Shown here piece after piece: positions 1 through 64,000 of a DNA stretch of 64,000 nt. Position numbers and translations under genes: made by a program. Source of the stretch: Anisakis pegreffii (Eukaryota; Nematoda; Chromadorea; Rhabditida; Anisakidae); NCBI GenBank assembly GCA_035041965.1, contig JAPYMA010001453.1, positions 1-64,000 of the forward strand, read 5' to 3'. The notes under the pieces are model-generated. The model searched no databases. It was not told the DNA's origin and saw nothing but the letters and a program-made list of their open reading frames with translations. Numbering within the stretch: position 1 is the stretch's first letter; each line of letters opens with the position of its first letter.

Positions 1-3000
1 TGAACGTGTCAAACCAATATTTCTTTAGTAATGTATAATACCTATTGATCTATCGTGATCAAATGCATACAAATGAGCACCATTGCGCCAGCTGAGATGA
101 TAGCTTTAATAAAATAGCTATATCTTCTCAATTAAGCAAAATCGCTCGACATGATATATACTTTTCTGAATGCAGAGATTCTGCTCGATCGACTGGTGTG
201 AACAATTTGATATGTTATTGGTCAAAGCTGAGAGTACTGTAGGTTTGAATGTGCCAACCCCTCTAGCATCAGAAAAATAGCTGTAACTCGTCGTAAGGGA
301 AAATTTGCTCGGCAACCTTTACAATTTTAGAAAGCAGAGATTCTGCGCAATCGAATGATGTATAAATATCGATATGTTGCTGGGCAAACCTGAGAAGACA
401 CTAGGCTTGAACGTGTCAAACCAATATTTCTTTAGTAATGTATAATACCTATTGATCTATCGTGATCAAATGCATACAAATGAGCACCATTGCGCCAGCT
501 GAGATGATAGCTTTAATAAAATAGCTATATCTTCTCAATTAAGCAAAATCGCTCGACATGATATATACTTTTCTGAATGCAGAGATTCTGCTCGATGGAC
601 TGGTGTGAAGAAATTGATATGTTACTGGTCAAAGCTGAGAGTACTGTAGGTTTGAATGTGCCAACCCCTCTAGCATCAGAAAAATAGCTGTAACTCGTCG
701 TAAGGGAAAATTTGCTCGGCAACCTTTACAATTTTAGAAAGCAGAGATTCTGCGCAATCGAATGATGTATAAATATCGATATGTTGCTGGGCAAACCTGA
801 GAAGACACTAGGCTTGAACGTGTCAAACCAATATTTCTTTAGTAATGTATAATACCTATTGATCTATCGTGATCAAATGCATACAAATGAGCACCATTGC
901 GCCAGCTGAGATGATAGCTTTAATAAAATAGCTATATCTTCTCAATTAAGCAAAATCGCTCGACATGATATATACTTTTCTGAATGCAGAGATTCTGCTC
1001 GATGGACTGGTGTGAAGAAATTGATATGTTACTGGTCAAAGCTGAGAGTACTGTAGGTTTGAATGTGCCAACCCCTCTAGCATCAGAAAAATAGCTGTAA
1101 CTCGTCGTAAGGGAAAATTTGCTCGGCAACCTTTACAATTTTAGAAAGCAGAGATTCTGCGCAATCGAATGATGTATAAATATCGATATGTTGCTGGGCA
1201 AACCTGAGAAGACACTAGGCTTGAACGTGTCAAACCAATATTTCTTTAGTAATGTATAATACCTATTGATCTATCGTGATCAAATGCATACAAATGAGCA
1301 CCATTGCGCCAGCTGAGATGATAGCTTTAATAAAATAGCTATATCTTCTCAATTAAGCAAAATCGCTCGACATGATATATACTTTTCTGAATGCAGAGAT
1401 TCTGCTCGATGGACTGGTGTGAAGAAATTGATATGTTACTGGTCAAAGCTGAGAGTATTGTAGGTTTGAATGTGCCAACCCCTCTAGCATCAGAAAAATA
1501 GCTGTAACTCGTCGTAAGGGAAAATTTGCTCGGCAACCTTTACAATTTTAGAAAGCAGAGATTCTGCGCAATCGAATGATGTATAAATATCGATATGTTG
1601 CTGGGCAAACCTGAGAAGACACTAGGCTTGAACGTGTCAAACCAATATTTCTTTAGTAATGTATAATACCTATTGATCTATCGTGATCAAATGCATACAA
1701 ATGAGCACCATTGCGCCAGCTGAGATGATAGCTTTAATAAAATAGCTATATCTTCTCAATTAAGCAAAATCGCTCGACATGATATATACTTTTCTGAATG
1801 CAGAGATTCTGCTCGATGGACTGGTGTGAAGAAATTGATATGTTACTGGTCAAAGCTGAGAGTACTGTAGGTTTGAATGTGCCAACCCCTCTAGCATCAG
1901 AAAAATAGCTGTAACTCGTCGTAAGGGATAATTTGCTCGGCAAACTTTACAATTTTAGAAAGCAGAGATTCTGCGCAATCGAATGATGTATAAATATCGA
2001 TATGTTGCTGGGCAAACCTGAGAAGACACTAGGCTTGAACGTGTCAAACCAATATTTCTTTAGTAATGTATAATACCTATTGATCTATCGTGATCAAATG
2101 CATACAAATGAGCACCATTGCGCCAGCTGAGATGATAGCTTTAATAAAATAGCTATATCTTCTCAATTAAGCAAAATCGCTCGACATGATATATACTTTT
2201 CTGAATGCAGAGATTCTGCTCGATGGACTGGTGTGAAGAAATTGATATGTTACTGGTCAAAGCTGAGAGTACTGTAGGTTTGAATGTGCCAACCCCTCTA
2301 GCATCAGAAAAATAGCTGTAACTCGTCGTAAGGGAAAATTTGCTCGGCAACCTTTACAATTTTAGAAAGCAGAGATTCTGCGCAATCGAATGATGTATAA
2401 ATATCGATATGTTGCTGGGCAAACCTGAGAAGACACTAGGCTTGAACGTGTCAAACCAATATTTCTTTAGTAATGTATAATACCTATTGATCTATCGTGA
2501 TCAAATGCATACAAATGAGCACCATTGCGCCAGCTGAGATGATAGCTTTAATAAAATAGCTATATCTTCTCAATTAAGCAAAATCGCTCGACATGATATA
2601 TACTTTTCTGAATGCAGAGATTCTGCTCGATGGACTGGTGTGAAGAAATTGATATGTTACTGGTCAAAGCTGAGAGTACTGTAGGTTTGAATGTGCCAAC
2701 CCCTCTAGCATCAGAAAAATAGCTGTAACTCGTCGTAAGGGAAAATTTGCTCGGCAACCTTTACAATTTTAGAAAGCAGAGATTCTGCGCAATCGAATGA
2801 TGTATAAATATCGATATGTTGCTGGGCAAACCTGAGAAGACACTAGGCTTGAACGTGTCAAACCAATATTTCTTTAGTAATGTATAATACCTATTGATCT
2901 ATCGTGATCAAATGCATACAAATGAGCACCATTGCGCCAGCTGAGATGATAGCTTTAATAAAATAGCTATATCTTCTCAATTAAGCAAAATCGCTCGACA

Positions 3001-4814
3001 TGATATATACTTTTCTGAATGCAGAGATTCTGCTCGATGGACTGGTGTGAAGAAATTGATATGTTACTGGTCAAAGCTGAGAGTACTGTAGGTTTGAATG
3101 TGCCAACCCCTCTAGCATCAGAAAAATAGCTGTAACTCGTCGTAAGGGAAAATTTGCTCGGCAACCTTTACAATTTTAGAAAGCAGAGATTCTGCGCAAT
3201 CGAATGATGTATAAATATCGATATGTTGCTGGGCAAACCTGAGAAGACACTAGGCTTGAACGTGTCAAACCAATATTTCTTTAGTAATGTATAATACCTA
3301 TTGATCTATCGTGATCAAATGCATACAAATGAGCACCATTGCGCCAGCTGAGATGATAGCTTTAATAAAATAGCTATATCTTCTCAATTAAGCAAAATCG
3401 CTCGACATGATATATACTTTTCTGAATGCAGAGATTCTGCTCGATGGACTGGTGTGAAGAAATTGATATGTTACTGGTCAAAGCTGAGAGTACTGTAGGT
3501 TTGAATGTGCCAACCCCTCTAGCATCAGAAAAATAGCTGTAACTCGTCGTAAGGGAAAATTTGCTCGGCAACCTTTACAATTTTAGAAAGCAGAGATTCT
3601 GCGCAATCGAATGATGTATAAATATCGATATGTTGCTGGGCAAACCTGAGAAGACACTAGGCTTTAACGTGTCAAACCAATATTTCTTTAGTAATGTATA
3701 ATACCTATTGATCTATCGTGATCAAATGCATGCAAATGAGCACCATTGCGCCAGCTGAGATGATAGCTTTAATAAAATAGCTATATCTTCTCAATTAAGC
3801 AAAATCGCTCGACATGATATATACTTTTCTGAATGCAGAGATTCTGCTCGATCGACTGGTGTGAACAATTTGATATGTTATTGGTCAAAGCTGAGAGTAC
3901 TGTAGGTTTGAATGTGCCAACCCCTCTAGCATCAGAAAAATAGCTGTAACTCGTCGTAAGGGAAAATTTGCTCGGCAACCTTTACAATTTTAGAAAGCAG
4001 AGATTCTGCGCAATCGAATGATGTATAAATATCGATATGTTGCTGGGCAAACCTGAGAAGACACTAGGCTTGAACGTGTCAAACCAATATTTCTTTAGTA
4101 ATGTATAATACCTATTGATCTATCGTGATCAAATGCATACAAATGAGCACCATTGCGCCAGCTGAGATGATAGCTTTAATAAAATAGCTATATCTTCTCA
4201 ATTAAGCAAAATCGCTCGACATGATATATACTTTTCTGAATGCAGAGATTCTGCTCGATCGACTGGTGTGAACAATTTGATATGTTATTGGTCAAAGCTG
4301 AGAGTACTGTAGGTTTGAATGTGCCAACCCCTCTAGCATCAGAAAAATAGCTGTAACTCGTCGTAAGGGAAAATTTGCTCGGCAACCTTTACAATTTTAG
4401 AAAGCAGAGATTCTGCGCAATCGAATGATGTATAAATATCGATATGTTGCTGGGCAAACCTGAGAAGACACTAGGCTTGAACGTGTCAAACCAATATTTC
4501 TTTAGTAATGTATAATACCTATTGATCTATCGTGATGAAATGCATACAAATGAGCACCATTGCGCCAGCTGAGATGATAGCTTTAATAAAATAGCTATAT
4601 CTTCTCAATTAAGCAAAATCGCTCGGCATGATATATACCTTTCTGAATGCAGAGATTGTGCTCGATGGACTGGTGTGAACAATTTGATATGTCATTGGTC
4701 AAAGCTGAGAGTACTGTAGGTTTGAATGTGCCAACCCCTCTAGCATCAGAAAAATAGCTGTAACTCGTCGTAAGGGAAAATTTGCTCGGCAACCTTTACA
4801 TTTTTAGAAAGCAG
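1..4814. repeat. 407-bp satellite array, about 11.8 copies
   Basis: The sequence repeats with an exact 407-bp period (unit starts at 1, 408, 815 and so on to 4478). It runs from the window edge to 4814, so the array continues to the left. Copies are nearly identical. Two sequence classes exist around the motif after GCAGAGATTCTGC: the first copy and copies 10-12 carry GTGAACAATTTG, and copies 2-9 carry GTGAAGAAATTG. Copy 12, at the right edge, is the most divergent. Each unit contains a 65-codon minus-strand ORF, which I do not regard as a gene because it has no upstream exon, no signal and no family resemblance. The unit is itself a diverged internal duplication (see findings). Confidence 0.98.
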
Positions 4815-5712
4815 TCATATGTCATATGTCTGAATGCCAGCAAGTCACCGAAAACTTCCATCATATTTGAATAGGCAGAATTATGACGAAGGTGCTGAAA
4901 TTCTGACCGTTTCTCATAATTCTCAATAGTAACATATTGGTCTATATTTTTGGAGCACGAAATGTATACTCTATGTATTCAACAAATTCAGATTTTATTA
5001 TTGGGGAGCAATTTGACATTTGATATGCAGATGATTTTCCAACGAAACAATTTAAATATCAACTCGGATTGCGTGAAAGTCAACGGACGTTCCGTGGACT
5101 GCATGGAGCATCGCCACGATAAATTTCTGCGTTAATATAACATAATGCGCATGAATTGTGAAAGTATTTTCTCGTATAATGGTATGTTTCACTCATTCTA
5201 CATGGCTTTGGAACTGTTTTAAATTTTCCGTAGGAACAATATTTTAAGAATGTTATCGTTTTATCAAGAAGTCGTTGGTCATTTGCAACATTGAAGGGTA
5301 AGGAGGTTTGTATCATTCTGTACGCTTATTTGTAGGCATGATTACAAAATACTACATGATATCTCTTAAAATTTGTTCACTAATTGTTTCATTCACGATA
5401 TCATATGACGACTGATTGCAAATGACTTCTCAAGTTTTTAAATGTATCACTATGCAAGTTTGAACTGTGTATATGTATGTGACTGATAAAATACCGATTA
5501 AAACAAATACTTTGCAAATCAATATGGTGATCATATGTAAATTCGAACAATAAACCACTGCACCGTACCACGATCCCTCCAAACTCATCATATCTCGCGA
5601 AATTTTTTGAATCTTCTGCTATGATAAATTATGTTCAGACTGTATTGTAATACTGAGTTAATTGGGATAATATGATGGTTGATGTATATGAATTTCAGCG
5701 TTGAAAAATGTA
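4815..5712. other. Spacer between satellite and CAP gene
   Basis: About 900 bases of AT-rich sequence. It opens with a doubled TCATATG directly after the satellite edge. A 61-codon plus-strand ORF at 4950-5135 shows no splice context or recognisable protein. It holds the 3' flank of the minus-strand CAP gene. I see no other feature. Confidence 0.5.
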
Positions 5713-7834
5713 TCAATGCATTCGTATCACACAAGGAGGCATTTTGCTGGAGTCGGCGATTGCCGTCTTGAGCTTGCTTTTCTGATTCCCTTCATCTTTG
5801 TCACACAGTCCCTCGGAAGCCAAGCAGACCGAGTTCGAGAAAGTCGTACAGTCAGCGTCCACTTTGCATGGATCACCCAGTTCATAGATTGGCTCGTTGA
5901 TATAGTTGCCACTGAAACATTTAACTTCTTTCTTCATGAATCTTACCAAGGACGCAAACGTGCTAGATTAACTTGAATTTGGTCGGTGAGAATACCGGAA
6001 GGTTCTCATCATATGGAAAGTTGAAAGACACACGAATGAGATGTTCACGTACGCTTTCAAGTATTGACAAACAACAAGTGCCGAATTCCATCCCTCGCCA
6101 GCTTTACCGCAATTCCTCGCAATGCCACAACCGACTTTCGTCGTATCGCCCCAAGCCATCTGCAAAATGCAAAGAGTTTGTTGAGAATTTGAACGATATT
6201 TTGAACGGTGAAGTGACGAACTACTGAAAGTGTGGCAGAGTGAGCAGAATTCCAAGCGAAACATCAAGAAGAGTTATTATCCATCAAGTTGAGTTGAAAC
6301 AGTTCAGAGAGCACGTTAAGCGAACAACAACTAAGCGTAAGTTAAAGATTTAACCACATACAAATGATAATTTGGAAGATCAAGCATCGTTTCAATCAGT
6401 GAAAGTTTTAGAATTTTGCTATAAATGGGTAACATTCAGGAATTGTTAAGAATTCGTTTGAATACCAAAGATAATAAGCAAATTCACCTGTGTGAAGTGA
6501 CCAACGCCTTGATTGAATACCTCAACAGTCATAATATTATCCGCATTCGAGATGCCGTACTCTTTCAGCTCATTCCACCATGCTTGCATTGCGGACTCCA
6601 TCAGCTTCTCTAAAACGAAACAACAAATGCTCATTTCGGCTCTCCCATTGTAGATCTTGAACAGGTGTCCCTCGGCTGTATTTCTATGGAAGAATTTCAG
6701 CAGAACTTGGACTTCAACAATTTTATATGTATGCTTTATTTTGATTGGGCAAGAGCATTGCTGCAACATTCATCTATAACGAAAGATTTTCGTCAACAAG
6801 TCACGATTTCGATGAAGTTGACCCGGAGAAACTATCTATCGTAGGTTGCTCATGTTAAAACGTAAGATGTCAATGATGAATGGCGACCGTTAGATGCCAT
6901 GTTGCCACCGGTCCAGTACTGATAGAGATTCTCGCCAGCGCCGTGACGAAATTCGTCCGTAGAATGCTCGAAGACACATCGATCCGCCCAGACTTGCGAC
7001 TGATTCTCCAGCTTACAGTCCCAACTCTGAATACGACAATCGAAACATCATTATGGACACCACTAGCGTTATCATTATCATTATTGGTGTCATGATGACT
7101 GCTGTTATTAGTAATGCATCTGAAGTCATGCTCATTATTGTCATTGCCGCATCACTATCACAATCGTGCAAGCACTAACCAACTTATAGATATTCTTTCC
7201 AGACGGTGCAAAACCACCACCCTTTGTTTTTGCATGGCCGAATGCAAGAATTGATCTCAGCTTATTGTGCTCATCTTCGGTCACCGCGCGCACTTCATCA
7301 GATATTTTCGAATTTGCGCATTGTTGTTGCTGTGTGCAAACTGAAATAAACTCTTCAAGCAGATTATATTGTTGAGGTGTTAGCTCACCTGAATATGTCA
7401 CCAACTGAATTAGGATAAAGCGGACACAGGAACGGTAAAATGGAGCTATGATCTTCTGGTAGCTGATCAAATTGAATTTAAGGATTGAATAAAGAATGAA
7501 CATTTAGCTCTTTAAAATGTCGTTTAGGACGCTTGAAAGCTTTCAGGTCAATACCGCAGCGTTATCGATCTGAATGATTTTTGAGCTGAACAGCTTATCT
7601 CAAGGTGGGATTCGATTTGTCAGCTCGGTGAACAGCTATCATGTCGATACAACCATTCTCACGTATTCCGTCGAGCGATATGGGTTGTTATCACGTTTAG
7701 ATTATGAAGGATTCCCCTAATTGGTGAAGTTATATGCAATGGATGAAATATGAGTGAATTAAGCGATGAATTCAAGAGAAACTCAACTAACCAACTGCAC
7801 TCAACACAAATGTTAGAACGGTCAGGAAGAGCAT
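5713..7834 (-). CDS. Secreted CAP/SCP-TAPS protein (venom allergen-like)
   Basis: Six exons join in consistent phase: 7834-7792, 7388-7180, 7026 to about 6909, 6609-6488, 6159-6053 and 5911-5713. They give about 265 residues. Exon 1 encodes a signal peptide (MLFLTVLTFVLSAVG). The mature protein has the CAP signatures in order: DEHNKLRS, the helix WDCKLENQSQVWADRC, GENLYQYW, WWNELKEYG, and GHFTQ joined across an intron to MAWGDTTKVGCG, then VVCQY. The two His and two Glu residues of the CAP cavity are present. A cysteine-rich hinge (GNYINEPIYELGDPC) and a short tail follow. The end of exon 3 is uncertain: donors at 6909 or 6888 keep the same frame. In nematodes this family includes secreted ASP/VAL proteins. 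The molecular function here is unknown and I infer only secretion. Confidence 0.93.
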
Positions 7835-10107
7835 CACTAGAGTAGACTGAAGATTGAAGAACGACTCAACAACCTGATAGGATTCATCTATAAAATCACT
7901 ATTTTATACCGTTCAGAAAACGACACCATTTGCAATTCAATTGTGCTTACACAAAAGAATTGCGGTCTGCAAATAAATATTTTCTCAAGTGGGTGTCTCA
8001 TTGAATATGGAAGAAAGAAGCATTACGCAATGGAATAAACCATATAATCATTTTTATTGTTTTATCCTTTGTATTATTCGTGTTATTACTATTAATATCA
8101 ATATTGATATTGCTGTCATTTTTATTTTGATTATTTTTATTTGCATGATATTATGATTGCTTCAATGAAGAATGGATGTAAAGTAGGAATGCAGCGTGTT
8201 TGATGATTAAATATTCTATCAATGGCGCTTGAGAATTTCATAGAAATGATTCCGTCGAAACGATTTCACGGATCGCAAACAATTGTTTAAACGTATCTTT
8301 TCCTTTATTTTCATGTATTTGTTCACACAACACCAACAAAAATATAAATACAGCAGCATACAATTGAAATCGATGAACAAGCTTAAGGGTGTCTGTTTTA
8401 TCTGTAACAATTCATCACAATACCTTTAATATTATTACCGTATGTATCATTGCTTTTATTCGTGATACGCTTATTGCTGTTCCCATTGTTGTCATTGATT
8501 CGATTCATTACTGTTAGTTGTTTGATCACGCCCGTAAGTTTACATGATCCCATCATAAAACTCTCTCTGAGCAAATTCATCGCATTTGCAATAGTTGAAT
8601 TCAACACAAACTTCAAATGGTTTGCTGTATGCAAATGCAGAATGTTGAATAATCTGATTCGGGTGCATCCATAAGGATGAATGAAGAAAAACTTATTGGA
8701 ATAAGTGGACGATTGAATGGGGGACAAAGGAGATTCAAGTCCAAGATGTGCACTTCACTGAACACATGATATCGTCGTTACTTTTCAACTTTTTCAAATT
8801 TTTCTAATTGATTTTGCCCATTGCTGAGCAACCGAAATGAACTTGAATAGAATCGCTGAATAACGAAATTTAAATGTCTCATATTTAATGCAATCAAGCG
8901 AGAGATTTGTGTTTTTTTTAATTGAGGTGCTGTCGGTGTATAAACAATTACGCACGCACAACTTATAATTTACCAGACACATAACTGAACGATTGAATAT
9001 GATACAATTACATAAAGGTAATCATGAAAAATACATACGGAACGAACGGACAAAGGAAATGAGTGCTCAGGATAAACAGATACAGACAGATTCACCACAA
9101 TGTTGAAGATCTATTCCAATAGCTAATCGAATATGATTGAAAGATATGATCACCTATATACTATGTCATAATATCACATATACTATGCACATGACACACT
9201 AATACATATTATACTATGTCATATTACCTACTAATATATAGTAAGCACAACGAACATTTGAATGCGATTATGACCTAGGGCAGCAATCAAATCACTTTCA
9301 TTAGTGTTGAGCTTCAACTAAGTCCTTGCAGAATATATTGCGGACTAATGAGTGTTTTCAGTGCCTTTCCTTGTCGTTTTTGCTATTTGGTATTTGCCCG
9401 AGTTGACCAGGATTAAACTGCACAGACCGATCTCACTTGAATGGTGGTTGTTCTATGTGCTGTACGTAGTGGCATCACTTGTTTTTTCATTGCTGAAATA
9501 TTCATCACTGAATTAAAGCTAAATCGCACGTCAGCTAATCGGTCATGTTAGCGTTGTTGTGGCCGTGGATGCATCAATATTAAATCAATCATCAACAGAA
9601 TCGTTTTTGTCGATTGATGTTTTCAGTTTCAGTTCACTCATTCACAAGATCATTTGAAAACTTACATCTTAAATGATCCTGTGAGCGTTTCTTGATGAGT
9701 TTCGATATTGATGTAAGCCACGCATCTAATGCAGGTGCTATCTTCACTATTTTCAATTCAATTTGGGTAAATACCGAAATGTTTACTCGAATTTTGCCTA
9801 CAATGCAGAAATGAGAAAATTCCTTTCAGCAAAATATCACTTCCCCTATCGGTTGCTTTTCTAAGTGTTTCACTCCTTAAATTTGTCGGGTTTCGAGTCA
9901 TGTCGACAAGGGCACGCATTCAGTATAATGGACACGTATGGCTGGTTGGTTGCTCATTGTGATTTAATATGTTCTTCTATGAAAAGTGAATGCATGCCTT
10001 CAGTGACTAGCAAATATTATTGGAGAAACATATGATGAATGTGAACTATTCGTGCTGGTTCAATCGCTAAACAGCCATTAACAATAGCCATTCTTATAGA
10101 TGATGTT
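7835..10107. other. Intergenic, no gene recognised
   Basis: About 2.3 kb of AT-rich sequence between the start of the CAP gene and the end of the serpentine receptor gene. ORFs of 60-109 codons occur on both strands around 8219-8982, but none has splice context, a signal peptide or family resemblance. It should contain the promoter of the CAP gene near 7835. I see no clear element. Confidence 0.5.
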
Positions 10108-13100
10108 TTAAGCAAAGTATTTTCTTTGAGTAATGTCACGCAATACTATTGATGGCACATCAGAGCTAATGTACTTAACCCATATACTGCTTAGAAAGAC
10201 TAATTTCAATAATGGAGTTAAGTTTCTTGCAGTGAATATAAGGGTGAACGCAGCAAACGAATGCTCGAAATGAAAATCGAATAATGAATTTGAAATAAAA
10301 GTAAAGTGAAATAATTTGATCGAGTATAATACAAAAACAGTTTGACTCACTTTTATGACAGCAAAGTAAATCGAGAATTTTGGGTCGCATCGAGTTGTTA
10401 AAAATAAGGTATATTATGGCCATACCACCTAAAATCAGCAGTTCATTTTATTTAATCTCAAACCGTCCAACGTCAAAGTGGCGATTTTGACTGGTGCCAA
10501 AGCTTGTGGTCCATGTCGACCCCTAATTACTTAGTGTTGCAACATAAAACTGAACCGATAGTGAAATCATCGAACTGAGTTCAATCTCTATATATTGTCA
10601 TGAAATTCGTTCAGAATCACGTTTTTTCCGTGACGAAATCAATTTTGCAGTGAATGGAATTTGATTAGGTTCGGTGGAAACGACTTCAAGGTGGCGTTAG
10701 GAGTAATCGCCCGTTAATCTACTTAAGTGAAAGAACCGACGAACCGTGACAGGACTGCCATGTAATTTCGAGAATGATCGTGAACATTGGTGGCACTGGA
10801 ATGAATTGAATGAGGATGTACATCGAAGAAGCAGTCAGCAGCGGTAAGGATATGAGGAAGGTTTGCAGTAGAACCTTAAATTGTCATGAGAAAGTTCATT
10901 TTGAATGGTAATTATCGGCAGTTTGACAGTTGAACGTTGTGATAGTGCTCTCGGTTTTATCACCGACTGTATTATGATTAGTTTTACTGGAACATCGATG
11001 ACCACATAAGTGTAATTGTGCACGTAGTAGTGGTTTTATTTTTGAATGTATTGTTTTGTGGAATTATATCGCATACGTCATCGAGCATTTGTAATGACCG
11101 TAGGCGATAGAAATAAAGATAAAGTGAAGTGAAAACTAATAATCATGCATATTCAATACCTTCTTGGCCACTGGTGACAATTTAGTGCCAGCATCGTCAG
11201 ATCGTGTGATCACACATAGTCTGATTGTAATGGCTGCGTACTGCGATAAAATTATCAGCGTTGCAAGGCTATTCACGGACAATTGCAGCATATTTCCACC
11301 CTGAACACCACAGATTAGTCACACAAACTAAAATTCATCTAATCGGATTCTAGTCGTAGTCACTGATTTGATTTGAGAATCAAAGTTCATTTTGAAAGGA
11401 AATTATTCATCAAACACCATTCGGACAGCGTTCAGGAATACTGCATAAGCAATGATATGATTAATAGCATTAACGATGATAATAATAGCAATAATAATAA
11501 TAACGCTGAAATGATATCGTACAAGTTCTTTACTGGGATCCAAGCCGAAGAACCAGCTTCCCAGAGTAGTATTATAGTACATTGTAGGTCCGAACAGTAG
11601 CACTGATATTCCAAAGGACAATGGTATCAACATAAACAACCATGTGCGATAGCCAGTGAAAATCGTCTGAAAAAAATTTTCTGCGACTCTGGTGTGAATC
11701 TCAACATTGCATCCATTTTTTGTACTTAGCAGTCCAGCTTATGTTGTCGAGAGTTGTGCTAGTTAATCCTAATGCAGTACATCAATGATCGAGGAAAAAA
11801 TGAACATTCACGTGGATAAAAGTCTACTGAACTGATTTATTTTTTTAAATTTTTTTTCTTTTTTTCTTAAGAATGAATATGGCAGGGCGGATCTGATCAG
11901 TCATATTCTACCACAGCTGCAGTAAATGCAAATGAAAATGCAATTCGAAAGCATAACTTGAAAAACTGTGTGCTTCCATAGATAAAGATTGCTTTGCGTG
12001 AAGATACTGAACTGAATTATCACCACCCAACATTTGTGGTACTAAATACTTCATATTTCTCGATTCATCAATTCGTCAGTTGTAAAGGAAACAAACAAAT
12101 GATTTCTACTACCTCCATAAAGTCCGAACCGTAAACATCGCCGCATCGGTTGATGCCAAGATATATGGAAACAGCACAATAGGTTGTCCAGAAACCTGCA
12201 TGTACACAGTCAAATGGAAAGATGATTCAGCAGATGAAACTAAGCCATCTCAGTGCAATTCAATGACTTCATCCAACTGTCTTAAAAGCCTTCATTCCGA
12301 GCAGAATCCCACTTGGATCCGAAGAAACGAAAAATAAATGCCTTTAAAACTGGAATTCTCGAAATGGATAATAATGACTGATTATTAAAGTGATTTCAAT
12401 ATGTAGCTGAACACTGACAGCTTTTATATATGTTTTCATAGAACTAAAGCAGTGATTCCGTTGGCTGAATGTAAATTAGGAACGAACCCATAACACAATT
12501 TCCACAAATGATCATGAAAGTAGTCGCGTTGCATGCAGAGCTACCAAAAACTGAGAAGAAACCCGATATGATACCGAGTGATAACGTGAGAATATCGATG
12601 AAACCCATTACGGACATTATCTTATAGCAAGGCAGTTTGAAATTTGCCGGATTCAGAATGCCGATCATGCACGGAACGTACAGAGACTGAAATGGATATG
12701 TAAATCATCCGTAAGGAAACGACAAGTGCCTAAATATTATGAGCTTTGCAGTTATCGTCTAGCGATGATAGCTATTCAAGGCAACAGCAGAGACGAGTCA
12801 AGTCGCTCGGACAGTCGGCCAATTATGGAGGCGGTCAATTGTTCTGATAATTTGATCCAATCTCTAAACTGAGCCCCACTTTCCGGGATGTGTCGGAACG
12901 TTTGGCTTATTTGTTTGCAACAGAGGATAAAACGAGATGATGAGGCAAACAACGTTATGATATTGAAGTTTGACTGGCAACTCACGACGTAAAATAATCC
13001 AATTGCTATATATGTAGTACCGAGCGCCAGATCTTGTTGATTTAGTGTTTCGTTGAGGGTTTCACACTTTTTCGCAATATAATCCAGGTTTGATCTATCC

Positions 13101-13165
13101 AACCTGAAATGAATTCTAACCTTCAGTGGATGATACCTCAAATTCGTGAATTTTTGGCTGGGCAT
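10108..13165 (-). CDS. Serpentine type 7TM chemoreceptor, class T (srt)
   Basis: Eight exons in matched phase: 13165-12986, 12686-12488, 12195-12113, 11666-11523, 11300-11160, 10874-10745, 10428-10351 and a tentative last exon 10145-10108. They total 330 residues, the usual length for this nematode GPCR class. Class T landmarks appear in order: SLYVPCMIGIL after TM1, PCYKIMSVMGFIDIL in TM2, NCVMGFW and LGINRC around TM3, GYRTWLF in TM4, MYYNTTLGSWFFGLDP in the following loop, QTFLISLPLL and MYILIQF in TM6, and WQSCHGGMAIIYLIFN in TM7. I infer a plasma-membrane chemosensory receptor; the ligand is unknown. The start codon at 13165 is the best in-frame ATG, but an additional upstream 5' exon is possible because a TTTCAG lies inside the first exon. 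The C-terminal exon is the weakest part of the model. Confidence 0.88.
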
Positions 13166-16100
13166 TATGAATTCGGACGAGACAATTGATAGCAGTGATA
13201 ATGTTTGAGAGATTTTAAATGAAATTGATTACCCGGGAAGGATCCTCATTTTGGAGAATTAGAGGCTTTGTGCTTGAGAGTTTCTCGCTGCGCTCTGCCA
13301 AGTTAGTCTTATTCGTGAGGCAAGCTTGGCCGCACAGATTCAGAAGACAACGACGACAGTCCGATAATCACTGACAGTTTTTGACCAAAATTCACTTATG
13401 GTCAATCTGAAGTGAACAGTACTTAGTTGTTCGATAATCGCCGCAAAGTTCATAGTTAATTCAAGTTTACGCACTTGTATGATGCATATTCATTTCTAGA
13501 TCGAGAACGACACTTCGACGGTTACAATTAGTTGCAAATACCAGAATTTAAATGGCCGACTCAAAATCGTTCAAGCCTCCCGAGAAGATTTTTAAGATTT
13601 CGGATGATGCAAGCCACTTGAACGTACATTATAATTGCACTCGCTGAATCATCCGGTTGATTTCACGTTGATTTTGAATATTCGATCAGAAAGGAGGAAA
13701 TGATTTTGTTCGTTAGAAATGAAGTGCTTTTTGTGAGTGCAACGAGTGAAAATTGAGAACAGTGAGCAAAATAACGCACTGAAAAAGTAAAACAGTCGTA
13801 TCGACAGCAATCGATACGACTGATTTTTAGATCAAAACCGAAAGCGCATCGCCTCAATGATACATCAAGAAAGTTCATTTTTAAGCGATTCACAGGAATT
13901 CATGATAGGCAATCATGTGCTGAGAAACGTACGGATTTAAGGTGCTTTATCGCATATAGTGAGCTCGCACTGATATGGAAGCAATAACTTCGAAAATTGT
14001 TTGAGAGCACGACCAAAATTGTGAACCTGTGGTCGAAAATTATCACTGGAATTACAAATCTTACGTCGATGTACCAAGCACGACGTACGGTTTGCAATTC
14101 GGAACTGAACGAAAAGCCATGTTCATGAGATACTCATCGGCAGCTTGCAGTTGGATGCGAAGTGTGAGTATGACTTTGGTTTTCGTTATTCGCGGAAGGT
14201 TGTTTTCAGAAGCAGAGTAGAAATTGCTGAAGGAACCGGCTTAGTTAGATGGACTGAACTAAGATCCTAGGATGTAGCAATTGAAAGAGAACCTTTGAAT
14301 GAGGCCACTGGAAAGAGGGACGGACTTCGACAGTGACTCTTTATGCATCCACAGTAATAACTTGGGAAATGTGTCTTGAAAAGGCTTCATATTCAACAAA
14401 TCACGTGCGACATAATTCTCAACAAATGAAAACAGTAGTTCTCATCGACATTTCATCTCACTTCATCTCGTTATTCTGGTCACATCTCAGTTGACTACAG
14501 TGAGACCGTTAATGAGCAATGGAAAGCAACGTTCATTCTGAAAGTTTACATAAATAGGAATTGTCAAAGACGACAGACGAAGCCATGAAGGAGGTGGACG
14601 ATTTCTGAAGGGCAGGATGGATTTATTGGTTAGTTATCATGTGATCAGGTGCGTTTATATGCGTGCCCGATTGCAAAAGCATGCTGCGTGATGGAATTCA
14701 ACACTGTCACCAAGGTTCTTAGTGGCGCGCTGAAATGTTTTTTTTTCGGCAGATTGAATAGAATGCGTTAAGGGATGGCGAAAAAAAAGTTAAGAGCTGA
14801 AAAAATCTGAATGAAACTTTGAACGAGATGAATCGAAATGTGCGTGACATTTCAGGCTTGAATTGAACGTGTGCATTAAAGGTGTCAGTTTTTAGGATGT
14901 TTGGACGTACAGCTGGAGGCGGCTCCATCGTCTGCTTGAACATGACCATAGGTGTAATGGATCGTCGAGCAGTGGCTTAACTCCATCCAATGGTTTTCGA
15001 TTCGCTGTCGGCTTTCTGAAAACCGCACGCTCATATCAATATTTTCAAATATGGATGATGAAAATTCTTAACAAATGTGATAACGAACAATGGAAATATT
15101 CGGTCAAACAAATGCAAAACTATCACTACACGGTATTTTTGTTGAACTGTTGCCTATAGCTGGTTCACTAAGATTTGCTTGTGCTTGCCTGCTAAGTGGA
15201 ACAAATGAACATTCCTCGGGCGAATAAGCCCCCGTCTCCGACCCTCATATACTAACGATTCATCTTTTTATTACCGCTTCGATGGTGAACAACAAATACT
15301 ACAGCATATGAATGAGCTGGGAATGATTAATGCGCATGATTTGAGATGAGTACATTATCAACACTATACATTGCCTATTGCGGAGTAGTTTGAATTGCTC
15401 AGAAACTGTAAATGTTTTTGGATGAATCGTCATCAATAGAGCATTATCGGTGTCGCTATATTACACGTTGTCGTACCTAATAAATCTCTAATTATAGTGG
15501 TGATGATCGCTGAGCATTCAAGTTCAGAATTCATGAAGACAGATGATTCCAAACGCTATTATCGTTAGCTGCGCGGAAAGAAGAATGCCAAGGAAGGAAG
15601 AATGTAATATTAGTGATATTAGTAATAACAGAGAGGCATAAACTCGTAATGAGTTGGATTTGCTGATTAAATAAGATCGCTGAGCAATTTGAAATATTCT
15701 TTGCAAGACAAGATGAAAGAACATGACTGCAACCGATCACGGCAGTGGCATTCAATTATAGAGTGAAAGCATTACGACAACCTAGTAATTTAATGATACG
15801 ATATCGGTAGTTTTTTTTTTACTAATTGGATGAACTGCATATAAATATAGCATTCGCGACGGATCTTATGCAGCAATACAAGCACATTACCCAAGTTATT
15901 TGCTAGCAACATGACCAACTGCAACACCTTAAGCAAGTTGGTGTTGTTGTTTTGGCGAATAACCGAACGTTGTTCACACCAGCAAAATATATTCACCAGG
16001 AAGGTTCCATGAAACAGGATCAATACTTTTTAGAATTCATCATGTGATCTTTTCGATCACATTCTGAGGTAGACAACCAGTGGTATGAGCAAAGAGGAAA

Positions 16101-17109
16101 AAGGGTGCGGGGAATGTGCATCCTTCCTCATTAAAGTCTGGAGAAAAGGAGGAAGAACAGCGAAGGAGAATGAAAAAACGGAGTGGGGTGGGTTAAAAAA
16201 TTGCACGAAAGATAACGGCAAAGAAAGTGCGAAAAAGAGATCAAAATCCAGCTATTTTCTTGGACCGCACCCTTTTGCACCCCTGCCAACTGGAAGCAAT
16301 CCTGGCTCTGTCACCGTTTACAAAATAACAATATTAGGCACTAAGGCAACGATTATAAAATTAAACTTTTCCAAACAAAAAAACGATAATTCAAAATTCT
16401 CACATGAATGACGGTGTCATGGTGATGAGAGTTGAATTGATGCTTCCGTTTTTCCGATATTAAGTTCATTTCACTAGTGCATCACGCATGAATGCCCACC
16501 TAATCAGGATGGTAAACGCAGTCTTCAAAGAATACATGATTCTGATGAAATGAATCAGTTCAGCCAGTCACTTCAACCACACAACAAAACGATGAATAAG
16601 CCCCGAAGTACTTTGTTATACTAAATTCATTCGTGCATTCATCTGAAACAAATTCGTCACTCTGAAAACCGTAAGAGATAACGTCATTTGAGAATATAAT
16701 CAACAGGAAAAATAGTCCGAGATTGCGTGATTTTGAGAAATTCGAAAAGCCTGAATTCTTTTCGCAGTTTTTCGTCGCATTTTCGTCCACCATTGTCTCG
16801 TGCCTGCTTTTCAGAATGTGAAAGTGCAAATGAGTGGATTTGTGGAATGGTGAATCGGACGGAATGAAAGAATTAATTGATCATGAAGAGTTTAGCACGC
16901 ATTAAACCGGAATGCATGAAATAAATTTTTTTTGGAGCAAACTTGAAAAAAATTTGAGCAGAATCTAGATTGAGGATTATCAAAAGGAGCAATTGTTGAA
17001 ACTATTACCAATAGCAGCTCTCAACTGAACGTATAATTCAATGTTTCTTGAAAGAAGCTGTAGACTGACGAAATCATCGTGTTAATGAGGGGAGGCGAGC
17101 ATATATTAT
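13166..17109. other. Gene-poor region with isolated structures
   Basis: About 3.9 kb without a recognised gene. It holds a perfect 12-bp hairpin at 13793-13822 and a 12-bp inverted pair at 16099-16110 and 16265-16276. A minus-strand ORF ending at 16560 has an ATG at 16791 and a hydrophobic stretch (LGLFFLLIIF). It could be a first exon, but I found no following exons. Minus-strand ORFs at 15524-16023 are also unassigned. Confidence 0.4.
13793..13822. repeat. Perfect 12-bp inverted repeat, 6-nt loop
   Basis: CAGTCGTATCGA is followed by CAGCAA and then its exact reverse complement TCGATACGACTG. In a transcript this would form a strong stem-loop. It lies in the gene-poor stretch about 630 bases upstream of the serpentine receptor start. 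No function is evident. Confidence 0.9.
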
Positions 17110-17484
17110 TTGCTTTCAAAAGACGATCACATTAGTCTGAAGAGCTGCGCCAAATTGCAACTAAATTTTTCAATGGATCGAACATATCTTGATTTTGTGA
17201 AACCCTACAATCCGTTCCATGTGAATATCGCAGCGTTGAATGATTCTCTTCAACAACTACAACTCCAGCTTGCTCGAAAGCACTCAGCTGAACAGATGTA
17301 CTTCTTAGAAGCTAAAATTGGCCGTTTTCTAGGACACTGTTGGTGCCTTCTTGTAGCTCAGCATCATCTATCGTACGCAAACGAGCAATCAAAGAGATAT
17401 CATGAAATGATTAAAGTTGACTTCTTGGTGAGGAATCGCACAGAGTTTGTGCTCCATGGATTTTTTTTTAAATTTCAGCAATGA
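17110..17484 (+). CDS. Unassigned coding-like ORF, possible single exon
   Basis: This 124-codon open frame has codon use and composition like the real exons nearby. It encodes a mostly helical, Gln/Leu-rich segment (ALNDSLQQLQLQLARKHS), then GRFLGHCWCLLVAQHH. A GTGAGG donor follows the codons for KVDFL near 17430, so the true exon may end there. I do not recognise the protein and found no partner exons that fit in phase. It is separated from the start of the SLC22 gene by about 490 bases. It could be an exon of an unrecognised gene or a decayed fragment. Confidence 0.3.
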   Translation: MLSKDDHISLKSCAKLQLNFSMDRTYLDFVKPYNPFHVNIAALNDSLQQLQLQLARKHSAEQMYFLEAKIGRFLGHCWCLLVAQHHLSYANEQSKRYHEMIKVDFLVRNRTEFVLHGFFFKFQQ

Positions 17485-17975
17485 ACGATGCTTGACACAG
17501 AGAGCAAATATATCCCACAATGAGAGGTACAATACATTCGCCCAAGGATGTGATAATCACTTGGGAATTCATCTGCACTACTGGAGTCCATCAGCAACAC
17601 GTGTAGTTTTTTGCTAATCGAAAAACTCATTAGCCCGACGCTATAAAGAAATTCGTGAGATAGCTGATACTGAGAAAGTCTGAGCATGCAAACGCCTTAG
17701 GAGTAATACTTTTGACAATTCCCTTGCATGATTAACACTCAACCTGATATTTTTGAGCACTGTGAAACGCGCAGATTTGTTTTGAGCGCAGAAATATAGC
17801 AAAAGGAATGAATGATTCTGAGAGAAAGTTTTCAACGCAATATGGTCATTATTGTTTTTACTGATAATGGTTGTATTGGTATGATATAAAACGCTTTTAT
17901 TATCGCATCATTGATGCGCTTATCACGACGCTATTCAGTATCATCGTTTGCTTAGTAAAAGCAACTCAACTAGCA
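17485..17975. other. Upstream region of the SLC22 gene
   Basis: About 490 bases directly upstream of the transporter start codon. It should hold its promoter or 5' untranslated region. I see no clear TATA box or other element. Overlapping minus-strand ORFs of 64-70 codons lack support. Confidence 0.4.
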
Positions 17976-20900
17976 ATGAATGCACACTCCAACGTATCGA
18001 CGTTGATCACATTTGATGATCTCTTCAAAAAAATCAAGAAATATGGGCGATATCAGGTGATTTATAGCATTATCACACGATTCGCTGGATTATCTTAAGA
18101 GATTGCTTCTACTTTTCTTTTTCATTTTGCTGTGTGTATCAATTGTGTGTCAATCTGAGTTCCTGCTAGCGTGTTTCTTATTTATCGACCGTGAGAGGAC
18201 GCAGATCATGACTAATTCTTGATCTTGATTCATTGATGAAATTGATAGATCTCATCTAATTTAAGAAGAGTCGCCACTCAATCTCACGTTATCAAAAACA
18301 TGATGAACTCATGATGTGTAAGTAAATGCAGTGAACTGACGATCTAATATGATATGATATTATGCATCATATGAGTAAGTAGTGGAATTTTGTGCAAATA
18401 GAATATCACTTGATGATACACCTTGATATGAGAATATTTCTGAAGGATGCGTGACTGTTTCATCAATTTCACGTATTGCAGTTGTTTTTCTTCGCTGTTG
18501 TTCAGTACATTAGCATATCACAAGGCGCAAATGTTGTCGGAGGTTTCTTCAGTCTCGGTGGACTTGCACCCAACTACGTATGTAATGATCAGGTAATTTC
18601 AGTGATTATTCACAATAAAAACCAAAATTTTAACTGAAAATCTCATTCACTTCTTCTAAAATGCAGCAATCGTTTGTGTTTTTTTTTTCGTTTTTCAGGA
18701 TTTGAAGTTCAATTTCACATTCAAACAAGTCAGAAAAGAGCCATCCACGGTCTGCGAGCACATTTCAAAATGCACAAATTTGACGAGCACAAATTTTTGG
18801 TACAGTATGTACGAGGAATTCGAGGTTCCAATTCAATTTGTTCTGCATCAATCTACCTTCGATGTTAATGTTTTGTAAGCGAATTGCACTTAATTAGTGT
18901 AATTCATGGAAGCCAAAAAATTTTCACAGTAATTTTCGCAGAGTTTGTAAACTGTAATTCGTTGAATTCACTCATTGGCAGTTTGTGTGCCAGCAAGATC
19001 ATCTCTTCTCGACGATTGCCTCCATTCTTCCAATCGTTACGCTCAGCGGGAATTTCTTGGCTGGCCATATTTCCGATCACTTTGGTCGTAAGTGGCTGAT
19101 GATTGCTGGCATCACGATTGAGATGTGCTGTGGAATTGCTGAATCGCTAGCCCCGAGGTTAGCGGCCGGCAATCTTGTCAATGATTAGTAATCTGCAACT
19201 GAAACTTGTCGATTGACTGCTTCCATTGAATCCTTACATTCTAGATGACGATCCTGATATGAAACTTATTCCCAGAAAAAAAAAGCTCAGAGGCCAAAGG
19301 AAAAAAAATCAGATGAACCAAAAGTGATTTGTTGAGATTGAGCAATTTTGGTGGAGATTTTATTATCGAGTGTTTGAAACAGCTCCATGAGCAATTTCAT
19401 TTCAGTTGGCCGTTCTACATAGCCGTCGCGGTCTTGAATCGTTTCGTAGGACCGATCTTCACGGCAACTGCAATGTCATTGATTCTGGAATCTGTTTATT
19501 CAGAGTATCGTTTGGTGCAAACATACGCTTTCCAGTGGTCTGCTGGTTATATTGTGAGTACAACCATGTAATTCGGATTAAAACTCTCATTGAAATAGAT
19601 TCATTGGAAGAATTAGCTATTTGCCGAGGAATTTGGAAGAAATCACTCGTTGTTAAGGAGAATTTAAGTGTGCGCATTTGGTGATTATCGCTTGATCAAT
19701 TTGATCAATCGATACCCCATTGGTGAAGTTCTCAGGCTAGATATCATAAACGATCTTGAAATGTGGTTCACATAAACATAACTGAGCAGCAGCTGAATAT
19801 TCACCTACTGATTCAGGCTCAGGCATATCGATTGTAATGGTATACCGGTTGGTTCAGTGGAATTATTTGCAGAATTTATTTTTCAGATTGCTGGAATCTT
19901 AGCATATGTGATAGGGAACTGGCGAATCTATCTATTCATAGTGAATGCAATGCTCTTACCAGTTATACCGATGATGTTCTGGCTGGAGGAAAGCCCTCGT
20001 TATTTTGCTGAACGTTGCAAATTCAACGAAGTAAGTTATCACAATTTTGGATTGTACCTTGAGAACTGCGTTAAGATGATGTGTGTTTGCGTGAAACTCA
20101 TGAGCATTCGACTCATCTAACTCGTAAGAACACCTTTGTTTTGTGTGCGTTTCAATGCCTCATTGGAGCGAACAAACTTGATTTTGATTAATTTTTCTAT
20201 TTTCACAAATTTTCGGCCGCATCAACAATGAACAAAATCGCAAAGTTCAATGGCACTTCAATCAGATTCACCAAGGAAGATATTCGTGCTACTCAATCTG
20301 AACTTCTTGAAGACAGGCTGGTTACTGTTCAATAAGCCCGTTATGAAATGAATTTTTTGCAATATCCAATTGACTTGCCGTTTCCAATTCCAAAGCATCG
20401 ATCGTGCCTTGAAGAATGCTGTTTTTTTTGCTTGTTAAGTAAACAGACAGATTAGAGTACGCTTATTAGATAAGGTTTTTGCAAAAAATTGTCTTGAATA
20501 AATTTCAAACGATGACAGCTTAAAACTTCTGATGGAATCAAATTTGATTTCAGTGAAATGACTACGAAACACTACAGTGTGATTGATCTGTTCAGAAATG
20601 TAAATTTGTTGAGGTATTCAATATCACAAATAATCACCGGGATCGGTATGAATATCATCAGCACAATACTCTTGTTCAATATCCATGATTTGGTTAGTTT
20701 TCGTAGGGTCGCATATATTTTCAATCCATTTAGCGAGTTTATTTGGTGGGAAACATTGGATTTTTTCTGATTGATCTCAGAGTTGATTCGATACTAAGAA
20801 TAATAAGGTGGACGGAAAATTGTTATCTGGAACTGATGTGGTGTTGCGATATCATTATAAAGGTAACAAGGAATGACAATTGATGGTTTTAGAGTGGCAA

Positions 20901-22255
20901 TCCCATGCTGAATGTATCATATATGGGCGCAATTAAAGTATGGACACCGTTTGCGGCCATATACTTGGAGCATCGCATCAAAAGATTGGGTCGAAAACCT
21001 TTTCTTGTGCTTACACAAGGCTAGTCTCTCACTTAACGACGTTCAAAATCTCAAACTTATGGTACTTGTTCACAACATTCCAACCAGGAATGTAGTTAGA
21101 TCAAAGAAGTAGACCTGACGATTATTATCGGAGATGCTATACGAGAGCTATCTCTGCAACATTCAGATCACTCCTTTGAAATCCTCACGAGGATCGAGTA
21201 CAATTGCGGTACAGCATTTTCGATGTCCCGGATGCTTGATGACTTTTCGCTCGGGCGAAGACGTGCTGTTCAGACTTCTTCAATGCTTTTCTAGATTTCC
21301 AGCTCAGCGTTTGCTTTGATCACTTCGAATAATCTCATTCTTTAGAGAATCGACTTTGCAGGTACGGTTTCCGTGTGCTTCTTGATAATGTTCGCTCTGG
21401 ACGCAGTTGGGAAATTTGATGAATATCATACAATCGCAACCGTTTGTGCACTAATCGGTTAGTGATTGTTATTTCTCGGATTGGTTTTGTCATGATCATT
21501 ATTAAACGTATCGGTTTTAAAATTGGCTACAGATTGTTTTTAAGGTCAATAATTTGAGATTTCCTTGAATAGTTTCGCGCATTTTTGCACCTTAATATTC
21601 ATGAATTTGAGGATATGGTGTTGAAACAGGCTTCGTTTGGATGATCTATAAAGTCTACACCACAGAACTGTTTCCAACGGTTATACGCTCGATAGCTCTA
21701 ACCACATTCAGCATAACAAGTCTCATTGGTAGTGTCCTGGCACCACAACTGGTCTACCTTACGGTGATTATTGCTCTTTTCAGTGCGAAAACATAAACTT
21801 TTCGATTGATAATAATAGCAATTTAAATAAATTACATAATATTTTAGGTATATATGAAGTTCAACTTTTCCCGCACATTTACGGTTTCATTTGCTGAATC
21901 TCAGCCAACGCCTACGTTCTCCAGTGCTGTATAATTGTGATTATTTTTTGTCGCAGTCAATTAAATTTCAGAAATTCTGGCGTCCATCGCCATACGTTGG
22001 CGCAGCGCTGATAACGTTGCTTGCGACCGTTCTCGCGATGATATTGCTTCCGGAAACTAAAGGCAGACCACTTCCCGACAGTCTTCTCGATGTATCTTAC
22101 CAAGCTTATTTCAATCCATCATTTGTTTTTCAATGCTAACTAATTCGAAAATTTTCTTCGTTGATGATTTTCAGACGAAACGATATCATGGCCCGAACCC
22201 CAAACGACATGCCGACAGCAGGCAAGATGAAAGTAATGTGCCGTTGAAAGAATGA
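17976..22255 (+). CDS. Organic cation transporter-like protein (SLC22, MFS)
   Basis: Thirteen exons join in phase: 17976-18056, 18482-18592, 18699 to 18863 (or 18869), 18982-19157, 19406-19553, 19887-20030, 20216-20316, 20554-20692, 20893-21019, 21362-21457, 21630-21763, 21972-22091 and 22175-22255. They give about 540 residues, typical of SLC22. Landmarks in order: a cytoplasmic start with FKKIKKYGRYQ, a large extracellular loop with paired cysteines and NLT, GHISDHFGRK between TM2 and TM3 (about 147-156), EESPRYF after TM6, YTTELFPTVIRSIAL, and LPETKGRPLPD after TM12. I infer a plasma-membrane facilitator of small organic ions; the substrate is unknown. Introns 7 and 9 need GC donors (after 20316 and 21019). 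Exon 7 begins after TTTTCG and so lacks an AG acceptor. An in-frame alternative at 20248 would delete about ten residues. Confidence 0.94.
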
Positions 22256-22524
22256 AATTAGACTTAAAATGTAACATGTGAACTTGTACATTGAATTGTA
22301 CAGTAACAGATGGCATGAATGATCCAATTGGTTGTAGGTTATGGCTGTTGTTGTCGAATTGTCTGAATAGCTTGATGATTCGTATCGATCGAGTGTTTCT
22401 GAAATGCGTATATTTTAGACTGAAATGTGTATATCTCTTAAAAGTGAGCCTCAAATTTCTGAATGTACTTCTCAATGAATTTAAGAAATCTTTCTCATTA
22501 GTTAACACTACCAGAATTTCCCGT

Positions 22525-22718
22525 GACCGGTCAATCTGCCTAACGGACGATTTGCCGAACGGACAGCTTGCCTAACTTGTGGTTTTTTAATGGATGTTTC
22601 GTCTAATAGGCAAACTGTCCGTCAGGCAAATTGTACGTTAGGCAAATTGTCCATTAGGCAACATGTCTTTAGGCAAACTTTCGTTCGGCGAAATGTCCTT
22701 AGGCAGATTGACAGGGTC
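22525..22718. mobile_element. MITE-like element with terminal inverted repeats
   Basis: The left end (GACCGGTCAATCTGCCTAAC) and the right end (CCTTAGGCAGATTGACAGGGTC) are imperfect reverse complements, and the match extends for about 45-50 bases. The interior is built from repeated short units of the form TTAGGCAAATTGTCC in direct orientation. The element is about 194 bp, has no coding capacity and would fold into one long hairpin. This structure fits a non-autonomous foldback or MITE-type element. No clear target-site duplication is visible. Confidence 0.7.
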
Positions 22719-22979
22719 TGCAACAGAAAATATCAATAATGGTTCAGCATGTGACATGCCATTGTAAAATGCAATAGTCGTTGTTCAAGCAGAAAAAAAA
22801 ACTGAATTATAAGCTGCTTGAATCTGAATGGCAAACATGTCTGATATTTGACATTGTTGCAAAGATTATATGAGATTATATGAGGGGCTTTTGTGCTTGC
22901 TTGTGCTGAGTGCTTATCAACACGAGATAACAAAGCATGATGTCAAAAATACTTTCTTAAGGGTGCATGATTGCGAGCC

Positions 22980-23160
22980 AGATTACTGGTATTATGAGTA
23001 TGGTTACTGTGATTATTACGATTCTTATTATGATCATTATTGTGATTAATGTTATGATTATTATTATTATTGCTGTTATTACTGTTATTGTTGTTATTAT
23101 TATGATTAATATTATTATTATATTATTATTGTTATTATTATATTATTATTGTTATTATTA

Positions 23161-23200
<40 letters not shown>

Positions 23201-23220
23201 TATGATTGTTGTTATTATGG
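22980..23220. repeat. ATT/GTT trinucleotide-rich microsatellite
   Basis: Long runs of TTATTATTATT broken by GTT and ATG triplets extend over about 240 bases. The 90-codon ORF through it (23239 end) is an artefact of the repeat, giving mostly Ile, Tyr and Val. Confidence 0.9.
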
Positions 23221-24252
23221 CATGATTACTGATGTTTAATAATTATCTTTAATTGTTAATGTTGCTGCTATTATTGCTGGTGATTTAAAATCGAAATTAA
23301 GAATAGATAAAAATTTATCGGCACATTATTGAAGCATAATTTTGCACTCTTGAAGACCAAAGGATGCATTCCATGTCGAATTTTATCACTTCAATCAATT
23401 TTTAAAGCCCATAAATGATTGTTTAGTGCTGCTGATGTTTGATGTTATTAAAGGTAAAATGATCAGCGTTGAGTCAACATCATAAAAAGGAACAACGGTC
23501 GTATTTTTGTAGAATATTTTAAAATGAAAAATGGACGAATTAAATTTGACAATAACGTTAACATGGACAATCATTTCAGTGTTATTAAGGACGGAGACAG
23601 TCAGGATGGTATTACAGAGCCCAATGATACTACTGATGTGATATTATTGAGGACAGTGATGATCATAGCAGCAAGAGTAATGAGCACAGTGATCAGAGGA
23701 CCGCAGAGCAAGGGAGCAATAATGATTCTGGGAAAAATCGGTATAGTCATAGCGGTAGCACAGATAATTGACTTAATCAATGGTATAAACGATGGTTGAA
23801 CCGAAGCGGTCATGGCATCAACGTGAATGCTTATAGCAAAGCTGGCAGCGATCATAACTGCAATAATTTCATTGTCACAAATGTGTAGATTATAATGATG
23901 ACGATTGAGTGCAATTTATGGTTTCATTCATGAATTCATTTCGCTGTTGCATCGTTTAAACAAGTAACGACAGAAGTAGTCATGAAACACCTATGACGAT
24001 GTTTGATTAGTGATCATCGAACCGATATCAGCGACTAAAAAGCATGTCAGTAATTGGTTGTACACGACAAAGGTGGAGTATCAGTAATAGCTGAACAACG
24101 TAGCAGATCAAAAGTTAAGTGGGCAATTTTTTGTTTAGAAAACCGTTACTTATCAGGCAATGTTTGTGTATGATCTGATGAGCATTAACATCATCACTGA
24201 AAAAATTACAAGTATAATAGAACAGCTTATTGGGCTTATCACAGAACAGACA

Positions 24253-24277
24253 AGAGCGCTCTGTTACCGTATATAAA
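24253..24277 (+). promoter_or_regulatory. Candidate core promoter of the M1 peptidase gene
   Basis: TATATAAA lies at 24270-24277, about 170 bases upstream of the start codon at 24449. The perfect palindrome AGAGCGCTCT lies seven bases before it. Position and order fit a TATA box with an adjacent factor site, but this rests on sequence resemblance only. Confidence 0.4.
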
Positions 24278-24448
24278 CGGATGAGCAATATCACAAACTA
24301 GTTGTGCTCTCTGTGTTAAGTGCTTGACAATTGTGGCTGCTTGATTCGAAACTGTCCATCATATCAGAGATTTTTCGAGCAGCACCCGTCAACAATCTCG
24401 TCCGACTTCGATCGGTAGTACGTCATCTCAACAACCTTCAACTGGAAC

Positions 24449-27400
24449 ATGTTATCTGCGTATAAGTCAAGGGATCGATGTTCCCTTCTCCTGTTGATAG
24501 TGGTCATAATCGCATTTTGTGGCAGTGGCCAATCATCACTTCTGCATCCATATGAATGTAAGTTATATGTCGTCGTTCTTCATATTTTGAACTGTTCCAA
24601 CTCTCAATAGCTCTCGAGTGGTCAAAATGTGATCCTTGAGAGTGATTCTGATTTCGTTGTGAGAAATAAGTGCATTGCGGTAAGCTGTGCGGTACAAGCG
24701 TCCAACGAACCGTTCAGAGATGCTAAATGAGAATACAATGGTGTTTTTGACCTCAGGTCTTGAGGCTCTGTTGAACATTCGATGGCTTTTCTAAGTGGGA
24801 TTGGAAGCACATTATTCTGTTTCTGCGAAAGGCGAAAACGAGAAATTATTCGAGGAGCATTATCACTTCATTTGATCGTTTAATCTGAATTCGCAATTAC
24901 TTTCCAATTAGACCAGCAACGTGAACTTCAGCCATGAGGTTCGTGATAACGTTAAGTCATTGCAACAATGTTCGTGATGACATAAGTTCGGATAATTGAT
25001 AAGCGAGGTCACTTCGACAAGACGAAGGGAGCGCATTATTGTAAAACCATTTCGGCGATGCATGCCACGCATACATAAATGCCACTATGTGATTTTACAA
25101 AACGCAAAAGAAGGGTGTGCAAATCGATGAATCAAATCATTCTTTGTGATTTACATATGCCAAAAATAAATAGATGATTTTCGATTCATTTGCAAGCAAT
25201 AAAATCTGTCATCTCGAATTGTTGCGGTGCACCATATCAGTTACTTTTTATTACACTGAAAGACGTCAATAAAAGTAGACATTAAATGCGATGTAAACGA
25301 ACAAGCAAGAAGAATGCTTCTCTTGCGAAAGTTATTTTTTGAAGTACTGATAAATAAGAAGAACGGTGATAAAGCGATTTTTTTGCAAAGCACTGCGTTA
25401 AGCTAGACTTTATGTTTTATGATCAATCACGTTGATTGTTGGTTGCTTCGTTAGAGACAAGAAAAGCTTTTGAAAAATACAATATATTTGAGAAATGGAG
25501 CACTTGGAATTGTGATGTGACGAAACAATAGAACTGCTAGCGATCGATTAGACTTTCTGAATTTCGAGATCATAAAATCCATCGATTCGTTGAGTTTGAA
25601 AATGATGTGTTTCGGTGTTTATTTTGTATTATATATCGAAACACAAAGCATTCATATCATACAAACACAGAAGCGAGGAGATCCTCCAAATAAGATATAC
25701 GAAAGTTAAGTTTCATCATCCGAATCGATAGTGCATGATATCCGTGTACATCTTACAAATGTACAGCTCAAGTACAGATTTAAAAGTTGATTTCACATAT
25801 CGCTTTGGTGTCACTTACGAATCGTCTCTCTCTCGCTTCTCTTTCGCGCTCCGTTGCGACAATGTGAGTACGTCAGGATGGATTCATTCACATTAACATT
25901 ACCGCATCATCTTCACGCATTACCATAATCGTAACCTGAGATGATTGCCCAACTCGTCAATCTTTCATTCTAGTAGAGAATGGCTCATCTCGGACTCTTG
26001 GAAATGAACCGTCTAATTACTCTGTGGCAATGATTCGGAGCAGATCAGTTCAAATAGCTCAAATGACTCGGAAACTTTGGTCAACTTGCAGATGAACATC
26101 AAAAACTGGCATCGAAACCCGACTCATTTCTTCCGGGATCAGTAGGCGAATTGGAGAGACGCATACCACGATACGTTGAACCACTGGATTACTTTATTCG
26201 TATTCGACCATATTTTCCGGAAAAAATCACAAACGCCGTAGCCCATAATAGTAGTATGTGCACAGTTTGTAACTGATTCATTCATTTTATTGCATCTAAA
26301 TATCCAGATCAAAAGTATAGCACTCGACAAACCAGTACCGAAGGTCACGATCAAGACGATTCAACGAACCAATCATAAACTGGTCTTCAAGAATGTCGGG
26401 ATTCCCGTTAATACATTAGCAAAGAATGTGAACCTTCCGTAATCCTAAATTCTGCTCAGTTGGCCTCGCGATCAAAACAGTCGTGTTATGTTCGCTTGGC
26501 GAACAAAAATTGTCGTTAATGACCTCCAGGCCTGATTAGCATTTGTCTTTAGCCAAAGAGAACTGGTCGTCAGTGAAGAAAGCAATTTGATCGACATTCC
26601 ACTGAACTATGATCGTGACCATGCATTAACAAGTCATCATTTTGATGAGAATGCGTTCAGGTCTTAATATGACATTCGACGGTATTTCAACATTCGTTTT
26701 CCGTGCGAATGAGCCAAGAATGAACGTAACCCTTCATTCGTCACGACTCAATTATACCAGCGTCAAGGTAATGCATGGTGATGGTAGTGTTATGGATGCA
26801 AATGCTAACTTCACATTCAACATAACACTTGAGCATATCGTTAGTTCTTCTGCTCTTCAAATCAGATGTTATAGAATAAGGCCTGTGTCAAGAATTCTTT
26901 TCGTCAAAAGTGACTGGAGGATAAGAACTGTGTTCATTTGTCTCAACAATGTACACGTTGATTGTCTAACAGTAAACAGAATTTACCGCAATGTTCTTCA
27001 TGTTCATCTCGATTCGAAGCAGCGATCAGAGTAAATGAAACAAGGAATCAATTTCGAAGCATAAGCATGAGAAGACAAGTCAAAGTCGAAGCATAAGTCA
27101 TTTTCAAGAGCTTTTCGTTGTTCAATTCCCATTGCATGAGAGCTTCTGTGCAAGAAGTCGATCATAATCAATTCAAGCAGTTTTCATGGTCTTTTCATTT
27201 TCAGATCATTCATCTTAAACAAGAACTTGTAACTGATGAAACGTACATGATTCAATTCGTATACAAAGGTGGAATTCACGACTATTTGGAAACTGGTCTT
27301 TACTATTCACCGGTTTGGATAGAAGGCGAAAAAATGTGAGTAATTGCTGTTCGAAGCAGCGATCAGAGTAATTGTTAAATAGGTAATTGTAACGGGTACA

Positions 27401-30400
27401 ATACGAATGAAACGGAATATTTCACCAGATGGAACTCGATTTTCACGCAGTGCTTCATACTGCAAACATTTCTTCTCTAATTTTTGAGCATTTGATGAAT
27501 TTATGACAGACGCTGGAGTTAGTTGAGCTTATGTCCACGCATAGGAAAGGAACAAACAGGTGTGAGCGAATACGGGAAGTCATCACAATATAAGTAAGTA
27601 CTTTTAATCACCTAAATCGCCTGCATGGCGAATACAAGCTGCAGAAATTGGATGCTTTCACATAAAAGCAGTTCGATTGGTTGAAAAGAAACCCCGTGGG
27701 GTGAGTTGGCAGGAAGCTGTGATTGCCTTTCTCATTTCTCCTTCACATATCAATCACTTTCCAGTTGTTTGTCTCAGTGAATCTGATGAATCGAAGTGAT
27801 TTTGCAGTTTTTTGCTCGCAACTCATATGGAACCGGCTCGTGCCAGATGGGTTTTCCCGTGTCTCGATGAACCTGCCTACAAGGCCGTGTTCCACATAAC
27901 GTTGATTTATCCGAAAGGTTTGGTGGCTTTGGCAAATGCCATGGAAAGACCTCCTGTTCCAGTGAAGTATGTCTTCATTAGTTCTCCAATAAGTCCCATT
28001 ATAATTCTACCTGTAGAATCTCCGGGAACTGGAACTGCAGAAAAATTTTGCGAACAAAATTAACTACCTTGATTGATTACTTGAATCCGTGAATCTAATT
28101 TGCCAAAAGCCCTTCTAATAACCTGTTCTCTACAGTTTGTGATGCTTAGATTTGACAAAAGAGTAGATATATCTATGTGATGATGAATGCACTGAAGTTA
28201 TTTGTTTTGGATTCTCAGAAAATTAGGCAATGATGAGACATTTTGAGTAGTCTTATAGCGACTGATTGCTTGATTAGGGTTGATATGGTTGTGGATTGAT
28301 GAATGAAACGATGGACGATCGTAAGGAAATTAGAAGGTAATGATATGATTATGATTCTTTGGTTACAGGAGTTTTCCTAACTGGGATGTGATTCAGTTTC
28401 CACCATCGTTGAGGATGTCCACATATTTGGTTGCATTCGCCATCGGAGACTACGAAAACCAGGAAACATATACTGAGGATGGAACCTTGGTAATTCACTG
28501 ACTTAATCGTGTCGTTGAGATTCGTTAAGTACAAGGAAGTCAAATAGATGGAATTATATTCAAAAGAAAGGAATGGAACAGAAAAAATGTGCATAATCGA
28601 AAGTTGAGATGATTTGTTGAAAAAATCCGTTGAAAATGGATTTTTTGTTCGGATATGAGGGAATAGCTCTAGTGAGTGGAACTCGAGGGGTGGATGAAAT
28701 GATAGCATGATGTATGAAAAGGATGGACTGTTGAATGATTGCACGATCGGAAGTATTGAAATGAGCGTGTATTCATTGTTAAGATTCGCATTTGGGGATG
28801 GCGAGGGCAAAAAAAATACCTCGAATGGGCAAAGACAATTACGCCGAAATGTTTATATCAACTCGGACAATACACTAACTTCAAATATCCAGGAGATAAG
28901 TCAGGTGAACTCGTTTTGCATCGATCCTTTAATTTATTACTTCAGCTCTCGAAATTGCTAACAACCATTATCTAGGCATAGTTTGAGGTTAATTCTTCAA
29001 TCGTACTGGATGATTCAGCAATATATTTTCCCATCAAGTACTTATCCGTAATTCAGTGGCCCCTCACCTCTCCCCCCTTAAGAGAAATAATATCTTTTTG
29101 GGAATTTTTCTCCTGATTGCCTGCCGATCTCGTTTGGATATTATATTGAGTTCAGCTGCCATTCTCATTTTTAATATCTCATGACTAGCGGTAAGAGTGG
29201 CCGTTGACTTATCACTTCTAATAAGCTTCGATATTGCTGTTCAAATGAGTAATGATTTCAGATCAACTTGGAATGCCTCAGTTTGTTGCTGGTGCCATGG
29301 AGAATTATGGTCTTATCATTTATAAATATCAGTATATCTCCTACAATCCGAAGGCACGTTCGAGTAGTTGTATTAGCGAATTTTAGAATTATATTTTCGC
29401 AGTGTAACCATATCTCACCAAAATCTGGTCACTTATATTTTTTGAATAGAGCCAAATATTTCAAACGGACCATCGAGGATGAAGTTGTTCAAGTACGATT
29501 AATTAGATAAATGGTTTTGGAATGAACATTTCTATCACTTCATGGAAAATCTTATCAATGTCGGTCGGAGAGTGTGTATTGTTTGACCAATTAAGGCTGA
29601 CAAATTGCACTTTAATCAGTTGCAAAAAATGCGATGAAAATGAAAGAATCCGTTGAGGATGTCGAATGAGCACCGCAAGGATCAGCGAATGAATGCATAA
29701 AGTTGCCAGCAGCGATGGTGCAAGCCGTGCCTATTTCAGGTTCATTCAACAAAGGTGAAAGAGATGGCCTCAGAGACGATCTGTCATGAGCTATCGCATC
29801 AATGGTTCGGTGACACGGTCACTGCGCAGTGGTGGAGTGACTTGTTCTTGAACGAGGGATTCGCAACCTATTTTCAGACTAAATCACAACTCCTCGCCGA
29901 GCCAGAACAAGCCGATTTCTTGGTTCGTTTTCCATTTTAGACATTTTGAGGTCGGACTCAAAAACTGAACAGATTATTGCTAGGCGTAAGAAATTACTTT
30001 ACGTATGAATCTATACAAATTTTGCTCGTTATGGAGAGATGCCATTTACTATTATATTTGCGTAATTTACATGAGATTTGTTCATTCACCCAGTGCCATC
30101 TTCTATGTTATCAATCACTTCACGGCCATCACACTTCGTTCGTCATAAACAGTTGGAAGCATTTTTCTTAGAATTCTCTGACAAAGAGTTTTTCAAAAAT
30201 GAATTTTCAGAACGGTCAATTTATGGTTAACACAATAGAGCCTGGACTAGCGACAGATGCGAGTATATCGTTATCGCATCCAATATACGATATGAACGGA
30301 CCATTCTTTGATCGTAAGTAGTTTCCTTTGCAATTTGAGGCTTTTCCTTGAAGCTTTTCTATCTAGAGCGCTCATCAAACGGTACGTTCTTGAGAGAAAT

Positions 30401-33400
30401 TTAGAACGCATGCGAAAAATATGCGTTTCAATTCTGATCTCATTCGATCGAGGTTGATTGAACGGGATGAGTGCTTAAGGCTCTGATGGGCGGTGGTCAT
30501 TGGATGTATAGCATTCAATTGAAGCTGTTTGTTTATCTAATCATCGTTCATCTGAAAACTCATACTTTGCCTTCAGCTATCACCTACAAAAAGGGTGGAT
30601 CCGTACTTAAAATGATCGAATCTTTCCTTGGCCCAAAAGTCTTCCGAGACGCGCTTCAGGACTACATCCACACGTATAAATTCTCGAACGCAAATCATAC
30701 ACAACTCTTTGAAATGTTCACAAAAGTAAGTCAACTCATTTTGTTCAGTTCAATGTTCCAATTTTCCAGCATTCAATCGAGTTGCATAAAAGTAACTTCA
30801 AAAAGTGTCCTATAATCAAATTCTAAGCTCCGAGTCCGAGGGTTTTGGGACTGATCTTAAAAAGACGACGAATCTGTTACATTGAATCGGATTTTGGATT
30901 ATTGGTCAACTTCTTGCAACATCTGCATCATCAAAATTCCTTGATTCAAACAACTCAATATCAGTAACATTTGTTGAATTTGTTGGACATTCTCTTTGAT
31001 AGGTACACTCATCCATGATTTCAGGCAGCCCAAAAAGCCGGCATTAAGGATTGGTGTGGTGAACCGATGGATATGAAGCGTTTCTTAGATCCTTGGTTCC
31101 TCCAACAAGTAAGCAGTGCTGGTAATTTCGATTTGATGAGTACGAAAATAAAGTTGTGGTTGTGTAAAAACATTGATCATTGCATCAGACTGAATTGAAA
31201 TTTTTGTTAGATAACTGTACATGCACCGTCCATTGGAACTTTATCAGGACAATAACTTTTGTTTTTCTGGCATTCCGAGTCTACTGTAACACATTATTTC
31301 ATCGGCACTGAAGCAGCTGAAAGAATCACAGTAGATTTCGGCATTAACATCATTAGATCAGAGTGAAAATCACGTCGGTGGATTAATTTAAGCGCAGAAT
31401 GATTTGGATTGCACGTAATTAAGTGGTGCAATAGTTTAAATGAAATTGTTGCTATTTGAAGTGCTTCCCAGTCGTAACGTTGACCAACAATAAGCCGATG
31501 AGTAATTTCACGGTGACGCAACAACCGTTCAACGAGATTTCACGTTTGCCCAACAATACACAGTACAATTATTCCTGGCCAATCCCGTTCTTTTGGAAGA
31601 ATTACAGAACTTATCATATCGATCACACAACTAAACTCAAATGGATGATACCAGGTTTATTTAATTTTCAGCTCTTTTCCCACTATCATTTACAATAAAT
31701 CGCCCCTTTGGCACTGAATTTAAGGCGAATGAATCAAATTGAATACAGTGTTGATCGTTCAGTTAATAGACCAATCAGTGATTCATCCCAGCAGATTATT
31801 AGTCAACGGTCTGGATTTGAAACGTCAAATCAATAGGATGCTGCAGATTGCAAACTCGTCCACGACTGATACTTAGGACACAAATAAGTCCTGGGTTCAT
31901 TTTTTCATAGTTTCAGCTCATGAAACTAGAAAATTTGGTTTCTTTGTGATTCGTATTAAGTGCAGTTGTATATCAACCGAAACGTAGGCTAATGCCAATT
32001 TTCCGGGCGATATTTTTCATTTTTATGTCGCAATTTAGGTGGTTACACTCTGTGGGCGATCTTCAATATGTGCTCTCACTTATTCATATAAACTTTTAAT
32101 TAGCCAATAATATCTTCCAGATTACTACCAATGTCCTTCGCACTCAGCATCAAAATCTGCACTGTCACCCAAACGTGAACCGACGAATTTTGCGCTACAT
32201 TGGGATTTGGGCAATACAGATTCAAAGACATTCATGCGGGTCGAATACGACGATGTTGCTTATGGACGACTTATGAAACAACTGAAAACGAGGCGTGACA
32301 AAGATTTTGGCATTGATGATAAAGTCATTCTGATTGCTGATCAGTTGGCATTTGCAAAGTTAGTCGAATTTATATAAATACATTGAACCAGGTCGATTCA
32401 AATTCCGAACAATGAAGCCTGATGTCGATATTACAGTTGAGACTAAACAGAGTTGTGACCTGTGACCCGAAGATCTGAAGTTAGTGATCTGAAGATCAGA
32501 AGCTGTGTAGTCATTTTATGTGTGAAATAATTAGCGTCTCAGCGACATTTTCAGAACAGATGACAATTGAGAAATGATGAATGTTGAGCAGCATGAGCCA
32601 AACTCGGGGGAACATATTCAGTTGAGAGTGGTTCAGGTGATCAGTGATGAAAATAAAAGTTTTAGACATAACGAAGAGCTTGGCAAGCCGTTCTCGTTCA
32701 AGAAAACGCTCGATTTGATTTCAACAATAATACCAGGCAATGACAGTTACGCAATATTCAAAATCACACAAGGTGTTATCGACAGAATGGAGAAATATTT
32801 CATGGATGGTCCGGATTATCCACTCTTTAAGGTATGTGACTGTTTAATAACTCATCCATTTAGACGTGCTCTTTATGAGTTTCGTAGTTATTAACATTGG
32901 ATCTTCTATTGCTCTTTGCACTATTATCATTTTCATGTCTATTGCAGAAAGGAATGCAAGAGTGGTTAACGGAAAACTACAAAAAATTGGGGTACACTGT
33001 TTCGGACATTTGGGATCCTGAGTGAGTTCGAACCTTTTCAAATAACTTTCATTTTTTGCCTGCAACCTGTTCTGACGATCGAATTTGCCACAGTTTTTTC
33101 ATTTAGCTGGGCGTATCATCGCTGTAATATTTCTCGATTCACGCTTTCAGTATGAGTCGATATCTGATGTTCCCGTATGCGATACGATACGAAGTCAATG
33201 GTTCAATTGAAAAAGCAAAGGAATTATTTGATGGATTCTTGAGGGATTGTAACGGTGTGAAAACTTCTATTGACGACTGCTCAAAGTTGGCACAGTTTAA
33301 TCGAAATCATGATTACTTCATTAGTGTTTTGACAATTATCAACCATCGACTTCATCTGCGTAATTTGTCGTTGTATTCATTGCCGTGATTGTTCAAGGGT

Positions 33401-34496
33401 GAAATTGCTATATATTTAAGAGTGAAACCTGACATACGAATTCCCGTATATTGTGCTGGAGTGCGATTTGGACCTCAATCAAATTTCGATGCCCTATTTC
33501 AATTCTATAAGCAACAGGAACGTGATGAGTACTATTTCTATCATGAATACTACGCAATGCTACAAGGACTGTCGTGCTCAAAAAGGGCTGAAGATATCAA
33601 ACGGTAAAATTTTTTGCTTGTTGCCCTCCTCAACTGTTATTTCCCATCCATATACCGTGGAGCTGTGGTTTGCGAACTCAGTGTTCATTCCTCAAAAATT
33701 TGTCGACGTTGAAAAAAGGGGAAAGCCCCATCGTTCAGTGTTATTCATTGAGTTTATCCGAATGATTTCAGGGTGATTCCACGTTCACTGAATGTCTTCC
33801 GAATGCCGCCCAATCCGAAATATTTCGTACCGCCATTCTCGTTCATAGCAGCTTATCCAGAAGGGAGTCAATTCATGGCTGATTACCTAGAAGCAGACTT
33901 AACTGAAATAATGAGCTCAGACAATTTCGAAGAATACTTGAAGTGGATGACTTCGACTTGGTACTCGAAAGGTCGATTCGATCAGGTAGATCTCTATCGA
34001 TCTCGGATCATTATCAAATCATGCATTATCTGAGTGTCGTAGTTGTGACTGAGAATAATAGTAATATTGAGAATAAGTATCAACTGTGCGATGTAAATTT
34101 ATAGCATGTGTTCTAACTATTAATCACCATTCTATCTGAATTTTTTTAGTGCAATAATTACTTTAAACTAATGAATGCTCCGAATGCTGAATACATTCAC
34201 CGCATTGTCACATTTCAGTCAGTTAGTTTGGTCTAATCGATGTTCTGTGAATTTGATTTTGATGAAGACGGCAACTAAGAAGTTTCCATTGATTTCAGTA
34301 TGTGAAGCTGCAACAAAAAATGGAAGCAAACTTGCCTAACCTGCACTTAGATCAAAAATCCACCAATGAAAAGAGAGAAATCATCGAAAAATATCACAAT
34401 CAAACGTCAGCGCAAGTAGAATGGTGGCAGAAGCATTTTCCGCATATCTGTACGTTATTTGCAGTTGCGATTGAAAGTATCTTTGAAATATTGTAA
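24449..34496 (+). CDS. M1 zinc aminopeptidase, module 1 (catalytically complete)
   Basis: Twenty exons in matched phase encode 1,000 residues: 24449-24557, 26092-26253, 26661-26839, 27205-27335, 27808-27966, 28369-28489, 28784-28904, 29262-29353, 29740-29922, 30211-30313, 30577-30725, 31025-31108, 31462-31654, 32121-32358, 32666-32831, 32948-33021, 33151-33294, 33421-33603, 33772-33985 and 34299-34496. A hydrophobic segment after a short N-terminus (LLLLIVVIIAFCG) suggests a signal anchor. IPRYVEPLDYF opens the M1 fold, FPCLDEP follows, and GAMEN is at about 338-342. The zinc site is HELSH (374-378) with Glu 397 eighteen residues on. The transition-state Tyr is in ITYKKGGSVLKM. The C-terminal half is ERAP1_C-like. 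Expected activity is removal of N-terminal amino acids from extracellular peptides. Intron 8 needs a GC donor after 29353. A donor after 34449 can replace the stop and fuse this module to module 2. Confidence 0.95.
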
Positions 34497-34724
34497 AGAT
34501 ATCATCGTGAATCAATCACGGCCAATCTAGTGAGTGACTATACAAGTAGCTCAAATGGTGGTCTGAAACTTTGAATAGAGCTAAGACCAAGGTGAGCAGA
34601 CACGTTTGATTACGATAGAAGCGACTGCTTTAGCGGTTTTCAAGTGAAGTGACCAATCAGCGGTAACTTCAATGAAGTGTTCACAGTTTTCAAGACGCTA
34701 TCAGTGATTCTGTTCCGTTTACAG

Positions 34725-37700
34725 CTAGAATATTCTACGATCACTTCGCACCAGGATCGCAGGATGTCGAATACTGGCTAGATCGTTTGCCAAAAGAGAC
34801 TTTCAAACCAACTTTATATCACGTCAAAGTACGACCGTATTTTCCCAGCTCGGCCAAATATGAGTGGTACAAAAATCTAACATTCGATGGATCTGTTGAT
34901 GTAAGTTAGTCAGCAAATCGATTCGCTAGATGAGATTTGTCAATTCCTATAGTGTAACAATGAAATGTATGCAAATACTCATAAAATATTTAATAATGAT
35001 AGCAACAGCATTCATATTCAACGACACTGTGTAACAATATCCAATGAATGATTCATTTAAATCATGAACTGATCACGATTTTGACATTGAACGAGTATAT
35101 GGCAACAATGTTCATGTCTCATCCATGGTTAGTATGAAATCCGAACGAACACTTAATTCCTAACAAAGCTTATAAATAATCTGGAGAATGATCTAGGATG
35201 GATCAAAAGATCATCAAATCCATTGTACTTGATGATTATCCGCAATGCCTGCTTAGATATGGATTTGTTTTCAAGATTTGTATGGTTCATAGCATGCAAT
35301 GGCATTGATAGCGATAATAATAGCAATACTAACTTCATTTGTACCAGTTTATGTGCACTAATAAGTGAAGTTTTGTTGATTTGCAGATCGACTTTGAGGT
35401 ATTGAAAAGTGTAACTGAAATAAAATTGAATGCACATCGTATGGTTATCGAAGCGGCAAATATCCGTCTAATTCAACGTCCTACAAATGTCTCATACCAG
35501 ATAGAATCCATTGAAAAGAACTTTACCAATGGTTAGATACTAAATATGTGATACAGAAACACCGATCGATACTTCGTCGAATGCACTCCATCCGAAGTCA
35601 CCGGCAAATCTTTTTTTAATGCCAACTAACAATGTGTGAACACAAAGTTGCGATGTTCATTTACATTACGAACAAATACTTGAAGAACTAACATTTCGTC
35701 TATCATTCCGAAATGATTCCGGCCTCAAGGTTCCAATCACTCGAAAATTTGAGATGGTTTTGCAATGTGTGACTGGAGGAGGGTAGAAACTAACAAAGGG
35801 AAGCAACTAAAATTCTAACTATCACTTCACGCCATCAGACAATTTGCGTTTTTGAAAAAAGAAAGTGTGAATTAGTTGTATATTCAAGCTTTCCTCATCA
35901 TACATTTGCCATCCGGTGTCAACATGGACAAATCAAGCCGATGGACGTTATCGATAAAATACATCGGTTTCATTTACCCACAGGCAACGAAGGGTGTTTA
36001 TTTGAACACGAACTATTTTGAATTCAATGGCAAGATGGCGTTAGTTGACTGCATCATTCTCATTTGTTCATTCAAACGCAATAGCTTCAGACCTTTTACT
36101 GTTGAAGCCACGATTGCTGTTGCAACATTAGCACTAGTACTATGAATATCATTGTTATTATCGGTTCCAATAATGTGATTGTTAAGCACATTCAGAATTA
36201 CACTGTCAGTTTCCGTATCAACCTTATTCATACTCCAGGTATATCTTCTCGACATTCTTTGAAAAAGGACCGAGTGCGCGATCGTTGGTACCGTGTTTCG
36301 ATGAGCCAAGCTTCAAGGCAAAATGGCAGTTGACAATTGATCATCCAGCCGATATGATCGCTCTTGGGAATATGCCCGATGAAGGGTTCACCGTCGCGAA
36401 GGACGATTACGGTTCGATAACTACTGATTTGTTTGAGCTAGTCGAACCAACGAGAATGCCTCTACTGAGCGTTTTTTTTTTCTGAATTCTTCAGTGATGA
36501 TGAAATAAAAGCGAAATGTTTCTAAGGAAATTATTTGATGTTGTGAAAGTAAACGACGGTGTATCAGTTGAAAATTCACAAACCATAAGTTAGTGCAGTA
36601 TATCAAAAATTTCTTGAATCCAGAAGATCCTGATTTTGAACTGAATTGCTTCGTCCTTCTCTTCAGGATGGGCAACGACGTACTTCCCACCAACTCCACC
36701 GATGTCCAGCTATTTGTTCGCAGCTGCCGTTGGTCATTTCGCATCGCTCGAGACCGTCTCAAAGACCGGAGTGCTTGTACGTGCATGGGCATGGACCGGT
36801 ATGGAGCGGTATGCTGAATTTGGACTGAAAGTACGATGATTGCAACTGTTGCTTTGTTTCATATTTTTGCTGGCAAAATGCAAACTTTCGGATGCCATTA
36901 AAATGGTATTTGCTCTAAAAACCAATCTTCGGTTGACAAAACACGGAAGAAATCTTATTTCAGACAGTTGCTGGAACGGTAGATTTCATGGCCACATACT
37001 TTGATTATCCATTCCCGATGCCGAAACTCGGTGAGCTTATTTGTATGACGCAAACAACGATGAATAGGCATTGAGTCTACAACGAAGTCATGAAATCGAA
37101 AGGAAACATCATCGAGTTTAAGAGAATCAACAGAGATCGAAAGCGATTTGAACTTTATCGTTGCATTGATTTTGTGCAGATTCGCATAAAATTGCGCTGA
37201 GGCATTCGGAAATTTGTGAATGTTCAAAGAGCAAAGAGAATCATTTCGTACTTAGATATGTAAGTGTGGACGAATGGATTACTGGACAAGCATTGGGAAG
37301 ACGCATAAATTAATGCGCATTTCATCAAAACTCCAGTCCACACTTTTATTATAACATACATAATCGACCACTTTAACAAATTCCAATTGATATGCATCAG
37401 TGTGTTTGGTGAGATCAGCGACAATAAACGAATAAGGAATGTTTTTTTTGCAGATGCCGTTGCGCTACCACAGTACACATCGAGGAAAGGAGCTGAAGAA
37501 CACTGGGGAGTTATGCATATACAGTATGAACGAGAACTGACTGATCCTCATTACACGACTGGATGGTTGTACTTCTTTGTGGCGAGTTTCTGTGCACATG
37601 AAACTGTTCATCAGGTATTCCACTCCATCTTTTGCTGCTTATTAATTGATTGTTGCCTTTATTCATTCAAACTTCTAATTTTTCTTGTCAGCCATATGCA

Positions 37701-40700
37701 TAATATGATCACTTATGAGTAAAATGAAATTCTGAATGGAATGATCACAACTTGATCTTAAGAAGAACAAATTGCAATATTCGCAGACTGGATTAACATA
37801 GAGGAGGGAATGATATATTCATGGTAGATTGATGATATTGCTATATATACACAGATATAATATAGTTAAGTTGGATTTCGTTTCGTTGATTCAGAGAAGT
37901 TTGATTAAAATTTCGGCAGAGACATTCATTGATTGCAGTGGTTCGGTGATTTGGTAACAACAGCGTTCTTCGATGAAATGTTCCTGAATGAGGCAATGGC
38001 CCAGTACTGGGAGACGAACGGTATTATGTACGCATTCCCGGAACAAGCTAAAATGGGCGTATGTTAATTCTGCTATTCGTGTTTAGTTTGTGCTTTGAGC
38101 ATTGTTTTATCTTGCAATTTATTTGCATATTAAATTATGCTTGGGCATTTATGCATCGAGATAATTTCGAACAGGCGATTTTTTGTAGAAAATGGGCAAA
38201 TTTTTGTGATAGTTGTTGAATCGTTTCCGAATAATTTAACCAATCTGAAAGTATGATGCATGAAAAACAATATGGCAACACATTGTTAGATTTTCTTGAT
38301 ACCGATTTGATTGTGTTGATAATTTAGAAGTTTGAACGTTTCCGCAAGGGAATGGATGGCTTTGCTGTGGATTCATCTCCAGACACTTCAAAACCTGTTA
38401 TTCCTAAGAAACCCAAATATTCAACTGGAATTATCTATGATAAGGTGATTTCAAACGCTTTCTGGAACTCTTCTGTTAGCAATTTTCATTAGAGTTTCTA
38501 TCCGTTCTGTACTGAATGATGTGTGTCGGTTGCATTTTCTATTGAACATTTTGCACTGTTTGATTCTGGTAAGAGGATTCAAAAAAATGTTTGTCATGTT
38601 GCAGAAGTATTTATGACCATCCGAATAAAGCATAACTACTTTAAAAGTCGGAATCATGTTCAGATGAATTGTAGCATTATTATGATTAGTTCGATGCAAT
38701 TTGTTGTAATCCAGTTGCAGTTCTGTCCTCAGTAATTTATTCCAGCTGTAGATAATCCGTCGTTGTCTTGCATAATAATCATTGTGTGTCGCGTTGCAGG
38801 GTGCTACACTACTTCATATGCTCAGCAATACAGTGTCACCTGAAGTTCTACAACTTGGCTTGCAAAAGTACTTGAAAAAGTACAAATATTCCAATGTTGT
38901 TGATAGCGATCTGTGGGGCGAAATAACACAAGTTGGTTGTTTTCTGTTAATTCTTTCCTCTTCTTTTCATTTTCTCTCTAGTTTTGTGAATTTTTCTTTG
39001 GATTCCATTATAGCGTTGAGGGAACATTGTATCTTTGAATTGGATATGTGACAGTGAATGCGTGCGATTATTATGCAAATGACTTTAATTTTTGCAATTG
39101 AAACTTGCGGTACGGTCTGACAAATTTGATAATTTCAACTGAGGGACGCTGCAAATGCCAGTCGCTGGATGAGAAGATTTTGTACGGATCGAAATTTTGC
39201 CACCATGAGCCTAGGAAGCAGAAACAATTTTTCATAGCAAAATTAAATTGATACTTTGGTTGCAATGAATACTTACGTTGGTAAAAAGCTTTGGCTAATC
39301 CAAATTTATGCACATTTGAACGCTCGACAACTGAGATTGATCGTCTAGCAGTGTGAGAAATAAAATGTTGTCTTTCGTAATGTTCATGATAATGGTGAAT
39401 AGCCAAAGTTAACTATGGACAAGCTGAAGGAGAACATTAATTCATTCAATAAACTAATAATCTGCAATTTTGCATCTGTCAAACGTGTTCCAGGCTGCAG
39501 CAACGAAGAATAAGAAAGACTGGGATGGGAAACCGCTTAACGTACAGTTATTAATGGATCCATGGACAAAGCAGGTGAACCACTTAGTTCCATTCGCTTG
39601 TGCCTGTGGCATAGATGTATGAATATTTTTTCTGTATGAAGATTCACGATTCTACATGGAGACTTGCGAACAAACAATTGTTTTCGTTGGATTTGTAACC
39701 AAGAAACATTCCAAGAATAATTTCTTTCAGGCCACATATCCCGTTCTGAAGGTAAGTTATGATGACGCATCCAAACAGGTCACCTACTCACAGGAACCAT
39801 TCATTGTCGATGCTGTGTCAAAGCTGGGCCCAAGTCCTTACGACTATGAATGGATTATTCCAGTGTTCTCTCAAACTGCGGAAGGTAAGCGTCATTTGGC
39901 GACTGGATTGGTAAATTTGCAACAATGTCAACATTGTGGAATTCAATTATCATTGGTATATGTCATGTTTCTTTGCTCGTTGGTGAGCTGCGTGCTCAGG
40001 TTGAGAAATTGATACGATTATTTTGATGAATGGTGAATGCGAACGTTTTGTGCATTTATTTGGATGATTGTTGAAAATAAGTAGCAACGGACGAATGATA
40101 TTTGAGGACGAATGATATTTAATTACTTCACTGGTGCTGATGGCGGCAATCCGAGTGTTTGGAAACGTCCTCTGAATGGCTGGCAAGTGGAGAATGCTGG
40201 TTTCGCGGTAGGTTATTTAGTGAAAATTTGATTGATCTTCTCCGCCTTTGATTGAAGTTGATCCATTGAAATCTGTGTGGATCGGCGAGAAACAATGAAA
40301 GTTTGAGAGCATGATGCGTACCTTTTGAGACAACCCAGAAGAGCTCTTCGGAAATCGTTTTGCTATGCGATTTCAGGGATTCTTCCGTGTTTGGTACGAC
40401 GACGCAACATGGCAACCGATACTGAACCAACTGCAAAGCGATCGAGAAGTATTTGATGAGCTTACCAGAGCGGAATTCATCGCTGATGCAGTTGCCCTAA
40501 GAGAGTGCGTTGATTTCGTTTAGAATTTCTTCGTGGAGATTCTTTTTTTTTTCGTTTTATAAGATCGAGTAGCACAATGATTAGTGTTTTTGAGGTAGGC
40601 GAAAAGTTGATTATGTTCTATAGTATACTCTATTTTATTGTTTCCCATAGTGTTTTCTCTAGTGGATTACTTTCTTTTCTGCAGTATTATTCTCTGTAAT

Positions 40701-43026
40701 CCAGTCAATTATGAAACGGAGCAATTTGTGTAGTGTTATGACTGACTATGAGCAGTTGATTTAAGAAGGTGTTTAATGAGCACTTTGCTAATGATGAATT
40801 GATTGCGGTGTTTTAAGACGAGGTTCACTCGAGTGGAAACGTGTACTGGACTTGGCGCTTCAACTGGAAGGCGAAACTGAGCTAGCACCATGGTATGCTT
40901 TCTCGAAGACATTCGACGAACTCAATAGTATTTCCCAGTCGACCGGCTTCAGCGATGGGGAACGCGAGAAATTCCAGGTCCTCTTCGCTCTTTTCCTCAT
41001 TTTATTTTTCTACAAACTACAAAACGATCGTCATACAGGACGAATAAAAAACCCGGAATTATTTCAGTTGTTCGCACGGAAGATTGTCAAGAATATCTAC
41101 GAGAAGATCGCATGGAAGAATACAACCGACTGGAGTCAAGAGTATGGATTAATTTGATATTGTTTCGCTGAACCAAAAAAAATTCTCAAGAATATCATTG
41201 AAGCTGATTTCATTGGCAATACAGACTGAAAAACGAAATGAATTCTCAAAATCTACAAAAGTCATTAGAATTTGAGGGCTACTCGCTTTTCATTCGACTT
41301 TGTTCAATTGAATGAATGATCAGATGAATTTGATATCGATCTGATTTACTAAAAGATTGACATGAAATGAAAGAAGTGGATCTGCTATGGAAATAAGCAT
41401 TTTAGCATGCTTGCATCTTATATAACTGAATGGGCATGTGATGCGAACTTACCACAATGTCGCAGCGATGCAGCAGAGAAGCTGAATACATTCGCAAGGG
41501 ATTGTGAACATTCCAAGTCTGGTACAGGTATCTGCAATAGGTACGTGATACCAGCTTATTATTATTATCATGCTCTTGTGCTATCAAACTTGGGCAAGAA
41601 GTTATAAGATGATTCGCTCGACTCGACTGCATAGAAAGAGTGTTTTGACGGAGTGAACTGAATGAATATGAAATTCTGTTGAGCTACACGAAACGATTTC
41701 GTCAGATGAGTCTTGCCTGAAATTCACTTCTAACTGATTATCGAGCACACCAGGGAACGTGTGTTCTGGCTTGATTTGGGTGACTTTTAAGCTTAAATGC
41801 AATTGCATTTAGATAAGTTCATGAATAACTTGATGGATGATATATAACTGTGTTGTTGTTATTGTTGTTTGGTGAATAATTGTTTCACTTGACTGTGTTC
41901 AGTTGAGTGAATGAACAGATGAATTTGATATCAAACTGATTTACTAAAAGATTGACATGAAATGAAAGGTGTGGATCTGTTATGAAAAAAATCATTCTAG
42001 TATGCTTGCATCTTATATAACTGAGTGGGCATGTGAACTTTATGAGTTTTGCACGATTTCATTTGATCACGTCTTGAGGTTTGGTTAAACTTGTTTCACT
42101 CTCCAGAGTATCACCGAACGTAAGACGCACACAATACTGTTGGGGCACATTCATGAATGCAGATCAAAATAATGTTGTGGCAAAGATGTACGATTGGTTC
42201 GTAGAGAACTCGAAATATTTCGAACGCGATGCGGATAACCTATTAGAAGGACGATCGTGCACACAGAATGCAGATAAATTCAATGAGTGAGTATTATATG
42301 GTATAAGTATTTGATGATGAATATTTCTTGATGAACCTAAATGAATGTTCACTCGATGAAATTAGATGATAGCACGTTGGAAACGTCCAAAGAGACATTA
42401 TTCACTGGCAAAGTTTAAAAATTCTATGTTGAAGCCTTATACAACGAACGTTGTCCGGTGAACTACCCGCAAAGACACTCGAATATCTTGGAAAACACGA
42501 CGAGACGGGTCAACGTCTTTGGGAATACTTCAATAAAAATACCGATGAGATCATTTTCGGTGTTCCAAGTGTTCTGGAATATATGAATGCTGCAATGGCT
42601 AAATGGAGCACAAGCAAAGACAAAGATCTGGTAGAGTATTGTTCTAATAAGGATCGAATCTCTTTCTCAGAGAGAAATGTTGTGAGAATTCTTACTAACA
42701 ATGCGAAAACAAGCAAAATTTGCACCCTAACTGTTTCTGCTGATAACAGATTCATATGTCAGCTGGATGAAATCTGGTTGAACAATGACGAGTTAATTTA
42801 TCGAATTAGCACCGAGCACGTATCAGATCACTTACAGATTTATAACCAGCAAATTCTGTTTCAGGTCACTGATTTCATGAAGACCTCAAGTTTGTTATCA
42901 GAGGACAATAAGGAAGAAATTTCTAAAGCCTTATCAAATCTGGACAAGAGAATAGACTATATCGCTGCTAACAAGCAATCCATTGTTGACTGGCTCGGAT
43001 CAAACTTGCATCGTTTTTTTGAATAA
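34725..43026 (+). CDS. M1 aminopeptidase-like module 2, probably fused to module 1
   Basis: Nineteen exons: 34725-34900, 35387-35531, 35889-36039, 36239-36411, 36667-36830, 36964-37030, 37454-37614, 37939-38058, 38328-38444, 38800-38931, 39494-39574, 39731-39884, 40107-40207, 40377-40504, 40818-40977, 41068-41141, 41406-41540, 42107-42286 and 42435-43026. They encode about 1,003 residues of a full M1 fold (VPCFDEP, PPTPPMSSYLFAA, ERAP1_C-like tail). The zinc site is intact: HETVH, with the Glu of NEAMAQYW eighteen residues later. The Tyr of GIIYDKG is present. GAMEN is replaced by GAEEH, so N-terminus recognition may be altered. No in-frame ATG or signal peptide occurs at the start, and the first exon needs one base from upstream, which module 1 supplies through the donor after 34449. 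The last exon contains a 234-nt intron-like segment at 42631-42864. A separate gene with an unseen first exon is the alternative. Confidence 0.92.
41288..41450 (+). repeat. Source copy of a duplicated intron-exon block
   Basis: This 163-bp block holds the end of an intron, its TTTTAG acceptor and the first part of the exon at 41406. It matches 41883-42040 over most of its length, with scattered substitutions and small indels. Confidence 0.88.
41883..42078 (+). pseudogene. Duplicated partial exon inside an intron of module 2
   Basis: 41883-42040 is a diverged copy of 41288-41450, including an acceptor (TTCTAG before 42001) and the codons for MLASYITEWAC. Beyond the duplicated part, the frame stays open to AG followed by GTTTGG at 42078/42079. 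This leaves the same phase as the donor of the authentic exon (ending 41540). It could therefore be a decayed copy or a usable alternative exon of 78 nt. The authentic exon carries conserved cysteines that the copy lacks, so I favour decay. Confidence 0.6.
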
Positions 43027-43135
43027 TCTGTGACAGTTAATCTGCCTTAAGTTGCGTGATAATTTTGATTGAAGTTTCACACAAAATTCATTTGCATTAA
43101 TCATGCCTGTATTTCAGTGAACGTTCATTTTGATA

Positions 43136-43141
43136 AATAAA
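43136..43141 (+). terminator. Poly(A) signal of the M1 locus
   Basis: AATAAA lies 110 bases after the stop codon at 43026. No AATAAA is present between the module 1 stop (34496) and the first exon of module 2 (34725), which agrees with one transcription unit. Confidence 0.6.
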
Positions 43142-45996
43142 GTTTTTTCTGGCTACTTGAAAATGTATCTGTTGACATTCAGAATTGCTTGCAGAGGATG
43201 TTACGTTCAGGAATATGCATCAAAAGATTTCAAGTGTAGTTAAGATCTGTAACGAAACTAGTGCGATTCTGAGCACATGGTTTACCGATAAATTTTACTG
43301 ACAATGAGAGTGAATAATTCGTGAGCATAGAATTAGACTGATTGGTACACCAACTCAGAGCAGCTCATTGAGACAGCAAAACATTTCTGTAATTAATGAG
43401 CTTAGCTTTGGATAGAGAAAAGAACGCCTGGCAAGGTAATCGTGAATGCAAAGTTTTGATGAGATGGAACTGAAATTGAGAAAAAATTCATCTCATTTAA
43501 AAAACATTACATCGTTATCTCACAGTTTTTCCTAAAGTCCACACAGAAATCTGAAACGCTCTCTTGTGATGAATTGGCGATGGCGATATTGTGCTATAAC
43601 ATTGCTTACGATTCAATTATAGGCGAGTTGAGTTGATAGTGTCGGAAAGCAAAGAAGAGATCACAATTGGGACACAGAATCCTTGGACAATTGGGAATGA
43701 GAGTAAGTCAGTGATGCGTTTGAAGTAAATGAGAAAAATTGCGCAATAGAATGGAACTGTAATGCAAATGTTGATGTCAAGCATAAGAGTAATGAAACAT
43801 TGGGCGAACTAGAAATGAAATTCACTGAATGACTATAACATGGAAGATGCACATGTGAACATGTAAACAGGGCGCACCTTGTGAATACCTGCTTCTGAAT
43901 GACGCTAATTCCTCTGTTCTCTATTCATTCATCATATTCTCTCCTCGATTTTTAAGCCCGATTCCCATGATGTCTCACCACTCTCAGACCTTATTTTGCC
44001 GATTGTGTTACGCTTCCATGATGTCTAGACACAATTCTCGTTCATTTTTAACGTATCATGCATTCGCTCTCATTCATATTCCCTCTCACATTTTCTACTC
44101 CAAACATTTCTCTACATCGCATCTCTAATGCAGTTGGGTTTTCACTGAAAATAATGTGTAAGAAGATTTGCCACACTGCAACACAATTGTTGACGTGCAT
44201 AATGTTTGGAACTCATATAATGATAAGATCACCGCTTATATCACAGAGCTAAGTCATCACTTTATCAAATTCGAACTCACGCATGTGCTGAGTTCCAGAT
44301 GAACAAGAAACAAGCAAAATCACACTTGATACGTCTCGTTTCTTCAAAAGGAAGGTTTTTGATGAACGACACGCAAAAATATTTGCTATTTGTGCGAAGA
44401 ACGCAGTTGGTGATGTTATGGATCAGCAGTACCTCAGACAAACGAGTTGAGTGAGCACTGTCACACAAACCAAGGAAAAAAGCAAACAAAAATATGAAAC
44501 TCACGAGTTGTTTGCTGTTGCTTTCAGCTGTGTAACTCTCATATGATTCGCCTTTAGTCAGATTATTCTACCACAATGATCACCTTTACAACTGAAAAAG
44601 TATCAATTCATATTAATCGTAGTAGTCGCTTGTCATTATGCTTATCAGTATTAATAGTGTGACTGATTAGGATGAAAGGTCATTCAGTTGAACGCGAGTC
44701 AATTCTATTCACTCACTGATCTGTTGTTGTCTTCGATAATTATAATAAGATCTTATTAAGAGCATACGTTCATACTTATGCCTTTCCATTATCCCTGAAT
44801 ACCTCTCAGAATCGTTTCTGCATGTTGGCAGTTGGCAGTTTTGTAGAATTCCATTGGTTTATACTGTCTTGATTCTTAATTCTTCAATCCTCTGCTAGCA
44901 GTAAAGTCGGAGCTGGAGAGCAACTTGTTCAAATGAGTAATGACTCGGCATGTATTGAAGCAAATGAAATAATATGGGATGGTAGTGTTGTTATTGTTGC
45001 TTAAATTGATTAATGCTCGTCGGTGTTATCCATTATCTCCGTTATCTCTGCAGTTTTCTCTGCTATTGATTATTTGCCGAAAGCTTCGCTGAAACTGTCA
45101 TTCCTGTTGGCTGATAGTTTTAACATTTAATGTTTTATCAGCGCTATTGCATCAATATCATTCTCTTCTATCGATATCAAGTTTTACTACCCAAAGCATT
45201 TTGTTCATAATCCAATGTGGAATTTTGTTTAACTTCGGATTTGTTGAAAGTTTCATAGCAGATGAAACTGTGACCAAATGCTGGTTATGAGATCGAGGAG
45301 TAGTACTCAATTAACATGGATGGATTAATTTGATGTTTGCTTTCAGAATTCATTGTATGAATCAAACTATAATGATTTACATTTCAATGCGTTTATCCAA
45401 ATGCCCATTCAGTGTTGATTTATTGGTAATGAAGAACTCGAAAATGATAGATGTTTGATGAGTATAAAACGATGAATTGAGGATTGTATTTTAGAATGTA
45501 CATTAGTTATGCTGTGCCATATGACACTAATCGTTCAGCTTTTCAATGAGTTTTCATTTTTTTAAACCATAATCGTTAAACATTTTATGGCTGTTTTCAA
45601 AGAGGAATACAAATTTTCAAATGTCGTCGCTTTTCTATGGCAAACGTGAATAAGCACTGAGCTAATCGAACCTATAATATTGTGTTTGGATTTTTTATTA
45701 TAACATTCGAATCGCTTTTGAATCGTGTTTTATTGATGAGAATCCAATTGTACAGAATCAATTCTTTCGATTCGATGCATTTGCAAGCTGACAGACATAT
45801 ATTAACGCATTTCGAAAGGTGTCTAATGCAAATGCTGATCTGATTCACGTATATCACTCATGCATTCAACTGATATGGCATATTAACGATTGAAGTATTC
45901 ATTCTTGACAACGTAACGGCTAATATGTTCAGTATTTGATTATGACAGTGGAAATATTATCGCATTTACAGACTGAAGGAACGAAATAGGGCTGGG
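43142..45996. other. Intergenic, no gene recognised
   Basis: About 2.9 kb. The best ORF, 44277-44504 on the minus strand, follows a CAG and contains several cysteines, but it has no ATG or partner exon and does not resemble a known family. Other ORFs of about 60 codons are unsupported. The right end should hold the promoter of the Ly6-like gene. Confidence 0.4.
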
Positions 45997-46803
45997 ATGC
46001 GTCTTATAAGTATTTTTCTGTTGGTCATCCTTGTCAGCACAGTTACCTCACTGACGTGCTATAATGGATTTTCAATTATACGAGGACAATCAGTGGGTAC
46101 ATCCCAAGAGGAATGTGCAAGTGATTCAGAATCTTGCTACCGCATGACGGCAACTGTCAATTTGTTTAGCTCTGTCAAAAAAGCGGGATGCTCTAAGTAC
46201 AGATGTATGGTGAGTTTGTGTCGCTTTTTTTGGCCAATCGCAGTGAAATTTACAAGTTGTTTTTTGAATTGCGTAATTAATTATATCGTTAACATGTGAC
46301 TGTTTGAAGTGCAACAATAATGAATTATGTCAAATGCAACTCATTCATTCGACGGATTTTATCAGAGGGATGCTGGAATCATTATATGATCACCGTTTTG
46401 ATCATTATATCATTTGATGATACGACATGAAATGATAATTCATCAGTTGAAGTTTTGAATTGTCTATGGGCATGCAATAATTGAAATTTTGAGAAAATAA
46501 CTTATTTCAACGATAGTGGGACCGAATGAATGTTGAGCATCGAAACTTTTTGATACGATCGGCATTTTAAGTCAAAACTTGGATTGTCCTCCTCGACACA
46601 ATAGAAGGAGACTGCGGTGAGAGTGAAACTGATTTCAGTTCAATCGCAACGATTGTCTAACGCAAAATCTGATGGGAAGTGATGTGCAATTCTGTTGTTG
46701 TGATGATCATGACCTATGCAATGCGGCCTACTCACCGAATAGAATCAGTTCGATTCCGCTCTTAATTCCACTTTTAATTATTTCAGTTTTGGGTTTGATT
46801 TAA
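45997..46803 (+). CDS. Ly6/ET-module-like GPI-anchored surface protein
   Basis: Two exons, 45997-46209 and 46639-46803, join in phase 0 (GTGAGT donor, TTTCAG acceptor) and encode 125 residues. The order is a signal peptide (ISIFLLVILVSTVTS), a cysteine-rich domain starting at TCYNGF, ten cysteines in total, the diagnostic end FCCCDDHDLCN, and a hydrophobic C-terminal tail (IPLLIPLLIISVLGLI). This layout is that of three-finger or nematode ET-module proteins, and the tail suggests a GPI anchor. Such proteins sit on the outer cell surface. No partner or ligand can be inferred. The start is the first ATG in front of the signal peptide. Confidence 0.88.
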
Positions 46804-47319
46804 ATCATTTGAATCAACCCCACCAGTTTCTTCTGTAAATAACATACTATCATATAAGGTGCTTCTGTATTCATCGCTGCTTATGGTGACTTATTGTTAT
46901 GTTTATTTCCGTTTGTGTTTATCACATATTATCATACGCATTTTTATTCATTCTCTATTTATTCTCTATGAATGCTCAGATTATTGATACTAATTTATAA
47001 TTTGTTTTTCATGGTTTATCATTAATGAAATGATGGATTTAAATGCGAGTGTTTGATGAGAATATACAGTTTATGCACGTGTATGAACACATCTTTCGAT
47101 CATGTTGCAAAAAACATCCATTGATCCACACCTTGTACATACCCGATCATTCTTTAATATGTATGATTCTTCAATCTTCTGTTGAATCGTCTCATTTGTC
47201 GTCCATTGCCTCAATGGATAATCGTAAATGTGATTTGATTTGAAACGTGACATTAAATGAAATGCAAAATCTCTAACTGATATAGTGAGGAAAGATGAGT
47301 CGTTGAAATGTTCAAATAC
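46804..47319. other. Intergenic, no gene recognised
   Basis: About 500 bases between two convergent genes. It contains short ORFs on both strands at 47043-47253 without splice context. No clear poly(A) signal of the canonical form is visible for either neighbour. Confidence 0.4.
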
Positions 47320-47787
47320 CTATGGAACATTGAATCGACAAGCGAACAGGCATCGTGCAGCTGTCAGATGTACCAATCGACATTGTTCAGCGAGCATTTC
47401 TTGAAGTGACGATTTGCCGTAACGGAGAGATTCCCGTTGTCTGCGACATTCTTCAGTGAATCGTCGGTCACGACACTCGTACCATCGACAGTTAGCCAGT
47501 CGTTTGAGGCGCATATTCCGCCAAAGAATCATCAACTGCTCAAGTTTGAGTGCATCGATTTTCAACTGAAATTAGGCAAAATTCGACTTGGAAGCTTATT
47601 TATGAATCAGTCAGTATGAAGACTATTATTATTGAGGCATTCAATCTTACTAAACTGTTATTAAACAAATTAAACATTCTCTTGCTCGATAGACCAACGT
47701 TGATTATATCCGTAGTCACTTCAATACTGATCTCCTATAGCAAAGCGAATGCTCCCAGGAAAGCAGCAAGAATGAAAACATTTTCAT
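47320..47787 (-). CDS. Possible small secreted cysteine-rich peptide
   Basis: Exon 2 (47565-47320) follows a good acceptor (CTAATTTCAG). It encodes 81 residues rich in Arg and Cys, with six cysteines (CRWYEC, EECRR, EQCRL, ARCLFAC). A short first exon at 47787-47728 (MKMFSFLLLSWEHSLCYRRS, donor GTATTG) joins in phase 0, for about 101 residues. The N-terminus is only weakly signal-like. The neighbouring frame of the same exon reads NVFILAAFLGAFALL, a much better signal peptide but without an in-frame ATG nearby. A one-base error or a different first exon is therefore possible. The paired cysteines suggest a disulfide-bonded secreted peptide. I do not recognise the family. Confidence 0.45.
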
Positions 47788-49345
47788 GACAAACAAACGT
47801 TAAAATGAGAAGATCTACCTGAATAATACAACTTTGTAATGATTCGTTTTGTAATGGAATAATTAAGAGTGTTGGAACGGATAAGCTTTTGCGCATGCAC
47901 GTAAAGGGAATCGAGCCTGAAATGGGTTTGAAGTAGCATACTGCATGAAAGCCCATTGTGAAATAACACAATAATCGTATGAATGACTATCTCCAGAATG
48001 AACCATTGTCACTTATTCCATCTTAAACATCAATATAGCCTCTCCGAAAGATCAAAATGAATCATTGTCACTTATTGTAACCATCATATGATTCAGAGGT
48101 ATGGTCGAAGTTTCATCTCTGGGAGGTTGCATCAATATCTAAATCAGCATGAATAATTCAGTCAACTCTTTGTCGAATAAGACTAAGGCATCGTGGTAAA
48201 CTTATTTAATTGAGAAAATAATGGAAATAAAATCAAATAAATCCGTAACGAGAAAGAACTTTCAAAATATCCGTGATGTACTATATTCCAGTGATTGATT
48301 CCGAGAAGACAGGTATTACGTACACAAGTTTAGTAGTTTGCATTTAAAAGAAAAATCAGTTTCATGAGCGAGGTAGTGTTAAGCATTACTTAAGAACATG
48401 TGGAAAATGTTTTCGGAATGTTCATTCGAGAAGTGAAAACCTGCAAAACAACGTATGTGCATCGTTGGTGACGGAATGATGCGATGAGATGTCGAAAATC
48501 CCAGGTTAATAGTGGCCGTAGGCATAGCAACCTCATCGAAGCCATCAATGATATCGATCACATGAATCGCTTACAATTAGCCAGAAAGCATTTCGCATCA
48601 GTTGCTTGTTGTTCACGGATGGATAAGCATTCCTTCTTCAATTATTTTTTGCAAGGCGAAGAAATATTCTTCCTCAAGACAAGGCAAAGAAATGAAATCC
48701 ACTCTTCCATTCGAGATTTGAATCGTCCCAAATGCGCACACATTTCTCCACAATATCCTCAGCATCTGGATATATCTTTTAATACAGCGATCAAAATTCA
48801 CATATAACTCTCATAACCTCAGAAAACAAATTTATCAGAACATACCAATTTTGAATCATTCCAGAGAGATTTCGTATGTCAGCTGTTGCTGTGCAACTCG
48901 AAGTAATGAACAACTTGGGTTTCCCTTCACCAAAATTGTGACTCATCCTTCATCATTCCCTATCTTATTACCCATATTATCCTCCAAGTTGAGATAGCAA
49001 CGCGTACAAAGATGATGAAAATCCATCCAACGCACCCGAATAAGCTAACTTGGCAACACCAGTCTTTAAGGATTTCAAAGGTAGCTATTAAAGCTAACCC
49101 GAGCTTTCTGCAGGATAGCAAAACAATATAGAACTCAAGTAGCTATGCGCAACCTATAACGACAATTTTGCAACTAATTTGTTCATCAAAGAATATTTAA
49201 GTTAAGCATGACATATATGACCCCGCTGTTCAATGCCAGTATTATCACTGAGCTGATTGTGTGATTTTTATTCAACGTGGCATTTCAAGAAACTCTCCAG
49301 GTCACCTTTTGCTACACTTTCATTTGTAACTTTTGAAAGTGTAGG

Positions 49346-49676
49346 TCACATATCGCCCAAGCGAGAATATTGATGAAATGTGGTGATAGTTGCACATGTG
49401 AGGTGTGATTTCGATATGATGGAAGTCTTGTTGGGGAAACCGAAGACATACGTTTTGAAGCGCATGAAAAGCTCTATCAGATTCCGTTCTCAGTTTGAAA
49501 CTCTTGGAGAACTTTTTTCAGAGATCACCTCGCCGAAGTGAGAATATTGATGAAATACAGTGACGGCATAATGAAAATCTTCTTGAAGAAATGGAAGATA
49601 TACGTTTTGAAGCGCATGAAAAGCATTATCAGATTCGTTCTCAGTCTGAAAATCTTGGGAAACTTTCAACAGGGAT
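49346..49676. repeat. Diverged tandem duplication, about 150-180 bp unit
   Basis: 49346-49524 and 49525-49676 share GAGAATATTGATGAAAT near their starts. They also share TACGTTTTGAAGCGCATGAA, then TATCAGATT and CTCAGT with similar spacing. Unit 1 is longer by about 27 bases in the middle. Confidence 0.85.
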
Positions 49677-49678
49677 AC

Positions 49679-49755
49679 AGTGATTATTTGTGTTGCTAAC
49701 AAAGTAAATGTTCGTCTGGAATTAGTGATTATTTATGTTGCTAACAAAGTAAATG
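49679..49755. repeat. Two 32-bp direct repeats, 45-bp period
   Basis: AGTGATTATTTGTGTTGCTAA with the following AAAGTAAATG-type end occurs at 49679-49710 and again at 49724-49755 with one substitution. They directly follow the larger duplication. Confidence 0.9.
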
Positions 49756-50667
49756 CTTGTGTGTAATTATTTGGTAATCTTTTGGTGGATCGTGCTCTTC
49801 CCTAAGATTGCTCCCGTCTATTTTCCGGAACTAATAAGCTCTTGCTGCAGTATATGTGAGGTTCAGTTGATGTGTCTCCACATTCTCACATCACGTTCAT
49901 CTATTCATGGGTCTTTATGAGTGGAAGCGATCTTCACATCCGCAGTTAAGATGTAATGTGAGGTTATGAATCGCTCGCACATTGCTATAATTTCAGCCTA
50001 TTCGATATTTTTTGCGTACGGGTAAAATCTGATCGCTGCAATTCATCTCAACACGTAGTTTTTCGTCATTGAATTGAATGGAATCTCAAATCAATCGTCT
50101 GTTTCCCGCATCAAGTTCATTCGATCTCTTAAGGTTGATTTAGCTCTGAAAGAGGTGTTAAATTAGTGGATTGTCATCGACGTCTTGGGAATGGCTTATG
50201 TTGTGGCGATATTACCATCACTCGTCGTTATTACTTGGCATGCGTGCGAATTTCGCTCTTTTACTGATCGCTAGCACACGACGAGCCGCAATTCCAGTGC
50301 GCTTCTATATCCGATCCACTCAGGCGTTCAGTGCTGCTTTATCTCATCGTTTATCATTTACGTAATCTCGAAGTCATCAACTACTATCATTTTTTCTCAT
50401 TTACCAGTTATTTTACTGCCTCTGACGTGCGCTTTCTGAATCACCGACGACACTCATCAGTTGTTAACTGTTAACGTTTCAGCAAAATTAACTGCCAAAT
50501 TACCAAAAACTTTCTCAATAAATAACTCCATGAGCTGCAACCATGCCATCTGAATTAGAGTGGTGTATGCTGAATTGTTAGAAGGAACCACTGGAATGCG
50601 AATTTGATGAATAACAACGAATATAAACGTCAGCTGAATTTTATTTTCAGGATCTCAGTCCACCAAG

Positions 50668-52943
50668 ATGTCTATGTTTGGTATGACCGATACGCTTAAA
50701 ACATTGCTCATTCAAGAGATTTATCAACGTCCGCTGATTTGGAAGGTGATTTCCTTCACTGTTGTTGTCTTTTCAAGGGTGACCAATTTCGAGCCAGCCA
50801 ATAAGAATATTATTATGAACTGTGCAAAATCTGTCTTCTTTAGTCGGCAATTATCGTTGCTTATTAAACATCGTTTAGCTCAATTACAAGACGAACTGTG
50901 AGTTTTAAGAGCATGTAATGAGCCGAATTCTTGCAATGTTTGATTCTTCCAGTGTATTTTTTACTGTGAATTTCAGCCATCTGATCCGAGATACACTGAT
51001 GTACCGGCTCGTTGGGTCGCATTTGAAGAGGTTGCGAAAGCACTGAGCAATGAAAAAGTGCAATTCTCAAGTTTGTTTTCATTGAAACTGCAAAATATTT
51101 ATGTTCCAAGTGGCAGTTCTTATGTGTGCAACAAAGTTTAAAAAGAATTTTACTCAAGCATTTCTGTTGATCTGTTGGAAAGATCAACGAAAATCACCTG
51201 AAAATTACGAAATTTGTAAGTGAAGCGTTGCATGCGGATCTAGTAAGTGCTGAAAGATTGGACGGTGTTGTTTAGGTGATATGGTGAAGATGGCATGGAA
51301 GAACATGACTGATTACTACAATCACATCAGACGTCGTAACGATCGTGCCCGTGCGGCTGGTCTCACACCACCGCAATCCAAATGGTACTTCTTCAACATG
51401 CTGCATTTCATTCGACAAGAAAAGTCACCCGCAAAACGAAAATACAATTGGCTCGAACCATCCAAGGTTTGCTCGTCTCATTAATTATCAGCACATTTAT
51501 GTCGCTAATTTTTGGTACTGAAGTACTCTTGAAACGTGGATTAAGCAACCGCTCGAATAATTCTGTTTATAATCGGTTGATTGCAGATCAAAAGTTCATC
51601 ATTGAACGGTGATGGGGCGAATGGTTCGATGAATTCAGACGGCAGTGATGCACTTCCGAGACCGATTGCTATCAGACCGGCGCCTAGTGATTCTGTGGTT
51701 GACACATCGCATAGACCTCGTACAAAACAATCTGAAAAGTTCATTTTTATTGGCGATCATTATTTTTAGTGATAGTTCCTTTGATGAACTAATATCTTTC
51801 AATGGATTCATGCAGCCATTTAGTTTGGTTGTGTATTCGTTTTATTAGTATGCTCTCATGTCGACGTTAAAATTCGATGTGATTTACTATTGTTTGCGTA
51901 TCACAACGATATATCATTTTTAACAAACACATGCCAATATGCTCATTCATTCATATTGATTTATTTTTTACAACTTTAAGAGCTAAATTGCAAGCGAAAC
52001 GTGAGGCGCTTCGCGATGCCAATTTGAGTACGTCATCTTCAATGGATTCGACAACTATTAAAATCAAGAAAGAGCCAACTCTGAAAGTGATCGATGTGGT
52101 CGGCGATAACGATAACGATGCAGACGAGGACATGAATGAGGATGACGATGAGATGAATGACAACGAATATGACAATAACGATAGTGACGCTAGTAATGAC
52201 GAATCGGTATCGTGCTCTATGCAGAACGGCCCCAGAAGACCCTCATCGGCCAGAGTGAAACGTCAGAATGTTGTCGCTCAACTGGACAAATCAGCGCTAG
52301 AAATCGCATCCGATGGAAATGCATCAGGCACAGCGACCATATCGAGGAGTGGTCGAAGAATTGTCAAAAGAAGGCTTTCGTTATCGCCATCGCCCACACC
52401 ACCACAGCGATACGCCTCGCAATCTCAGGCCACCAATCTGTCGAGAACCTATACAGCTCAGTCACCTCCCAATAAAAGACTGTCAATGTCTCATACTCCA
52501 AGGTTGTCATCACGTTATGCTAATCGTCAATCCTCTCCATCACCTATTCAACGCCGTTCGTATAGTCGTGCGGCGGTTACGACGAACACAGCTATGCCTC
52601 AAGTTTACCATATGAGCGGAGTATCGTCGAGACCGGTAGTCGCACTTGACTCAACTTCATATTTTGGTAACGTTTCGTTGTTTGTATTCATTTTTATTTT
52701 CGTTATTTGTGATTTGTTTATTTATTTATTCAGTCATTGTGCATAAGAACGCACAGGTGATAGTTTGTTACTTCACTGCATTTGGTTTTGAATGTGTTTT
52801 GAATTGCAGCTCGGGGTATTGCTGCACGTTTGTATTTAATTAAAGCTGAATCACCAACTGAATACTCGAATATTTGCGATCGAATCCACGAGATTCTATT
52901 GGAAGCTGAATGTGCGCTGAACATCGACACAATCAGTGGTTAA
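50668..52943 (+). CDS. MADF-domain nuclear protein
   Basis: Six exons in matched phase: 50668-50745, 50977-51070, 51276-51466, 51587-51738, 51981-52666 and 52810-52943, giving 444 residues. Residues of about 10-80 form a MADF (Myb/SANT-like) domain: LKTLLIQEIYQRPLIW, WVAFEEVAKALS, and MAWKNMTDYYNHIRRR. A central disordered region follows with the SUMO-type motif IKKEP, a long Asp/Glu/Asn run (about 214-255), a basic stretch (RRIVKRRLSLSP) that could serve as a nuclear localisation signal, and many Ser-Pro sites. The C-terminus is a conserved-looking helix (CDRIHEILLEAECAL). MADF proteins bind DNA and usually act as transcriptional regulators; target genes cannot be inferred. The donor after 51070 is the least certain junction, chosen because it alone restores phase. 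Confidence 0.88.
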
Positions 52944-53189
52944 ATTCATTTTAGTTGATTGAAATTTTGTTGTTTATTGTTCTTTATTTGTGTTTTCTGC
53001 TTTTCTCCTTCATTGTTATGAGAGAATATTTTCGATGTTTTCTTCTTCGTTACTTTAGATCACTTCATTTATTCGTAAATACGTTATATTATGTCGTTTA
53101 AAATGTTGTCTGATTGGTTTTCCTAATTTTCAATCCGAGTCACTTGTATTGTAATACATTTTCAATTGAATATGCTGCTATTTTTGAGT

Positions 53190-53195
53190 AATAAA
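53190..53195 (+). terminator. Candidate poly(A) signal of the MADF gene
   Basis: AATAAA occurs about 250 bases after the stop codon at 52943, and no earlier canonical signal is visible. Confidence 0.45.
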
Positions 53196-55539
53196 TTGAG
53201 TACTTAATGATGAAATGAGATAGTTAATTCATGTAGTTTTGCGCTGTTCCACGAAATCACTGAGTAGGGGATTGTTTATGTCCTTTCGCTCGGTACCTTT
53301 AATAATTATTATTCGGTATGACTCTTATTATTGTTATTATTATTATGGTGATGGTGATTATTATTGTCACTGTTTATTGTTATCGTTTTTTGGTTTGTTG
53401 TTATTGATGTTGCTGATATTAGTTTATTTATTGTTGTTACACATACAAATCATTCAAGTGAATATTTCATTTTAAATTGCTGTTTTCTTTGGATTCTTGT
53501 GAAAGAAAAGAAATGTGTTTAGCAAGATGAAATTAATCGAATTTTGATGGAGTTGTTTGAGTTTGATGTGTTCGTTGACGTCGTTGGTTTGTTACTGTTT
53601 ATGGAATTTGTTCGTGTTTTTCATTGGAATTGATGTTGGTGTTGTTATTAGCATTCTGACAGGTTGTTGGATTCGGATGAGGAGGGAATAATTTTGTTAG
53701 TTTTATTGCACAGAATTTGTATGGATTCTGCACAATATTTCCAGCGAGTATTTTTTGCGTTCGCGTGTTTGCTTCAACTTCACATTCTTGGATGTGCGTG
53801 TTCGGTTCATCGTTATCAATGCTGAATTTATTTGTACCTTCTCTTCGTAGATTTCCGTCTCTTCGGCAATAGAACACGATTGAGCGCATTCATTTATTTC
53901 GATATTCGGCCAAAATGTTTTTTCAGTTATTCGTTGGATAATTTCAATAGATTTACCATTCCTTATCTCTGCGTCCCAAGAAATCTTTCCTCACACTTGT
54001 GATGATGAACTTATGGTTGAGTTACCGGGGCGACACTCATCTCATCTCTTTAAGAGCATAGACTAAAAATCAGCAGTTTTCAAGCTTCATCTCATTTGCT
54101 GTTAGGTGAGGACGACTTTGTTTCGAATTTTGAAGTGACGTTGGAAATACTGCTTGGCTTCGCCAGATCACTTTGGGAGTTGGGAAACTGCACAAAAAAA
54201 GCAATTTTGAACATTGAACATCATTATTACTCCTTTTGTCCGGGTCGCGTCCAGTCAGTGTGTAATTTCTCCGTTGATGTTTCTTGATATATCGTCCCGT
54301 TATTCCGTAATGATTCTTCCGTGAAGTTTTACTATTGAATGTATGGTTATTGTTTGATCAATTTATAAAATATCCTATTGAATTTCATTCAGAAATCGCA
54401 GTTATCTCATCTGTATCATTCACCTTACACTGATGTATATAATATCAACATGTTATTATCATTGGTTGTTTTTTATCGGCTCTTTGAGTTTTTGAGAATG
54501 AACTGTTATTGGTTTTGTTTTTGATGGAAGTGAGTAAATAAATAACTGAATAAATATAATTTTATTTTGCTAACTTCACTGCTATTGAAACGACCGACTC
54601 GTTCATCTAATGAATAAACATTATTCAAGGGAGGTGACTCAATATTCAGAGATTGAACACAATGAATCCAACGGAAATATTTTATTTATTCATACAATTT
54701 GCAAATAAGTGAACAGTACATAAAAGAAGAAGAAATAAGATACAGTAAAGCAATAGCATGGAAGGAAGTGTCTATGAAATGGTATACGTAAACATTTGAG
54801 TTGAGAAGTTGAAAACATAATGAAACATAAGAATGGTAATGATCTTTAATACATGCTTTAAGGTAGTGGATCGCTAACACATAAAGGCACAATTGCATTA
54901 AAGAAGAGTAACAGCGGGTCAGCGAACCGAATATACAAGAAGAAAATGAAGATGGATATCCATTTGAAGAGATTGCTTGAATAAACTCATTGGAATTACA
55001 CGTTCCATTAGAATATGGATCGTGGTTATGAGATGATATCATTGTTAACACTCAATAATGTACTGATAAGTAATCAGTTGCTGATATCGAGAGGGCATCA
55101 GTGGCTCGTCGCAATGGGATATCGTGTTTCTTTGATCTAGTTCGTTCAGTCTTAATCAACACCAAATTTTTTGTTCAGAAAATGAATTTAAAATGCCTGA
55201 AATGGCATTGAGACATTTGGATGAACATACGGTAATGTTCAACCTTATCAGCACTTATTTCATTGATATCTTAGGTCCTACAATAGTTTGAGATTGTGCT
55301 GAAAAGAGACTTGATACAGCGTCGTTGTTCAACTATAAATATTGCGGATTAATTTGGTTACATAGATATTAAGTAGATGATACACAATATCGATGGTTAA
55401 AATGATCACTCGAAGGAAAAATGATCATTCGAGTATGGCTTAGATAGTAGGTGTGAGAAGTGATCATAGCCGAATCTAGGTGTGAATTTGATGTCAGTTT
55501 TGGACGAATGATCCTTGTTCTGGTCATCGTTGCCGTTCG
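53196..55539. other. Intergenic, two doubtful minus-strand ORFs
   Basis: About 2.3 kb between the MADF and IF1 genes, which are convergent. A minus-strand ORF of 96 codons (53889-53599) starts with ATG and has reasonable codon use (NEDEPNT-like, Asn-rich). A 121-codon ORF (55051-54686) is hydrophobic and irregular. Neither has a recognisable domain. The region 53310-53430 is TTA/GTT-rich. Confidence 0.3.
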
Positions 55540-56610
55540 TTACTCAGGCACTGGCTTCTTGGAAATAACATTGCGTTGTCTTTCAGCCTCTCGAGACAGC
55601 AGATCGATTTTGTTCGTTAATTCTTTCAGATGTTCCCCACTCGCCGAATTCGCTTTCGCTTCCAGTTCTTGTTTCAGCGCTATGATTTGTTGTTCATTCT
55701 GCAAAAGGTCAGGCGTATTGCTAATCGTAAGCTTAATCAGAATCCAAAATATTAACAATCCACTCAGATCTTAGGAGAGAGAACTTCTAAATGATTGGCA
55801 AGCTCGGCACAGAAGAAACGTTGAAGCGAGTATCTTGAAGTAAGATTAGATCGGGTGGCTTCCATCACTATTCGTAACTATATTTCATTAGTGAGACTAA
55901 TCAGCAATCGATATGTAATGAAGATGAATGTCATCTAATCACTAAACGAACCACCACCAAACTAACCAGGTCATGAAAGAATTTCTCCTCTCGAGCAGCC
56001 TCAAGTCTACCGAATGCTCCACCTGCTTGTCGGATCGCTCCACCACTGCCACCGCTCTGAAATTGTTCAATCTAACGGTTTCAATGGCCCATCTGCGATT
56101 AGGACTGAACATTTTTCGATTATTTTCTCATCATTCAGAACATCCAAAGTCCTCACTCTGATTTATTTAAACTACCACAATGATCAATTCAGATTCACAG
56201 CGAACATTTAAATGCAGAATCTGGAAGGAAAAAACTGTTTGATTCTGAGCGAAGACCTAAAAATCTCATTTAAACCCGCTCAAATGAGATCCAAGGATAG
56301 CTCAAACAGACCATCCGAACTTAAGTTCTAAAGTTACAATGAATGAATGATTTCAACCTTGCCGTCACCACTTCCAAGATCACCGATTGAAGTAGCGATA
56401 CGTCTGAAATCAACACTATCGTTAATATGAAATGTTTTTCGCATTTCATGCTAAAATTTATTTTCGTAAATTTCCATCTTATAACTGCCTGACTACGATT
56501 CCTCAGATAAAGTGTTCAAGAAATCCTTCTGATCATTTATCAATCCATTCATTCAATCAATGAAGCACTGACCTCACAGGCGTAAAACGTAAGAAGCGTG
56601 TTGTAAGCAT
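55540..56610 (-). CDS. mai-2: Mitochondrial F1F0-ATPase inhibitor (IF1)
   Basis: Four exons in phase: 56610-56573, 56403-56358, 56056-55967 and 55698-55540, giving 110 residues. The first exon encodes a basic presequence (MLTTRFLRFTPVR) suited to mitochondrial import. The core SGGSGGAIRQAGGAFGRLEA followed by AREEKFF is the minimal inhibitory sequence of IF1. The remainder is a long coiled-coil helix (LKQELEAKANSASGEHLKEL) that would mediate dimerisation. IF1 binds the F1 sector of ATP synthase at low pH and blocks wasteful ATP hydrolysis. The C. elegans homologues are mai-1 and mai-2. The presequence favours the mitochondrial mai-2 type, but orthology is inferred by eye. All four junctions use ordinary GT donors and CAG acceptors. 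Confidence 0.94.
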
Positions 56611-57554
56611 TGTTGTACAACCAATACGATGATGACGAACAGCACTTAAACAAAACGTGAAACTGAACACGGATATCTTCAATATCACCGGATAGCGTTA
56701 ACGATAGCGCTGATGAACTAACTGATCAAGCTAAACAGCGAACTATAAGGTCTCGTGACAGAAAGGTTGGTAACTCCTAGAAATAAACGACTGCAGTAAC
56801 TGATTGGATTGCTTGAATCGGCGATTATATATGTGAAGAAGGAGACGAGACGGGATCGTGTTGTGAATACAGTCGATCCGTTTTGATGAAGAGAAGAAAA
56901 CAAAAAAAAACATCAAATAAACTTTAAATCAACTAAAATTAGAGTTGATCAAGGTGTGCACGATGACAGAAGCACCCGTCGCAGGCATAACAGTTGACAC
57001 ACCTGTTCATTTAAATGAAACGCTTTGTGTTGAGTTTACTTTATAGCGACAGAAGGATGCCCTAATGATAGTGTTAAACAGTGAGGAGAATCAAAATCGA
57101 GTTTATTTGATTTGAAATTTGAGTTAGTAGCTGAGTAGTTGTTTCCTAACGAAACACTTAATCGTTTGAATTGTCACCATTCAACTGAGTTTGGAGTACT
57201 TTGAGAGTTTATTTAGAAGTTTAGTTTACTTTGACTTAATCGTTTTGAACTATTTAAGCACACATTGATAATGTGCTTGTCATATGCCCAGATGCCCAGA
57301 CGTATATAATGGAAAGGTTGAACAAACAAAAAGTTGTTTTGTGATCAACGAACTCGAACTAGCTCGTTGCGGTTTTTGCTTACGAATAGTGTCTGCAATA
57401 AACTGATAATGAGTTCTTTTGATGAGAGCCATTAAGAGAAAACAACATGACATGCACTGTTATCACCGAATGTTCATCATCCATGAACGTCACAAAGAGG
57501 ACTGAAAGATGGTTCGGTGGAAATTTTTCACGTGCTCGTTGCATGATGGCACTG

Positions 57555-57580
57555 GGTGTGTGTGTGTGTGTGTGTGTGTG
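57555..57580. repeat. GT dinucleotide microsatellite
   Basis: About thirteen GT repeats in a row. The His-Thr run in the minus-strand ORF here is a product of the repeat. Confidence 0.95.
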
Positions 57581-59636
57581 ATTCGTAAATATTCACAGCG
57601 ATGCTTTTTGAACACCTGAAAATGTTTCGGCAAAAGGTGAAGAACTAGTTCTGGCGTACTCCCGTTTTGGTATGGTCGCATTTCCGAGAACAGGCTGCCG
57701 TTGTTTTAACAGATGCTAGGCAAACGTGACCATTTATAGAAGACACAGGTATTGGGAATTGGTGAAGTGTTCATGGAAGGATCATGGAAAGTGAACATGT
57801 GCGCGATGTACAATAGTTCAACTGAACATCGACAAATCAGCAGTTTTATGATCGCTTATTTCAAAACAAAACCAGCAAACACAAACACTCTTATCAACAT
57901 CATATGATCACACTAAGGACATCGATCTAATCCTGTCTGGTCAACAGTTAATGTTTTTCCATTATTACAGAAACGAAGTACTCTATCGAAAATTGCTCTG
58001 AGCGAAAACTCTGAATGCTTTGATCCTAGAATAACGAGACATAAACAGGAGCAGTGGTGCTGCCGTCAAGCGAAGCCTTGAATTGAATCATTTCCCAAAG
58101 CATACTTCAGTTCGGTTTGTCAATGATGAGAGTGAAACGTTCGAATAGAAATCCGAACATCTGAGACTTGGAGCAATGAGCCGTGAGCAGTGCATCATGA
58201 TATTTTATATGTTATGGTGGCCAAAGGTTTTGATTTGGAATCAAGATTAAGATGGAATGATGGTGACGACGACAGATATCTGAACATCTACTTGAGACGT
58301 ACTGAAAGAATCAAAGAAATGCACAGATGAAATGCGGATACACTCCGACTGAATGGAGCAAGAGTGAATTTTGGAACGAGTGCATATTAAAAGCAATAAA
58401 CCATGCAATGAGAAATGCGACAGCTATGAGATGAACGTGTTGTACGTATACCGACTCGAAAATTTTCTAAACGTTCGTACCGAAGAAATGTTTTCATCGT
58501 AAATATTTTTGTTTTCACGAAACGCCTTCAGCAACAAAACTGAACAAGATGACGTTGGCTGATGCAAAACGAATAATCGTGATTGTATCAAATGCATCCG
58601 CTAAATTCAGCGAGATATTGTAAATATCCCAGAAAATAATCTGCCAACGAACTTTTTCTTCACGTAAACCTTAAATCAGTTTCATCGTTTGATCAAATCA
58701 GCCAACGTCCGTTAACAGCAAAAAATTATCGGCAATCAATCCAGCAATATGAAATTCTTTCAATCTCTCGTCACGGAAACATTCTGATTTCTTTAAAGTG
58801 TATTAGCCATGTTCACTCGGTAGAAAAGATTCAGCGGTCGGCTGAAAAATCAAGAATTACTTAATCTAAACGTTTTGAATGCCTTCTTCAGCTCGAAAAC
58901 AAACAGAACCGTCATAAATTCATGAATGTGAATGTAAGTTCGATCAGCTCTAAGCATGGATTACCTTGACTCTCGACGTAAAACATTGTTTCTGAAGATT
59001 CAGGAGAAGGTAGACGATAATCTGGTACCATTGAAAAGAATTTCCAGTAGAGGATTGCACCAGAAGCACGAGCCTATAGCTGAAGAAAACTTAAAATGAT
59101 GCAACCAATCACTGTACGAGTGAGTGGCATACTGGAACTGTGACGAGCTTCTGGAAAGGTTGTGCGGTTTTATGGGGAAATTTTCAGTGTTCTGATGAAT
59201 CGACCGATGATCAGCCAGAGAGAGAGGACGATAAAAATGATATTTACGAGAGTGTTGTGAGGGAAAAAACGTTTTTGATGGTGGAGAGCAATGGCGAGTT
59301 GAAAAACTGGGCAGGAACCTTGATGTTCGAAATTAGTTTTGATGATGGTGATGGCGGCGATGCGAGATTTGTTCTTTGCTTTGTCTATCAGATGAAATGC
59401 GAAAGACTGAAGACATAAATTTCAATTTTTTGCCGACTTCATCATCATCAGTCAGTCGGTTATTGTTGATGGTAAAGATTGATTGACAGTGATGGAAACA
59501 CTGACATTGATATTAGTAAGAAACTTTTTGAAGTATTACTGATAATGTCATGGATGGTGATAACCACCCAAAGCAAACTTTTGGTTTTCATCGAATTCTG
59601 ATGGCTCGTTTCAGATCAAACAAAAGTTTGTTATTT

Positions 59637-59722
59637 AACGGCGGCCGCCGTTCATTGGCTAACTCGTTAACGACATTAATCAGCATTGTTCATTAAGGTC
59701 GTTAACGAGTTAAGCAATGAAC
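59637..59722. repeat. 16-bp GC-rich palindrome next to a 25-bp inverted repeat
   Basis: AACGGCGGCCGCCGTT at 59637-59652 is a perfect palindrome. Overlapping its end, GTTCATTGGCTAACTCGTTA (start of arm 59650-59674) is inverted at 59698-59722 with two mismatches over 25 bases and a 23-nt spacer. It resembles the tip of a foldback element or a protein-binding site. No function is shown. Confidence 0.9.
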
Positions 59723-60578
59723 AATGACGATCCCATTTACAAGGTTTATAGGCCGATAGGCAACAGACGGTCATGATCGCCAGTAGGCAACTGATCGCAC
59801 GATGCTTTCAACCTCAGTCCTCACATACCTGCCGAAGTATCAGCGAAATTGTTCTTTAGATAGTAATTTTTAGCATACTCAATGGGATATCACAAATTTT
59901 CAAGATTAGTTCAGGTAAATCTGTACTCGTCATTCACCACTTAATCGGATCATAATAACGCTTCAATGAACTGCGCTGAGTGACTCCTCTTCGATGAAGC
60001 TTTTCTAAGCAAATGCTCTTCCTAAGGTATCGTTGACAGCCTGACGATATCAATTTGATAACGGCCGAAGTAGCTGCACACAGCAGTGCTGGCTACCATT
60101 CGGAAGATTTGTCAAAATGTTTTCTGATGAGATCAACTGAACAAGGTCCACTGTGCAACTGTGCAAAGCTATCACCTCACTGCAGTCAGCATTTATCATC
60201 ATTCGAAAAGTTATATAAATCAGTCTATTTTATGTGAACGAAAAGCTGCATCCACTATCTACAAGAGCATTATTTTCACCAACCCAACCAGCCAACAGTC
60301 AAAGACATTAAGTACTTGCCGACAACAAAGAAATATTGAAGGTGCTTAAAGTGCCTAATGATAGCTGTAAAATGAACAACTGATGTTTTACTCTTCAACA
60401 GTACTGTTAAACAATTCCAGAACTAAATAATTCGATGAGACCAGAAAGTGCGCTGCGGCAGCAAAATTCGTGACGAATGATGTCTGATTGTTAGGTGATG
60501 GGCACCGACTCATAATTAATTGGCACATTCTTAGACAATGCGAAATGAATTGTTTCAAATGCAATTGCTCGACAACTC

Positions 60579-60646
60579 ACTGCCGAACTGAACTTGTGCT
60601 GAGCGCTGATAATCGTGAACTGCCGAACTGAACTTGTGCTGAGCGC
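60579..60646. repeat. Two exact 28-bp direct repeats, 40-bp period
   Basis: ACTGCCGAACTGAACTTGTG followed by CTGAGCGC occurs at 60579-60606 and again, unchanged, at 60619-60646. Exact identity suggests a recent duplication. Confidence 0.95.
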
Positions 60647-63420
60647 CTTATCAGCTTGGGAGAGTTTGTTCATTGTCCATGGGAGACTTTCCATTAAAAC
60701 AGATCAGTGATCATCTTTACATCATCACTAAGTTGTTTTTTAGGCCATCCAAAATCATTACCGTGCTGGCTGAATTTAATGAAAGGTATTTCTATGAACT
60801 GAAACGAGAATCATTCGTTTATTCTTAAACAGTTGAAATGCAAACGCCCTCACCTACGAATGCTTTTGCTTTCAGAATGCGCACAAACTGCAAATTGTAT
60901 GAATGATCAATACTTCGTCAGATTCATTCGCAAATGTTATAATTTCCAGTTTCGGCGGAGAATGACCTCGTAAATTAATTTCTCGACGACATCCTTCATA
61001 TCTATTATCGAAGAGACCATCAAATACGAGATTTATAGCTTCTCATACAGAAGTGACTATGATACCGAGATGTATCATCAAATTAGTTCAATAAAATAGA
61101 TGAAAAAGTTAAAATTTACGGAAGCATTGAAAACAATTGAAGAAGTGCAATACGAATGCACAGAAAAAATTATTCTGTTATTTTGGCTAATTTTTAATGA
61201 CAAATTTTATGATCTTCAATGGAACCGGTTCTCTTCTTATTGATTCCCAACGAATTCATGCTTGATGAAAAAAAAAATCGATCAAGTAATCAGGCAGGTA
61301 GCAACGGTTTTTACTGCTAACTATTTTCTCGTCTCTGTCTTGAGTTCAAATGATCATTTGTTGTCGTTCCGTTTATGATCATTGCCTTTTTATGTTCGTT
61401 CTCGGCGATCGAAGAGCACTCAAAATGGAAAATCATTCGAAAGACTAATCACTTCGCCAAAACAAACGCAAAATAGCTATTATATCACATACACGCAGCA
61501 GAACGAACATATCTTCATTTCTTATCTGCACCCTATCTAGCCCATTTTTTATCTAGCCTTTTTAAATTGTCCGATTATAACGACCGAAGCAAGATCGAAC
61601 ACAGCAGCAATCGTCTTGATCTATCCTGCATTTGAATCTTGATCAGTTTTTTGCATATCGCTTATCGACAACGATTGCTTACATCAACAATATGCCTGCT
61701 TGAATATTTGTATATTTGTCTTAACATTTAACTGCAGCAAATGAAATATCATGCTCCATTACACATTATCCATCCGAACATTTTTCAGTTTTTCACTGAC
61801 TTTGAACACACTTTCAGTTCCAACTGATCGTGAATAAAATTCTGCAACAATGTATCAAACGTCGTGAAATTTCCTTGCTCTTTGTTCATGACATCGCAAA
61901 TCCAAAACGATTGCAATAATTCAATCTTCAAAATATTCACCAAATTCCATGAAAACATCTCCTTGCACCTTATTCTTCCATTCAATCATGTGAGCATTTC
62001 TATCCATCAAATCGCACCGTTCGATATTTTGAACTTTAGATATTTTGATTTCTTCGGTAACAGTCCGATCTCTAAATGATCGTTTCACTCTGCTGACCCT
62101 AATCCACTGATCACTGAATGAGCTGAACAGCAGTGTTCGATGTTCGATCTGATCGATTCATTTGTTCATTTGAAAAATCAGTTTAATGGTGGGAGGTTTT
62201 TTGTTTCATCGTGATGACTACAGATACCTGTTCTTATCTGTATGCCCATTTCAATGCGGAACTAGTGAGATTTCAGATGAGACACTATAAATTCAACCTG
62301 ATTTGAAAAACGTCTTACAAAAAGGCGCTATTTGCAAGCTTTTCGTGTGCAGTAAGACAAAAAATACAAACAAGTGATTAATTGCACTTCTCATTCTCCA
62401 GACAGTCGGTTGATAAAAGTTTGATGTTTTTTTCAGGAAGATAAATGAGGAGAATAACACGAAAATGGGGAATGTCGTACTTAACACTAAAATTTATGAG
62501 CTACACAAGTTTGTGAACATAATGAATCTACATTAAAGTTACGGAACGAAGAAGCATTCCATTGTTAATGCAACGAGAATTCTTTCAATATAGATGCTCG
62601 CTTCTCTTTGAAGCAATAACTAAGCCGTTTTAAGGAATCGCTTAAGTGCTACCAACTGTTCGCTCATTTTGACTCTGTTGATCTGAGTTTTTAATCACTC
62701 GAAGTTAATTACATTTGTAAAGTTCCATTCCACACCACCTTCAAGGCGAAAGCTTCAATTGAATCGTGCCATTGCGTTCCTCATAGTTCAATGATTGGGC
62801 TGGATTTTAGCAGAGGATCAGATTTCATAGATACTAAATGGAAGGAAGCATTTTCTCAGCACCACAGCCGTCAGAACTTTCAGCATATTTTTGTGTGAGG
62901 TTCTGAACGTTGGATTGTGATTCAATCGACCTGAATAGACCTATCCGATTTCAGTGACAGAGTGTCGATCCCACCACGAACATCTGTGGCTTCCGGATTG
63001 TTTGCATCGATCATGTGAGGTTCAGCTCTCATATTACGTACATTTCAATCAAAGTGCAAACAAAAAGAGCTTGTTAAGTGCAAAAGTGCAAAAGAGGATG
63101 CTTTGTGAACTGTGAACATCCAGTTTGTTTTTATGTGCTTAAGATTGTAAAGTTGTTGTTTTTTTTTAAAAATATGAAGAGATTGAAAAAATACCATCCC
63201 GTGTCAGCGCACTGACATTCCACATCATAACCACTCTGAACACGAGATGAAAACGTATTGACGCAGTTTTCGTCGAGTGAAACTCGTCGAATAGCATTTA
63301 CTTAACGCAGTTATCTCATTTGAGAAACATCCAGTTAAAATGTCATACCCTCACTTCAATAATAAATTCTCTAATGAAACTCTGCCGTCTCACTCAAATT
63401 TCCCATCGTCAGATGACTTC

Positions 63421-63457
63421 TGATTTGATTTAATTTAATTTGATTTGATTTGATTTG
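63421..63457. repeat. TTTGA/TTTAA pentanucleotide run
   Basis: About seven tandem TTTGA-like units (TTTGATTTAATTTAATTTGA and so on). It is a simple microsatellite. Confidence 0.85.
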
Positions 63458-63843
63458 AGCTGACAATACGATCGTACGAAAGACGTTCAATGAGGAAATG
63501 CAAGCTCGAAAAAAAATTGAAATGAATCAAAAAAAAGGTTTTTATGATGTCGAAAACACATTTATGAGGTTTTACCGCAATATTTCCACATAAAAGAGGA
63601 AGAAGGTCAATTCAATTAAGTGACTGATCAATCTTTTGAAAAATTAGTTGTCATTAAGTGATTCGTTGTTGAAAATATGACGCATGCTCGGCAAAGAATT
63701 ACTCTAAATGATATCACACTTGATTAACAGTAATAAAACTAAATAGTAAGAAGCGAAAACAATTCATACAGCACTCCGTTTTCACTGTATCACTTAATGC
63801 AATATCGAGATAAGGAATACAAAATTGCAACAGATATCATTCT

Positions 63844-63990
63844 CTATTGAAGTTCTTGTTCAATTGCCGTCATAATGTCATCTCGGTTCTTCGCCAGCCA
63901 ATCGATGTTTTGCTGAATCTTCTTCTTCAGTTCATTCAGCACCGCCAAATTATCTCCACTTAGCTCGATTCCAGCAATGAAATCGTCCAT
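63844..63990 (-). CDS. Last exon of another M1 aminopeptidase (partial)
   Basis: An acceptor (ACTTTCAG) precedes an open frame of 48 codons ending in TAG. It reads DDFIAGIELSGDNLAVLNEL and ends KKKIQQNIDWLAKNRDDI plus a short tail. This matches the C-terminal helix of the M1 modules in this window (module 2: LSNLDKRIDYIAANKQSIVD). The exon starts at the same place and phase as the final exon of module 1. The rest of the gene lies beyond the right edge, transcribed leftwards. It indicates that M1 peptidase genes are clustered here, in opposite orientations. Confidence 0.85.
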   Translation of the reverse strand: MDDFIAGIELSGDNLAVLNELKKKIQQNIDWLAKNRDDIMTAIEQELQ

Positions 63991-64000
63991 CTGAAAGTGC

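What the first reader, a model, noticed from the sequence alone, without database searches (positions are those of the whole stretch)
24449..43026. Two M1 peptidase modules probably encoded as one tandem protein
Module 2 has no ATG, no signal peptide exon and no separating poly(A) signal. Its first exon (34725) needs one base from upstream. A GTACGT donor after 34449, inside the last exon of module 1, supplies that base and avoids the stop at 34496. The joined frame gives about 1,988 residues with two full M1 folds. Keeping the intron gives a 1,000-residue single-module protein with a short hydrophobic end. One gene could thus make a one-module and a two-module ectopeptidase.
Basis: partly seen in the sequence, partly recalled or inferred. 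Interest (0 to 1): 0.8.

Follow-up and report, generated by a model that had tools for sequence, protein, structure and literature searches.

The report
Two-headed worm peptidase gene, confirmed
In this parasitic roundworm one gene encodes a single protein with two complete peptidase units in a row; the same two-unit gene is found in many roundworms, so the join is real but not new, and the more unusual feature is a changed active-site motif in the second unit.

Summary
34449^34725 fuses two full M1 modules in one frame: 40 exons (24449-43026), 1907 aa, no internal stop.

The contig carries six A-B units, always A before B. All six have a phase-1 donor and acceptor at the same aligned place, although the joint introns (136-637 bp) no longer match each other. 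The joint lies inside module A's last helix: the first ~9 residues coded by "B's" first exon complete module A. An annotated Anisakis simplex protein crosses the joint of the orthologous U6 gene. Tandem proteins of about 1,850-1,890 aa are annotated in many nematodes. A and B modules form two separate, largely parallel clades.

The one-module isoform is not supported: the six hypothetical retained tails differ, and module A would lose its helix end.

The more interesting part is module B. It keeps all zinc ligands, but reads GAEEH instead of GAMEN in four of six units and in relatives from Toxocara, Parascaris, Ascaris and Syphacia. The genome is Anisakis or very close to it.

The parts
24449..34449 (+). 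Module A, 20 exons (982 residues): hydrophobic N-terminus, M1 N-domain, catalytic domain, ERAP1-like C-domain except the end of its last helix
   Evidence: gene model; Pfam PF17900, PF01433, PF11838
29291..29305 (+). GAMEN exopeptidase motif of module A
29785..29799 (+). HELSH zinc site of module A, with E 18 residues on
29354..29355 (+). GC donor (GCACGT) of the exon 29262-29353, the one non-GT donor of the model
   Evidence: U2's model also shows GC at this exon
34299..34449 (+). Last module-A exon; reads on to TAA at 34494-34496 if not spliced
34450..34724 (+). Joint intron, 275 bp, phase 1, GTACGT...TTTACAG
34725..34900 (+). First exon counted to module B; its first ~9 codons (SRIFYDHFA) complete the terminal helix of module A
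34725..43026 (+). Module B, 20 exons (925 residues), second complete M1 module; stop TAA 43024-43026
37489..37503 (+). GAEEH in place of GAMEN in module B
37597..37611 (+). HETVH zinc site of module B; the glutamate 18 residues on is 37990-37992, in the next exon
40978..41067 (+). In-frame 90-bp intron in my model; the A. simplex protein P0232 reads through it
42631..42864 (+).
43136..43141 (+). AATAAA after the stop of module B

Best explanation
24449-43026 is one protein-coding gene of an anisakid nematode. It makes a single polypeptide of about 1,907 residues with two complete M1 metallopeptidase modules, A then B. The intron 34450-34724 is an ordinary constitutive intron that sits inside module A's last helix. 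The gene is one of six A-B paralogues on this contig and belongs to an old nematode family that arose by duplication of an intron-bearing M1 module. Shown: open frame, six-fold conserved joint, homologues, retained zinc ligands. Inferred: entry into the secretory pathway, and two working active sites of which A is a typical aminopeptidase and B (GAEEH) has changed substrate recognition.
For: Open 40-exon model; both modules match PF17900, PF01433 and PF11838 over nearly full profile length. Six A-B units with the same phase-1 joint. Joint residues align in 21 chosen tandem homologues of the 129 found. A. simplex P0234 carries U6's joint residues NYFPIV-SRAFYDDF. The first residues of the B exon align with the canonical C-terminal helix of B, fish APN and H11, and AlphaFold2 of P0234 puts one helix (302-338) across the joint at residue 330 (mean pLDDT 77). 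27 A and 27 B modules are each one clade, SH-aLRT 100. 12 intron positions are shared by A and B, 11 of them in phase. HExxH-18-E and the Tyr are kept in 12 of 12 modules.
Against: No RNA evidence was available. The homologues are mostly gene predictions. Models of U2-U6 have unsure first and last exons, and U4's doubtful first exon shows one stop. P0232 disagrees with my model at 40978-41067. B's HExxH is lost in 2 of 21 homologues, P0011 and P0030, so B can be dispensable as an enzyme. Another A. simplex prediction, P0129, mis-joins two neighbouring genes. pLDDT falls to 69 just after the joint.
Confidence: 0.93

Rival explanations
1. Two genes, possibly in an operon: module B is a separate transcript, trans-spliced at 34725.
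For: The B acceptor is strong; nematodes use operons and spliced leaders (recalled). U3 and U4 have an in-frame ATG upstream of the B exon, and U2 and U5 have an AATAAA in the joint intron.
Against: No ATG in this unit's B exon or in frame before it; the exon begins with the end of module A's helix; tandem proteins in many nematodes run through the joint; no hydrophobic stretch at the joint. B-type proteins of single-module length that I read are fragments: P0232 begins inside B, P0236 inside the end of A.
Confidence: 0.03
2. Alternative products: the intron is kept in part of the transcripts and gives a 997-aa one-module protein.
For: The frame stays open for 15 residues to a stop.
Against: Tails of the six units are 15, 3, 2, 29, 11 and 12 aa and unlike; no AATAAA/ATTAAA in this intron; module A would lose its helix end. 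A retained-intron transcript polyadenylated after B would be a likely target of nonsense-mediated decay (general knowledge).
Confidence: 0.07
3. Assembly or annotation artefact: two single-module genes joined by chance.
For: Public A. simplex annotation of this cluster is fragmented, and P0129 is a chimera of U3's B end and U2's A start.
Against: The same A-B order and phase-1 joint occur in six units on both strands of one contig and in other genera.
Confidence: 0.01

Closest known systems
Tandem M1 proteins of nematodes (Toxocara canis P0001, P0002, P0004, P0008; Parascaris P0003, P0007; Ascaris suum P0005; Syphacia P0006; Caenorhabditis P0015-P0017)
   Same: Two complete M1 modules in the order A-B, joint at the same residue, about 1,850-1,890 aa where complete; U1 is closest to P0001 (57% identity in A, 63% in B)
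   Different: Database names are generic (aminopeptidase N, TRH-degrading ectoenzyme). P0001 reads AAMEH where U1 B reads GAEEH.
Haemonchus contortus H11 aminopeptidase cluster (PMC4176091, passages seen)
   Same: M1 peptidase genes side by side in a nematode genome; HELAH and GAMEN
   Different: Five genes that the paper treats as one M1 protein each, with a predicted transmembrane domain and GAMEN conserved in all; here six two-module genes, and GAEEH in four B modules
Tandem or longer M1 proteins of insects, molluscs and rotifers (P0031 to P0043, P0064, P0066, P0071)
   Same: More than one M1 module in one chain
   Different: The stick-insect and mollusc modules group with each other, not with nematode A or B, so they are independent duplications; hymenopteran and rotifer proteins of ~2,700 aa were not put in the tree
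Mammalian APN / ERAP1 / ERAP2 / IRAP (solved structures)
   Different: One module per chain; GAMEN, not GAEEH

Membership tests
Peptidase family M1 (module A) | HExxH followed by Glu after 18 residues | tested here: met
   6 of 6 A modules
Peptidase family M1 (module A) | GxMEN exopeptidase motif | tested here: met
   GAMEN in 5 of 6 A modules, this one included; U2 has GAVEN
Peptidase family M1 (module B) | HExxH followed by Glu after 18 residues, and the Tyr of the xxYxKG segment | tested here: met
   6 of 6 B modules
Canonical M1 aminopeptidase (module B) | GxMEN exopeptidase motif | tested here: not met
   GAEEH in U1, U4, U5, U6; RAMEN in U2, KALEN in U3. B is M1 by fold and zinc site, but is not filed as a canonical aminopeptidase.
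Nematode tandem-M1 proteins | Two complete modules in one open frame, A before B, joint at the same residue | tested here: met
Nematode tandem-M1 proteins | One mature transcript across the joint | not testable with these tools
   no RNA reads at hand; an annotated A. simplex model of U6 crosses the joint
H11-type single-module cluster | One M1 module per gene, GAMEN conserved | tested here: not met
   two modules per frame in six units; GAEEH in four B modules
Operon with a separate downstream gene | Downstream cistron with its own start codon | tested here: not met
   no in-frame ATG in or directly before the first B exon of U1; U3 and U4 do have one upstream

The most novel reading that the evidence does not exclude
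Module B of the ascaridoid and Syphacia proteins is a re-specified second active site. It keeps all zinc ligands and the catalytic tyrosine, but a fixed GAEEH replaces the GAMEN that binds the substrate's N-terminus. One secreted chain would then carry two different peptidase specificities on a rigid helical joint, trimming a peptide in two steps. U1 B is as well kept as U1 A against its Toxocara relative (63% against 57% identity), which speaks against decay.
Probability: 0.35. Interest if true: 0.6.

Novelty: new member of a known kind. Interest (0 to 1): 0.36.

Why it matters
The case settles a gene-model question with sequence alone: six paralogous joints and a terminal helix split by an intron show that the two modules are one protein. 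Public A. simplex models of this cluster are fragmentary or mis-joined, so work on Anisakis gut or secreted peptidases should use the two-module form. The GAEEH motif makes a specific question testable: can an M1 site without GAMEN still cut peptides, and which ones?

Tried and rejected
I read five of its hits in full (P0232-P0236). P0232 and P0233 begin inside module B; P0234, P0235 and P0236 begin in module A sequence. The other hits were not read, so stand-alone B genes elsewhere are not excluded.

The draft exon choices that relatives did not support were changed: the exon pair at 31108/31462 and the acceptor at 32666. The automatic model put micro-exons at 25732, 26553, 31803 and 34227 and a GC donor at 40964; I replaced these by hand in the final model.

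Branching of A and B is not fully parallel: Parascaris P0007 pairs with U3 in the A part but lies outside U3+U2+T. canis P0008 in the B part, and Syphacia P0011 also moves. The tree is a quick one with SH-aLRT only and a midpoint root.

Whole-genome search with the B protein, to see whether tandem pairs lie on other contigs, did not complete. One search shows PF01433 hits on ten other contigs that I did not model.

Literature: nine searches listed no paper that I recognised as describing tandem M1 proteins of nematodes or GAEEH in an M1 peptidase. The library lacks most subscription journals. That C. elegans T16G12.1 is a tandem protein, and that the A. suum UniRef F1K entries come from transcripts, is recalled and not checked. 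Whether the A. simplex peptidases named in PMC9027741 belong to this cluster was not tested.

Full report
What was checked. The window is contig C945:1-64000 of a 122.7-Mb genome in 1740 contigs. I read the region and built the gene by hand and with a spliced alignment of tandem relatives. The final model has 40 exons, 24449-43026, 1907 residues and no internal stop; 38 of 39 introns start GT and one GC. Both modules match the M1 N-domain, the M1 catalytic domain and the ERAP1-like C-domain.

The donor after 34449, the acceptor before 34725, the stop at 34494-34496 and the missing ATG are all as described. The length is not. All six modelled units have an intron there, and the annotated A. simplex protein P0232 splices it. 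P0232 in turn reads through 40978-41067, which I splice; all six units are modelled with an intron there too (column 775).

Six copies. tblastn of the two drafts on the complete 160,521-bp contig finds six A-B units, two on + and four on -, always A upstream of B (Pfam exon hits). Spliced alignment gives tandem models of 1849-1899 aa for the six. First and last exons of U2-U6 are unsure, and U4 shows one stop in a doubtful first exon.

The joint. In 6 of 6 units the donor lies at the same aligned base, phase 1, and the acceptor is phase 1. Intron lengths are 275, 637, 318, 136, 475 and 465 bp for U1-U6; none of the 15 pairs gives a blastn match at E 1e-3. The acceptor is the best-scoring AG in its neighbourhood in 6 of 6; the donor is best in 4 of 6, third in U1 and fourteenth in U2. 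Results that weaken a simple 'no ATG, no poly(A)' argument: U3 and U4 have an in-frame ATG upstream of the B exon, U2-U6 have in-frame ATGs inside it, and U2 and U5 have AATAAA in the joint intron. An AATAAA within 300 bases after the model end was found only for U1.

Relatives. A search limited to long proteins found 129 hits, of which 120 were listed, among them tandem proteins of Toxocara, Parascaris, Ascaris, Syphacia, Steinernema, Necator, Caenorhabditis, Panagrellus and Rhabditophanes. In 21 that I chose, the sequence runs through the joint. The A. simplex protein P0234 carries U6's joint. A. simplex proteins match the contig closely: P0232 551 of 605 identical to U1, gaps included; single exon blocks of P0129 and P0234 reach 97-99%. 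So the genome is Anisakis or very close. P0129 is a public mis-join of U3's B end with U2's A start.

History. In a tree of 65 modules, 27 A and 27 B each lie on one side of a branch with SH-aLRT 100, and most ortholog pairs recur in both halves (U1 with T. canis P0001, U4 with P0002/P0003, U5 with P0004/P0005). P0007 and P0011 are exceptions. Stick-insect and mollusc tandem modules group with themselves. A and B share 12 intron positions, 11 in the same phase, out of 18 (A) and 20 (B) found in at least three units. The pair therefore predates the split of these nematode lineages and stems from an intron-bearing module; whether by duplication within a gene or by fusion of neighbours is open.

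Active sites. HExxH-18-E and the tyrosine are kept in 12 of 12 modules. A reads GAMEN in 5 of 6 (U2 GAVEN). B reads GAEEH in U1, U4, U5 and U6, RAMEN in U2 and KALEN in U3. Of 21 homologues, 5 have GAEEH in B (T. canis P0002 and P0004, Parascaris P0003, A. suum P0005, Syphacia P0006), one has AAMEH (T. canis P0001), and two have lost B's HExxH (Syphacia P0011, Rhabditophanes P0030); A keeps HExxH in 21 of 21. Among all 342 proteins fetched, a pattern search finds GAEEH in six, all in nematodes of this group. Against T. canis P0001, U1 B is 63% and U1 A 57% identical, so B is not decaying faster than A.

How it most likely works. Inference: the protein enters the secretory pathway by its N-terminal hydrophobic stretch (residues 14-32, the highest hydropathy of U1; no comparable stretch elsewhere). 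Module A acts as a typical aminopeptidase. Module B has a zinc site but a changed exopeptidase motif. In mammalian M1 enzymes the GAMEN glutamate binds the substrate's free amine and the methionine lines the first pocket (recalled); B keeps that glutamate and changes its neighbours to E and H, so altered specificity is more likely than loss, but neither is shown.

One-module isoform. Keeping the joint intron gives 997 aa in U1. The six hypothetical tails are 15, 3, 2, 29, 11 and 12 residues and not alike. Nothing points to a conserved second product.

Literature. H11 genes are five neighbours with HELAH and GAMEN conserved (PMC4176091, passages). RNAi of C. elegans T16G12.1 lowers brood size (PMC6857582, one passage). 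An A. simplex proteome paper names M1 proteins in cuticle and an aminopeptidase in intestine (PMC9027741, passages); their link to this cluster was not tested. Nine searches found no description of nematode tandem M1 proteins.

Verdict. The join is real, with a corrected length. It is a new member of a known, so far little described kind. The interest lies in the six-gene cluster and the GAEEH second site.

Noticed in passing
G000:C945, 24.4-160 kb (window 24449-43026 and L009-L018): Six tandem two-module M1 genes fill most of the contig, two on + (U1, U6) and four on - (U2-U5).
   Followed up: yes
window 37489-37503: GAEEH replaces GAMEN in module B, as in U4-U6 and in relatives of Toxocara, Parascaris, Ascaris and Syphacia, with the zinc ligands kept.
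   Followed up: partly
window 29354: GC donor (GCACGT) at a module-A intron; U2's model shows GC at the same exon, U3-U6 show GT.
   Followed up: partly
G000:C945 82-83.7 kb and 73.9-79.5 kb: The public A. simplex protein P0129 mis-joins the end of U3 with the start of U2.
   Followed up: yes
C1629, C1069, C1129, C117, C958, C962, C34, C667, C39, C1309: Further M1 exon hits on ten other contigs; C34 and C958 have exon limits like those of module B.
   Followed up: no
window 11406-11738 (-): Open frame with a weak chemoreceptor match (Srt, E 1e-4, just under its cut-off).
   Followed up: no
window 19812-20117 (+) and 21858-22136 (+): Exons that look like a sugar/organic-ion transporter; the first has a weak Sugar_tr match under its cut-off, the second none.
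   Followed up: no
window 45946-46296 (+): Small cysteine-rich frame with a hydrophobic start; weak CD59-type match under its cut-off.
   Followed up: no
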